From: Dermacentor variabilis
Lineage: Eukaryota; Arthropoda; Arachnida; Ixodida; Ixodidae
Direction of reading: 5' to 3'
NCBI RefSeq assembly: GCF_050947875.1
Contig: NC_134569.1
Coordinates: forward strand, 208,124,127 to 208,188,126
Length of the DNA stretch: 64,000 nucleotides
Below the pieces are notes generated by a model that had not been told where the DNA came from, did not search any database, and was given only the letters and a program-made list of their open reading frames with translations. This document shows positions 1 through 64,000 of the stretch, piece by piece (within the stretch, counting starts at the first letter, position 1; each line of letters begins with the position of its first letter). The translations under genes were made by a program, and so were the position numbers.

Positions 1-3000
1 GGCCCTGGCGGCATCTTCGGCCTGCTGGATTGCCTTGAGTTGGTCTTCCGGTGCACAGCTGAGCAACGCGGTCTCCCACTGCTCTCTGGTCTTAATTATT
101 TTATTCTGTATGGGTGTACGAGGACAAGCCGAAACAATATGTTGTAGGTCCGCCCTTACTTCACAGAATCTACATCTATCCGTGTAAAGGTCCGGGTAGT
201 AGCGGTGGTAGGCCACCGGATTCGGATATGTATCTGTTTGTAAGAGGCGCCATGCCGTCGCTTGCCGTCTATTTAACGAGGAGTGTGCCGGGGGGAAATG
301 GGCCCTTCCCAATTTACAGTGTTTGGTGATCTCGTTAAAGCTGGTCATCCGGTCTCTCTCCGTTCCCAGTATTTGTTGCGTGTCACCTGCTCGGCCTGTC
401 AGTTCTCGAGCCAGGTTGTGCGCTATTTCGTTCCCGGGAAGGGAGGAGTGTGCGGGTGCCCAAATAATGTGGATGTCGCGATCTCCACGAAAGTTGTTTA
501 AAATTCGCAGTGCTTCCGGCGAGATTCTTCCCTTTGCATAGTTCTTGACGGCTGTCTTGACGGCTGTCTTGCAGTCGCTTACTACGATGTTAGCTTCCGT
601 GGAGGCTATTGCCAGTGCTAAGGCAGCTTCCTCCGCCACCTCTGCCTTCCATGTTTTTACCGTCCCACTAACTCTGCAGTCACCCTCTAGACTCGTAGCA
701 ACTATGGACATACTATGTCCATTTGCGTACTCCGCCGCGTCCACATAGACCACGTCCCTGGCACTACGGAATCTTTTGTGGAGAGCTCTCGCTCGTGCGT
801 TTCTTCGATCTTGGTGAAACTCCGGGTGCATGCTTCTGGGGAGTGGGGGTATTGATAGATGTTCCCTTATTTTCCTTGGGATGTCTCTCCGCACTCCGTG
901 CTGTGCTTCGTAGGTTATTCCGATGTCATCTAAGATGTGTCTCCCCGTCAAACTCTGTGTAAGCCTTTCATACTGCGCTACTCTCTGGGCCTCAATAAGT
1001 TCGTCTAATGTGTTGTGCACGCCGAGCGCCAAGAATTTCTCGTTTGACGTATTTGCCGGAAGTCCCAAGGCTTGCTTATACGCCCTTCTAATAATGCAAT
1101 CTATCTTGGTTTTCTCCGCAGCGTAGAGCTCGAGGTAAGGAACCACATATACAATGCGACTGATTACGAATGTTTCTATTAATGGGATGAGATTGTGCTC
1201 TTTCATGCCATAGTGCCTGTTGGATATCCGCTTTATTAGTCTGATTGTTTGTTGAACACTATTGTCAAGTAGTCTAATGGTTTCTCCGTTATGGCCGTTT
1301 TCGGATATGCGGAGTCCCAGTATTCTCAGGCTCTCCACTATCGGTATCGTGGTGCCTTCTACTGTGACCACAATGCCCGGCCTTTCCCTAATGCTTTTTC
1401 GACACCGGCATGTGGGCCTATAGAGCAGAAGTTCTGATTTTTGTGAGGAGCATCTCAGTCCCTTGTCTTTGATGTAGTCTTCCACCGTGTTTACTGCTGT
1501 TTGAAGGATCTCTTCCACATGCCCATCGCTTCCACCCGCCACCCAAAGGGTGATGTCGTCCGCGTAGAGGCTGTGTCCGAGTCCTTCTATCTTGTCAAGT
1601 CTCGCAGGAAGACCGATCATTGCCACGTTGAATAGAAAGGGAGATAGGACTGAACCCTGCGGGGTACCCCTATTACCTAGCTTGAGCGCGTCCGATTTGG
1701 ATTCTCCAATTGAAATCTTTGCGGTACGATCTGTCAAGAAGTCTTTGATGTACGCGTATGTTTTACGTCCTACATCCAGCTTTTGGAGATTTTGTAGTAT
1801 GGCCTTGTGCGTGACGGTGTCAAAGGCCTTAGTTAGATCGAGACCTAGTATTGCCTTAGTGTCTAGACTTTTCTCACCCGCATCTATGATCTGATGTTTT
1901 AGTTTGAGCATAACATCCTGCGTCGATAACTTTGGTCGAAATCCAACCATGGTATGTGGGTAAAGTCCTCCATCATCCATGTATCTCGTGAGACGTGTGA
2001 GAACCACATGTTCCACTCCAACGTACATCTTTTGGAGCTCTCGAAAGAGCTCTTCTTCTGTACCGTTGTAGCTGTGTATAACCTTCTGTAGATTGTGTCT
2101 TTGTATGGTTTTTGTACTTCCGGGGTCCAAGAGATATCGAAGAATGTTCCAGGTCTTGGACATTCCTATCTGCCTTTCCATCAAGTCGCACGTGGCTTCC
2201 CACTTCTGTTGTGTTAACCTATTTGCATATATCTCGATTTCCTTGTTTAATTCCACAATTCTCTTCCTTAATTTCCGATTATGTTTTTGCTTTTTCCATC
2301 TTTTCAGCATGCTACCTTTCGCTTCCCACATGTGCAATAATCTGCTATCCATCTCCTCTATACCTGCCTCCTCTGGAACAGTTTTGGTAGCTCTTTTAAT
2401 GTTTTCTTGCAGTTTCTCTGCCCATTTCTCAATGTCCGTTATAGTGTCTTTCGCATCATCTTGCCGGATTTTGCGGAAAGAGTCCCATTCTACTAGCTTG
2501 AGTTCTCTCCCCCTCTTTTTCCTTGGGCCTGCTTGTACCGTTGTGACGACGATGTAGTGGTCACTACCTAAGCTTTCCTGCATGTTTGTCCACTGAGAAA
2601 CTGCTAGATTCTTCGTAAATGTTAGATCTGGTGTCGTGTCGTTGGTTACGCTGTTTCCTATTCTGGTTGGTGTCTGAGGGTCAGTTATGAGCGTTAGTCC
2701 TTCGTGCTGAGCGTCTGCCCATAGGCTTCGGCCCTTAATGTTCTCTATGCTGTATCCCCAAGCCGCGTGTGGCGCGTTAAAATCGCCGACCACGACTAGT
2801 GCCTGCTTCTGCGCTACGCTCAACACTTTGCGGAAGAGTGGGCCGAATTTGGGCTTGTGCCGGGGTGGACTATATATGCTCAGAATAAATAGACTTCCCT
2901 CTTCTTTACGGGAGGGGATTATTTCAATCAGGACGTGGTCTATGCCGCGCACACCGGTATCGTGCTCGACAGCCGAGAGGTTTCTGTGTATCAGCGTCGT

Positions 3001-3189
3001 GACGGTTGCCTTCTCGCCGGAAGCACTGTACGATTTATACCCCGATAATTTTGCGATCCCCCCGCTTTCCTGCAGGGCAATGACATCTGGCGCCTCCTTA
3101 CTTGTTACGAACTGCTGCAGGTTTCCTCGCTTGCGACGATACCCGCGGCAGTTCCATTGCCAAATCGCGTATTGGTTACGCGGCGCCAT
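1..3189 (-). CDS. I-group LINE ORF2: endonuclease / reverse transcriptase / RNase H (intact, runs off left edge)
   Basis: I read this frame codon by codon from the ATG at 3189 to base 1 and found no stop, so about 1063 codons are open and the end lies outside the window. Domains in order: an APE-type endonuclease in residues 1-225 (WQWNCRG, LQESG, VVVGDFNAPH, SDHYIV, so the N, E, D and H active-site positions are kept); reverse transcriptase with GLDLTKAFD near residue 450, GTPQGSVLSP near 510 and YADDITLW near 541; RNase H from about 810 (YVDAAEY, EEAALAL, SDCKTAV, WAPAHSSLPGNE); and a terminal CCHC finger near 1006. Comparison with the sister copy at 52750-57391 suggests fewer than about 20 codons are missing. 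ORF2 starts inside the last codons of ORF1, in another frame. RNase H places it in the I group (I/R1/LOA-like) rather than CR1 or RTE. The enzyme would nick and copy its own RNA into a new site. It looks recently active. Confidence 0.93.
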   Translation of the reverse strand, partial: MAPRNQYAIWQWNCRGYRRKRGNLQQFVTSKEAPDVIALQESGGIAKLSGYKSYSASGEKATVTTLIHRNLSAVEHDTGVRGIDHVLIEIIPSRKEEGSLFILSIYSPPRHKPKFGPLFRKVLSVAQKQALVVVGDFNAPHAAWGYSIENIKGRSLWADAQHEGLTLITDPQTPTRIGNSVTNDTTPDLTFTKNLAVSQWTNMQESLGSDHYIVVTTVQAGPRKKRGRELKLVEWDSFRKIRQDDAKDTITDIEKWAEKLQENIKRATKTVPEEAGIEEMDSRLLHMWEAKGSMLKRWKKQKHNRKLRKRIVELNKEIEIYANRLTQQKWEATCDLMERQIGMSKTWNILRYLLDPGSTKTIQRHNLQKVIHSYNGTEEELFRELQKMYVGVEHVVLTRLTRYMDDGGLYPHTMVGFRPKLSTQDVMLKLKHQIIDAGEKSLDTKAILGLDLTKAFDTVTHKAILQNLQKLDVGRKTYAYIKDFLTDRTAKISIGESKSDALKLGNRGTPQGSVLSPFLFNVAMIGLPARLDKIEGLGHSLYADDITLWVAGGSDGHVEEILQTAVNTVEDYIKDKGLRCSSQKSELLLYRPTCRCRKSIRERPGIVVTVEGTTIPIVESLRILGLRISENGHNGETIRLLDNSVQQTIRLIKRISNRHYGMKEHNLIPLIETFVISRIVYVVPYLELYAAEKTKIDCIIRRAYKQALGLPANTSNEKFLALGVHNTLDELIEAQRVAQYERLTQSLTGRHILDDIGITYEAQHGVRRDIPRKIREHLSIPPLPRSMHPEFHQDRRNARARALHKRFRSARDVVYVDAAEYANGHSMSIVATSLEGDCRVSGTVKTWKAEVAEEAALALAIASTEANIVVSDCKTAVKTAVKNYAKGRISPEALRILNNFRGDRDIHIIWAPAHSSLPGNEIAHNLARELTGRAGDTQQILGTERDRMTSFNEITKHCKLGRAHFPPAHSSLNRRQATAWRLLQTDTYPNPVAYHRYYPDLYTDRCRFCEVRADLQHIVSACPRTPIQNKIIKTREQWETALLSCAPEDQLKAIQQAEDAARA

Positions 3190-4981
3190 GTTGATTTATC
3201 TGTTCTTCCCCGGTGGCCTTGCTATTTTCTACCGCATTCGGCCTGCTATACGGTTTGCTTTTAACCGGTCCTGCGCCTGCCGGCCTAATATCCTTTGGTG
3301 TGCTTTCTAGTGCCGCTACTCTATTCTCGAATCCATCGAATCGTTGTTTAATCTCTACATACATGTTTGTGATTTGTTGCTGTAACCCATCGAACATTCC
3401 TTTAAACGTTCCCATAACCTCGCTGATTGCAAATACACTCTTTTCTTCAGCCGTTTCTTGCGCCCTCCTTTTGTGTGGTGGTGCTTCTCCGTTCGCTTGC
3501 GTGGGAACGGGCGTTGGAGCCCGACTACGCGTCGACGTCGTACTGGCGGAGGGTGCGTTGACATTGTTTTGTTGCTGAAGCTTCGCGTTTTCTGCCCTAA
3601 GCTGCTTGATCTCATCTTTAAGCGTTGCATTCTCTCGGGTAATCTGTTCTAACATGTTTCTAATCTGTGTCATTTCCTGTTCTAGGGCGGACCCTTTAAC
3701 TTTAGGCGATTGAGTAGCAGCACCGGAGACCGCGCTTGCCCAGCTCACCTGTGCTTTGCTCCCGTCTCCCCCTCGATTAGTTCTCGAACCGGACCTCGAC
3801 CTTGATCTCGTCCACGATCTGGTCCTGGACCTGGGCCTGGAGCGTTCGCGCCCGGCTTCCCCTGGCAGTCTCGGGAAGGAACCAGAGCGGTGTCTTCCAT
3901 AGTTTTTCCTGCTTGTTTCTTCTTTGTCGGTTGAGGGCTGCTTGCTCGCTACAGTCTTATGATTATTGTTGTTGCTCCCTCTGGTTTCTTTGTAGTTGTG
4001 GTAGGAGTACTCTTCCTCTTCGGCCTCTTCTTCTTCCCTCCTCCGTCGCTCCCAGCGGCGTCTCCTGACCAGGTACGGTATCTTGTATCTTGCTTGGCAC
4101 TTCTTGTCTCCCGTGAGGTGGTCTTTGCCGCACAGTTGGCACTCCGCGTCGCAGTTGTGATCCTGCTGAGGATTCTTGCACCCACAACCCCGGCAAATCT
4201 TGTCTTCAGGGTTGGGGCACACGTCAGCCCTGTGCCCTGTTCTTCCGCATCCATAGCATATGTCGATGTGTTTTTTATACAAGGAGCATTGGATAAGCAT
4301 CGCTCCATACCTCACATATCTGGGGACGTGAAAACCTTCAAATAAAATGATCACGTTGTTTGTGCTACCCATTCTCTTGGCGTGCAAGACACCAGGATTG
4401 CGTGGCGTGACCAGACTGGTCACTGTGTCCTCCGGACTCTCCTCCTGGGATATTCCTCTGATGAGACCCTTGGATGTATTATCAGGAGCTGCTCTGTAAG
4501 CACTTGCTTCAAATTCTTGTTCTCCAAGGCGTAGCTTATTGATAGCCCCATATTTCCTGGCCCGCTCCTCGGAAGGTGTGCTGAGCACCACTATATTTTG
4601 TTTGCTGTTTATGCATATGCTGTCTTCCTCCGCTGTCTCTCGGCCGACCCCGGCAGCGTTGCGCAGACAGTAGTAAATGCGATCCAGCTTGTAGTCTGAT
4701 ACCTTAAGTCCGCCACGTGGACGCACGATAACCCTGTAGTCTTCTTTTGGCAGGTTAGGCAGCCTACTTGCTTTGATGATTTGTCGCACCTTGCGTTCGT
4801 TCTTCCATTTGTTTCTATTTTTTGCTTCCCCGACGAAGGTTCTTCCCTGCTGCTCGTGTCCCGCCAATCCGGCCCCACCGCTGCATCGCTTCTTTGTGCC
4901 TCTTCTAACTTCGCACCAACCTGATTCTTTCCCGAACTCCTCCGGTTGCATTTCTTCGCCTTCCACGCTCACGACTTCCAT
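3176..4981 (-). CDS. I-group LINE ORF1: gag-like RNA-binding protein with zinc knuckles
   Basis: This is a 601-residue uninterrupted frame from an ATG at 4981. The N-terminal half is an RRM-like/gag-type region without obvious catalytic motifs. Residues about 240-300 carry Cys-rich knuckles (CYGCGRTGHRADVC, then CRGCGC and CQLCGKDHLTGDKKC), expected to bind the element's RNA. Then come an acidic Glu run, an Arg/Ser-rich stretch (residues about 375-400) and a coiled coil near 430-475 (repeated Leu/Ile heptads with LKDEIKQLRAENAKLQ), followed by a Pro/Thr linker and a second helical segment. ORF1 proteins of this type coat the transcript and assemble ribonucleoprotein with the ORF2 enzyme. Its stop TAA lies inside the start of ORF2 (14-nt overlap), suggesting translational coupling or reinitiation. 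No frameshift or nonsense codon is present. Confidence 0.92.
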   Translation of the reverse strand: MEVVSVEGEEMQPEEFGKESGWCEVRRGTKKRCSGGAGLAGHEQQGRTFVGEAKNRNKWKNERKVRQIIKASRLPNLPKEDYRVIVRPRGGLKVSDYKLDRIYYCLRNAAGVGRETAEEDSICINSKQNIVVLSTPSEERARKYGAINKLRLGEQEFEASAYRAAPDNTSKGLIRGISQEESPEDTVTSLVTPRNPGVLHAKRMGSTNNVIILFEGFHVPRYVRYGAMLIQCSLYKKHIDICYGCGRTGHRADVCPNPEDKICRGCGCKNPQQDHNCDAECQLCGKDHLTGDKKCQARYKIPYLVRRRRWERRRREEEEAEEEEYSYHNYKETRGSNNNNHKTVASKQPSTDKEETSRKNYGRHRSGSFPRLPGEAGRERSRPRSRTRSWTRSRSRSGSRTNRGGDGSKAQVSWASAVSGAATQSPKVKGSALEQEMTQIRNMLEQITRENATLKDEIKQLRAENAKLQQQNNVNAPSASTTSTRSRAPTPVPTQANGEAPPHKRRAQETAEEKSVFAISEVMGTFKGMFDGLQQQITNMYVEIKQRFDGFENRVAALESTPKDIRPAGAGPVKSKPYSRPNAVENSKATGEEQINQHGAA

Positions 4982-5404
4982 AATGGAGCAGGGCCTGGGT
5001 ATCTCCGTCGGTAGGCCGAGCTCTCTCAGCCACCGCTGCGGCGGTGCCGTTCGAGGTGTCGAGGCGTTCTAGTTAGGTGTAGATCTCCCGCCACGCGTAG
5101 CGAGAGGAAGGAACGACTGACGGCCGAAAAACGGGCCCACCTGGTAGAGAATGGTGTCCTTGGACTCCTTGGCACCTGTTCTTGTGAAGATCAATGGATT
5201 TCTCCACAAAATGCGATTTTCCGCCGAGAATCATAAGAAAATGCGGAGCTGACGCGATGTGCATCCGCACTCCACGGCTTCTTCTTCTTCCTCCATATTT
5301 GCGCTTTCTTTCGCTCAATTTCGATACGATATTCGAATTCGGAGGGTTGAAAACCATTATGTACAGATGTTCATTCATTTTTTCTGGAAAACCTTTCAGC
5401 TTCC
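4982..5404 (-). other. Presumed 5' UTR of the left-edge LINE, then unassigned DNA
   Basis: The first roughly 90-150 bases upstream of ORF1 (minus strand) are GC-rich and probably the LINE 5' UTR, which would also hold an internal promoter. A possible element start is near 5120-5130. I could not fix the exact 5' end or a target-site duplication. From there to 5404 nothing is recognisable. Confidence 0.35.
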
Positions 5405-6598
5405 CTTTAATTCGTAAAGGCATTGAAAGTGCCCTGGGGCTCACGCTCTATACGCACAGAGAGCGATCTCACGATATGCGCACAGAGCACACAGATGAGA
5501 TTGCGGAGGCTCCAGAGAGGGTGCAGATCGCCAGACTCTCGGGGACGACGGCCAGTCGGCAATTACTCGCTCATATGGACATTCCACCAATGACGATCGA
5601 GAGCAACTTCCGCGGCCTCCCCACGAATCGACGAGAACAAATTACCGTCTACCCTCTTCCGCGCAATGTACACCTACAGCGCAACGTCGGAAGAAGACGA
5701 GCCAGAGCCTTGGCCTTTCTTAGCAAGGTCAAAGAGAACCCTAAAGAGGACTTTTTTCGACGCCGCCCGCTACGGAGATAGTCGAAAATACACGGCCGTT
5801 TAAGTTGACCACGCGGGAATAATCACCAACGCGGCTTCAGGCGTGGTCGAGAAAGTTGCCACAGTCATCGCGGTACTTGACGGACAACGTCCAAACGTTT
5901 CTAGCGACTCCCGAGCTGCCGTCCGAGCCTTCTTCATCGGCTCCATCACCAAGGAAGCCCTCTATTCTCAAGGGCAAAGTGATCACCCCACATAGGCTAA
6001 TGTGGTTTCCAGCACATATGGGTCCTTTGAAGAGAGTATCAATAACCTAAATGAGCTGGCCCACTCCACGGCACGAGGTCTAACGTTCCGTGCCCATGGA
6101 GAATTCCCACAGCCCACGACACCCTACAATAGAGGTTCTTCCACTACGTACTTAACACTTAACACTTTGTAGGACGGTCTATCCGCTCCCACACAAGGAA
6201 CTGACGAAAGTGCAGATAATCACCCTCAGACTTTTGCAGACAGGGATATACCCGAACCCATTTTTATTACACTCGATCTATCCAGACACGTATACTAGCA
6301 TTACCTGCCCTCAGTGCGGCGATTCAGCCAACTTGGAACATATACTCTGGCGATGCCCCTCGTTACGAGGCACAGATAAAGCAGACCAGTCAAGATGGCA
6401 TACCTCACTGCAAAGAACCAACTACGGTGAACAAATCTGGGCCGTCCAGAGAGCCCACGACTCGGCGGCCAGGCTCGGCCTGCCCGTCCCAACGTGGGAG
6501 CGGCCCGCTGCGCGATAATCGCGTATCTCAGGACTGTCAATAGTTTTTCCATCCATCCATCCATCCATCCATCCATCCATCCATCCATCAACACTTGC
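5405..6598 (+). mobile_element. 5'-truncated, decayed I-group LINE fragment
   Basis: Homology to the other I-group copies starts abruptly near 5405 with an RT-thumb/connection motif (IESALGLTLYT, matching IKRALGLPITTS in the copy at 56.2 kb) and continues through DEIAEAPERVQIARLSGTTASRQLL. A scrambled RNase H region follows with several frameshifts (5780-6140). The tail of ORF2 is still readable at 6210-6518: LLQTGIYPNPFLLHSIYPD, then the finger CPQCGDSANLEHILWRCP. The coding part ends at a TAA near 6518, and the element closes with TTTTT and a (CCAT)n tail at 6549-6588. It is a dead 5'-truncated insertion. Truncation at the 5' end is usual for target-primed LINE integration. Confidence 0.8.
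6549..6588 (+). repeat. (CCAT)n microsatellite tail of the LINE fragment
   Basis: About ten CCAT units follow directly on the LINE 3' end. Tetranucleotide tails instead of poly(A) recur on several LINE 3' ends in this window (25313, 33570). Confidence 0.9.
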
Positions 6599-7031
6599 CT
6601 TAAGGCATGATGTATTATGTGTATTATATACGTGCTGTAAAACATGCGTTATGTATGAATTCAAACAGCCTTCTGTGCTATCTGTTGTCGTGTACCCGAT
6701 GATCATAGCTGGGCATGGCACTGTAGCGCGGACAGCTTGCAGTAGGAGACGCGAGCGTTCCGCTCGCAAGCCAGGACAATTCCATACTATAAGGTGTAGG
6801 AATCTGAAGCTTTATAAAGTAACGCTCTTGCAAACTGTTTCTGTTCTATTTCTGCGATCAGTTCTGCACGATTGGCCGCACATTTCTCGGGCCACACCCC
6901 ATTCGCCTGTGTCACGCGACTGCACAAGAACCGCCAGAACTCCCTATCTGATATGACGTGCGGATACTGATGCATGATTGGACGAAACAAAAGATAAAAA
7001 TAATTATTTCATATTCTACACCTTTATTTGC

Positions 7032-7032
<1 letters not shown>
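6599..7032. other. No recognisable gene
   Basis: AT-rich sequence between two LINE remnants. Short open frames here have no recognisable motif. Confidence 0.6.
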
Positions 7033-7067
<35 letters not shown>

Positions 7068-7430
7068 GAACATATTTTTATCTCTGCTACACAGGACGAA
7101 GCCCTCACCGAGTGAACTTCCTGTCTTGCGCTAGCTTATTCCAACTTGAGCCTGCTAATTTTCTAACTTCATCACCCCACCTAATTTACTGCCGCCCTAG
7201 ACTGAGCTTCCCTTCCCTTGTCACCCATCCTGTAACTCTGATAGTCCACCGGTTATCTGCCCTAGCATCGATGACCTGCCCAGTTTTTTTTTCATCTTAA
7301 CGTCAACTAGAATATCAGTTATCCCTGTTCGCTCTCTGATCCACGTATCTTCGATTTGTGATATTTTTTGCCATAACCCTCCGCTAATGGTCAAAAGATT
7401 TCGGGCGGCGCCCACTTCCCCAGTCTGTCA
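7033..7430 (-). mobile_element. RTE-type LINE 3' end (fragment) with (ATG)n tail
   Basis: On the minus strand, 7415-7221 reads WIRERTGITDILVDVK followed by a damaged 'GHVMRR..RW' region. This matches the conserved C-terminal segment of RTE-like endonuclease-reverse transcriptases abundant in ticks. Further fragments toward the 3' end resemble the closing 'W..LGEAFVLQW' stretch. The fragment ends in an (ATG)n run, which reads (CAT)n on the plus strand at 7033-7067. It carries stops and frameshifts and lacks the polymerase core, so it is a dead 5'-truncated copy. The family name is from memory; the motif similarity is clear. Confidence 0.7.
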
Positions 7431-8284
7431 CATGGTGTCACAAAACCGCGAAAAACACATCAAAATGATGTTTAAGTATAAAGATGCGTTGTAATATGCC
7501 GAACAAAACTGAACGTTTTCGAAATAAACAGAGACTGCCCCGTTCCAAAAGGAATAGAGAATGGCAGCCCAGCCATCGCTCGGCCACTGGCTACTCGCAG
7601 CTGCCGGGGAGATTTATTTGCGTATAATGAAGTTTTTTTTTTCGCCTTTAGGCACGTTTAGATCATCGTTATGCCAACTGTCCTTCGCTGAGGATCCATT
7701 TTAGCCGCATTTTCAACATTCCGTTGCGCACCCCCGCGATTTTCAACCACCCCCCGCAAGCTAAGTAAAGGGAAGCGGACCAATCGCAGTTGCCGGCACC
7801 ACCATCCGTTTTTCTGTTGTGCCTGTCGCTGTTAATCTGCCTTTACGCGATTTTTGCGATACAAAATCATGTCATCCTTATCCAGTTATTTACTTTCTCT
7901 ACTCGCTTCTACACGCTCCTTGCCTCTTGTCAGCTAATTAGGCAAGGAAATCCTGTCAAGGTATGCGATGCTATTCGCATTGAAAGCAAATAAAAGTCAC
8001 CACCTATAAGCGAGGAGAGTGTTTGATTGGGTGGTTTAAACAACGCTGCGGGTTACCACCCGATGCTTGCGGCGGCGGTTGCGCAAGTTTGACGCCAAGA
8101 GTTGGAATAAAAACAGATTTAAATAGTTTTACGTTGGAAGGCACCTGCTTCTGCCACTTGAAAGGAAGAATATACGGTTACACTGCAGCGAAAGCGTTGC
8201 CAGTTCCGCTTATGTGTGATGCCTGTGAACCACATACATGTTAAGGTTTAATACAGAAAGGTACTTCTTTATTGCAATAGCAAT
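7431..8284. other. No recognisable gene
   Basis: Nothing is supported here beyond short random open frames. Confidence 0.6.
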
Positions 8285-8905
8285 TATGTGGACACTCCCG
8301 GCATATTTCTGCCGTCGGCGTCGCTGTGAGGTTCCGTATAAAGATAAAGGGCGATAATATCGTCGCCGCGCGCCGTATGCTGTATGTGCGATTGAAGTCG
8401 TGCTATTATTGCGGCTAAATCTCGCGCACGCAAAGGAGGAAGGCGGTGAGGTTGCGCGCCGTCTTCCGTAGCGCGCAGGGCTTCGGGGGCACAGTATAGG
8501 TAGGGGGGGCGAGTTTTATTCTGAGCGGCCCAGGCGACCGCGTGCGCCCAACAGGCCGCTGTATCTTGAAAGCAGTCTGCGACGGGGACAGAGTCCGTTG
8601 TGCGCTGTTTTCGCGGCTTAGTTCGAGTCGATGCGAGACGAAGCACGAAACAATTCGCTCGCTGCTGCTGCTGCTGCGCTACGTCACTCCAGCGTGTTGA
8701 CAGCGAGTTTCCGCGGTCATGGAGTGATGTGTGTTCATGCTTGCTTGTGCCTGCGGGACACCATGCTTGTTAATTTATTTAGTATGCCTATGTTTACAAG
8801 TGTTTTACGGCCGATAGTACCACTATCCTTACTTCGTATAGCTGCCCGCTAATTTGCTATCTGAATCGAGGCTTCGCCTTTTGGGCGAAACTGCGTCTTT
8901 TTTGT
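8285..8905 (+). repeat. Interspersed repeat family R1, copy 1
   Basis: This segment shares many collinear blocks with 30290-31020: the 'gcgataat..gtcgccgcgc' start, 'cggctaaatctcgcgc', 'tcgctcgctgc', a 'gtcatggagtgatgtg'-like block, 'cttacttcgtatagctg' and the closing 'gcttcgccttttgggcg'. A shorter third copy is near 15040-15170. No protein motif is conserved between copies, so it is probably a non-autonomous element or LTR-like piece rather than a gene. Confidence 0.65.
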
Positions 8906-9655
8906 AGCGCAGAACAGAGGTTCGCATACCTTGTCAGCATACAAACGCTATATATGCTTTGAGCCTCATATAGCCTTGTTATGTAGGGGTTTTTCAGCGA
9001 ACATTTTGAAAAAGACTTAAAGGTTGCCTGCGGCAGATGGCACAATTACAGTCCATGAGCTGGTCTACTCGAAGAGGCGGACATTACTTTAAAAAATAAA
9101 ATAAAATGCATAATCGATTAATTAAAAAATTGTGAAAGTTTTTAATTTGTCGCACATATTGCAATTTGCAATTCTATCCAGGGAGCGACTGACTCAGCAG
9201 CCAGACAGGACGCCAAACAGTTTAGTACGCAAAGAAATAAAACTGGCACACCGATACTCTTTCTCTCTCTCAAAGTGTTCTTTGGATTTTTCAAGCTTCG
9301 CGAGGTCGTCCCGTGCAGACTAACCTTCGGCATTCCGGTTCAAATCTTACGAAAAACTCACGAGGAGAAAAGGCTATGCGCAACAATTTACTGATACAAA
9401 GGAAAAGAAACTGACGTACGATAGGCCTCGAGTGCTGGGTGAAGAGTCGACTGAGATATCACGCCACTGGTGTTAGGCCTGCTCATACTGTATACCATAC
9501 TACCAATCTCTTGCGAGGTAGTCAGAGAATACCAATTGAATATGTGCTTGCGTCATTCCGAGGGATAGTAAAGTTCTTACAAAAACCGCCAACTTTGGAG
9601 TTGCAAGGCATGCAGCTCCGATGTTCGCTTATAAATTATACGTTTAATACTGCTG
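8906..9655. other. No recognisable gene
   Basis: AT-rich, without supported coding sequence. Confidence 0.6.
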
Positions 9656-10890
9656 AGTCCTCACACCTCCCAGCGTCCTTCCACCTCCGCCGCAAAGACG
9701 AAGAAGGCGGTAAATAGCATCATCCGCTCGGCGTACAAGGCGGCAATGGGACTGCCCCAGTCCGCCAGCACACAGCGTCTCCTCCAACTTGGAGTATACA
9801 ACACCCTCACAGAGCTGATAGAGGCACACAAGACTGCACAGATACACCGTCTTTCTCGCACCGAACACGGACGTTACATTCTTAATCGTCTTAACATCAA
9901 CCCTACAGGTGACATCCACCCCACTGCTCCCCTCCCGACTGGAGTCTTCAGTCGGCTGGTCATCAAACCCATGGTGAAGAATATGCTACCCGGCCGTCAC
10001 GATAGGCGCCGCCAACTGAAGGCACAAGCCTTCGACGTCACCTACTCCGCCGACGAACATGCCATGTACGTGGACGCGGCGAAATGCGACTAACACATAC
10101 GTAGCCTGCGTAGCGACGCCAACCACAACTCTCATCAGTGCCGTTACAGTGCGCACACACTCCTCCGCCGCTGCCGAAGAGGTCGCGATCGCGCTAGCCA
10201 TCCCGGATCCCCGCACAAGCACGGTTCTGAGTGACTCTAAACCAAGCCATCCAAAATTTCTCAAAAAACCCATTCCGTTTCCCAGCCGCACGCATCCTCC
10301 GCGGTTGCGCTCTCGACAGAACTGTAAGCTTAGTGTGGGTACCTGCTCACGCGGGGAACTCTGGGAAGGAAGGGGTCGACCGTTTAGCCCGAGGCCTAAC
10401 CGGGAGGCCGGCCCCTCGAACCCAGATGCGCTCGCAGAGGCCCCAAAATCCTATGCTGAAATTACAAACTTCTACAAGGAGCCGAAACGCGTGCTCCCGC
10501 CTCCCCACCCCGACCTCGAACGAGCGCAAGCCACCATGCTTCGCAGACTGCAGACCGATTCAATTCTCAGTCATTCTAGGCTTTATTTAATCACTAGAGG
10601 GGATTACGACCCTGTCTGTACTAAGTGCGACCATGGAGTGTTCGCCACTCGGGCACACATTCTCTGGGGATGCGAAGGTAACCCTCCCCCACAATCATTA
10701 CTGCGAGCTCCCTCCGAGGAGGTTTGGAACCAGCTGCTGACAAGAGCAGACAAGAAAACGCAACTGGCACTCGTCTCGTGGGCCCAAGACGACGCCCCCA
10801 CCTGGGAGCCACACTAGACCTACTTGCCCTAACTTCCTACCCTGCAGTGGCAAATGAAGTTGTTTCTCTCTCTCTTTCTCCTTCCACATC
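9656..10890 (+). mobile_element. 5'-truncated I-group LINE fragment (RT connection, RNase H, zinc finger)
   Basis: Homology begins near 9660 (AVNSIIRSAYKAAMGLPQ) and continues as LLQLGVYNTLTELIEAHKTAQIHRLSRTEHG in one frame to about 10092. RNase H follows across frameshifts: MYVDAAKCD, AAEEVAIALA, VLSDSKP, then VSLVWVPAHAGNS in another frame. The C-terminal part is readable at 10440-10815: MLRRLQTDSILSH, the finger CTKCDHGVFATRAHILWGC, and a stop at 10815. The order of motifs matches the intact copy at 1-3189. At least three frameshifts make it a pseudogene. The 3' end lies near 10890 at a (CT)-rich run. Confidence 0.8.
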
Positions 10891-11304
10891 ACAGCTTTGC
10901 AGGCGCAAATACATTCGGGGTATCTTTGTTCAGTACTTTAGATACTTGAACTCTTGACAGGGGCATAGCATCCAACGAAAGCGTCGATACACAAGCATGA
11001 TTCAGCATTTATCGCAGTACGACTTCTTTGCAACTTCTGACGCAACACTTACACGGCATGGCTGAGGGTACGCTGCAGGCATCGCATAAAACAATGTTGC
11101 GAAGCTGTTATGAGCCTCGCTGCAGCAGAGTTGCAGTTGTGGATTCCAAAATTTAAAGACAAAACGTTAAACGCCACTAAGACACAAGCTACACTGATAA
11201 GAGGAGGAAGCGCGCGAAACATATCAAATAACCTTGCTCCCAGCAACCAGTTGAAAAATAGCGCTAATTTCCTAAAATCTAAGGGCTCATCTAACACACA
11301 TTAT
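10891..11304. other. 3' flank of the M13 gene
   Basis: This lies downstream of the M13 stop codon on the minus strand and presumably includes its 3' UTR. I did not find a clear AATAAA on the minus strand, so the polyadenylation site is not placed. Confidence 0.4.
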
Positions 11305-13346
11305 TCACAGAACACAATAATCTCCGCTGTACATTGATCGCGGATTCCGGCAACTAAAGGCTTTCGCAAATTCCTCCATGTTGAGCAGCGGAAGGAAGCA
11401 GAAGATCTCCGACGCGAGGCGCTGCAGTTCGCTTTCCACACCGCAGGAGAGAAGGCAGAAGCGCCTGAAGAAAGTCTTCTGAGCCGTGTTCCAGTAGCTG
11501 TCCCAGTCGGTGGTCGGCTGGCGCTCCTTGTACGCCGTCGCGAGCGCGTCGTACGCGGTGCGAGCACTCTGAGCCAAGACGTAGATCGTGGTAGGTTCGT
11601 GGTCGCGCCTGTAAAGGAGGCTCACGTTGAACGCCGAACGAGCCTTCTCGTCCATGCACTGCTCGTAACGGAGCAGGGCAAGCTTTTCTTCCGACGACCA
11701 CGGGGCTAAAGAGCTGGGCGGCACCACAGCGTACAAAAGGGCTCTGGCCAGCAGTACGCCTAGGCTGCCCATGGCAAACTCGGGTGGCACGTCGCCGTCG
11801 TAGAAAACGGGCTCCCGACGCAGGGTCGCTGGCACGACGACACTGTCGGAGAGCGCGTCGTGAAGCACGTTGCTGCTCAAGAGGAAAACGTCGTCCATCT
11901 CAGCCTCGCGCACCGCCGGAGGATCTTCCAGTTGGCTCCACTGCTGCTGTTCCTTGAGGCGAATGAAGAGGCCCGGAAACGCGTTGATCAGGGAGGCCTC
12001 AGCCAGGTCGCCGTGCTCGAGAACGGGACCATTCTGCGCGAAGGTTGGGAACTGGTGCAGCCTGGCATCCTGGAGCGTTTTTTGTGCCTCTTCCCTCATG
12101 AAATCGCTCATCCATGCGAACCTGTTGCCGGCGGAGATGGCCCTGAGCACCTTCGAGAACACCGGAAGAATGGTGGCGTTCGCGCGCTGTTCCAGGAGCA
12201 GGTGTCTCGCGATGACATCCCTCGCATTGCGTATCACGAGTCGGGTCGCATGAAGGTACGATGACACGACGCGCTCGGAGTCACTGCCATTCACTCGACG
12301 CAGATAATCAAACCGGAGCCCGTCGACTAGAATCTGGATGTACAAATAGACCACACCATAATCGACAAGGTCTTTGAAGAAGTCGAACAGCCGCCGGATC
12401 AAGTCGATGCTGTCGATAGATATTATGGAGTGGTTGCTCACCTTTCGCTCGTCAGGTAGGTACACATTTAGAGCATCGAGCCACTCGGCTTGACGCACAG
12501 CTGTGGTCAGGTGCTCGAAAACGGCCGCGCTCTCTCTTTGCTCCTGACCAGCCTGCACCATGATACTACTCACCGTGTGCTCATAGTAGAGGATGTCAGT
12601 GAGGTTGAACTTGCGGTCTCGAATGCTTGAGAGCTCGTGTAGCAGTTCCTGCAGGTAGTCCTTCGGGGGCAGAACGGGTTGCACGTCCATCTTTTGCGCC
12701 AGCGTCTGGCCGCGTAACATGCGCAGGAACACGCCGTCGGGAAACTTGCTCAGGCGTATGTCGAGGACGGTGTGAATCCCGTGTGCCAGCGAGAGTTTCA
12801 CGATGTGCCGTACAACATCCGGGAATGTGGACAGATTGAGAACCACGTCGCCGTACTTCTGGAAGGGCTGCAGCACGTCGCTCATGGACAAGGTAGGCGT
12901 GCTCACGAAGCGCTCGCAGGACCTGTAGAACTTGGCCAGGCTGTAGAAGTCGTCCGAAGCTGCCGCGTAGCTATCCGACATGCTCAGACTGATGTTGATA
13001 TGTTCCAGGAGATGACGCGTACCGTTGCGAAGAAAACTGACGAGGTCTGCATCGGCAGCAGTTGTCTTCTGCTGCCAGCGATGGCAGACGTGACCGTGAA
13101 AGTCGTGGCACGGGTTCCTGCTGTTGTCGATCAGCATGTGCATGTCGAGCACAGCGCGCCTGCAGGAATCGCTTGAGCATAGCCCTAAACGACTGCCATA
13201 TGGCTTTTCGCCAAAGAAGAACAGGAAGACTGCCGTGCCGATAATTGCCACTGTTAGTACCACGGTGATGACGCCAATGAAGAGCGTGGTATTGTTGATG
13301 AATGTCTCGCTCTGCGGCGAGATCTCCCGGATCGTGGTGCTTCCAA
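11305..13346 (-). CDS. M13 (neprilysin-like) peptidase homologue, catalytically dead, main exon
   Basis: A single exon codes about 680 residues of a type II membrane protein. A hydrophobic anchor (LFIGVITVVLTVAIIGTAVF) lies near residues 26-46, followed by the M13 signature cysteines (CSSDSCRRAVLDMHML, NPCHDFHGHVCHRW). The collinear C-terminal half ends in FAKAFSC..SM....CVL, the family's closing cysteine pattern with the final Trp changed to Leu. The zinc-binding HExxH helix is replaced by GVLLARALLYAVV (about residue 535), and the downstream ExxxD helix by YVLAQSARTAYDA. It therefore cannot be an active metallopeptidase of the usual kind. No in-frame ATG precedes the anchor and an in-frame stop lies upstream, but a good 3' splice site (TTTGTGCTCTTCGCAG) ends at 13347. 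The start codon must be in an upstream exon, and the intron phase is 1. Tick M13 proteins form large families that include inactive members. Confidence 0.88.
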
Positions 13347-13380
13347 CTGCGAAGAGCACAAAGCAACGTTGTGCAAAAAC
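13347..13380 (-). other. Predicted 3' splice site of the M13 main exon
   Basis: On the minus strand a T-rich tract runs into GCAG at 13350-13347, immediately before coding sequence. The first codon of the exon needs one base from the previous exon (phase 1). The frame is closed upstream by TGA at 13404-13402 without an ATG. Confidence 0.65.
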
Positions 13381-15039
13381 CGTTAGAAGAGCACCGCTGT
13401 GTCATAGTTGGGTTGAGTTAGCTTATGTCATACGAAATCTTTTAAGAAATGCCCTGTTTCTTCTAAAGAAGTTTGGCTGAAACCATGTGCGATGACTGTC
13501 TAAGTTATGCGAGAGCATTCGCACGAGATATACACACATACTTCATTTAACCTGCATTACATCACTCTTCACTTCATATGTTGGATCGAAGCCAGCCGTT
13601 AGGGGACGGTGCATGCTGAAGTACGATGCGTACATTTCTGCGCCCGCCGTTAACCGTTAGCGTGGCACCGAGGATAGTTACTCGCTTACCATACTGCAGC
13701 GTAAGGTTTTCATCCTCGGATACTATAAATATTCTGGTTATTGTTTTAATGCCACACAGATACCCAGCCAGTCAGGCGAAAGTGGGCGGGGCGAAAGTAT
13801 TAGGCTTATGCGAATATGACTTTCTATATTAGTTCGAAGCAAAGTCAAAACGAATAGCAATAAGTGTCGAATAATTTCGAACCGAATAGTTCCAATAGTT
13901 CTGAGATTTGCGTAAAACCTTGACGTAAGAACCACATGTTGAGAAATCTAAGGAAAGTTGGTTCTTGCAAAAAAGGAAGCATATCGCCCACGCGTATGAT
14001 ATGGGGCCTGATCACTGATCAGCAGCAAGCTTCCCGTGACGGTTTGCCCACCACTCGCCAAATGGTTTGCTCACTGAAACAAAAGCTGTCGATTACGCAC
14101 GTTTTAAACGGACTGACAACTGGCCAGAATGTGTTGTGAGACGCTGATGGCAATGAATTTACCGTGATTTATAGTGATAGAATCCAGCACGATTGTTTGC
14201 CATTTGAGTAGCAATTATAATGTCTCAAAAAACCAGTGAGAGGCGTGACTAGGCGGAATTGCCATAGGAGAATTGTGCCATGAATAGGCGCCAGCACTGC
14301 GCCTATTCTACAACTTGTCTTGCCTTAAAAGGAAAGCCATGCAGCCAGCAAAAGCATGGCCTTGCGAAATCAGTTAGTGTTACTTGGAGGCGCAGATTCG
14401 GACACCACCTATTATTGTAAAGATAAGTCAATGCTTCAGAAAACATGAACTGCAGGAACATCGGCACGAGAAAGAATATACTATTACTTTCTCACGACTA
14501 TAGAGCCGCACTTGTCCGCTCCCCACCCATGTCGACGTAAAATCGCTATCGCACTCACATATAACCGTTTCCAGCATGTTTCTTGGGCACGGCGTACCTA
14601 CCGGGGGAAGTCCCCCCCCCCCCCCTCAAGAACTGGGGAAGGTGGAAGCAAAGTAGGCCATTTGCACCCCCGCTTTTGAAAGCCGGGAATACGGCGCCTC
14701 GAGTCCAGATCAAGATCACTCGAGTATACAGAAAGCCGCTTGAAGCCCTGATAATGGTGGTCTGGCCTCTCCACCAGCTGCACACAGAGTATTCGTCACA
14801 TTGGGTCTCCAGGGCTCTCATCACCGGTATGTATATAGCACGGAGGCTCTACTCAGTTTCAGCTGGTAAATTCCCCACCTCTACACACCTGCAGTAATCT
14901 TTCAAGACTTGATCTAGGCATTCATTCGGACTACTTCGTCGGTCATACTAGTAACCTCAATAGCGCAATTGAGGTTCCCAGTACTTTCAAGACTGCTTTC
15001 ATTTATTTGGCCGTGAGAGGCTTTCTCGCAGTGAAACGA
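13381..15039. other. No recognisable gene
   Basis: Likely intronic if the M13 gene starts further right. It contains 'ttcgaa'-rich AT sequence near 13830-13900 and a C13 run near 14611 within what may be a non-autonomous DNA element end. Confidence 0.5.
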
Positions 15040-15240
15040 GCGACAACAGGAAGCATCGTTTCTCGCTGTCGGCACTCTTCATAAAGCCAGTGTTGTGACA
15101 GCGAGTGCCCGTGGTCGTCGAGTGAGATGTGTTTATATTTTCCTGTGCGTGCGTGACACCATGTTTTTCATGGGCGTATTTGCCCGGGGGGCGGAGGCAT
15201 GTCCCTCCCCTCGCAGTCAGCAGTGAAAGGGCAAAGCACG
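15040..15240 (+). repeat. Interspersed repeat family R1, partial copy 3
   Basis: The blocks 'gccagtgttgtgacag', 'cccgtggtcgtcgagtg' and 'gtgtttatattttcctgtg' match the distal half of the copies at 8285-8905 and 30290-31020. Only the last third of the repeat is present. Confidence 0.5.
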
Positions 15241-17332
15241 CCATTTGCGTCTCCCCCTGGAAGCTTGATACACACACTTGTGACGGGCACTGTTGGCTGC
15301 ACACTGCCAAATTCAACAAAACAGCAGTTGGTGCCAAGTTTTGTCTCAGAATCACACCTACACAGGTAGCATTCCTTTATTACGTATGTCCCTTGCTTGG
15401 GCAGCTAGGATTGCGTTTCGGGCCGCACCGCCACGAGCTGTGGCAGATCAAGCTCGGCCGGCCGCACTAAGCAGTTCGGGGTTACGTGCGTTGCGGTGCA
15501 AGCCGCCTGCGGGACGTGCCTTGCAAGCCTGCATTGCTGAGAAAGTTGTAGCTGGACAGTCCAAAGCAAGCTTAACCTGCCATCTCTTGCATTTTCCCGT
15601 GTTTACTGAGGTCACCTAATCTAACGATCTTTGAAAACCCAAAATCAGATTTGCTCTTTATAATTTATCGGTGTTTACTCAGTGTGGCCATTTTAGCAAT
15701 TTCGTCGCTATTTAGCGATTTTTTGTCTGTTTACGACAAGATATTCTGTTTAGCAATCAGCGACTTTTTCTAGTGACATTAATGAACAATTGGCGATATT
15801 TTAATGAATTAGAAATTAGAACGGTTGCTTCTGAAATGGCCTTCTCGAACGCAGTTTAATATTCAAAAGCTACACGTAAGTGGCCGAAACTCGCTGTACG
15901 ATGCTAGGCTCCGTGACCATGATGAACCAACGGTTGCCTTCACATTGGTAGCCTTCATATTCTGATTGTGCTTCACAGCACAGTGGCCGTCATAGCCTTC
16001 ACACGGTGCTCACAAAATTGATGTTTCTTTATCATTTACAAAAACAATTTGAATACGTTGAAACGCTGCGGGTTCAGCGGTGCCACTAAATCCACTCGAT
16101 TGATGGACGTGTGCAAGCGTGTTGAAGAGCTCATTTACGAAACCCAAATGGAATTAATATTGTGTTAACATTTAGAACACCCCGGGCGATTAACACATAT
16201 CGGCTGCGTAAAAGAAGCGTAAATATCGGACGGCTCAGCTCTTTCACGCGCGTCTCAACAAATTGCTCCTGCTTATCACGGCTTTTGGACCGATCAGTCG
16301 GCAGCTTTGAAGTAGATCAAGGGCGAAGATGTGGTATTTTACCTGTACTAAGCTCAGGTGATTGCCATCGCCGTGTTAGCAACGTGCGTTAACATAGTGC
16401 GTTCCGCAGAATCTAGTTCTGCTGCCACGGACGACGAGAAGTACACACAAAAAAAGAAATGGGGGATTATATGCTGACTAATTGTATCTTTATGCTATGA
16501 AAAATGCGTTGCTTGTGTTCTTTTAAGTCGTGCTGTATTTGTAACCTTCCAATCTAAAGGTAATGAAAGAAATTTAAGCTGTCATAACCGGTATGTCACT
16601 ATTAGAGGCAAACGAATATCGACTTTTTCGAGTACGAATGGATCGAATACAAATAGTAATTGTCGAATATCGAACTGAATATCGAATAGACAAACGCAGA
16701 CGCCCGTATTTACAGCAGGAATATTTATTTCATTACAATCAGGAGCTTGCTTGTACTGAATAGACAGCCAACTGTCATGGACAATCAGGATCGTTTTAAA
16801 CACAACATCACTACAACCACACTGAAAAGAACTACACGAATAGCCGCTTGGCACCTTCAGAGCCTAGTGGCAAACGAACTTTCCAAGAATGACAGGCTGT
16901 TGTATGAACAGCTTTTAAAAAACGATAAACAAATATTTGTTAAAAAAATATCAGAAGTTATGGAAAATGAAAAGAAAGAAAAGCTAATATAGTATTTGTT
17001 TGCCATAGATATAGTAAAGGCCCTGCTACAAGGAAAACATCACTTGTTGTAACGTAAAATGTAAAGTTGCTACATGACTAGACTGCAAGAAAGATTAATT
17101 GGCAGACCAGAAACAAAAATAAGTGGTTGTCATATAATAGACAAAAAGAAGGGGAACCGAGGGACGCGATTTTGTAAGGGCTCAGTTTTGTAAGAAGGCT
17201 CGCACATTTTTGTTATTCATAACCATATGAAACCATTAGATAATGAAGAAAAGGAAAGCATAGGAAAGATTATTTGTAGATTTCGATTGAAATGTAAAAA
17301 TGAGAAGGTAAAGGGAAATGGAGGGAAAAAAA
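15241..17332. other. No recognisable gene
   Basis: AT-rich. A CAGTGTGGCCATTTTAGCAA block near 15680 looks like the end of a hAT-type miniature element, but the partner end was not found. An open frame at 16747-16992 has no recognisable motif. Confidence 0.45.
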
Positions 17333-18350
17333 TTACCGACGATTACGTTACTTCCTAATGCGACATTTGAGCGCAGCAAATAAGCTGTTTCACCTTTTCG
17401 ATAGATTGAGGCAAAGAAATCGAGCAACACATGTATGCGCTATCACAGAATTTTTTTTTATTTTTCACACGTATTCCTTTAACAAAGACTCCACTAACAG
17501 TTCTTGACAGTCATGAAGGAAGCTTTGTGGTCGGAGAAATAGACTGATGTATGTTCGACTTGGTACACCAATGCTTGATTCTCAAAGACGAGATCTATAC
17601 AAGTGCCTCGCGAGGTTGTCACAGCCGTGGGACGCGTTACGAGCGAGAGGAACGGGATGTTCTACCGCATAAGTGTTAGGAAATTGCTGTTTGTCTTTAT
17701 GTCAAGCCGCCACCGATCTGGCTCTCTGATTGCCACCGCACAGGGCGAACGGCAGCGGCAATTTCGGCTCGGGCGGTGCACATATACAGATCCGCCGCCA
17801 CCGATCTGGCTCTCTGATTGCCACCGCACAGGGGTTGCATTGGAGGAGGAGCGAAGAAAGGAATTAAGTTCGAGCCGGCGCTTTGACAACCGGAGACTCG
17901 CAGGAAGAGGGGGGAGGGGGGCGGCGTGTACACCCAGCGGCAAACGATGGGGGCAGAAGCGCGCGCAGCAAGCGGACAACACGATAAAGGGAGGAGGGAA
18001 GAGATAGCAGCGACTGACTGATGCCGCTGACGCCGATAGTGAGTCAACCCCAGCTGCGGAGTTGGTTTCAGGGACAACGAATAACCGGCGCGTCGGCAAC
18101 TGAAGAGCACCCTATCCGCCACACAAGAACAGGGGGGGGGGGACCCTTTCCTCCTCTTTCTGCATGGCGGCGACGGTGTTCTATGCAGTCACGTTATCTT
18201 GACTCTCTAGCGGCGTCAGCGGCATCCAGCGGTATCAGTCGGTCGCTGCTAGCGCTGGGGGGATGAAAGGGGGGCGGAGCTGGTTACGAGGCCGACGACG
18301 ACGACGACGCGAAACCCAGGAACGGACGCCAAAGAGCTGCGCTCTAAAAC
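17333..18350 (+). repeat. Interspersed repeat family R2, copy with internal rearrangement
   Basis: The head (near 17333-17400, 'cctaatgcgacatttgagcg') and the tail (18290-18350, 'gaacggacgcc..gagctgcgctctaaaa') match the two ends of the copies at 33655-34180 and 46240-46690. The middle is largely different and includes a 39-bp direct duplication (17707-17745 and 17795-17833). No coding content is supported. Confidence 0.45.
17707..17833 (+). repeat. 39-bp direct repeat, two copies 88 bp apart
   Basis: A block starting ccgccaccgatctggctctc occurs at 17707 and again, identically by eye, at 17795. It is probably a small tandem duplication. Confidence 0.85.
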
Positions 18351-18361
18351 TACTTGCTGAT

Positions 18362-18425
18362 GGTGGGAGGTGAACCCACAACCTCCGCATTATGCGCACG
18401 TTGCACTAGCACTTGTGCTACGGCG
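18362..18425 (-). repeat. tRNA-like sequence (degenerate, SINE head or tRNA pseudogene)
   Basis: Read on the minus strand it has an A-box-like TAGCACAAGTGCTAGTG, an anticodon-arm-like GCGCATAATGC and a B-box-like GGGTTCACCTCCC in tRNA spacing. The acceptor stem does not pair cleanly and the D-arm is degenerate. It abuts the tail of repeat family R2. A functional tRNA is unlikely; a SINE head or tRNA-derived pseudogene fits better. Confidence 0.5.
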
Positions 18426-18429
18426 AACG

Positions 18430-19563
18430 CAATTCCCATGTCCATGCATTCTTGAGTGTTCATGTATGAGTACAAGGATCTAACCCAAGGAGTGGTAACT
18501 AGAGCCACTCAACCAACGCAAAACCGAAAACAAAGCTTGCATTACTAATTTTGTTTCTGGATTACTTGAAAAGCTTTGTAGCTGTTTTGCTTCTGATAAT
18601 TCATAATTTGCGATACTTTCTTCAGCAGGTGGAGAACAGTAACCCTATTTTAACAGTCGGTTGTTGCGAAAAAATCTAGTTAATTTTGATATTCGAAATA
18701 CCGAATAGCTTATTTTCAAATACGTATAAAATATTGCGCACCAACTATTCCATTTGAAACTTCAATAATTCACCCACCCTATAGCAAGTACATTAGTAAA
18801 GCTAAAGCCCCTTATACCCTGCAGGTAAATTCACCGTCTTCTTTCAGCTGCACGGACATTAGACCAACCTGAAACGTATAGGCTAATTATTTACTTCACG
18901 CTAGCTAGTATTAGAGTCTTCCAAAACACATATGTTCTTAAACTCCGCCTGATAGTCATAGCGAGAATTTTAATGACACGCTTCAGAAAGTATTGGCAGC
19001 ACTAGACCGTAATGGCCCATAAATCGTGATTGAAAACCAGATCTGTCGATGACAAAGATAACTTGCAGTGACGTACTTTTCAGCCTTTTTTACTGCAATG
19101 ATAATCGTGTAATCAGCGAGGGAGGCGATCTTTATAGTGCGTGCATCCTGGGCCCGCTCTAAGTATGTTCCGCCCAGTCATGAACGCCAACTATAGCCTC
19201 CAGTGTATATGTTACAATAGATCAACGGGTCAGTAACAGATTAAATAAAATAATGTGCGATTGTTTATTGGTCTGCGGCCGCTAAAGCGGCAGCTATGCC
19301 TGATCCTCCTCCCACACACGATGCGCGCCGGCTCGTTCCTCTCCCCTTGGCAGGGGCACTCGGCGTCAGGCTTTGTGGTAAAGCACACAAAAAATGACTA
19401 TGTACTGCAGGAGTGAAAGGGGGAAATTATATACAGGTTTACAGCAATGGAGCTTCCGTCGTTGACGTGGCGTCAGTGCCGACAAGGAAATGCGGCAACA
19501 GAGCGATCCCAGGTGGCACGTACTTAAAAGATTACTTTCCGACCCACAAACCTCGCAAACATT
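18430..19563. other. No recognisable gene
   Basis: AT-rich DNA without supported features. Confidence 0.6.
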
Positions 19564-19577
19564 CTCTCTCTCTCTCT

Positions 19578-19625
<48 letters not shown>
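19564..19625. repeat. (CT)n followed by (TA)n microsatellite
   Basis: About seven CT units run into about 23 TA units. Confidence 0.95.
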
Positions 19626-19627
<2 letters not shown>

Positions 19628-19699
19628 TCACTGAAATATCTCTCTCATCAGGGCCCAGTGAAAGTTTCCTGCTGATTCACGCTTTTTGGCTGAGCTGTT

Positions 19700-20560
19700 C
19701 GACGCCGATCCTTTTGACTCATGCGGCTGGGACTGAGACTGGGTTCTTACAGTGTGTATTTTGAAGCCCCTGCTTTGGCAGCATTGAACTTCAATACTGG
19801 CTCAGCCACAGCAACCTCTACTACAGAAACGTTGCGCTTCTTTGGCTCCAGTGCCCATATCACTGAGTGCAGACTCTCGTTGCTGCTTTGCGTTTTCCCA
19901 CGCTGGCATCGTTGAAGCAGCTTTCTGTCAGAAAGGCCTTCCTATATGGGAAGCAGCGACTGACAGACTTGAGTGGGGCAATTTGCGACGATGTTTGGGT
20001 GCAAGCTCACTTTGGTTTTTGCAGCATTTCGCTTGCATCAGGAGCTTGAGCCTGCGAGTCGATAGCATGGTTAGCCACGTTTTCGTTAGACGTGATGTGA
20101 TGATACGTAGCCATCACTGCCCTTTGCATGACGTCCTCCTCTCCTTTGTGGGTCTTGAGAGCTCATTTATAGTAGGAGCTGAACATGGAGATCAGGTGTC
20201 CAGTCAAACGGTCTTTTCCACTGACGCCCTCATGGCCAGGGCGTGTTTTGCAACCGTGTTGCGCATAGCTGTTCCCATGCTTTTCTTCGCGTGGTTCACG
20301 CAGTCTTGTTTTTCACTTGGCATATACCCTTACACTTTGCCTTCTTGCAATGCAAGATAACTGCGGCTGTCAACGTCACAAAGCACCGTGGTGTACCGCA
20401 AATAGTTCCGCTCAAGAGGTCTCCTGAAGAGGATAAGTGCAGCCTCTATCTCCCAGCCTTCGTGTTTGTATTCTTCTGACACTGGTTGCCATCCAGGCCA
20501 TCCTTCCATTCTTCATAGACTCCTTCAGACTCCTTTTGGCCTTACTCACATGCAGCACAA
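19700..20560 (-). pseudogene. Mutator-like transposase relic
   Basis: Translating the minus strand in pieces gives ordered motifs of the Mutator-like transposase domain common in arthropod genomes: ILFRRPLERNYLRYTTVLCD and VDSRSYLAL (near 20430-20350), CVNHAKKSMGTA, then YYK-ALKTHKGEEDVMQRAV (near 20150), ATYHHITSNENVANHA, and finally RGKTQSSNESLHSVIW (near 19880-19830) followed by VAVAEPVLKFN. The 'TQ..NES....IW' block is the most diagnostic. Stops and frame changes interrupt it throughout, so it is a pseudogene. The cysteine/tryptophan 'CP..SWC' segment is lost. No terminal inverted repeats were located. Confidence 0.7.
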
Positions 20561-21750
20561 ATGTTACGACTCAAAACAAGAAAGTCGATCCCAAGTCCGC
20601 TTAAAACCTATCATGGTGCGAACGCTTATGTTGCCAGGATGAAAGTCCGCGGGTCATCCATGACCCATCACCGTACGACACCGCGATGTTCCCAGGGTGG
20701 TTTACGTTAGATCGGTGTAAAGTTTGCGAACCGACAGCGCGCAGCCGCTTGTCAGGTTAAATGCCGTATACGATCCTAAGCGAACGTCACCTTTATCTTC
20801 ACATAGATCCGCCACGTTTCTGCGTGGGCTCCACGATGACTGATTCCCACCAACGAAAACACGCCATTGAGCGCAGTCTGTCTGCTCCCGGTTGCTTGTA
20901 TGGCACGTGCAGCTAGAACGTCCACATTGAAAGCGTTCATTTTGTTATCGCTATATAAGAACGCGCGGCGAGCTCCATGGCGATGGAGTCTCGCTACGGT
21001 TCACGCGTATGAAACGTAAATCCACAGTGAGCCCGTATTCCCGTTCGTCCTTGTGGATTTGCAGATCACGTTGTACTCTTTGCGCTTCGCAAGTGGCGAC
21101 GAAGCATTCACTACACATAAGTTGACAATTGTGAACGTGGTCACATCAAACGGGCGAATCCCGCCATCCGCAGCGTCACCCACGGAGTCGCGTTTCCTTT
21201 GCGTCTTTAGCTTTCTTCCTCATCCAAGTCTGAGGGCTGCCGATGCGGCCGATAAGTCGTGCCTTGACAAACGCGACCGCTGCTCGAAGTAGCGGCGGCT
21301 GAAGGACTCATCACGGTCTCCGCGGCAGCCGACAGGCTCGTTACGTCCATCTTGGTGGTAATGACGACTTCGTCACTGGGTGCAGAAGATGCAGCGCCCT
21401 GGCCATATTGTGGTGCCACGCGGCGTTTGAAGTTTTCATTCAGAGTCCGTCGTACTTTTGTCGCACCAAACGTGTGCCTTGTGCAGAATTTCTGCTCCGG
21501 TTTTGGCATAGCTGGCCGCTCCCTCACTAGCATATGGACCAAGATGGCGCACGTCCGTGGGCCGCCCAGAGCGCGGAGCAGACGAGGCACCCTTAAGTCA
21601 CGTGCGCACAGTAACGAGTAGGAAGGCACGGTGGCGTCTTTTTATGTAGCATAAAACAATATTGCGGCTAAAACAGTGACCTTATAAGCATAGCATTAGG
21701 TGTCTATATATATATATGTCCCGCGCCGAGCGACAACAGCCGCTCGATGG

Positions 21751-21753
<3 letters not shown>
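20561..21753. other. Unassigned; promoter-like TATA and possible LTR-like sequence
   Basis: TGTTACGACTC at about 20570 resembles the TGTTACGACT terminus of the solo LTR at 29184. A TATA motif (GCTATATAAGAACG) lies near 20951. This could be part of an old LTR, but no second terminus or gag sequence was found. A minus-strand open frame at 21629-21207 has no recognisable domain. Confidence 0.3.

Positions 21754-21826
<73 letters not shown>
21754..21826. repeat. (TA)n microsatellite
   Basis: About 36 uninterrupted TA units. Confidence 0.95.
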
Positions 21827-21829
<3 letters not shown>

Positions 21830-21998
21830 GAGTAGCAGTATATTTCTCAAATACACTTTTCAGTAAATTGGTTTTTATCCCGATTTCTTGGACTCTAGTA
21901 CCCGCGTCCCCCCTTAATTGGCTCCGGATACGGGTAATGCCTGCACAAATAAACATGCTTGAAACTAAGCATTCGTACCAAATATCGACTCTGGACGG

Positions 21999-23382
<1,384 letters not shown>

Positions 23383-23460
23383 ATGATGATGATGATGATG
23401 ATGATGATTAATGGCATCCCCTTTGAAACGGGGCGGTGAAAAATAGTCGCCTAGCCTGCT
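23383..23460 (-). repeat. (CAT)n-tailed 3' end of a non-autonomous or truncated retroelement
   Basis: On the minus strand the sequence reads 'accgccccgtttcaaagg' and then a (CAT)n tail. The same closing block, with a (CATC)n tail, is at 25436-25500, so this is a shared retroelement 3' terminus carried by two separate insertions. Confidence 0.6.
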
Positions 23461-23489
23461 TGATTTAATCAAATATGCTATACATGTTT

Positions 23490-25260
23490 TCTTTTTCTAG
23501 CACTTTTTTATTTACTTACTTATTTCATACTGCAGACCTTGTTCAGGTCGAAGCAGGGTGGTTAAACACAATAATAAAACAATACATTAATAAATCAGTA
23601 AGGTGGCAGGACAACAGTAATACAATGAATCAATCAATTGAAACAGGCAACAACGAGTTATTCCAGTGTGTTATAGTTCGGGGGAAAAGGGAGTGCTTGA
23701 ATACATGCGTCCGTGCAAAATAAGGTGTTAGTGAATTCGGACGATGGTGTCGAGTAAGCCTAGACGTTGAATTAGACAGATAGGATGCAGGACTAATTGA
23801 TAAATCTCCATTAAAAAGCATGGAAAGAAATCGAATTCTTAAGTTTTCCCTTCGCTGCTCAAGGATTTCGATGCCATTATCACACGTATGTGACGGGGAA
23901 TCATATCGAGAGAATTTTTAATATATGAGTCGCACGGATCTCTACTGTACCCTTTCGAGACATTTAATGTTTTATTTAGTAAACGGATCCCAAACAACAC
24001 ATGCATATTCAAGTTTCGGTCTAATTAATAAATAATAAGCAAGCGGTTTTACGTTAGGTGGGGAATCTTCAAGTTTATGTCGCAAAATATACAATTTACG
24101 CAAAGCCGAAGAACACATATTATCAATGTGTAAATTCCATGATAAATTGTTAGTAATTGTGGCACCCAAATACTTATATTTTGTTTCTTCCTGCAAAGGC
24201 AACGAACCTAACGTGTAACTAAAGGTTAGTGGAGCTTTCTGAGGAGTGAAGCGAAGAAAGACCATCTTTTCAGCGTTAAGCCGCATTCCCCACATTATTC
24301 GCCAATCAATAATGCCAGCTACCTAATTGTTTAAATCAATTTGATCACTTTTTCAAGTGATTTCTCTAAAAAGCACACAGTCGTCCGCAAACAACCTAAT
24401 TTGCACACTGGAATGGATTGAAGTAGTAATATCATTTATTTAAAGTAAAAACAGCAATGGTCCTAGGACACTTCCTTGAGGAACTACCGAGTTGACCGGA
24501 AGACAGCCAGACTGTCGCTTATTAATTTCCACGAAGTGGCGGCGATTTGTTAGATAGTTTGTTATCCATGCGATCAATATTTGTGGGAGCTCAAGATGTC
24601 TAACATAAATATATTGAACTGTATCGAAGGCTTTGTTAAAATCAAGAAATACAGCATCAATTTGACCATTCTTATCGAGGCATGAGGCGACTGAATGAAT
24701 TACGGTGACAAGCTGTGTAACTGTTGAATAGTCTTTTCTAAATCCGTGTTGAAAATTAGACAGTATTGAATGTTTGTCTAGAAACTCGTTAGTCTGGTTG
24801 GCAACAATATGCTCAATTAGTTTACAACACGAGGATGTCAATGATATTGGACGGTAATTTTCTAACAATGAACAGTCGGCCTTTTTGAATACGGGTACAA
24901 CTCTGGCTATCTTCCAGTGATCCGGTAATTTTTCAGCAAGTAACGAAGCACGAAATATAATAAGACGGAACCTTGCAATAGTTTCAGCATAGTGTTTAAA
25001 AAAATGTTTGGAAGGTTGTCAGGACCACATGAAGATTTAGTTTTAGTTAACGAGCATCGAAACTAAGCCAGTGTAAGAAATAAAATGTGCCCCGGATGTG
25101 TGAAACGTTTTATCCTTGGATGAACTAATGCCAGAATTAGAAAATACACTATGGAAATAATAACTGAAATGATTCGGAATATCTCTGTGACCGGTAATGA
25201 TTGATCCATCGATGCGGATTTGTGTTACTGTCTTCTTTTTTTCGCTCAAGTAATTCATCT
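23490..25260 (-). pseudogene. Decayed CR1/L2-like LINE (no RNase H)
   Basis: Read on the minus strand from right to left: a thumb-preceding region near 25258-25043; reverse transcriptase at 24868-24440 with LENYRPISLTSSCCKLIEH, HGFRKDYSTVTQL, AVFLDFNKAFDTV and VVPQGSVLGPLLFLL; a connection region at 24295-23972 (YKYLGATITNNLSWN); and the C-terminal block KHSLFPRTITHWN at about 23700. Stops and frameshifts separate the pieces, and the FADD box region is damaged. The order and the HSLFPRTI block match the better-preserved copy at 58345-60598. This family has no RNase H or terminal CCHC, unlike the I-group copies. Confidence 0.8.
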
Positions 25261-25312
25261 CCGTAATACATCTCCATAATATTTTCTTTCTTCTTCAAAA
25301 TCTTCAGTTCTG

Positions 25313-25435
25313 GATGGATGGATGGATGGATGGATGGATGGATGGATGGATGGATGGATGGATGGATGGATGGATGGATGGATGGATGGACGGACGGACG
25401 GACGGATGGATGGACGGAGGGATGGATGGATGGAT
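25313..25435. repeat. (GATG)n microsatellite
   Basis: About 30 GATG/GACG units. On the minus strand it is the (CATC)n tail of the retroelement 3' end at 25436-25600. Confidence 0.95.
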
Positions 25436-25600
25436 GTTATGAGCGTCCCTTTAAAACGGGGCGGTGGGTTGGGCCACCAAGCTCTTGCTATTAGACTGCC
25501 TAATGTCCTACCCAAGTTAAAAAAAAAAATACACTGAACTCCCACAGCCACATTTTCTGACCCCCTATTGCGAACTTTGCTTAAGTACGTCTCCATATTT
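25436..25600 (-). repeat. (CATC)n-tailed retroelement 3' end
   Basis: On the minus strand, 'ggcagtctaatagcaagagc' and 'ccgccccgttttaaaggg' lead into the (CATC)n run. The second block is shared with 23410-23440. I remember this terminus as very common in tick genomes; that is not verified here. Confidence 0.55.
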
Positions 25601-25737
25601 TGTCGTTTCCCTACTTTTCTTCCACCAATCTTCCAATCGCCTCTTACAAATCTCTATTGCGGACATGGTTACTTTCCCCCTGCTGCATCTGGAGTGTACA
25701 ATAATTGCTATCGCGATAATATAATAAGAGTATCCCG

Positions 25738-26030
25738 CAACTGAAGCGTCCCGTGGTTCATTACTTTCCGCAAAAGAATCAAACTTGCATCATGCGACGA
25801 TTCGCTGCGCCGCAACAATGTTTTCTTTTTCTTTTGTGAGGCGGGGGCACCGAAATGAAAGAAAGAAACGCAAAGGAAAGCATGTTAAGAGCATCCGACA
25901 ACTGAAGCGTCCCGTGGGCCTTTACTTTCCGAAAAAGAAGTAATGAAATCGAACGTTCACCATGCGGCAATTCGCTGCGCCGCAACAATGTGTTTTCTTT
26001 TTCTTTAGTGGGGCCGGAGCACCGAATTGC
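25738..26030 (+). repeat. 161-bp tandem direct repeat, two diverged copies
   Basis: caactgaagcgtcccgtgg begins at 25738 and again at 25899. Both copies continue through 'tactttccg', 'attcgctgcgccgcaacaat' and a T-rich run to 'gcaccga'. Divergence includes small indels. No coding content is supported. Confidence 0.8.
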
Positions 26031-28214
26031 CCACAATCGTATGACTGCTTGGGGTTGCTAATGTGGCTACCGAAGGAATATCGAAGAAAACGTGAGACGC
26101 TTGGCGCACAGAGAACCATACTGCTCGTTATCGTACACAGGCGAAACAAGGCTTTCCGGTGAGGTTACGCTCAAGCGAACGCGTTGCAATTCGTCGAGTC
26201 CCTGCAGTGATGGCGGCGAGCGACCATTGTTTCTTTTTCTCGTCTGCCAGCCAGAAAGGGTCCAAATTTTTGCCAAGCGAAAATCTATTCGGCCAGAGGA
26301 ACACGAACGCGCACCGAAGTGCGCCACGGGGTGGTCTTGGCAACACGAGAAAAACGCATGCGCTCTGGTTGGCTCTGGCAGCCCGTGGGTAGCGAGAACA
26401 AGAAAATTGAAGAGGCTCAATGTGGGTGCTCGCAAATAAAAGTCAAAGTTGAACAATAAATAAGAACGTAGTTACCTTCGCTGGCATTAGTGCCTTGACA
26501 GGTGAAAAAAATGTTGATATTCTTTTCTGTGACATGACGGCACAAATGAACCACCCGAACGCTTCGTCTCATCGGACCTCGCTGCGTGCTTTGTCAACTT
26601 GCCTGATAGCGTGTTCATTTGGCTTGTCTCGTTGTGTATGTACGGTCCGGTGAACGTCTTAAGAAATGTGAATGCACCTTTGGCGTCAAATGTTTATAAG
26701 AGCATTAAACCCACAGTTTCGGAATTGAAAATATAAAGCACGACTTTGGAAATATCAATGCACCTTTCGCATCAAAAGTTTATGGGAACTTTATACCCTT
26801 AAAGTTTCAGAATTCAAATCCATGCGCTCCTTAGATTCCGCGGCCTCCGCGAGATGCCGCGACCAGCCCCTTCGCCATAGAGTTACTGTATGTGCTACCG
26901 CAGGTAGCAGAGTTGCGCGTCTGTTTTATCACGCCGCTAGCGCCTCTATTGGTAGAACGTCATCACGTGGTAGCCAAGCAACCGTGCATTGCGGAGAAGC
27001 AGATGTTCGGGCCAATTTTTGTATTTCCCGACGCCGCCGCTGCAGCGAACTGGATTGACACAAGTTATCGCCAGTCAAATTCAAATCCCATCCGGCCGAT
27101 CTTGCCGTTCGCTGTCCACGTGCGTGCTAGCTGCCCTAGCTGCGTAGCAACAACGCAACGTGCGCAGCGCATCTCGCGTTTGTTTCGTCGGCCTGCCTTG
27201 TGACACCTTACTGCAGTAATTGTTTTTCTTCCTTTGTAAAACTAGTGAAGGGTGTTCAGGTAAAGACACCTGAACAAACAAGTTTTCAGTCAACTGCCTA
27301 TTGCGTCAAGTGTGTATGAGATGAAATTGCTTGACTATACAGCTACGTGCTTTTTGGGCTGTGCTAAAAAAATTCACAGCTGGAATATTAAAAGCTACTG
27401 CAAGTCTGGATTTTTTTAACATAATGGAAGCACGTAGAGTGATACAGAAGATTTAGCTGGAATTACCAGTTTTCTGCATGTGATGCACCACACTGCTTTC
27501 ACAGAAGCGTCGTAAAAAAGCCAGCTCACATTTTCATGATTATGCACTGCTTGGGTTGTTTCTGAATATGAAAGAGGTTACTACTAATTAAAGATATTTA
27601 ATCTACTACAGCTTATGTGAAGCAGGATGCAAGATGAATGAATGTCGTCATTTAACATACGGTAAGGGCCTAACTGTGTTTTGAATTATTCCCTATAATG
27701 TAGCTATGTCAATCCTGTGAGAAAAACTTTCGCTACACTCCCACAGAAGGCTACTTTTGGAATCCCTGCAGTGAAAAGGCACATAATGAAATCACACTTG
27801 CAGGCGTAGCTGATATCCGTTGCTTGCTGGTAGATGGATATGTTCCTACACAAGATCTAATGGGGTTCCACAGTCGAAATATCAATGGTTGGTCATTGAT
27901 ACACCAGTAATATTTTAGACTGGCTACATGTTGAGAGCTATGGCACAGAAGCAAGTATGGGCCTCATTATATTTAGTACAGTTCCCTTTGTAAAAGAGCA
28001 CAACTTGATAAAGCTCACTATATCAAAATATTTGCACGCGCATACACTAGTGTTCTTGGTTTTTTTCTCTGAAATTCGCATTGTGATTTTACTGCCAAAA
28101 AAGAGGTAGTTGCGGCTCAGTGCTTTTTGTTACAGTTTACATGCTAAAAGAGCACTGCACTGCTCTTAGTAGCGTATTCATCTCTGTTGAAACAAAACCT
28201 GATTGCCAAGCAGT
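26031..28214. other. No recognisable gene; small duplications
   Basis: A diverged tandem pair of about 87 bp lies at 26670-26818 (aatgcacctttggcgtcaaa / aatgcacctttcgcatcaaa). A motif gttactgtatgtgctaccgc at about 26882 recurs inverted at 29040-29080. No gene is supported. Confidence 0.5.
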
Positions 28215-28460
28215 ATTCAATAATAATAATATTTGGGGTTTTACGTGCCAAAACCACTTTCTGATTATGAGGCACGCCGTAGTGGAGGACTCCGGAAATT
28301 TTGACCACCTGGGGTTCTTTAACGTGCACCTAAATCTAAGCACACGGGTGTTTTCGCATTTCGCCCCCATCGAAATGCGGCCGCCGTGGCCGGGATTCGA
28401 TCCCGCGACCTCGTGCTCAGCAGCCCAACACCATAGCCACTGAGCAACCACGGCGGGTAA
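28215..28460 (-). mobile_element. tRNA-derived SINE
   Basis: On the minus strand the head at 28458-28385 is tRNA-like: GTGGTTGCTCAGTGGCTATG as A-box region and GGGATCGAATCCCGGCC as B-box region. A conserved non-tRNA body follows (ACCCGTGTGC, TGCACGTTAAAGAACCCCAG, GTGGTCAAAATTTCCGGAG), and the element closes with an (ATT)n tail (28217-28231 on the plus strand). The layout of RNA polymerase III promoter, body and simple-repeat tail is that of a SINE. The same body is abundant in hard-tick sequences as I remember them. It would be moved by a LINE enzyme in trans. Confidence 0.85.
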
Positions 28461-29183
28461 GCAGCATTCAAGCGAAGGAAAGTTATTAAAGTATCTGATT
28501 GTTTACCTCAATTACTAAAGTTTGTCCAGTTTTTATTACGCTATGTTATTTCGAACCTTGTACTACCTTGTGAAGTAGCTTTGTCGCAAGAAACTTTTTG
28601 TAGGATTTCCGGAATCTATAATATAACATCACCATATTCCCGAAGTTTATTCGGTGCGATCTAATCGTTACCGTCGCGGTTCACGAATGCTGCATCTGAT
28701 CGGCGTATATAGAATGCACAATCTATCCTAGATACGCGAGTGCCCATACGTTTTTAGGGCGGAGAAAGTGCACAGGTGAACGCAAGTCCAAAAAAAGAAC
28801 TAATATACGCGCTGCATCATACACCGCGCCCCAAAAAAGGGGCAGCGCCTTTTTCTTCGCAGTCTAATCCAGTCAGCTGTTTCGATGCGCTTTGTTTGCG
28901 ATTAGGCGGAAAAGCGGTGCACAAGCGATGCAAAAGCGCCCACGGCCGATCTACGATACGCTAGGAATGTCGCCTGCAAAAACGGAGTGCGGCTTCGCCG
29001 CATATACTTGGTTGCTTCTCAGGCAAGATGGCGGACCTACGCGCAACTCTGCTACCTACGGTAGCATATACAGTAACTCTACTTCGCCATCAAAACGCCC
29101 CTGAAGTTTTGTGCTCGGATGGGGTTCATTGCGTTATGTGACTCCCGGTGCATGGTGTTACGACATCCCACCGCTGCCACCAC
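28461..29183. other. No recognisable gene
   Basis: Contains the inverted copy (29030-29100) of the motif at 26870-26930. No coding sequence is supported. Confidence 0.5.
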
Positions 29184-29696
29184 TGTTACGACTTTGAGGT
29201 GGTCCCGTAGCGCTCGTCACCCGTTTCGTGACAGAGCGTTGGTAGCGAAGACTCCGAGTCAGGCGTCGGTGAGAATAACAAAAGGGACTTTATACACTAT
29301 ATACAGGTCATTATACAGGACATGAAGGGATCGGCACTGGGGCCGAGAGCTCACAGCAAACGCGACTGTTCTCGCACGGCGACGTCCGGCGAAAACGCGT
29401 GACACATCTCACTCCAGTCGAGAGCGGCACTCTGCTCCCGGTGGGTCGGCGGATCCGGTTTTCCAGGCGGCGCGCCGCGGCTTATAAGCCCCCAGAAACC
29501 ATTGTCACTCAAACGGCCCAATACAAAGTGAGCACTCGACGCTCGTCGGAGGGGTTCAACCAGCGACCACGCTGGCCACCCCGTTCAAAACTGGCGGGCG
29601 CGGTGACCTCCAGGGAAGGGGAGGTACGGCGCCGGGCTGTCTGGCACTTGGCGACACGTTTGAACATGTTGCCCGCCGATGCTTCTCCGGAGGACA
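29184..29696 (-). mobile_element. Solo LTR (Ty3/gypsy-like)
   Basis: The 513-bp segment begins TGTTACGACT and ends GGAGGACA on the plus strand, so it has TGT..ACA termini, and is flanked by CCAC on both sides (29180-29183 and 29697-29700), a 4-bp target duplication. A TATA-like GCTTATAAGCC lies inside. Reading the minus strand as the sense LTR is suggested by the order of the TATA box and a T-rich 3' portion, but this is uncertain. No internal retroelement sequence is next to it, so recombination between two LTRs probably deleted the body. Confidence 0.65.
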
Positions 29697-30289
29697 CCAC
29701 TGCCTGACGGCTCAGCATCTTGACTTGTCAAGGGGAATTAGGGCGCTGTGCCTTTCGGCGCAGCCCCGGGTTTGTCCAAAGGGCGCTCGCAGGAAAATTC
29801 TCCATCTTGCAGATTCGGAATCCGGGCTTGTGGTAATGGCACAACAATGGACACTGCCACGAAATCCAGTACGCGTTCTCAATGTTCGCGCTAAAACGCC
29901 TTTTCGAACGTGAAAAGGCATTCTAGGCAAAATGCAGAATAATTTCCGGCGCCGGGGGTAGTTTTGGTCCGCGGTGCATGACAGCACGAAAAGATTTCGG
30001 CGGGGGGGGCGCTGAAGCCACATAAGCCCTCCCCCCCCCCCCCCACTGGCTACGCCCCTGTCTCCAAAGTGGTGTTAGATTTACGATTTCCGCTAAACAG
30101 ACATCACTTCTCCACTGATCGGCTTCGATTTCGCAATTACAACACGTGCCCTAAAGTGAATAGTAAGATTAGTTTAGAAAAGTTACACAAAAAAGTCATG
30201 AGAGAATGCGTATATTCGTTTCTTTAATATGGCCCCCTAACTGGCTGCATGCTTTAACTATTGACTAGGAGAATCATAGCGATCGCTAT
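29697..30289. other. Unassigned; C17-run element end
   Basis: A poly-C run followed by 'actggctacgcccctg' at about 30027-30060 is a block seen at ends of non-autonomous elements in many arthropods. No gene is supported. Confidence 0.4.
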
Positions 30290-31020
30290 GATATCGGCAC
30301 TCCAGGTGCATTTTTTGCCGTCGTCGTTGTCGCGACGATCCCCATATATTGTCCAAGGGCGATAGCCGTCGCCACGCACCGCATGCCGTAGGGGTGAGTG
30401 AAAGGCGCGAGAGGAAAGTGGGTAGGAAACTGCCGTCTTCAGTCGCGTGAAAAGACCCCGGGGGGAAGGGAGGGAGGGAGGTGACATTGTACTTCGACCG
30501 CGCCCGAGGTGCACCGACGTTCGCGGCTAAATCTCGCGCGCACAAAGGAAGAAAGCGGGGAGGAAACGCGCCGTATACCGTCGCGCGCTTGGCACTCGGG
30601 AGAGGGGAGGGAGGAGGCGGCGGCGTTGTATACTTAGGCAGGCACTGCGATCTGCGTCGGGGGCAGAGTCTAGGTGCGACGGCGGCTCCAACGTTTCTAG
30701 ACTAGCTTGGGCGGCTCATACCTTGGTGCGTGCTGCGTTCTCACCGCTCGGTTTGCGTTGAAACGATACACAACACGCAGGTCCTTTCGCTCGCTGCCGC
30801 TGCCGCGCTTCCTCCCGCCAGCGTTTTGACAGTTTGTGTCCGTGGTCATCGAGTGTGATTTGTTCATGCTTGCCTGTGCCCACTGGCACCATGGTTGGTA
30901 ATTTAGACAGTAAGTGAATGTTTGCAAGAAAAATAGGTATCCTTACTTTGTATAGCTGTCCATGCATCTGCTATTGCCGTCGATGCTTCGCGCCTTCCGG
31001 GCGAGATTGCGACTTCTTTG
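30290..31020 (+). repeat. Interspersed repeat family R1, copy 2
   Basis: Collinear with 8285-8905 (see that entry). It is longer by about 100 bp through extra GC-rich and purine-rich insertions, including a 'gggagggagggagg' run near 30465. Confidence 0.65.
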
Positions 31021-31261
31021 TTTAGGCGTTCAGATTCGGACTGACCATTCTCCACTTCTGGCTCTCTTTCCCAACTACATATCCCATTTCTAAAATGATG
31101 CGTTTATAACCACTCCCAGCGCTGCTTGACCCTTCGTCGTCAATAGCAATTTCACTCAATTTATCATAAATTCCTTCTGTCACTAGAAGTTTAGCCATAC
31201 CTCTCAGCGCCACCTGGTGCTCATTTTAGGTGCGAGTACCTAAGAAAGCTTAGGTACTCAC

Positions 31262-31521
31262 GGACTCAGCGACCTCCTCCTTCGTGCTCCCCAGGGCGCC
31301 ATGAAGCAAGCGACGCGCTTGCTTGAGGGGCGTGTGCCAGCCCGGGACTACGGCCACCGGCTTGAAGGGTGGGGTTACATTCACAAACGAGCTCTCGTCT
31401 TCCGGGCTCTGCAGTTGTGCGTTGACGGGCACCTGTGGAGGCGCCTCGGTACCAGCGGCTTGTTGTGACTCGACGGCGCTGCTGGCCACCCTCTCTTCAG
31501 TCGAGACTGGCTTACTCTCGC
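31262..31521 (-). CDS. Candidate internal coding exon (unknown; possibly cytoplasmic part of the M13 gene)
   Basis: An open minus-strand segment codes about 86 residues rich in Ser, Glu, Pro and Ala, with PPFKPVAVVPGWHTPLKQ near the end and no recognised domain. The 3' end is a good donor (TCC|GTGAGT at 31261-31260). Two acceptors are possible: CCGCAG ending at 31522, whose phase (1) fits the exon at 33043-33277, or a stronger pyrimidine tract ending CATAG at 31590, whose phase (2) does not fit that exon. The donor leaves phase 0, so it cannot join the M13 exon at 13346 (phase 1) directly; another exon would be needed. Function is unknown. Confidence 0.4.
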
Positions 31522-33042
31522 CTGCGGAGTCACAACCGCGCAGGCGTTGCTCAGAACACTCGGGGCCCTTTCGCGGTAACGGGATCAAGCTATGCATCAC
31601 AGAGACAGCAAGCAAACACATCGACCATATAATAATAAAGCCCGCACGTTGAAACGCTCTTTGCTTATTCGCGAATCATACTTGGCACGAAGCGACAAAG
31701 AAAGCATCGGGTTGCAGGAACGAGAGTTATAAAACTATTACTTACAAAGGGGACTGACGCAGGCGACCAAGGGGCGACTCCGAGATTACAGCCAGCGATG
31801 CTCATGCACAAAAACTTAGCAGTTACAACCGGATGATCTCGCTTTTAACGAATATTCTCGGAACTGATGACATTGTAGTCCTTCTTGTATACTCGCGGCC
31901 AGCGTTATTGCATGCTCGGATGCTGCATTCTGCGTGTTTTCGGGCTCAACAGGGTGAACACTGCTTTCGGCGAAGCGCGATTCGCTTCGACTTCGCTTCG
32001 CGGCTGAGAGCGCCGGCGCATGTCTATGGAAAGCACCTTTCCTACTAAGACGCACTCTTGGAGTCAGATTGGCGTTTACAGCTACGAATCAATAGATTTG
32101 TTAACACACGTGTAAGTGCGTCTGGAAAGAGGAGCAAATTTCGAAATTTCGCACCAGTATCCTCTGTCCAACGCGCGTCATCTTCAACGAAGAGTTCGTG
32201 CACTGCTACAAGACGATAACGTTTATAAAGGTCACGCTTGACTAGCCTTCTGGCTGTCACCTCCAGAATGATGTCCTTGGTGACAATAGCTTTTATGAAG
32301 TGACGAAAATGGCGGAAGTAAATTTGTTGGTCTTGTGAAGCACATTAGCTATCGCAGGATGCATGTGCCGATACCAGCGGTACTGTGCTCGTGCCACTCG
32401 ATGTTCTGCATATGCTCAACTTAGGCATCAGAGCAGCAATACAATTAGAGTTAAGCGCATAACGCCTTTCTTCTCAATCTGCGCTGCGGAGCTTGCGAAT
32501 GCCAGAAACTGGAACGGTAGGCTGTGGCTATATCTCGAAGTATCAGTGGTGATGGTGACAGAGGTAGATGGGAATTATTTCCGCTGTAAAACCCTCAGGG
32601 GAGGCGATCCGACTTATACGGGCAGTGTTTTTTTTCTCTCCCATGGAGTGAGGAGTCTGCGGAACCATTCTATGGTAGCGCCATGTTGCAGTTGGCAGTA
32701 AAGGACCAAGCATATAAAAGTTATTGTGTTCCAGTTGCTCCGGCTTCAACACAAGCGATAGAAGTCGCTTCCGAAAATACCTGAACGGTCCTTAGAAATG
32801 GGCTCTTCTCTCTTGCATCCGGAAAGGCACTGGGGTCTCTGCTGTGAAACGCATACTCCTCCCTCCCCCCCCCCCCCCCCAATTACCACGCACAATTGCC
32901 AGCGCCCTGCATAAATATGTCTTAATTACTGCGACCAAGATCGGGCGGTTCGAACGCGTCAATCTCGGGGGCCATGCTGCTACTCAACTACTTCTAAACG
33001 GCCGTCCAACCAAGGGCCTTGATATCATTAGGCTCAGCTTAC
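31522..33042. other. Probable intron or intergenic DNA
   Basis: Contains a C-run at about 32864-32880. A minus-strand open stretch near 32040-31930 has a possible acceptor but no phase-compatible donor. No other gene signal. Confidence 0.4.
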
Positions 33043-33277
33043 CCTGTTCTTCGGTTTGTTTGGGGCTTACGACGTCGGTGCCGGACGGCGACTTGATCGC
33101 GCTTGAAGTGCGCTGCATGCGTTGGTGACGCCGCTTGGCGCGGTGCTTCTTTGAGGGCGGCGAGGACGGCAGCGCTCTCGGAGGCTCGTTGACCCGCGGG
33201 CTCCTTCCTGTCTGCGTTGGAGACAGGGGGTGTTGCTGCGGTATGTGCCATGAACTGGGATCAGAAGCGGAGTCCAT
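33043..33277 (-). CDS. Candidate first coding exon, basic/proline-rich N-terminus
   Basis: An ATG at 33277 in good context (CCAACATGG) opens 78 codons beginning MDSASDPSSWHIPQQH, continuing Pro-rich, with a basic patch KKHRAKRRHQR and ending SPKQTEEQ. The frame runs into a strong donor (CAGG|GTAAGC, donor at 33042-33041) in phase 1. A TATA-like box lies about 105 bases upstream. A short hydrophilic tail of this kind suits the cytoplasmic part of a type II membrane protein. The phase equals that of the M13 exon at 13346 on the same strand, about 19.7 kb downstream, so it may be the missing start of that gene. This link is inference only. Confidence 0.45.
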
Positions 33278-33354
33278 GTTGGTCTGGAACGACTACCAAA
33301 CCGCAGATCGCAGACGTTCGATAGAGATTGTTCCGCTCCTGCCGGTCGCAGCTC

Positions 33355-33390
33355 GCAGTACGCGCGTGCACCCAGCGCAGTTTATACTTC
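33355..33390 (-). promoter_or_regulatory. TATA-like core promoter upstream of the candidate first exon
   Basis: On the minus strand GTATAAAC (33387-33380) lies about 30 bases before GC-rich sequence and about 105 bases before the ATG at 33277, giving a predicted 5' UTR of roughly 75-80 nt. No experimental start site is known. Confidence 0.4.
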
Positions 33391-33429
33391 TTCCTCTTTC
33401 ACCCCTCAGCGTGCAGCTCGATAGCACGT

Positions 33430-33585
33430 GCTCGAGGACGGCGCCAGAAGGCGCCCCGGTCGTCCAGACCAGGGCCGTGGAGTGGGCCACCCAGGTCGCC
33501 GTCAGCCATGAGCTGATGGCCATCTAGCACGGAATCGTCCGCACATGCGTTCTGACGAAAATAAAGTTTTTCCATCCATCCACCC
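33430..33585 (+). mobile_element. Very short LINE 3' end (probable I group)
   Basis: The end of an open frame (AVEWATQVAVSHELMAI then stop) resembles the last residues of I-group ORF2 (compare LVSWAQDDAPTWEPH at 10.8 kb). A short 3' UTR with AATAAAG and TTTTTCCATCCATCC follows, like the terminus at 6540. Only about 150 bp remain. Confidence 0.45.
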
Positions 33586-33654
33586 ATGTCGTAAAACTCT
33601 GAGGAGATGACCACTTCCCACAAACATCCGAAAAAATTCACTGACGAATACGAT

Positions 33655-34180
33655 ACCCCCTAATGCGAGATTTTAGCGCAGTTCTATACGTGTTTTCATT
33701 TCGCGATATATTGGCTGGCACGGACAATCTGTCTCGTGCGGCCCGTTGCAAACGGAGCGAAGTGTGGCGCGACTGCCTTCGAGAGGCAGCGCGTGGGTGA
33801 CGCGTGAGCGCGACTCACAACAGCCGCGGCAGATAGACCTCCGCTCATGCAGCGTTTTGTTTCCATATATGGTGTCGGTGGACGCGCTCGCCGCATGTCA
33901 TCGGTGAACAGACTACGGTGCCTTACTCTGGCGCCATCTCGTAGCTGTTGTCGCCGCAGAGCCCGTCTTGCGCAGCACTACGCTTTTCTTCTCGCGCTTT
34001 CACCATACTCTCCTCCTCCGCTTTCCTGCTCGCGCTCTCTTCGCTATTGCCGTCTTTCATCCGCCGCTGCGCTCCGCGTTCGTTTGTTCATCTTTCGCTG
34101 TGCTCGTCCGCTCAGTTACGCTGAGGGAAGACGCCGACGCGAAAGGCAGGAACGGGCGCCTAGGAGCTGCGTTCTAAAAA
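33655..34180 (+). repeat. Interspersed repeat family R2, copy
   Basis: Matches the reverse complement of 46240-46690 along most of its length: 'tacgtgttttcatttcgcg', 'gttgcaaacggagcgaag', 'ggcagcgcgtgggtgacgcg', 'ctggcgccatctcgtagc', 'ctcctcctccgctttcct', 'gcgctccgcgttc' and a closing 'gagctgcg.t.taaaa'. No conserved reading frame, so it is probably a non-autonomous element. Confidence 0.75.
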
Positions 34181-34199
34181 GATTGGTTGATCCATCTTT

Positions 34200-34500
34200 C
34201 AGAAGCATCCCAGGAGAAAATATACAACTGGTTTTAGCTGGATTCAAATGGGGTTGAGTAGTTTCAGTTGGTGCCAGCTTGAAAGCAACTGGTTTACCGG
34301 CGAGCCCAACTGGTCCCAGTAACAAACAAAACCACTTGCAGCTGGTCCCAATGGAGGCTAACTGGCCTCCTGTGTGCATGATGGCCCCAGTTGGATCCCA
34401 AATGGGACCAGTTGGTGAAGGAACCAAGTGGTGCCGGTCCAGCAGGTCCTGGGTCTCTGTGAACTGGTCATGCAACTCGTGTTTGTTCATGGTCAGGTAA
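34200..34500. repeat. Degenerate minisatellite-like block (CCAACTGG / GGTCCC units)
   Basis: Variants of CAACTGGTCCCA and its complement recur irregularly at least six times in about 250 bp. The period is not constant. Confidence 0.5.
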
Positions 34501-35699
34501 TGCATCGATTCATTCTGCATGGATCACCTTTCAGTCAAATTGCATTTAAAATTGTTCTGATGAACATAAATTATTCTGTCTTCGACATGAGTTCATAAAT
34601 TTAGAACCCCACAATTTGAGCGGAAATGCTATCATCGGCTTGAGATGCTGCTACGCACTAAAGAGCACAACACAATTCTCAGTATCTCACAAAAATTTTG
34701 TCCTGTTGTAGTAAAGAGCGGCCTTTCCACGACTAAACAGCCAGTCCAGCTATGATTCAGAAATTTGTTAGCGCATATATAATGATAAAAGAAGTTTTTC
34801 GTCTTACCCAAATGGTGGGCCGACCTAAGAAAAGTTAACAGAACTGCTATTTGTTGACTAAGCAGTGGAAACGTGCAAGGTTGTAATGCGTAACTTTGGC
34901 ACCTACACTACCTTTACAAACGAATTAGGTTTACGTAATTATCATAAAATCAACTGGTCTTACTGCTTACTTCAGCATGACCAAGCAATAGCTTATTTGA
35001 AACATTGATGGAGACCACAGCATGGTGTCAAAAATTTATTGTCTCCATCACATGTCGTGTTCTTCAGACCAAATCTAGTCGCATTAAATCCGCTTGCACT
35101 AAGGTTAATAAACAAAACGCCAAAGGGAAGCTAAAGAGCATCATTGAAGCAGTTTAGAATAGTAAAACGTTCTTTGAAAATTCTATATTTATTAATTTGA
35201 TTCTATGAAATCCAAGAAAACATGATTATTGTTATGAGAATTATGACAGTAACAGGAAATGCGATGTTTGGCCAGGATAATGTGCATAACTATTCGAATA
35301 GAGTTCTTTTTCCTTTTTTATAAGTGGACGCCCACATTATCTCCAGGATAGGCCAGTCGCGAACAGTAGGTGACAAGAAAGAAATAGAATGGAATTGTTC
35401 CATTATATTCATTTGTAAAGGAAACCTACACCATCTATTCTATTTCCAAGATGAATCATTAACAGTAAACTCTCCGTACGTATTTACGTACCTCAAAGGT
35501 TTGACAAGAAGTAATGTGTGAGAGGTACAAATAACAAGGAAGAAGCCAGAAAAGAAGTTCTACAATGTTATAACTACATAAACAGGAACACGAAATAAAT
35601 AAAGGCACCATTTTCCCGAGAAGAGATATTTTACAATTCTAGTAAGGTAAAACCATTTCTGTAAAAAAATCTATACAAATTTGACACAAAATGCAAAAC
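34501..35699. other. No recognisable gene
   Basis: AT-rich, no supported features. Confidence 0.6.
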
Positions 35700-36860
35700 A
35701 AGGTCCTCAAGGGAAGTGATACAAAAAAGTTTGTGATTGAACTTCCATGTAGAGACGTGGAGCAACACTAGGTTCCATTTCAGCAAGGTTTCTCAAATAG
35801 ACCATTTCTGGCTTCATAATACGCGCAGCTTGATAGGCCGTGGTTGTTAAAAATTTGTACGATACTGCAAAGACGCGCACTTGACCAACTATATCCTTAA
35901 ACCAGAGCAAATGAGCTATTTTAAAACATTTTCCGAGAGGAGTGATTGCAGCTGTGGAGTCAGTATTGTATGGCCTTGTATACTACTCGCTGAGAAGAAT
36001 GTACCGAGACAATGCAAATCTATTGTGCTCCATTATAGGACCACTAATGATATGGCCAATTTTGTTTTGTACAAGCTCCAAAAGTGGTTGAGGAGCAGCG
36101 CGTGACTTACCAAGTGGGCCAAAGCGTTCCTGGTGCTGAGCGTTATTCTCGCTCAGAAGTGTCTGAAAGTTAGCGCTGGCCATAGTCTTCAGACTGGCAA
36201 ATGAGGTTATATCATTAGGCGTTCTTACTATTAGCAGGGGAACGCCTTTCGCAGATGTTACAAGTTTCTTTATTTGTCTAAGATCTGACTCAAATGCAAA
36301 CATGAGTGGGTCCAAAGTGGGTTCTGTTGTGCAACACTCTCGGGCAAATGCTGAAGATAATGCACATTATAAGTCATTTTTGTTAAAAAGAGGAACTGAA
36401 CATCAACTATAATCTTTACCAGATAATCTGTATTCGCAATGACATTTTCACTACTGACTGTACCTTGAAGGAGCAGTGAGACACCTCTAACGAGTAAAGC
36501 AAAGCGTCTTAAAAACTTGGCATTCAAGATTCCATCCATACATGGCATTGTAAAAACACAGCAGCCATCGTTGCCACTCACTCACCTTGCAGACATAATG
36601 AAAATGAGCGTTGCAGCCGGTGAAAATGGGCAGGTGGCTTCACACTGCAAAGTCGCTTATTAAGCAAGTTCAGGTGGCTTGGATTATCAACGTAGAATTT
36701 CTGGCCTACTACAACTCAGTGATTTGTCTTGTCACACCAATCAGCACACATTGCACGTAATCGGGTGTGAATCCCCACATTAGATTGATATTTGGAAGGT
36801 TCAATAAGGGTCTGGGACCTTTCATGCCCTTCACAGCCGTGCGTAGTCAGCATCAGCATC
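35700..36860 (-). pseudogene. EnSpm/CACTA-type transposase relic (C-terminal half)
   Basis: Minus-strand pieces carry, in order, GFTPDYVQCVLIGVTRQIT (near 36780), LNLLNKRLCSVKPPAHF (near 36670), a helical stretch ending MTYNVHYLQHLPESV (36390-36330), NPLWTHSC, then FAFESDLRQIKKLV and SAKGVPLLIV (36300-36220), and a weaker tail (35910-35707). These are the conserved landmarks of the C-terminal half of animal EnSpm/CACTA transposases, where the wild type typically reads 'GPLW..SCF.FES..G.L'. Stops and frame changes separate the blocks and the upstream catalytic part is not visible. No CACTA-type terminal repeats were located. The element or its remnant lies just upstream of the candidate plus-strand gene. 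Confidence 0.7.
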
Positions 36861-37574
36861 AGCTCAGAACGTAAAGAGCAAACCTGATCATTAAAAGCCA
36901 GTAAGCCGTGATTATTGAGGTAACAAATGGCTTACGTTTTACAAGGCAGGAAGTTTAACATGTTTGAAGTTTTGGCTCAATTTCTAGGGCACGAAACTAC
37001 ACATTCTAGATTCAACCTCTTCGGATGATGACACTTTGTGCCTGGCATCAGAACTCAAGCGGGAGAGGGCAGAAAAAAATGCCAAGATAGAAAAAGCCTT
37101 GAAGCTTGAAAAGTTTGACTTTTTTTATGAAACAAATGGCATCGCTGCAGCGCTGTTTAGAAGCAAAAATATTTTATTGTACATAGTTACAAGCCACACA
37201 AATATTGTAAGTCCACGGTGCAACAACTGTGAAGTCCATGCAAGCATTCGAGATTGCTTAGTCCACGTGTCTTTCCAAAGGAGCTTATAAGTAATAATGT
37301 ACCGCGTGGCGATGATTGTGTCTGAAATGTGCTTTTTAGAATGATTGCTGACATCACACCTGTGATGTCAGCTGTGATGTCAGCTCTTCTACACTTTTGT
37401 GTGCCAAATCCTCTTCATGTCACACATTGCTTTAATCTTCACAGTTGTTTGGTATTCATATTCATAATAAACTACAAATGTCCTTCTTGGGCAGTTCGCG
37501 TGTCTATTTATTGCCTCCTTTTTAGTGAAAAACAGCTGCAAGGATGAACATATAATAGACGGCACGCTTTACAG
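36861..37574. other. No recognisable gene
   Basis: Includes a small tandem duplication of tgtgatgtcagc at about 37360-37383. A non-coding 5' exon of the following gene could lie here, but none is identifiable. Confidence 0.45.
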
Positions 37575-37609
37575 GGACTGAATGGATATCTTGCTTAGTG
37601 ACGATGAAG
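37575..37609 (+). CDS. Candidate gene, exon 1 (start codon)
   Basis: A small exon sits between an acceptor (GCTTTACAG ending 37574) and a strong donor (GAAG|GTAAGT at 37610). It holds ATG at 37582 directly preceded by an in-frame TGA, coding MDILLSDDE plus one base (phase 1). An acceptor before it implies a non-coding leader exon upstream. It links in phase to exons at 39354, 40524 and 43429. No homologue is recognised. Confidence 0.4.
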
Positions 37610-39353
37610 GTAAGTTTTTATTCTCTTTCAGTACTTAGTGTTAAAAGCAGGCCATCCAAGGTGTGTTCGAGCAAGAGAATTAAAAATGAGGCATGCCGAG
37701 GAAATAATTTCAAACTTCTAAAGACGTAGCCGAAGTGAAAATATTTCAGATTTCATAGTTAACAGGTTTAGTAATGAGCCCACAGCTGCAGCAAAGAGAT
37801 TCTCCACTTGCACTGCTATTGTCATTGAGAAGCACGACTATTTTCAGTATTTTATGCATATGCAAAGCTTCAGCTATTGTGCAGGGCTATAATGCAGCAT
37901 AATTGCTAGTTTAAAGAGGCCATGTGCAGACGCTTTAATGGCACCAATATCGCTTCTGATGAGGCTTTGTGCCTTGTGGAGAAAATTACGAAAACAAACA
38001 GAAAAATGCGGTACTGAAACCGGATTTATAAGCTAATGCCAGAATACGTGCAAATGCCTACTGGTGACACTGGTGACACTCAAACTGTGACTTTCCAGTA
38101 GCCTCCCATGCGGCGCAGCCATGAACTCGCCTCTGCTATTACAAATATGTCTCTTACTACGACCTATCTTTTTAACTGAGAAATGTTTGGACTGTTTTAA
38201 ATGAGCATAAGGTCTTTGTTTTTGCTCTGTGGTTATGCATTCTGGGAACACAAGCAAAAAGAGACGCAAACGTTGGACCAAAATACAGTACTGTGCTGAG
38301 CAGCTTTTATGTTTTCAGTCCAGTCATGCATCCATTTTAGAGTGCCATGTTTTGTAAAACAAGAATACCATTGTGCAATTACTCGAAAACTTCACGTTTC
38401 AGATGCTTCACTTTCCACCGCAATTCCACATGTGCAAATTTCGGCCTTGGTTATGGACAGCAACTCTGCTCCTTGTAAGCGTCAAGTGGTCGCAAACGTC
38501 CTCATTTTGATATATTTTTCACCAAAGCTAGAGCTCTGCTACATTACGTTCAAGTAAATTTGTGTCCTGCCACACTGTGCTTAGATGGACAGTAATTAGG
38601 AAAACTTGGTGCCCTTCCAGTCCGTGAAGCAGGATGACCGGAAAAGCTGTGCATGTGGGATGGCGAACTGCACCTCCGCCGCAGGTCGGCCCGGCGTTTG
38701 ACTGCCTTCGGGATCGGCCCACGTATGGGGAGTGCTTAACGCTTGCTTCACCTTCACCACGGGTCGGCCCGGCATTGCACTATTTTCGGGATTTTGTGCC
38801 TACGCACTGTCACGATCCTAAGGGAACTAGCACTGCACAACTTTGCTGTAAAAATAATTTGACCTGTGTTAGTAAAATATTATTCTACTACACCAAATGA
38901 GCGCCTTTTAGGTCATAGTATGAGAAGAGGCTTTGTAAACAATAAAATATGCAGAAACCTAAAACGGCTGGCGCTAGCGCCACGGGAGCACCCACAATAG
39001 GTGGCTGTGACATCATGGATTTTGACATCTACTTGGGTCGATTTAATTGCTTATCACCAAAAAAAAGGAGGCAAGGTTTCATAAAATTATGAAAGAACTG
39101 AAGGCTAAGTCTAACGAATTCTTAGCAAGTTGGCTGTGCCAAAATGGCCAAATTTGCGATGTCGCAGATTGGAGCGAGATTTTCGCACGAAGATAAAAAA
39201 TGGAGATTTGATGTTCATTTTCTCGAATAGTAATCAACCTCTTCCCACTAAATAAATAGAAATGAGAGTGAAATTTTACCAGAGCCAACTTCTTCAGTAA
39301 ACCTCTTTAGGGCGCTCTTAAGCTGCCGATAAACTAACCTAAAATTATTTCAG
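37610..39353. other. Predicted intron 1, with satellite-like repeats
   Basis: AT-rich apart from the GC-rich 78-bp repeat at 38665-38800. No other coding signal. Confidence 0.35.
38665..38800. repeat. 78-bp tandem repeat (about 1.8 units)
   Basis: cacctccgcc..ggtcggcccgg starts at 38671 and recurs at 38749. Between them lie 'cttcgggatcggcccacg' and 'tatggggagtgcttaacgc'. The same unit is at 57765-57842, so it is a dispersed satellite-like family, much more GC-rich than its surroundings. Confidence 0.8.
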
Positions 39354-39432
39354 GCACTGACCTTCCTGCTGCTGCTACAAGCCAGTTGAATGTGCCACCC
39401 TCTCTCCTGTGCATGTTTAAAGTCCGTTCGTT
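39354..39432 (+). CDS. Candidate gene, exon 2
   Basis: Bounded by AAATTATTTCAG (ending 39353) and a GTAAAT donor at 39433. It accepts one base from exon 1 and codes GTDLPAAATSQLN, then VPPSLLCMFKVRS, leaving two bases (phase 2). The GTAAAT donor form is also used by exon 4. Weak on its own; support comes from phase agreement on both sides. Confidence 0.35.
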
Positions 39433-40523
39433 GTAAATACTATCTGATTATGAATATTTATGATGTTCAATGAAATGAAAGCTCTATTATATCATAAGGT
39501 CTATGCCATGAGCATGCATGGAGACAACTAAATTTGCGAACTTCGTCAACCGACAACGTGAGAATTTAAGATATATCTGCAGTCTACTGCTCAGTTATTT
39601 GTGACATTTAGGCTGCAGAACTAGTAAGTAAACTTATCGAGGAATTAAATGTATAAATTGATCGAAACAAGCTAGGCTGATACGTGGCTAAAATCGGTTT
39701 CAGCGGGTTGAAAACGTAAATAAACAGTGGGAACATTTTGCTTGTTGGTGTAGCACAGCATCTACGTTAAATTTAATGTTGCTCTATCCCTAGACGAAAT
39801 TAGAAAAATAGAGCAGGGACTGCTGTATTCACACACACTGCGCACTACGGGGTAAATATGGCCTAAAATTGATTAAAATCTCAGAAAAGTGCAATAAAAA
39901 CGCAATATGAGAATGAAATGAGTGCTTCTGCGTTCCCTGAATTTGGCTATGAACGAGCCAATCAAAACTAGTTGCCTTTCAAAATCAAAACGGATTACAC
40001 GCGTGCAAGAATAATTGCGCATACTGGCCAAATACACTTATGCCATCAGCTGTTGGAATACTGAACCTCAGTTTCTATGGTCCTTATGGCACAGTGCTGA
40101 TGGCTGTGTAGTTATCATGGATTCATGTTGTCATAATGCTTGGCAAAGTAATAATGCAAGTTAATACTGTCCTAATGACGGCAAGGCCACTTCTCTGAAA
40201 ACCCAGAATTAGATTGTTCTACTTTACATTAATATGAATATAGTATTGTGGGCTGTTTAAAGGGATCAGAAACAGCACATCACAGTATAATGATTGAAAC
40301 TGCGAAACATATTCGTGGGAAAAGCAAAAACTAGTATGATTGTCACATACAAAAAAATCTGCGGAATGTGTCTGACTACTTCAGTACTTGCCATGATAAA
40401 TAAAACATAGTTATTGACCTAACTGAGATACCACTGGCTGCTTCACTGTATGAGGTACATCCTACATAGGAATGGTATGTTTAAGCAGTGCCCTTGGTTG
40501 ACAGGTTCCATTGCTCTCTTTAG

Positions 40524-40548
40524 GCTCGGAACAGAAATTTTCTCACAG
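40524..40548 (+). CDS. Candidate gene, exon 3 (25-nt microexon)
   Basis: Bounded by TTGCTCTCTTTAG (ending 40523) and CAG|GTATGG. It completes the split Leu codon and codes LGTEIFSQ, ending in phase 0, which is what exon 4 needs. A microexon is easily imagined where none exists, so confidence is modest. Confidence 0.3.
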
Positions 40549-40947
40549 GTATGGTGGACCTGTTAGTGCATATCTGATTGATTTATTTCAAATGATAATT
40601 CGCACATGTATCGTGATTTTAATCCCTATGCGCAACTGTTCAAGTGAATTTATATGTGACCTTTTGAACAAGATTCACGTTACTCTTCCATTTGTTATCA
40701 ATTGGCGACGTTTGCAAATTTTAGTTGTTTCCATGCATGCTCAAAATGTTTAGTAGCAAAACTGACTGATGGCAGCGCTGAAGAGAATTTTATTTAACAT
40801 CATTATGAATGCTATGGTGGAAGTTCAAGAACCTCAATGTACCATATTCTCGTTTCAGGGTGCTATAAAACATGTACTTTTAAAAATGTTGTGGGCGGAA
40901 GAACATTTTCGTTGTGTAAATATTGTCTCCGAGTCATTGCATATTCA

Positions 40948-40959
40948 TTTTCATCGTTT
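40948..40959 (+). repeat. Target-site duplication, left copy
   Basis: TTTTCATCGTTT occurs here and again at 43413-43424, exactly flanking the LINE at 40960-43412. Confidence 0.85.
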
Positions 40960-43412
40960 CATCAGCCACCAGCCGTTTGGTGGCGCTCCTAAAGCCAGGA
41001 AAATCGCCTTACGAAATGTCATCTTATCGGCCAGTAGCTTTAGCTAGCTGTGTCGGTAAGGTGATAGAACGGATGGTGCGCACTAGATTAGAGTGGTTCA
41101 TGGAAAAGAATGAGCTTTATCCTGAAATGATGACCGGATTTAGACGTGGCCGGTCTGCAATAGATGGGGTCATTGATCTCGTGTCCACGATCGAACACGA
41201 AAAAAAGCGACACCGACTTGTAGGAGCAGTTTTCTTAGACATAAAAGGAGCTTATGACAATGTACTGCATGAAGCCATTCTTGATGCCCTCAGTAATTTA
41301 GGCATCGGCGGCCGTCTCTACATGTGGATTGAAAATTACCTAGATGGTCGTACAGTCTTCATGTCCACGAATGATGGCGAAACGACAAGACACGCTGTGG
41401 TCTGTGGAGTGCCTCAAGGAGGAGTCCTCAGTCCGACTCTTTTCAATGTTGCTCTTATTGGCCTTGCGGAAATAATTCCTGATACAGTACGCATCAGTAC
41501 CTACGCAGACGACATATGCATATGGGCATCCGCAGTCACGCGACCGCAAATTCGTGCCAGATTGCAGTGAGCTGTTTCTTTAACGTCTCAGTACCTGCAG
41601 TGCCAAGGACTGGAACTGGCCCCAGACAAGTGCGCTGCGATAGCGTTCACACGGAAGCTTATGTGTTGGTATCCAATTATGATCAATGGAAATGACATCC
41701 CATGTGTCACCCACCACAAATACCTTGGCGTTGTCATTGACCGCAGTGTTTCATGGTCGAAACATGTGGCAATGTTAAAGAAAAAATTAACTGGGCTTGC
41801 TCAAGTTTTTCGCTTTCTGGCCGGTATGAAGTGGGGTCCATCTGAGCATTCGCTACTCCGGCTGTACCAGGCTCTCTACGTCGGATACATTCGGTATAGC
41901 CTGCCAGTTTTATCAAGTATGAGCCCGTCATGTTTGCGTACGCTGGAAAGTGCCCAGGCACAGATGCTGAAAACATGTATCGGTGTTCCACGATGCACCT
42001 CAACCCACGGAACAATTGAGGAGGCTCGCGTCACCCCTTTACCTGTCTATCTACGATGCGAACCTCTTCGAGTATTCCTGTGACTGCTGTGCCGTCATGG
42101 ACGCCCCCCCCCCTTATCTACACTTCCTGACGTACGGCCAGACTCCGCTTTTTCAAGAGCCATTAAATGCGAAGAATCTGCCATACCATCATACTTTGCC
42201 CCTGCTGACCTTCCACGTATGCCCCCATGGGTAATGTCCAAAATACCGGTACGTCTATCTATTCCCGGAATTTCTAAAAATTCGCGAATACCTACCGTCG
42301 GCCTCAGACATTTTACACTTGAATATATATCGAAAGAATATGACTCCTCGGTGAGCGTGTATACAGACGGATCGGTCTCGTCGTATGCGTCTGGTGCGGC
42401 TTTTGTCGTGCCTGCGCATCAAGTCATTCGACGGTTTCGTCTGCATAACAAGACGACTACAACATCTACGGAACTAGTGGCAATCAGAGAGGCCGTTCAA
42501 TATATTTCGCGACAGCCTCCTCAAATATGGACAGTCTTCAGTCACGCAAAATCGGCTCTTCAACTACTTAGAGTGGTGTTGAAAGAAAGCGCTTACAGAA
42601 TGTTGGCTCTTCAAACTGCCGAGCTCTACACTTTAGCGCAAGAAAACGGCCACCACATCACATTTCAGTGGATTCCCAGTCACTGTGGTATACAGGGCAA
42701 CGAACTGGCCGACGCCGAAGCGAAGAAAGCACTCGAAGAACGAGAGTCACTGCTTTCAATTCCTTTTTCAAGAGCGGACGCCAACTGTCTCCTCTCCAGT
42801 GTCATCCGAAAATTGACAGCAAAGCACTGGGAGAATCCGGATAATCGCCACAGACGATTCCAGAGATTGGACCCTACCATGAATTTTAGGCTACCACCGA
42901 AAATTCAACCAAACTGCGCCAGTCTTCTGCACAGACTAAGGCTGGGGGTAGCGTTTACGCGCGGATACGTGCACCTCACGCGACGCACCGAGTCTCCACA
43001 CTGTGAGGTGTGCAATGTGACTGAGACTATAGGTCATGTGCTTTGTGACTGCCCTAAGTACGTGGAAGAGCGTGAAAGGTTGGACAACGACCTTACGCGT
43101 CGCGACAGCGCACCGTTGTCGGAGGACGTTAATTTAGGCCCTTGGCCAGATGCTCAATCGAGTTTCAAGGCCATCCAGGCATTACTGAACTTTTTAAAAA
43201 TTACGGGCCTGGATTGCAGACTTTGAGCATGCCAAATTGCTTGCCATATGTTCTACATCTTCCTTCTATCGTCATTGTCACCCATCATGCACCTCTATCT
43301 TCCCTCTTTCTTTCCCTCTTCCCCTTCCCCCAATGCCGAGTAGCTGGCTAGAGGAATATACCTCAGGCCGACCTCTCAGCATTTCGTATCATTAAACTTC
43401 TATCTCTCTCTC
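40960..43412 (+). pseudogene. 5'-truncated I-group LINE with RT and RNase H, inserted next to an exon
   Basis: The copy starts inside reverse transcriptase (LLKPGKSPYEMSSYRPVAL) and keeps FLDIKGAYDNV, GVPQGGVLSPTLFNVAL and TYADDICIW. A single in-frame TGA at 41568 interrupts the frame, which then continues (HKYLGVVIDRSVSWSKH) to about 42060. Two frameshifts near 42060 and 42220 (one beside a C10 run) lead into RNase H at 42219-43226: VYTDGSVSSY, TELVAI, WIPSHCGIQGNELAD. The third acidic position reads FSHAKSAL instead of the usual D..SKSAL, so the RNase H is inactive. The terminal finger is CEVCNVTETIGHVLCDCP. A 3' UTR ends in (TC)n at 43412. It belongs to a different I-group subfamily from the copies at 1-5 kb and 52.7-57.4 kb. 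A 12-bp target duplication flanks it. Confidence 0.9.
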
Positions 43413-43424
43413 TTTTCATCGTTT
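43413..43424 (+). repeat. Target-site duplication, right copy, inside the splice acceptor
   Basis: TTTTCATCGTTT, followed directly by ACAG and then the exon at 43429. Confidence 0.85.
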
Positions 43425-43428
43425 ACAG

Positions 43429-43648
43429 TTCTATCTTGCAAAAGAAGTAATTGCAACCGCAGCCCAAGTTGAGAAGATATTCAGAAATAAAGAGGCCACG
43501 CTGGTCATCAAGGATACGGCTCAAGCGATTTGTACCGCTAGTGTTCAAACAACGCGATGTGTCAGCAGCAATGTGGCCCCAAAATTGAGAGTGCTTTGTG
43601 AAGCACCCAAGCAGCCCCTGTCTCCAGTAAAAGCGGACGTCGTTGCAG
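43429..43648 (+). CDS. Candidate gene, exon 4
   Basis: The acceptor TTTACAG ends at 43428 and the donor GCAG|GTAAAT begins at 43649. The whole 220-nt segment is open in phase 0: FYLAKEVIATAAQVEKIF, then a hydrophilic region with KDTAQAICTASVQTT and APKQPLSPVKADVVA, leaving one base (phase 1). No known domain is recognised. The following exon was not found with confidence; a possible acceptor at 47911-47913 (TTTTGTAG) is phase-compatible but unconvincing. The LINE at 40960-43412 ends 16 bases before this exon. Confidence 0.5.
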
Positions 43649-44055
43649 GTAAATCAGAATTCTGCCTTTATGTATTCGGTAGCTAGCTGGGCGAGTCGGT
43701 ACATCTGCGTTAGTATTTACAGCGCGCACATAAAACACGGACGGAGGAGATAGTCACGACTCGTGAGTCAGCGCTCGTGTTACGTCTCTCTTTGTCCGTG
43801 TTTGATGCGCGCGCCGTAAGTAATAATGTTTATGTAAGTCGGTAACCATAGTTGGCTAGTGCATGCTTTGAAGTGCAAGAGGGCAGCACTTGAACACAAT
43901 AACGAGATTTTCCCTTCGTTTGCATGCTTTGTATTGGCTTGATAATAGACTTGTTTGCAGCCCTATTGGTTTAACATAGCCCTGAAAATTTTATGAACGA
44001 AAGTTTTATAAAGTGATCGTAAAGTTGGTGCTGCCACTCTTTCTGTACCACTGGC
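43649..44055. other. Intron or intergenic DNA
   Basis: No recognisable feature. Confidence 0.5.
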
Positions 44056-45890
<1,835 letters not shown>

Positions 45891-46239
45891 TAATTTCCAT
45901 CAGTGCAGTGCGATGTAGAGTATAAGAACTAAATTTGACAGTCGCGCATCGGTGGGGAACAAAAGATAAGAAAGCATGCGGGTGAGTATACACACTGCGA
46001 TACGCATCCAATATAAACAAGCACCGCAGTTGAATACATACTAAAGCATATTTAACGCGCAGTGGAAAAGTAGAAGGAACAGAAGAGCTTATACGGCAAG
46101 ATGCGGACTTAGACGCCCTTTGTAGTCTAAGCCGTTCGTCAACATGCCAGTTCTGAACCGTACGAGGTGCCTTCACAGCAACACAAGGCAGGCACTGGGA
46201 CGTTTCTCCTGGTATTCCAAGGACGACGAGTTCTGAATC
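45891..46239. other. No recognisable gene
   Basis: No supported feature. Confidence 0.55.
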
Positions 46240-46690
46240 TTGTCAATTTTAAAGCGCAGCTCTTAGGCACCCGTTTTCGGCGGTGTGCGAACTCAGCGAA
46301 GGGTGAAGGAATGAACGCGGAGCGCAGTGGGGTATGAAAGACGCGAGGAGGAAAGCGGAGGAGGAGGGTGAACCATAAAGCGGAAAGTGGAGGAATACGG
46401 TATGGTAAAACCGTGAGAAGAAACCCGTAGTACGGCGAACATGGCTACGAGATGGCGCCAGAATCGCGCGCGTCGTCTGGGAGGTCTGTCTGTGGCGGCT
46501 GCAGTGAGTCGCGCCCACGCGTCACCCACGCGCTGCCTCGCGATCTCCAGATTAGCGAGGCAGTCGCACCACCCTTCGCTCCGTTTGCAACGTGCCGTAC
46601 GAGGCAGGCTGTCCACGCCAGCCACTATATCGCGAAATGAAAACACGTATGGAGCTGTGCTCAAATTTTGCTTTAGGGTGTGCCGTAATC
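46240..46690 (-). repeat. Interspersed repeat family R2, inverted copy
   Basis: Reverse complement matches 33655-34180; see that entry for shared blocks. It is shorter, lacking the segment corresponding to about 33840-33930. Confidence 0.75.
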
Positions 46691-48237
46691 ATCGGTGAAT
46701 CTTTGGCGCCTCGATTGCGCAGATCTAAAGTGCTAAAAACGCCATTATATGAGAATACGACGAATAATATATACTCTCTATATTCTGTGAAGAAGAGTGG
46801 CTTTACTGGAGCATCCTATTCCTCCAGTATGGAATTCACTGACTATGCCCTCCGGTCAGGCTATCCGCAGTCGAATGAAGGCGGTAAAGAAAAAAAGACC
46901 AGATGCCTTAGAGCGTAGATTTTTATTTATTTGCCGTTTATAACATATCGATATAGTCCTTAAAAAACAACACTCCCCTTATGCCCCTCTTCCTATACGA
47001 GATATTTCTGTTTCAGAATTAAGGAAAAGAACAAGAATATCAAGCAGAAGAAGAAAGCAACACATATTAACAAAACTAAGCGTTCAAACCTTTGGTAGCG
47101 CATTTTCGAAATGGTCTGTTTCTGATATGCTGGCGCAGTGAAAATATGCTTTTGCAGTTGCTCCTCGTTTTGACAGAGAATGAGCCGACTCGTGTTCACT
47201 GATTGCAATGTCGTGCGTTGTCATTGGCAGTTATCTTCAGTTCACTTTCTGCATCACCTTCCGAGGGTGATCGTGATGGGAAGAGATCCACGCTTCGGAG
47301 CAGATCACGTGAGACTGAGATAACTGCGAGCTAGGGAAATCAAGGATTGTCAACCGCAGTAAAAAACAATAATAAATCCCATATATTAAAGAAAAAAGAA
47401 CGCCGTGAACACGTGGCTATGGATATTGACTTTATCTCGTACTGACGAGGGATCGTTGCGTTGATCATTCGCAACCGCTATTAAATTTTGATTTTTTTGT
47501 AGTATTCTAGTGCTTGTACAGTGCTTATGTAAATGAGATAATAAATGAACAATAAAACCAAACGCCCAAATGTCCAATTTGGGCAAGGTACTGATCCTGG
47601 CAAGAGATAAAAATCCCCAGACACTGGAGGAGCGACCGGCGGAGCGAAACGCAATAATTAGTAAGTTTTCAGTGAGGACCCCGTTGCGGCAGACAGTAGG
47701 TAAACGAATTTATGGTAAAACTTGACGACAGACGAGTACAGAGCATTCTACACGACAGGGTAAAAAAAAAAAACGAAAAGAAGGGAAAGAGAACGGTATA
47801 GAAACCAACTTTATTCTTCCACAATAACGTCGCTCAGCAAACGAATAACGTCATTCAATAAAACGAAGCAGTTCGGTATCTTTTACCCTTTTCTTTTTCC
47901 CTGTTTTGTAGGGGATGTTCGCAAGTTTTTGGAACGCACTATAGAAGCGTGGTTACCTTGCTTTCCTTGTGATATATGTCTTGTTTTTTTTTTAATTGTT
48001 AACACACCTCCCTCCCCCTCGTAAACAGCTAAACTGCTACGAAGGGTTTACATGCATGGCCTTCTAAAGGAAAAATAAAGAAATTAAAGAGGAGGCGACG
48101 AGCCAGCATTGTGTAAAATGACAGGCCCGCGCAAACTACACAGGGTGCCTCTGTATAGGCTGGCCTGCACGGGCTCAAGCGTGGAGAGCTCCCGACGATC
48201 GCCGCCTGCGCCGGCCACGCTCTCGGAACGCGTCGTC
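46691..48237. other. No recognisable gene
   Basis: AT-rich. It may hold the 3' UTR of the minus-strand exon that ends at 48238. A pyrimidine-rich acceptor-like site is at 47890-47913. Confidence 0.45.
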
Positions 48238-48546
48238 TCACGCGAGCGGGCAGACCCCGGCCTGCGCCATGCGCGACGTGGGCTCGCAGCCGAACAGCCG
48301 GAAGAAGAGCGGCGCGTTGAGCACCGCCGCGTGGCACGTGGTCCGGTCGGCGTCCGCGCGCCGCCAGCCGCCGTCGCTGCCTTCCCGCACGGGAGGACGT
48401 CGCCCGGGTCGCTCGCCCTCGTGGCGCGACGGATGGAGCGACGACGAGCTGCAGATGCTGGCGCATGCCGTGCGGAACACGAGCCGTATGCGGTCGTGCT
48501 CGCGCGGCGTCGCCAGCCGGTTGCCGCTCAGCTGCAGCGCCGAGTC
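48238..48546 (-). CDS. Candidate 3'-terminal exon of an M13-like peptidase homologue
   Basis: A GC-rich minus-strand segment opens after an acceptor-like site (GGCGTTCGCAG ending at 48547) and codes about 102 residues to TGA at 48238. The end reads NAPLFFRLFGCEPTSRM, then AQAGVCPLA and stop. This fits the closing pattern of M13 proteins (C..P..N...F...F.C....M.....C) and parallels FAKAFSCRNPRSM....C in the gene at 11305. The preceding RIRLVFRTACASICSSS suits the M13 segment before the final cysteines. No zinc-ligand region lies in this exon, so activity cannot be judged. Upstream exons would be at higher coordinates. GC content is far above its surroundings, as expected for a coding exon. Confidence 0.5.
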   Translation of the reverse strand, partial: DSALQLSGNRLATPREHDRIRLVFRTACASICSSSSLHPSRHEGERPGRRPPVREGSDGGWRRADADRTTCHAAVLNAPLFFRLFGCEPTSRMAQAGVCPLA

Positions 48547-49199
48547 CTGCGAACGCCGTTTGCAGAACAGGGTTTTGCACTTCCAGTAGCGCACACCAGC
48601 GACAATTCGGCGACGCGTGCTATCTCTAGCTGCTTTGCGTGATGCCCAAACCAGCGTGTCCCGTACACCGTTCCAAGTAACGGAAAATTGAAACGTCTCG
48701 TCCGCCCGCATTTCTGGTCGTATAGACATTATGAATGTATAAAAAACTATAAAATGTTTTAGTGAGAAGTTAATTAGCGTAGTAATTAAATAATGAGGTA
48801 TTGCATTCCTAGTCTATCCACAGCCGAAACTTCGCTCCAGCGTGCCGAAAGCGCTATACTCTTCTTACCTGTGAGAGCGCATTCCGCACTCCTTGTCAGC
48901 TATAAACATAGTGCCGAGAGGGAAACAAGCTTTAATGATATGCGGGAGATGTTAGCCTGGCTCTTCGCCTGACATGCTGCTCCAAGTGCTGGGTGATGAT
49001 TATGATATATACAGAGATAAACACTTGACACCACATACATTCAGACACACACTTACATATGTGCACTATAGAGATATTTACAAAGATTCGTTAAGGCTCG
49101 TGGCCCGCAAGAACGTTTTCAGCGCTTTCAAGGCGCGTAACACACAGGTGGTGCTTTGCCATGGGCCGAGAATGTGCCGTAGTACCAAGCTCGAGCCCC
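48547..49199. other. Probable intron; no recognisable gene
   Basis: No supported feature. Confidence 0.45.
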
Positions 49200-49227
49200 G
49201 TTAAAGGTGCAGTGCCGCCTTCAAAGA

Positions 49228-49265
<38 letters not shown>

Positions 49266-49423
49266 GACGCGTAGAGGCAGCAGTTGCACAGAACATGTTG
49301 CAGGTTTTCAGGGCCTTTACATTCAGAGCACATTGGGGGGTCCGTGAGTTGGATCTTGCCCCTGAAGTAGTTTTGTAGCCCACGTTGAGTCTTATGCGGT
49401 GAAGGCATGCTTGGCATTGTCAA
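49200..49423 (-). mobile_element. I-group LINE C-terminal fragment with (TC)n
   Basis: On the minus strand: HKTQRGLQNYFRGKIQLTDP, then CSECKGPENLQHVLCNC and a run into (GA)n. The finger spacing is that of the I-group ORF2 terminus (compare CEVCNVTETIGHVLCDC at 43 kb). Only about 70 codons remain. The (TC)n block at 49230-49265 lies within it. Confidence 0.6.
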
Positions 49424-50473
49424 TTGAGGCCTCGCGGCATGTAAAGGTCACACGCTGGATGGTTACTCGCTTACCATGCTGCAGGCCGGGGTCAATTCCT
49501 AGCCGCGGACTAGATATTCTGAACTCCCATTTCCCCCGGGCATCGTATTGAGGCAGACCGAAAGTGTGCGGGAGTAGGCAAACAATGGTATGAAACTTAA
49601 ACGTTTAAGTGAACGCGGTGAGGGCCTCAATTACTTCTGAGCCGACCTAGTGATCCGCAACAGCTAAATTATGAGCGCCACGTAGTAGTGGGCGAAATTC
49701 AACAAGTGGCTTCTCGTACACGCCTATCGAGTCCCCCGAAACATGATGGCTAACCATTCGCTGCACGGCAACAGCGCACGCTCTGGTGCTATATGTGCGA
49801 TCTCTGTCTGTCGCGATCCCTTCATGCTATTCGCACATGACACTCAATAGCTTCAACTGTGCAGCACTGTCGCGAACTCTGCCATCTTTCGTTGAGCGAC
49901 TGTGAAACCTGTGGAATAGTTGAATTTCGCGTACGCCCAATACAAGGTGATTTGACAGATGCGGACAGCGACATTGACGACGGTAAATGCCCCGAGGCCT
50001 TTTTTTTTAAGTTTATAGTTTATTCACAGTCTGATAAAGTTTACAGAATTTGATCATAATTGAACCGATAGCCTTTTTAAATGCTGGAGCGGGTTCAAGG
50101 TTATAAACAAATCAATATGAGTATATGATAATTAAACAGTAGTTTCACATCTCAAGAGGAAAACAACAAAAGAATGCTGCAAATCATAGGCGAAGCTTCT
50201 GCGGGTCTAGCCCTGATTCAAGGTTGTCCCAGTAAGCCACAAATCACAGCAAAACATCAAGAAAAAAGGAATAATTCCGCTTGTAAACACTATTGTGCGA
50301 AAGATCTAAATAAGTACCTCTGCATGCTCATTATCTTTTTCCTTGTGCGTGTGTGTGCGCGCGCACATACACAGAATTAAAAGCTGGCACCGTGTCAGTG
50401 ACTTTTTAACGATTGTCTCTCAGGTTTCTACAGCATAAAATGTTAGGAGTTTAGTTGCTGTTTCGCGGTTAAT
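49424..50473. other. No recognisable gene
   Basis: A short block ggttactcgcttaccat at about 49460 also occurs near 13677. No gene is supported. Confidence 0.5.
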
Positions 50474-50900
50474 TGGGTGAGCGGTAGCGCGAAGCAAAAG
50501 ATCTGGATGACGAGTCACAACAAGGACGCCCGCTTCTTCCAGCTGAGGTTTACTGCGGCAAAACACGGAAATAGGTAGTCTGGAAAAAAAAAAGCAACAG
50601 GCCTGCTTATCAAACGAACGACAAAGGTGAGAAAACGCTTAAGAACAGTACCATGGCCTTATGCGCGCAACGCGCTATCGGACAAAGAAATGAGCTTCTG
50701 GGAAAGCACCGGCGCGCGCGTAAGATGATAGCGCTGTTCTTGAGCGTTTCGTCACCTGTGTCATCCCTTTGATAAGCAGGCCTGTTCGTGTTTAGGTTTT
50801 TTTTTTTTTTTGTAGACTACTTATTTCGTATTCTACAAGCGCTCGTCGTTGTTCTGTTTGCCCGTCCACTTGTCATTTTGGTTCGCGCTACCACTCTCCC
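50474..50900. mobile_element. Foldback (long inverted repeat) element
   Basis: Left blocks gagcggtagcgcgaa, cggaaataggtagtct, aacaggcctgcttatcaaa and cgcttaagaacag recur in reverse order and complement on the right: ctgttcttgagcg, tttgataagcaggcctgtt, agactacttatttcg and ttcgcgctaccactc. Arms are about 170-190 bp with a short centre, so the segment is one imperfect hairpin. No coding sequence is supported. Target duplication was not identified. Confidence 0.75.
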
Positions 50901-52749
50901 CGATTTCTAAAGCACTCGTCGTTGAGGAAGTTCGCTCAACTACTCGAGCTGAATGAGATTACGCGTCCCAAATGCACGGCCTAACCAGCGCCGGGAAACC
51001 GGCCTCCCTTGTCCACCTCAGCCAGTCCCATGCGCAACGTTGGTCGAATAGGCAGCAATTATTTAATGGCAGACACTTATGCGAGTGCTCCTTATTCTGA
51101 GACTGCAGTTCCTGTACTACGAAAAGTTATGAGCGGTTATTTGATTTTATTTACGCTCCCATATGCCTTGCGGCAAATTCTCCTGAAATAGAAAAAGACA
51201 GTATGAAAGTGGGAAAACACTCATACAATATTTGAACTGGATGCTGAACATTTTTCCATATGTAGGACCAGGCGTCATCGGCATTATCCTGACGTAATGA
51301 CACAGCAAAATTTGCAAACAGCTCCATGAAATAAGTATGGTGATGTTGGTAATAAATGAAAATGGACAAGAGCGCTGCGCACTCTCCTTCTGGCTACGCT
51401 TGCGTGTGGCAGCCGCAACCAATCACAGGAACGGAGCGAGCCAGTATGTCATGACGTCACGACGCATCGACCTCCTGGGTACCAAAACCGAAAGTGGTTT
51501 CCAAAAACACGCATTATCCTAAATAGCGTAGGTTGCTTTGGCATGTGCCAGTATTTATTCTTGGCTTTAGGGTGCTTTGACACCTTTATATGCAACACGA
51601 AAAGTGAATTGTCGAAAGTTTCGTGTCCTTAAGGAAAAAGAAACATTGCAACCAATGGGGCCGAATGCAAACTTTCAGATTTTTTTGCGTAACATCCACT
51701 GAATCAACCGCCGGGCTTGGCGTACTACAGGCATTGTGAATACAGAATGGTGTCACTATATCGAGTAATGGCAGAGCAGGATTCCCATTCCTCAACGTAA
51801 CACAGAATGGCTGCGGCCGTAAGCTTGCGTGAAACCGTCTGGCAGGCCCACTCCAGCTAAATGCTGCCCCCTTAGCGTTTGCGCCGAGAACCAGTCGACT
51901 TTGGCTCAGCCTCAGGTTATCACTTTACAGCGTGCGCTGCAACGTTGCCTTGTAGTTCTCAAATTCGTCGTGATGCCGGTGCACACAAGCCTGATAAAGA
52001 AGAAAGAAAACGGATGGTGGAAGAATATCGCTCTTGGCCGTTATGCGTGCCATCGCGGTGGAAAGACAGAAATGTGTGATTTCATCGTTTCCCTGCAGAA
52101 GCAGACGACGCGCATCGGAGACCGACATGGATAAGAGTCTCACGCACTGAGAAAAGGTCACTGATACTATTGGATGTGCGAAACATTTCACTAGGGATGA
52201 CTTTATTCCCGGTGAGTAGACCATTCCTTTCATGTTATATGTTTTAGTTATGTTGCTGGCGTTCAAAATCGCGTAGTGTACTTCGTTTGCGCAAGCTTTT
52301 CAATAAATAAGTGATGTACGCTAAGCTTCATTTGGTTTTGTTAGCAGAGTTTTCTGGCCCTGCATTATTGTTACTAATTCCGAGAGCAGCAGCAATATTG
52401 TCGTGGTGCAGCGAAGACTGGAGACGAGGACACCTATAACAAGAACAGCTTGTTCTAGTAGTCGAGCCTAGAGATGACTTCTTCGTCTTCTAATGTAGGC
52501 AATTAAGGCTGATGCATGAGACGAACTCTACTAAAGCTCCCATCATTGTCTTTGTCGTCGACAAAGAAGATACGCTTTATTTGCCTCCCTTTAAAAAGAA
52601 GCATCGTCCCGATGCTAGCGGGGGTCACTGGTGTGAATTCCTCGCAGTCACTCGCTTACGTACGGCTTCATGCGTACTACGTGCACAACTTTAGGCTGGT
52701 GCTGGCGGCGCCTCGTGCAGTAGGGGTTATCTGGGACTACCTTGTAGGT
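50901..52749. other. No recognisable gene
   Basis: No supported feature; several short open frames lack motifs. Confidence 0.55.
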
Positions 52750-52751
52750 GA

Positions 52752-53070
52752 CGTCACTTAGCCAGTTTCGTAGGTTTCGCAGCTAGACCACCCCCAATGA
52801 AACGCAAAGGGGAAGACGTTGATCCGTTGGTGGCACTAGAGAAAAGATTAGAAGCCAAAATCGAAGCTAAATTCGATTCTTTCATGGCCCAAATTATGGG
52901 AGCAATACAGCAGACTCAAAGCCAGATCCAAGCCCATACGGATGAAGTACAAAAGCAAAGGGCAGAATTAGTAGCCATCGGAGCATGGCATCTAAAAGCG
53001 GAGGAACAACTCGACCAGCTCCAACATGGCCAGAGGCGCGCAAAGTGTGTCTTTAAGAGGAAGCTTTAGC
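52752..53070 (+). pseudogene. LINE ORF1 C-terminal fragment
   Basis: An open segment containing MKRKGEDVDPLVALEKRL and a helical, coiled-coil-like stretch (ALEKRLEAKIEAKFDSF, then QTQSQIQAHTDEVQKQRAE). This corresponds to the end of ORF1 in the intact copy. The ORF2 ATG at 53026 overlaps its tail in another frame. The 5' part of ORF1 and the zinc knuckles are missing, so the element was truncated on insertion or later deleted. The last codons of the open frame run into the foldback insertion. Confidence 0.65.
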
Positions 53071-53778
53071 TCGGGCCCAACTCCGACGCGGCCTATTCAA
53101 ATACATGTAAAACGCAAAAACGTTTTTGTGAGATAACCCCTGGACCGATTTTGATGAAATTTGTCGCATTTGAAAGAGAAAGTTAAATTCTAGTGACTGT
53201 TGGAAGCGGAATTTCGATTTAGGGCTTGAATTTTCTTAAAACGATTTTCAAATATTTGACCGTTAGAAAAAAATAGAATCACGAAGTTTACAAATTCATA
53301 GCTTTGCATCAAGAATTGATATCGCGGTTCTGTAAACGACATTCATTAGATCATTCAAAGCGGACAAATTCAATATGTCATTTTACATCTTACGTGAATT
53401 TGTTACGTTGGTTACAACGGTTTTGCAAAAGTTGTATTTCCCTATGATTAATTTTTTTTATATTCATGTGTAACATATCAATTTTGTCCGCTTTAGATGT
53501 ACTATTAGATGCAATTCACAGAATTGTATTATCATTTTTAGTGGTTAAGTTACAGAGTTGTAAACTTGATAGTTTCGTTTTCTGAAAATTTTCGATTTTT
53601 GCCAATTTTTAATAAAAAATTGACAATCTAATTGAAAAATTCGAAACCAACAGTCACTAGATTTTAAGTGTCTTTTAAACGCAACAAACCTCCTCAAATT
53701 TGGTACAGTGGTTGCCGAGAAAAACGAATTCTGCTTTTACATGTATTTAGATAGGAGCACTCGAGCTAAAGCTTCCTC
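53057..53778. mobile_element. 722-bp foldback MITE with TTAA target duplication
   Basis: Termini GAGGAAGCTTTAGCTCG and CGAGCTAAAGCTTCCTC are exact inverted repeats, flanked by TTAA at 53053-53056 and 53779-53782. Inner blocks pair as well: attctagtgactgttgg with ccaacagtcactagat, gcggacaaattcaatatgt with acatatcaattttgtccgc, and gtttacaaattcatagc with agagttgtaaactt. The whole element is therefore one long imperfect hairpin. It codes for nothing visible. TTAA is the target of piggyBac-type transposases, but the termini lack the usual CCC start, so the mobilising enzyme is unknown. Confidence 0.9.
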
Positions 53779-53782
53779 TTAA

Positions 53783-54290
53783 TCTGGCAGTGGAACTGTC
53801 GCGGGTTCCAACGCAAGCGAGCGTTAGTGCAACAGTACTTGACGCTATAGATGAGAAACCGCTAGCTATAGCCCTGCAGGAGACTGGCAAAGCAGCACAA
53901 CTTTCGGGATACCAAGCTTTTTCAAGTGACAGGGGTGAGAAATCTCACGTCACTACGTTGATTAAGAGGAATATTGCGGCAATCGTGCAGCAAATCAACT
54001 CGAGAGACATTGAGGCAGTGCTTCTAGAAATTATTACGGGACGAAAAGAGGAACCGAGCATGTTCCTATTAAGCTTACACAGTACTCCACAGCAGCGAAA
54101 GGTGCGATTCAGGGCCCTCTTTCGCAAAGCTATTCAGTCAGCCGGGACTAATCCCTTGCTATAGTAGTCGGTGACCTTAATGCAGCGCATCCGGAATGGG
54201 GTTACGCTAAACAAGATCCAAAAGGTAGGCAGCTATGGAAGGACGCGCACGAGCTAGGACTCACCCTACACACGGACCCTAGCAGTCCGA
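53783..54290 (+). pseudogene. LINE ORF2, endonuclease part
   Basis: Resumes directly after the foldback element with a WQWNCRG block in one frame (53784 onward), then shifts frame near 53850 to LAIALQETGKAAQLSGYQAF and LLEIITGRKEEPSMFLL. A further shift near 54160 leads to VVGDLNAAHPEWGY. Motif order matches the endonuclease of the intact copy. At least two frameshifts. Confidence 0.8.
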
Positions 54291-54295
54291 CCAGG

Positions 54296-55903
54296 GTGGG
54301 TAACAGCGTGTGCGCAGACACCTCCCCTGACCTGACCTTCTCCAAAAGTATGACAGATCTGAATTGGAAAAACTCGGAGCTCAATTTCGGAAGTGATCAT
54401 TTCATTCTGACCTCGATCCTTAAAAAAGGGGTGAAGACGCGTCGTGCGCGTCAACCGAGGATCACTGAATGGGGATTATTTAGGGAGAAGCGAGAGAAAG
54501 CTGCCATAGGGAAAATCACAAACATAGAGACATGGACGGAGGTCATCGCGCGTCACGTTGAAGAGGCAACCAAGACGCTTGAAGGGGACGATGCCCCGGA
54601 AATAGTCGATAGCAAACTGCTTCACATGTGGGAGGCAAAACGTAGTATGGAGTGCAGACTAAAGAAGCAAAAATGGAGCCGTAATCTTAGAAGGCGGATT
54701 GCTAGACATAACAAAGAAATTGAAAATTACGCGATCAAATTGTGCGAACAGAATTGGTGCAGCAGATGCGACGAGATGGAGAGGGGCATGAGTCTTTCCA
54801 AAACGTGGGGTCTGCTGAGACACCTGTTAGATCCGACCAATTCGAAAACCCTATCAGGAATTAGATTATCAAAAGCCAGGCACGCGTATGAGGGTACAGA
54901 CGCGGAATTTATGGACAAACTAATCACCATGTACATTTGCGATACGCATAGCACCCCCCTCCCGGAGTACGACGGAGCTCCCAATGAGGAGCTCGACGCA
55001 CCCATCACGGAGGCGGGGGTTAGGGCAGTAATATTGGGACTAAAAACCAAATCAGGCCCGGGCCCTGACGGGATAACTAACAAAATTCTAAGAAATCTGG
55101 ACGATGCCTCGATCAGCGCTCTGACGGAGTACATGCAAGAAATTTGGACTAAAGGCCACCTGCCACGCCAGTGGAAGATGGCAAACGTGATCCTAATTCC
55201 AAAGCCGGGCAAACCCCCTAAAGTAGAAAATCTAAGACGCATTTCCCTAACCTCGTGCATGGGGAAATTGATGGAGCGCGTAGTCCAGACCAGACTGACG
55301 CACTTTATGGAGCAGAACGACCTGTGGCCGCACGAGATCATCGGCTTCCGACCGGGCTTGTGCACGCAGGACGTGATGCTCCGACTAAAACATAACATAA
55401 TCGACTCACGTTCTAGAGACGCCAAGGTAATCCTCCGCATGCACTTGACAAAGGCTTTTGATAATGTTAAACACGAAGCGATACTCCACGGTCTCCAAGA
55501 AATCGGGGTAGGCGCGCGAACATTCGACTATGTCAAGGACTTTTTGTCAGACAAGACTGCCTGCATGAAGTTCCAAGATATTGAATCTCCAACACTGAAA
55601 TTAGGAAGCAGGGGCACGCCGCAGGGCTCGGTTCTCTCCTCATTCCTCTTCAACGTGGCGACGAGGGCCCTCCCCGAAGCTCTGAGAAGTATACAGGGGA
55701 TAAATTTCATTATGTATGCGGATGACATCACCCTCTGGACCAACCAGGGGAGCGACCAGCCAGTGTCCGCCAGGCGGCAGACACTGTCGTGGACTATGCT
55801 GCTAGTAGGGGTCTCTCGTGCTCTCCGCAAAAATCGGAGTTATTCGTCTACAACCCAAAGTCGCTCCGGTGCAAGCATAGCTGGGAATTTGACATTAAAG
55901 TAG
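54296..55903 (+). pseudogene. LINE ORF2, reverse transcriptase part (motif A mutated)
   Basis: A 535-codon open stretch begins in the end of the endonuclease domain (NSVCADTSPDLTFSKS; SDHFILT) and carries RT motifs KSGPGPDGITNKILR, WKMANVILIPKPGKPP, IGFRPGLCTQDVMLRL, GTPQGSVLSSFLFNVAT and MYADDITLW. Motif A reads RMHLTKAFDNV where the intact copy has GLDLTKAFDTV, so the first catalytic aspartate is histidine and the polymerase would be dead even without the frameshifts. The frame degrades after about 55780. Confidence 0.9.
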
Positions 55904-56433
55904 AGGGGAAACCAGCCCAAAGGTAGACCAAATCAGAATCTTAGGACTTTTCACACAGGAAAACGGATATAATGATGGGACAATAAAAAATCTAGAGGGA
56001 TTTGCCACGCAAGCACTTGGCATATTTAGAAGGGTCCCGCTGAAAGAGTGAGGCCTGAAGGAAAGAAGATTGCTTAAACTAACCCAAGCATACGTAATAA
56101 GCCGCGTGTGTTATGCCACGCCTTTCTTAAACATCAGGTCAGAGGAGAGAGGAAACTCGACTCGCTCATTCGACGGTGCATAAAGAGGGCCTTAGGCTTA
56201 CCAATTACCACCTCCACAGAGAAGCTCCTCTCTATGGGAGTGCGCAATACCTGGGACGAAATAGCGGAGGCTGTCAGAATTTCCCAGCTCGAAAGATTAA
56301 GCCGAACGACCACGGGTAGAGCTATCCTCGAAATGGTAGGCCTGCAAACAGATAGGGGACTACGAGGCAAGACAAACATCCCGCTGGACTGCCGAGAAAA
56401 TATAATCATTCCCCCCCCCCCCTCCCTCGTAGC
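55904..56433 (+). pseudogene. LINE ORF2, thumb/connection region
   Basis: Damaged at first; from 56108 it is readable as LIRRCIKRALGLPITTSTEK, then WDEIAEAVRISQLERLSRTT. It matches the starts of the truncated fragments at 5405 and 9660. A C11 run near 56411 lies at another frame change. Confidence 0.75.
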
Positions 56434-57279
56434 ATGCATCCCATATTCAACACAGAGAGGAGGGAAAAGAGAGCAGAAGCACTAATCAAAGGCTTTGATT
56501 CAATGGACAGCAAGTCGGTTGCGTACGTGGACGCGACAAGTGGCAAGTCGGGTGCGGCGGTCGCCTCGGTGGTCGACTGCAGAGGTGCCCCCGTATCGGC
56601 CGCCACCATTAGAAGCCGCAACTCGGAAACGGCTGAAGAAGTTGCGATAGCGCTCGCTTGCGTGGGAACGGAAGCAAATTTCATAATCAGCGATAGCAAA
56701 ACGGCCATCTGGAATTTTGGAAAGGGCAGGATCTCGCCAGAAACGGCAAGGGTTCTGGCCAGTAGACGGCTGAACAGAAAAATTAGCCTAATTTGGACCC
56801 CTGCACACACGTCCGTTCCTGGCAACGAGGCGGCCCACGAGTTAGCCCGAGCCCTCTACTTCCGGGTGGCTGTGGAAGCGCCCGACTGCCGGAACATGGA
56901 CGAGCGTCTGCAAAATTATACGGAGATTGTCGAAAATTATCGGCTACGCAGGAGACTGGTGCCACCACCAGATAAAAGACTAAGAAATAGAGATGCAGTC
57001 GCATGGCGGCGCCTGCAAGCTGGGAACTTCGTAAACCCGGTCTGGGCATACCATGTTATGCATGATAGAGAAAACGATGAGTGCAAACACTGTGGGGCGA
57101 GAGGGACCCTCGATCACATAATCTGGGAATGCGCTAGCTCACCAGGGGCTAAAGTAAACATAAATTGTAGAGAGGCCTGGGAAGCCCTGCTGCGGAGCGA
57201 GGACCCTACTCCACAGCAACACGCCATCCGCCTGGCGGAAGAAGCCACGAAGAGTCAAGACCTCTTTGCTTGCTTCTAA
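56434..57279 (+). pseudogene. LINE ORF2, RNase H and terminal zinc finger
   Basis: An open 281-codon stretch with VAYVDATSGKSGAAV, TAEEVAIALACVG, FIISDSKTAIWNFGKGRIS and LIWTPAHTSVPGNEAAHELA keeps the RNase H acidic residues and His. The finger CKHCGARGTLDHIIWEC follows, and ORF2 ends at TAA 57279. Compared with it, the intact copy has four extra residues after SDCKTAV. Confidence 0.85.
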
Positions 57280-57367
57280 TCGCGGATGTTCCGTCCCCCG
57301 TCCCCAAGGCCTGTGTGCCGGGGACGGAGAGTAGGGGCCTCCTTATCCGGCGGTACAATAAAGTTGC

Positions 57368-57390
57368 CATCATCATCATCATCATCATCG
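57368..57390 (+). repeat. (ATC)n tail of the LINE
   Basis: About seven units following AATAAAGTTGCC. Confidence 0.9.
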
Positions 57391-57391
57391 A

Positions 57392-57764
57392 AGGTTACTG
57401 GTCTATGGCGAGCATTGTAGCGACCTGCGTCGTAGTCCTGCTGCTGACAGATCCGGGTGACATGCTTGCGAGCAGGCACGTACCCTGGGGGAGGGGGCTG
57501 GGGAGGGGCTCCGGACCCCCTCTCCCCGCCCACACCACCACTCCTCACACACATTCCTAAAGCGCTGACAAATCAATCTATTCGGCAGTCAACATTTTGA
57601 TGCCTTTTACAGCGAGAGCTGTATACATGACTAACCTTACATAGTTTTTTCGTCATCAGTCAGCAGAAAAAAATCATAATGTGGGTCGATCCTTGTGATA
57701 GTGCAAAGAGGGTCTAAGTTCAATGGCGCATATCCCTGTGGGCTCGGGAACCTGTAACGCGCCC
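57392..57764. other. Unassigned; G/C-run element end
   Basis: 'aggcacgtaccctgggg' near 57475 followed by G- and C-rich runs resembles the end of a non-autonomous DNA element. No gene is supported. Confidence 0.4.
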
Positions 57765-57890
57765 TTCGAAATCTTCGGGATCGGCCCACGTATGGGGGGG
57801 TGCTTAATGCTTGCTTCACCTCCGCCACGGGTCGGCCCGGCGTTGCACTACCGTCGGGCCGACCCGCGGCGGAGGTGAAGCACTTTGCTT
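57765..57890. repeat. 78-bp family unit plus inverted half (perfect-looking hairpin)
   Basis: One unit of the repeat seen at 38665-38800 (cttcgggatcggcccacg .. cttcacctccgcc .. ggtcggcccgg) is followed, after 9 bases, by an inverted copy of its GC-rich half. Arms 57814-57842 and 57852-57880 pair at 27 of 29 positions. Confidence 0.85.
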
Positions 57891-58344
57891 TTCGTTTGAG
57901 AGCTTTGACGGTCATCAGCTCTCGCTGCCATTCCATCTTCACAGCGTGGAATGGTTGTCAATTTTGTTCACTCCTTTTGGATAGCGGTAGTTATGGGCAT
58001 CTCCTGAGGTGTGAAGGCCAGTTTTCTCATCGATTCGGTGCCCGCGCTATTAACTCGACATGAGTTCAGTTGTCACCATCTATTCAACGATCACGCGCAT
58101 CACTTTGCTTCGTTAGTTCAACCTTCTTTGTTTAGACTGATCCAGGGACCAGGAAAGGCATTCGGTTCGTAGTCAGTTGGTCTGTATGCTCGAGGAACGA
58201 GTTGCGGCCGGAGAAAACGCCAGTTGCGTTAAGCTTTTCCTTTTGCTGCATTATTTCCTCGGGTGACGGCTCGCCGCGACGCTGGCAGATCCTCGGAAGC
58301 ATATACACGCGATATGGTTTAGATAAGGTGGAAAATAAAATAAT
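57891..58344. other. No recognisable gene
   Basis: No supported feature. Confidence 0.55.
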
Positions 58345-60598
58345 GCGAAACAGCGTTCATCATGTCCATCGAGAATGGCATTTCAGACCACAAAGCGCTT
58401 ATTCTAACCTGTCCCATTTCAACGACGCGAAAACGCAAAAAACCACAACCTATATACTTTAAAGATTACACACGCGCAAATGATCCAGCTGTACTAGGTT
58501 TCCTAGAATTCCAGTTTCATTCATTCAATGAACTAACAAATGTGCAAGAACTCTGGACGCGTTTTAGAAATATTGTTAAGTACTCCGAAAACACCTTCAT
58601 TCCTAATAAAAAGAAACGCGTTAACCGAGAATACCCATGGGTAACACGTGAAATCATCCAACTAAAAATAAAAATAAAACGACGGTGGAAAAAGGGAACC
58701 ACGTGCACGTCAGACGACCTTATCGGTACATTCAAACAAAAGATATCGGAAGCAAAAGCCCGATTCTTCGACACTACATTACCTTCGTTTATGGCACATG
58801 AGCCTCACAAATTCTGGCGATATTTGTCAGATGAACGAGAAAAAATAACGCAAATCAAAATCTCGGATCATGTTATTCAGGATCCTGAACACATTGCAAA
58901 AGAGATGAATAACTTCTTTCAGACAGTTTTTACGAAACATGCTACAAATGCTGCTTTAACACCTTACGATGTCAAAATACCAATGGAAGAATTAACTGTA
59001 AGTGAAGAGGGCATACTGTCTCTATTGCATAAGCTCGATCTTAAGAAATCTATCGGCCCCGATCAAATTTCTAACTCATTCTTAAGTCGGTACGCAAGTT
59101 GGCCATCAAAGTATCTATTTAAAATATTCACTCTTTCTCTTCAAACATCAGTGCTACCAGACGATTGGCGCAAGGCTGCAATAATTCCAATACATAAATT
59201 GGGCTCGAAATTAGATTTAAATAACTACCGTCCAAGTCATTAACAAGCTCATGCTGCAAAATAATGGAACACGTAATATTTAAAGCCATAATAACTCACC
59301 TAGAAACAAACGAACTCCTATACAAACAACAACATGGTTTCAGACCAAGCCTGTCAACCATAACCCAACTAGCAGAGTTAACTCATGACATAGCTAACGT
59401 ACTTAATAATGATGGCCAATTAGATGCAGTTTTCTTAGACTTTTCTAAAGCGTTTGACGTAGTTCCTCACCAGGATTTAATCACAAAATTATCGGCTTTC
59501 GGTATTAGTAATAAAATAATATCTTGGATCAACAGTTTTCTAACCAATCGTAAACAGAGCGTTTCAATCGATAATAATCTTTCACAACCACTCGATGTCT
59601 ACTCCGGAGTACCTCAAGGATCAGTTTTGGCACCACTTTTGTTCTTGATGTACATAAACGACATCCAGTTTTGCGTGAAAAACTCAATTCAGATGCGCCT
59701 GTTTGCTGATGACTGTGTCGAGTACACAGTCGTACACAACCAAGAAGACCAGATAGAACTTCATAATTCACTTCAAACAATTCACTCTTGGTGCAACACT
59801 TGGGGCATGAAACTGAACACATCAAAAACACATTACATGTCTTTCACAAATAAGAAACTCCCGCTTAACTTTTCATATTCGATCGGAAGGTCAACAATCA
59901 ACAAAAGCAACCAGGTAAAATACCTAGGCATTAAACTCACGCCTAACCTTAATTGGGAGCCTCATATTTCGACCATGTGTCAAAAAGCCATAGGCAAACT
60001 GTCCTTTTTAAAAAGGAGACTGCGCGCTGCACCACCACACCTCAAACTAAATGCGTACAAAACACTAATAAGACCATGCCTAGAATACGCTGATCTTATC
60101 TGAGCCCTCATCAAAAATGCCTTATAAATAAAATAGAACGCATACAAAAATTAGCAATTAGGTTTGTATATTCGGACTACAAAAGGCAGTCCAGTGTCTC
60201 GGGTCTGCTAGCAAGGGCTAACCTAAAGCCCCTCTCGCAGAGAAGAGCAATTTCGCGACTAAAATTCATCTATCAATTATACCATGGTCATTTCCAAATA
60301 GCACGTTCTCATTACCTGCAAGATCCTCCAAAACGTTCAACCAGACTTAATCACTCCAAAACAATCTATCTTCCCACAAGTAGTGTTAATGTTCACAAGC
60401 ATTCCCTTTTTCCGTCGGCCATTTCCCAGTGGAACAAGTTAACTAACGATATTGTGTGTTGCAATAACATCGACTCTTTTATTAACTGCATTCAGTGTAT
60501 TGACTTGTAATTATTATTTTTTTATTGCATCTATGTACCACTCCTGCACGGGCCGTGAAGGGCCTGCAGTATATTCAAATAAAAAAAAAAATCATCAG
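58345..60598 (+). pseudogene. CR1/L2-like LINE, 5'-truncated, nearly readable
   Basis: Begins in the end of the endonuclease (NGISDHKALIL) and continues open to 59240 with IGPDQISNSFL and WRKAAIIPIHKLGSK. A frameshift at about 59238 leads to the RT core (59264-60103): QHGFRPSLSTITQL, AVFLDFSKAFDVV, GVPQGSVLAPLLFLMYIND, RLFADDCVEY, VKYLGIKLTPNLNWE. A TGA at 60103 and a frame change precede a readable C-terminus to 60508 (IERIQKLAIRFVYSDY, HKHSLFPSAISQWNKL). The catalytic residues are intact. There is no RNase H or finger. The 3' end has AATAAA and a short A-run at about 60580-60590. It is the same family as the relic at 23490-25260, and younger. Confidence 0.9.
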
Positions 60599-61429
60599 AC
60601 CCTGCAATAACCGGTGAAACCATAAACAATATGACTGTCACCCGTTACCTCGTCTGGCTTTTCCGTAGTTGTACAGCACTTTTCGTGCGAAATTGGCAAC
60701 TGGAAAGCGGTGTCGCAAAGAGTTGAGAAATTAAGCGATCTACTAAGGGAGAGAGCCAAGGCAACAGCCTAACAGAAGGAAAAGCAGAAATTAACAAATT
60801 GAACTGTTGTTTGTGAATATATTTATGGATCAACATCTCTTTATTTAAAAAGGAAGTAGAGAAAAGGCCGCCGGAAGTGGAGAATAATTCCGTGTGTTTT
60901 GAATCACGCTTCTAGTTATCAGTGGAGCCGCCTGACGTAGCTACTTCTCTGCTGTGCTAATGTGAGTGTTTTTCTAACCTTCCGCGGTGGGCGCAGTACG
61001 TCTAGAACCGCATCGTCCTGCGCTCTACGCGGTTGTACGGGAATGGTGACCATGCATCGTTACGCAACTTCCCAAATAGCATCACGGGTGGGCTTTGGCA
61101 CTTAAATTGGTAGAGCAGTAAACGAGGGATCCAAAAGAACTGTGATTGTTCCGCAAACATATATATTTCTCTATAATTCTTCCAGGGCGAATTTTAAAAA
61201 AGGCTACTAGAAATCATTATTTTTTTTTACTTTCGCTTGTTTACTTGTTCTTGGCAGCGTTCTTCCTGCGCTTTTGTCATGATCGAGTCCATTTGATGTG
61301 GTTCCTTGTTTGCCATGTAAAGGAGTGGTGTATCTCACAGGCGTACCTGTGCGGTACACCTTATTTCAATTCTGTTTTGCAGGTTTACGCGTCTTTATGT
61401 CGATTGGTGGGCATTATTTACATTTGTAC
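60599..61429. other. No recognisable gene
   Basis: No supported feature. Confidence 0.55.
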
Positions 61430-61510
61430 TAGTAAAGCTACCTCCCCCCCCCCCCATTTGCATAGGAAGAGTTACCTTGGGTTGCCCCCCCCCCCCCAGA
61501 AGAAATACTG
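61430..61510. repeat. Paired poly-C runs, probable non-autonomous element remnant
   Basis: Two C13-C14 runs (61444 and 61486) close to 'gcacgtgcctg' adjoin the left end of the gypsy integrase remnant. Confidence 0.4.
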
Positions 61511-62067
61511 TGCACGTGCCTGCGTGCGAGCTGTCCAGCTTCTTCAGCGCGTTGTGTAAACGCATCTGCATCCGTGTCAGCGCCATCGCATTCGTGTGGG
61601 AGCATTGCATCCAACATCGTCCGTACTGAATTCTCGTCCGTGAACAAGGCTGAACGGAGTCATCGGTGTTGCTTCTTGCTTAGCAGTGCTGTACGCAAAA
61701 GTTGTATAATGCAAGATCTCGTGCCAATTTTTGTGTTCGACATCCACATACACGGAAAGCATGTCTTGAAGAGCTTTGTTTAGGCGCTCTGTGGGTCCGT
61801 TAGTTTGTGGATGGTAGGCTGTTGTTTTGCGGTGAGTCGTTCCACTGAACATCAGGACATTATCTAAAGCGCTGCCCTGAATGCGATTCCTTTGTCTGTG
61901 ATTACGATGGCTTGTGCGCCATGTCTCAACACAATATTATCTATGAAAAATCGCGCCACCTCTGCTACTGTACCTCTCGAGAGAGCCTTTGTTTCGGCGT
62001 AGCGAGTCAGATAATCAGTCGCGACAGTAACTCTGCGGTCTCCTGCACTAGACGCGGGAAGTGGACT
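61511..62067 (-). pseudogene. Ty3/gypsy integrase fragment
   Basis: On the minus strand the right-hand part reads VATDYLTRYAETKALSRG and AIVITDKGIAFRAAL. After a frameshift at about 61867 the rest reads THRKTTAYHPQTNGPTERLN, WHEILHYTTFAYSTA and MTPFSLVHGREF, then a tail with AEEAGQLARRHV. The D, D and E of the integrase core (TDYLTRY, TDKG, TERLN) are all present. Reverse transcriptase and LTRs are not in the window. The fragment is cut exactly at 62067/62068 by the terminus of a hAT element, so the remainder may lie beyond the right edge. Confidence 0.85.
62060..62067 (+). repeat. Presumed 8-bp target-site duplication of the hAT element
   Basis: AGTGGACT directly precedes the CAGAGCC terminus. 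The second copy would be outside the window. Confidence 0.4.
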
Positions 62068-64000
62068 CAGAGCCGGATTAAGAAAAATGGGGGCCCTGGG
62101 CTAATGCAAATGCAGGCCCCCTTTCCTTATACTGACCCTTCCCCCTCCCCTGTCGCCTGCTACGCTACTGGAAATATGCCATGTTTTATTTTAATTCCAC
62201 CAAATTAAAGAGAACGAAGTGCGATCAATGGGATATTATTACTGCTTTATTATAAGGAAAACAACAAAACTTGCTTGAAACGCGTGCTGTTATAAACACT
62301 AACACATATGTTCACATTGTGATTAATTTGCATTCTGTTTTCAGCAAAAGCTAGGCTTTAAGGAAAAGTTTAGTGCACTCATGACGAACAAGAACGTAGA
62401 AAAGACAACACAGCTCAGATGTCGATCCTTCTGAAGCTAGGCTTTGTTTGCATCACTAAGTTTAATCCCGTGACAAGACGCATGGTTGTATCCAAAACAT
62501 TCTTTATTAAAATTCAAGCACCAGACTGCAGTAATCGTTATACACGTTACTCTATAAGTATGCTAGATATATACAATACTTATGGAAATACAAACACCAT
62601 AAAATGCACTAGAATATAGATGAAAATTACCAACTGTAATTACAAAGCATTATTTGAAAATATTTTCGTTAAGGGTAAGACAAGCAAGGACGGCACCAAA
62701 TAAACGTGGCACTATCAAAAACAACAAAAATACAGTTCTTTATAAGCACGCTAAATACCACAAGAAGAACAAACAAGAGACGAACAACGAAGATTTGCAT
62801 ATCTTGAATTACACTGCTCAGCGTTTCATTGGCAACGTGGAGGCTGGGAGGCAACACAACGAACTTATTGGAACTATTCATGTATAGTGCAAACAGTCCT
62901 CTTTTAAAATGGCATCTTTCGTGCCTTCGCTTTGGTGAAATCATATATAGTCTGTTCGAAGGATAGATCGCGGAGGAGGTCACTTTCAATGGACATGATA
63001 GCAAGCGAGTTCACCTTGTCATCAAGGAGGCTCGAACGAAGGCGATTTTTGTATCAGCGACAACTTGGGAAACGATCGTTCGGTCTCACAGTTTGCCACG
63101 TGTTTGCTTAAGTACATTCGCAAATCAATAGAAAGGTTCGGAAACACATCAATAAGCTTTCTTTCGTGCAGCAACTTCATTATTCCCAGATGACTTGTGT
63201 CCTGGCACACAGAGTGGTGCAGAAAGTTCGCAAACTGAACGATTTCAGCCGAAAATGCTGGCTGCAAATCATTTTTGTAGCTTTTCACCAACTTCTCGGC
63301 CTTCTGTGCCAGAGAGGCCTCACTCCGAACTTCTGTCAGCAATTTTAAGAATCCGAACCCTTCGCAGAGTTCAGTGTAGGCAGCCTTTCGCACTCGAAAA
63401 GCAGAGCCTAGACTGTCACGTACAACATTGTAGGTCTATACGATAAACTTTTTTCTACCGTGTAGAGCACTATCGCTTTTTCCGTCCGGGTCCTTACTCA
63501 AAACGATGCGTTTGTCCTCATCCTGATAACATTGATTGCTACATAGCGTGTGTGCTCTCTCTTCGAAGGTATCAAAGACAGGTCGCAAAGAATTAACAAA
63601 GCCTTCTAGAGAGCTCAGCAGTTCTACAGCAGTTGAAATGTCTAGGCCTGGTTTCTGAAGTGCTACGCTCGTTTTGTCAAAGTGCTCCAAGATTTCACTC
63701 CAGAAAATCGCCATGAATGCAGTCTCTAGTTTTGCCATTTCCTTAAAGAGGGAGTGCGCTTCGTTCCTAGTGTCACCGTTTTCTTCCTCGTTCTTTGATA
63801 TAGCTTCAAGGCAACACAAGACTGCATTGAAATTTTTCAGAACGGCCTTACAGGATTCAGCGTGTCTTGGCCACCTCAGAGAGACTTTTCAAAACAAGCG
63901 GCTGGCCAGTTCCGCCCATGCTGTCCAAAAGATACCTCCATCACTTAGGTGAGGCAGCAAAGAACACATGCAGTCTCTGAATTACAGTGAAAAATTTGAC
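62068..64000 (-). mobile_element. hAT transposon (left end; continues past the window)
   Basis: The terminus CAGAGCCGGATTAAG with 'gggggccctgggcta' behind it has the CAG.G start of hAT ends and, as I remember, the specific GCCGGATTAAG..GGGCCC form of a widespread ZMYM1-like hAT group. It interrupts gypsy coding sequence. The transposase lies on the minus strand inside. The region 62105-62903 is non-coding. Confidence 0.75.
62904..64000 (-). pseudogene. hAT transposase (ZMYM1/DUF4371-like), partial and disrupted
   Basis: From the right edge on the minus strand: FFTVIQRLHVFFAASPK, then LVLKSLSEVAKTR with an altered 'TRW' position and stops. An open stretch at 63819-63436 (EAHSLFKEMAKLETAFMAIF, then LDISTAVELLSSLEGFV) ends in an in-frame TAG. 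Then come VRKAAYTELCEGFGFL and the hATC dimerisation block (VFPNLSIDLRMYLSKHVANC, ETERSFPKLSLI). A frameshift near 63040 shifts into LRSSLLDDKVNSLAIMSIE and FTKAKARK, ending at TAA 62904. The domain order and the hATC 'NCE.ERSFSKL' block are diagnostic. It is inactive because of the nonsense codon and frameshifts. Confidence 0.85.

What the first reader, a model, noticed from the sequence alone, without database searches (positions are those of the whole stretch)
40948..43428. A LINE landed in a splice acceptor and may have rebuilt it
TTTTCATCGTTT is duplicated at both ends of the LINE, and the right copy is followed at once by ACAG and an open exon. The insertion point was therefore 4 bases from the exon. 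The target duplication preserves the acceptor, and the LINE's own (TC)n tail now supplies a pyrimidine tract in front of it. This is a clear case where retrotransposition inside a 3' splice site could be tolerated or even favourable.
Basis: partly seen in the sequence, partly recalled or inferred. Interest (0 to 1): 0.75.

Follow-up and report, generated by a model that had tools for sequence, protein, structure and literature searches.

The report
Tick LINE inserted into splice acceptor
A recently jumped tick retrotransposon sits inside the splice signal just before a probable exon, kept the signal's last 16 bases and brought its own pyrimidine-rich tail, so the exon may still be spliced normally; similar cases are known in dogs and people.

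Summary
TTTTCATCGTTT is duplicated exactly (40948-40959, 43413-43424) around a 5'-truncated RT/RNase H LINE; the right copy runs into ACAG and a 220-nt open exon (43429-43648) with a good donor. The genome (2.48 Gb) is probably a hard tick's. A duplicated locus in it lacks the LINE and aligns straight across the insertion point with both splice sites kept: a natural empty site. In 20 of 20 other copies read, the LINE ends in ATTAAA(C/G)TT plus a pyrimidine tail, so the tract is the family's own. The insertion is young (1.28% private differences).

By recalled matrices the acceptor is unchanged or slightly better (8.4 to 9.2; longest pyrimidine run 5 to 15 nt). There were no transcript data; no homologue of the exon was found, and constraint on it is weak. 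Tolerated: plausible. Favourable: no evidence. The merle SINE and an RB1 LINE-1 are close precedents.

The parts
40948..40959 (+). left copy of the 12-bp target site duplication (TTTTCATCGTTT)
40960..40967 (+). 8-nt filler at the 5' junction; not LINE sequence; its CAG ends the rival acceptor
   Evidence: homology of the 39 other scored copies begins at query base 20-23, mostly 21 (= 40968)
40968..43412 (+). 5'-truncated LINE: RT, RNase H, 3' UTR and tail; two in-frame TGA stops
43391..43396 (+). ATTAAA: family 3'-end motif, possible poly(A) signal, and part of the best branch-point-like motif at a usual distance (A at 43395, -34)
43400..43412 (+). LINE's (TC)n tail (one A inside), serving as distal pyrimidine tract
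   Evidence: family feature in 20 of 20 copies read
43413..43424 (+). right copy of the target site duplication; proximal pyrimidine tract
43425..43428 (+). ACAG, end of the native 3' splice site
   Evidence: ACAG in our copy, CACAG in the empty duplicate
43429..43648 (+). probable coding exon, 220 nt, 73 codons plus 1 nt
43649..43654 (+). intron side of the 5' splice site CAG|GTAAAT (score 9.09), conserved in the duplicate
40964..40965 (+). AG of the rival acceptor at the left junction (native branch-point region and tract, then TTTCATCAG); score 8.9
40944..40948 (+). TTCAT, branch-point-like motif of the empty site (A at 40947, -17), now upstream of the LINE
   Evidence: TTCAT also present in the duplicate
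29913..44060 (+). stretch with a collinear, LINE-free duplicate on C3 (six blocks, 67.6-82.5% identical, large gaps)

Best explanation
A 5'-truncated copy of a young RNase H-bearing LINE family inserted by target-primed reverse transcription, in sense orientation, into the 3' splice site of a pre-existing intron. The target duplication copied 12 nt of the native pyrimidine tract, so the right-hand acceptor keeps its last 16 bases (TTTTCATCGTTTACAG) unchanged. Everything further upstream is now LINE: the family's (TC)n tail gives the distal pyrimidine tract, and the motif just before it (ATCATTAAAC, A at -38/-34) must supply the branch point, because the native region now lies about 2.5 kb away. 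I think it most likely that the exon is still spliced at 43428/43429 in at least part of the transcripts, in competition with exon skipping, the rival acceptor at 40965/40966 and possibly early polyadenylation. Shown by sequence: insertion, duplication, family tail, empty duplicate, preserved acceptor, rival acceptor sequence. Inferred: the insertion mechanism, splicing, branch-point use, and that the exon belongs to a living gene.
For: Exact 12-bp duplication. LINE domains and tick relatives. The first look found 1141 candidate copies of the 3' end; the 40 scored are 96-100% identical, this copy included. Tail ATTAAA(C/G)TT plus pyrimidine run in 20 of 20 copies read. The LINE-free duplicate aligns across the junction with both splice sites kept. 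Acceptor score 8.4 empty, 8.3 duplicate, 9.2 occupied; longest pyrimidine run 5 to 15 nt; AG-free zone 28 to 47 nt. Exon: only pair of its strength in the window, against 11 of 200 resamples with one or more (cut-offs set post hoc). Its codon-position bias is reached by 5 of 514 other windows and 30 of 10,000 shuffles, and 0 of 164 open frames in those windows match its purine-first excess. In the merle dog a SINE in an acceptor with a pyrimidine tail lets the original site work when the tail is short.
Against: No RNA data. No homologue of the exon peptide among proteins of about 40-128 aa or 302-962 aa; other lengths were not searched. dN/dS against the duplicate is 0.70 (NG86) or 1.04 (YN00), with the duplicate's stop codon dropped, and exon identity is only a little above the upstream intron's (79.5% vs 75.1%); the duplicate's exon has a stop codon. 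Codon usage does not fit the window's M13 gene: score -26.4, 728th of 975 candidates. The best branch-point motif at a usual distance scores less than the native one (3.06 at -34 vs 4.24 at -17; the native one is itself close to the AG). The left junction scores almost the same (8.9) and keeps the native branch-point region. In NF1, 4 of 14 Alu insertions hit the AG or tract and the downstream exons were skipped. An RB1 LINE-1 of the same geometry causes aberrant splicing.
Confidence: 0.45

Rival explanations
1. The insertion breaks the acceptor: the branch point is lost and the exon is mostly skipped, or the transcript ends at the LINE's ATTAAA. The allele is a loss-of-function or polymorphic variant.
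For: Alu insertions in NF1 acceptors were followed by skipping (PMC3219598); the RB1 LINE-1 with target duplication AAATTATCTGTTTC then AG causes aberrant splicing (PMC4859970). The native branch-point region is displaced and ATTAAA lies upstream of the exon.
Against: Those were Alus or an L1 with a poly(A) tail; here the tail is pyrimidine-rich and the acceptor score does not fall.
Confidence: 0.27
2. The left junction wins: native branch point and tract, followed by the filler's CAG, splice into the LINE (exonization from 40966), giving a stop after 8 codons in the exon's frame.
For: Acceptor score 8.9; TTCAT motif at -19; the frame from 40966 reads PPAVWWRS then stop.
Against: The resulting exon would be about 2.7 kb or need a LINE donor (best in the LINE 7.8); no transcript evidence.
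Confidence: 0.1
3. The exon is not a working exon: it is a relic of a duplicated, decayed gene, so the LINE's place in the acceptor has no consequence.
For: dN/dS 0.70-1.04, stop in the duplicate, no homologue found, poor codon fit. In the duplicated block 34.2-36.8 kb the longest conserved splice pair around an open frame was only 79 nt.
Against: Both splice sites and an ungapped 220-nt stretch are kept in both copies; strong codon-position bias; open in this copy.
Confidence: 0.18

Closest known systems
Merle SINE in canine PMEL17 (PMC7349775; abstract and passages read)
   Same: Retroelement in an acceptor, target duplication around it, original acceptor kept at the exon side, element's tail acts as pyrimidine tract; short tails allow normal splicing.
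   Different: SINE in reverse orientation with a poly(T) stretch; here a sense LINE with a (TC)n tail. For merle the effect on splicing is reported; here it is predicted.
RB1 intron 14 LINE-1 insertion, Rodriguez-Martin et al. 2016 (paper itself not seen; passages of review PMC4859970)
   Same: Sense LINE; duplication AAATTATCTGTTTC directly before AG; the insertion lies within the acceptor.
   Different: Full-length L1 of another family, not a TC-tailed one; aberrant splicing and disease.
NF1 Alu insertions in 3' splice sites (PMC3219598, passages read)
   Same: Retroelements inserted into the AG or pyrimidine tract.
   Different: Alu elements; downstream exon skipped.
Introners (PMC9860276, passages read)
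   Same: Mobile elements whose target duplications and ends provide splice signals.
   Different: They create new introns; here the acceptor existed before, as the duplicate shows.
I-clade-like LINEs of ticks (I clade reported recently active in Ixodes scapularis, PMC4748124, passages read; closest protein a Rhipicephalus pulchellus 'tick transposon')
   Same: RT plus RNase H; full-length relatives carry an endonuclease domain.
   Different: Clade placement not tested with a tree.

Membership tests
Non-LTR retrotransposon (LINE) | reverse transcriptase domain | tested here: met
   PF00078, E 2.1e-30
Non-LTR retrotransposon (LINE) | target site duplication and 5' truncation | tested here: met
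   12-bp duplication; full-length relatives such as P0001 and P0002 have 1173 and 1224 aa, 754 aa here
Non-LTR retrotransposon (LINE) | conserved 3' end with variable simple-repeat tail | tested here: met
   20 of 20 copies read, of 39 other scored copies; the scored copies were the best matches to a query that included the tail
Non-LTR retrotransposon (LINE) | endonuclease domain in this copy | not testable with these tools
   The region is lost by 5' truncation; precomputed Pfam of full-length relatives lists PF14529/PF03372
I clade of LINEs | RNase H domain | tested here: met
   PF00075, E 8.2e-14; that RNase H marks the I group is recalled
I clade of LINEs | RT phylogeny | not tested
   no tree was built
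Merle-type tolerated acceptor insertion | original AG kept beside the exon with duplicated target | tested here: met
Merle-type tolerated acceptor insertion | element tail is pyrimidine-rich on the transcribed (sense) strand | tested here: met
Merle-type tolerated acceptor insertion | normal transcripts from the original acceptor | not testable with these tools
   no RNA data
Introner | the insertion creates a new intron in formerly exonic sequence | tested here: not met
   the LINE-free duplicate already has the acceptor at this place, with intron-like, indel-rich sequence upstream; the intron itself is not proven by transcripts

The most novel reading that the evidence does not exclude
This LINE family works as a mobile half-acceptor: each sense insertion carries a branch-point-like ATCATTAAAC and a (TC)n tract, so wherever the target offers an AG soon after the tail a usable 3' splice site arises. 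In 3 of 20 copies read, the first AG downstream of the tail scores as a strong acceptor (>=8.4), against 45 of 3812 AGs on the window's + strand (not a matched control). Here it landed on a native acceptor and took over its upstream half, and tail-length changes could tune exon inclusion as in merle dogs.
Probability: 0.2. Interest if true: 0.55.

Novelty: new member of a known kind. Interest (0 to 1): 0.35.

Why it matters
It is a clean natural experiment: an occupied acceptor, a LINE-free duplicate in the same genome, and a LINE family with a variable pyrimidine tail. It makes testable whether a retroelement's tail can replace the branch-point and pyrimidine half of a splice site, and whether tick LINEs systematically seed splice acceptors. 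By itself it is one unproven exon in a gene without a name.

Tried and rejected
Exon identity: protein searches at two length ranges, the PDB (best hit E 0.089, taken as chance), Pfam (FIT1_2 at 15.9 bits, cut-off 26.1) and Pfam on the three + strand frames of about 26.0-41.0 kb and 43.7-58.7 kb (only another LINE's domains) gave no gene. The search for related loci found no relatives of the LINE protein in viral contigs or genome contigs, nor of the exon in viral contigs; the exon was not searched in genome contigs. Rfam had no match at gathering scores. A codon model trained on the M13 gene ranked the exon low; I do not rely on it because it comes from one gene, but it counts against the exon. 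One search's first count of splice pairs used a donor cut-off (9.1) that the site just misses; one search repeated it at 9.0, so that test is post hoc. The low indel density in the exon (about 2% by Poisson) is weak evidence, because a 441-nt ungapped run without an open frame exists at 35671-36111. In one search the 17 gap columns private to this copy probably reflect my trimming at 43400 and were not used. One search gave 24 hits; I printed the 8 near the diagonal and longer than 60 nt; the two of these at 53 kb I take as repeats. Target preference for acceptors was not tested with a background model, and the 3-of-20 acceptor count has no matched control. Splice and branch-point matrices, base-position weights and the RNase H/I-group statement were typed or stated from memory. 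Literature searches. Their listings showed no TC-tailed LINE in an acceptor, but the library lacks most subscription papers and I opened only five papers.

Full report
What was checked. The match is exactly 12 bases. The insert has reverse transcriptase and RNase H domains in one frame, interrupted by two TGA stops. Its closest proteins include tick elements: Rhipicephalus pulchellus, 54% over the whole query, and Amblyomma americanum, 71% over 46% of it. The host is therefore probably a hard tick (inference). The window is 208124127-208188126 of contig C2 in an unnamed 2.48-Gb assembly, in which TTTTCATCGTTTACAG occurs three times; the two other places show no similarity to the exon, left flank or LINE.

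The LINE family. A search with the last 513 bases gave 1141 first-look candidates; the 40 scored, this copy included, are 96-100% identical. I read the 3' junctions of 20 of the 39 others, all from the top of the list: 20 of 20 have ATTAAA(C/G)TT followed by a pyrimidine run of 7-63 nt, mostly (TC)n, and then differing flank. The query included the tail, so the choice favours tailed copies, but tail lengths and flanks differ among them. At the 5' side the 39 other scored copies align only from query base 20-23 (mostly 40968), leaving 8 nt (CATCAGCC) of filler. Against six other copies this one has 31 private differences in 2426 gap-free columns (1.28%; the others 28-58), so the insertion is young.

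The empty site. Searching the own genome with the exon and the right duplication copy gave two places in all: this one, and one on C3 at 80% identity over query bases 1-265 of 288. That locus has no LINE hit in the 7.9 kb fetched. Joining our flanks at the duplication gives an alignment that passes the insertion point without a gap: TTCATTTTCATCGTTTACAG here, TTCATTTTCACTATTCACAG there; the donor CAG|GTAAAT is kept. Collinear blocks extend from 29.9 to 44.1 kb of the window at 67.6-82.5% identity. Upstream intron divergence is 0.30 after Jukes-Cantor, so the duplication is far older than the LINE.

Is it an exon? For: the splice-site pair with an open 220-nt frame is the only one of its strength in the window, and 11 of 200 resamples had any (cut-offs set after seeing the site). 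In 264 kb of both strands it stands 15th of 365 candidates by a splice-plus-base-position score; of the 14 above it, 12 read as transposon frames or the M13 gene by eye and two I could not assign. Codon-position bias is strong: 5 of 514 other windows and 30 of 10,000 shuffles reach it. Against: no homologue found, poor fit to the M13 codon model (728th of 975), dN/dS 0.70 or 1.04, differences by codon position 15, 11 and 19, and one stop in the duplicate's frame. At 1.3% divergence about three substitutions are expected in 220 nt since the insertion (inference), so the open frame says nothing about selection after it. I hold a real exon likely but not proven.

Effect on splicing. The acceptor scores 8.4 empty, 8.3 in the duplicate and 9.2 occupied. 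The last 16 intron bases are identical by construction. The longest pyrimidine run rises from 5 to 15 nt (10 from the tail, 5 from the duplication) and the AG-free zone from 28 to 47 nt. Branch-point motifs: empty TTCAT at -17 (4.24) and GTCAT at -28 (2.66); occupied TTAAA at -34 (3.06) and ATCAT at -38 (2.43). TTCAT at -11 is present in both but close to the AG. The left junction combines the native upstream region with the filler's CAG and scores 8.9; reading on from 40966 in the exon's frame meets a stop after 8 codons. ATTAAA at 43391 may also act as a poly(A) signal (inference).

Precedents. The merle SINE of dogs sits in the PMEL17 acceptor with a 15-bp duplication; its poly(T) acts as the pyrimidine tract, and short tails leave the original site in use while long ones shift splicing (PMC7349775, abstract and passages). 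A sense LINE-1 in RB1 has the same geometry and causes aberrant splicing (PMC4859970, passages). Alu insertions in NF1 acceptors were followed by skipping (PMC3219598, passages). The present case lies between: same place as RB1, but with a pyrimidine tail that may play the merle role. This copy's tail is short: 13 nt after ATTAAACTT, interrupted by one A, where other copies have uninterrupted runs of 7-63 nt. That keeps the candidate branch points at -34 to -38. By analogy with short-tailed merle alleles I favour at least partial use of the original acceptor, at 0.45.

Verdict. Real, young and well documented by a natural empty site; its effect on splicing is unknown. The kind of event is known. 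What is somewhat new is a LINE family whose own tail looks like the upstream half of an acceptor: in 3 of 20 copies the first AG after the tail scores as a strong acceptor, against 45 of 3812 AGs on the window's + strand (not a matched control).

Noticed in passing
52099-52211 (+): Good acceptor (8.7) and donor (10.4) around a stretch reading DDAHRRPTWIRVSRTEKR in one frame and VTDTIGCAKHFTRDDFIP in another: looks like a frameshifted THAP-domain exon (motif recalled; Pfam gave no match). It is preceded by ATTTCATCGTTT, one mismatch from the target duplication, probably chance.
   Followed up: partly
11308-13401 (-): Long open frame of a divergent M13 peptidase (PF05649 at 27.7 bits, below its cut-off of 32).
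   Followed up: partly
29913-44060: Old duplication shared with contig C3 (minus strand), with a much larger gap in the C3 copy (about 20 kb against 2 kb here) between the 34.2-36.8 kb block and the exon blocks.
   Followed up: partly
35671-36192 (-): Mostly open minus-strand frame with three stops in its 35671-36111 part, one of them at the end, and a 441-nt ungapped match to the C3 copy; no Pfam match.
   Followed up: partly
53751-57396 (+): Another LINE with endonuclease and RT; its 3' end is AATAAAGTTG followed by (CAT)n, a different microsatellite tail after a similar poly(A)-like motif.
   Followed up: no
44023-45880 (+): Open frames of a degraded element just downstream of the exon, interrupted by (AAT)33; looks like a Penelope-like element by eye; Pfam on two of its frames gave nothing convincing.
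   Followed up: no
63025-63888 (-): hAT-like transposase remnant (PF05699 at E 0.0056, 16.9 bits, below its cut-off of 21.4).
   Followed up: no
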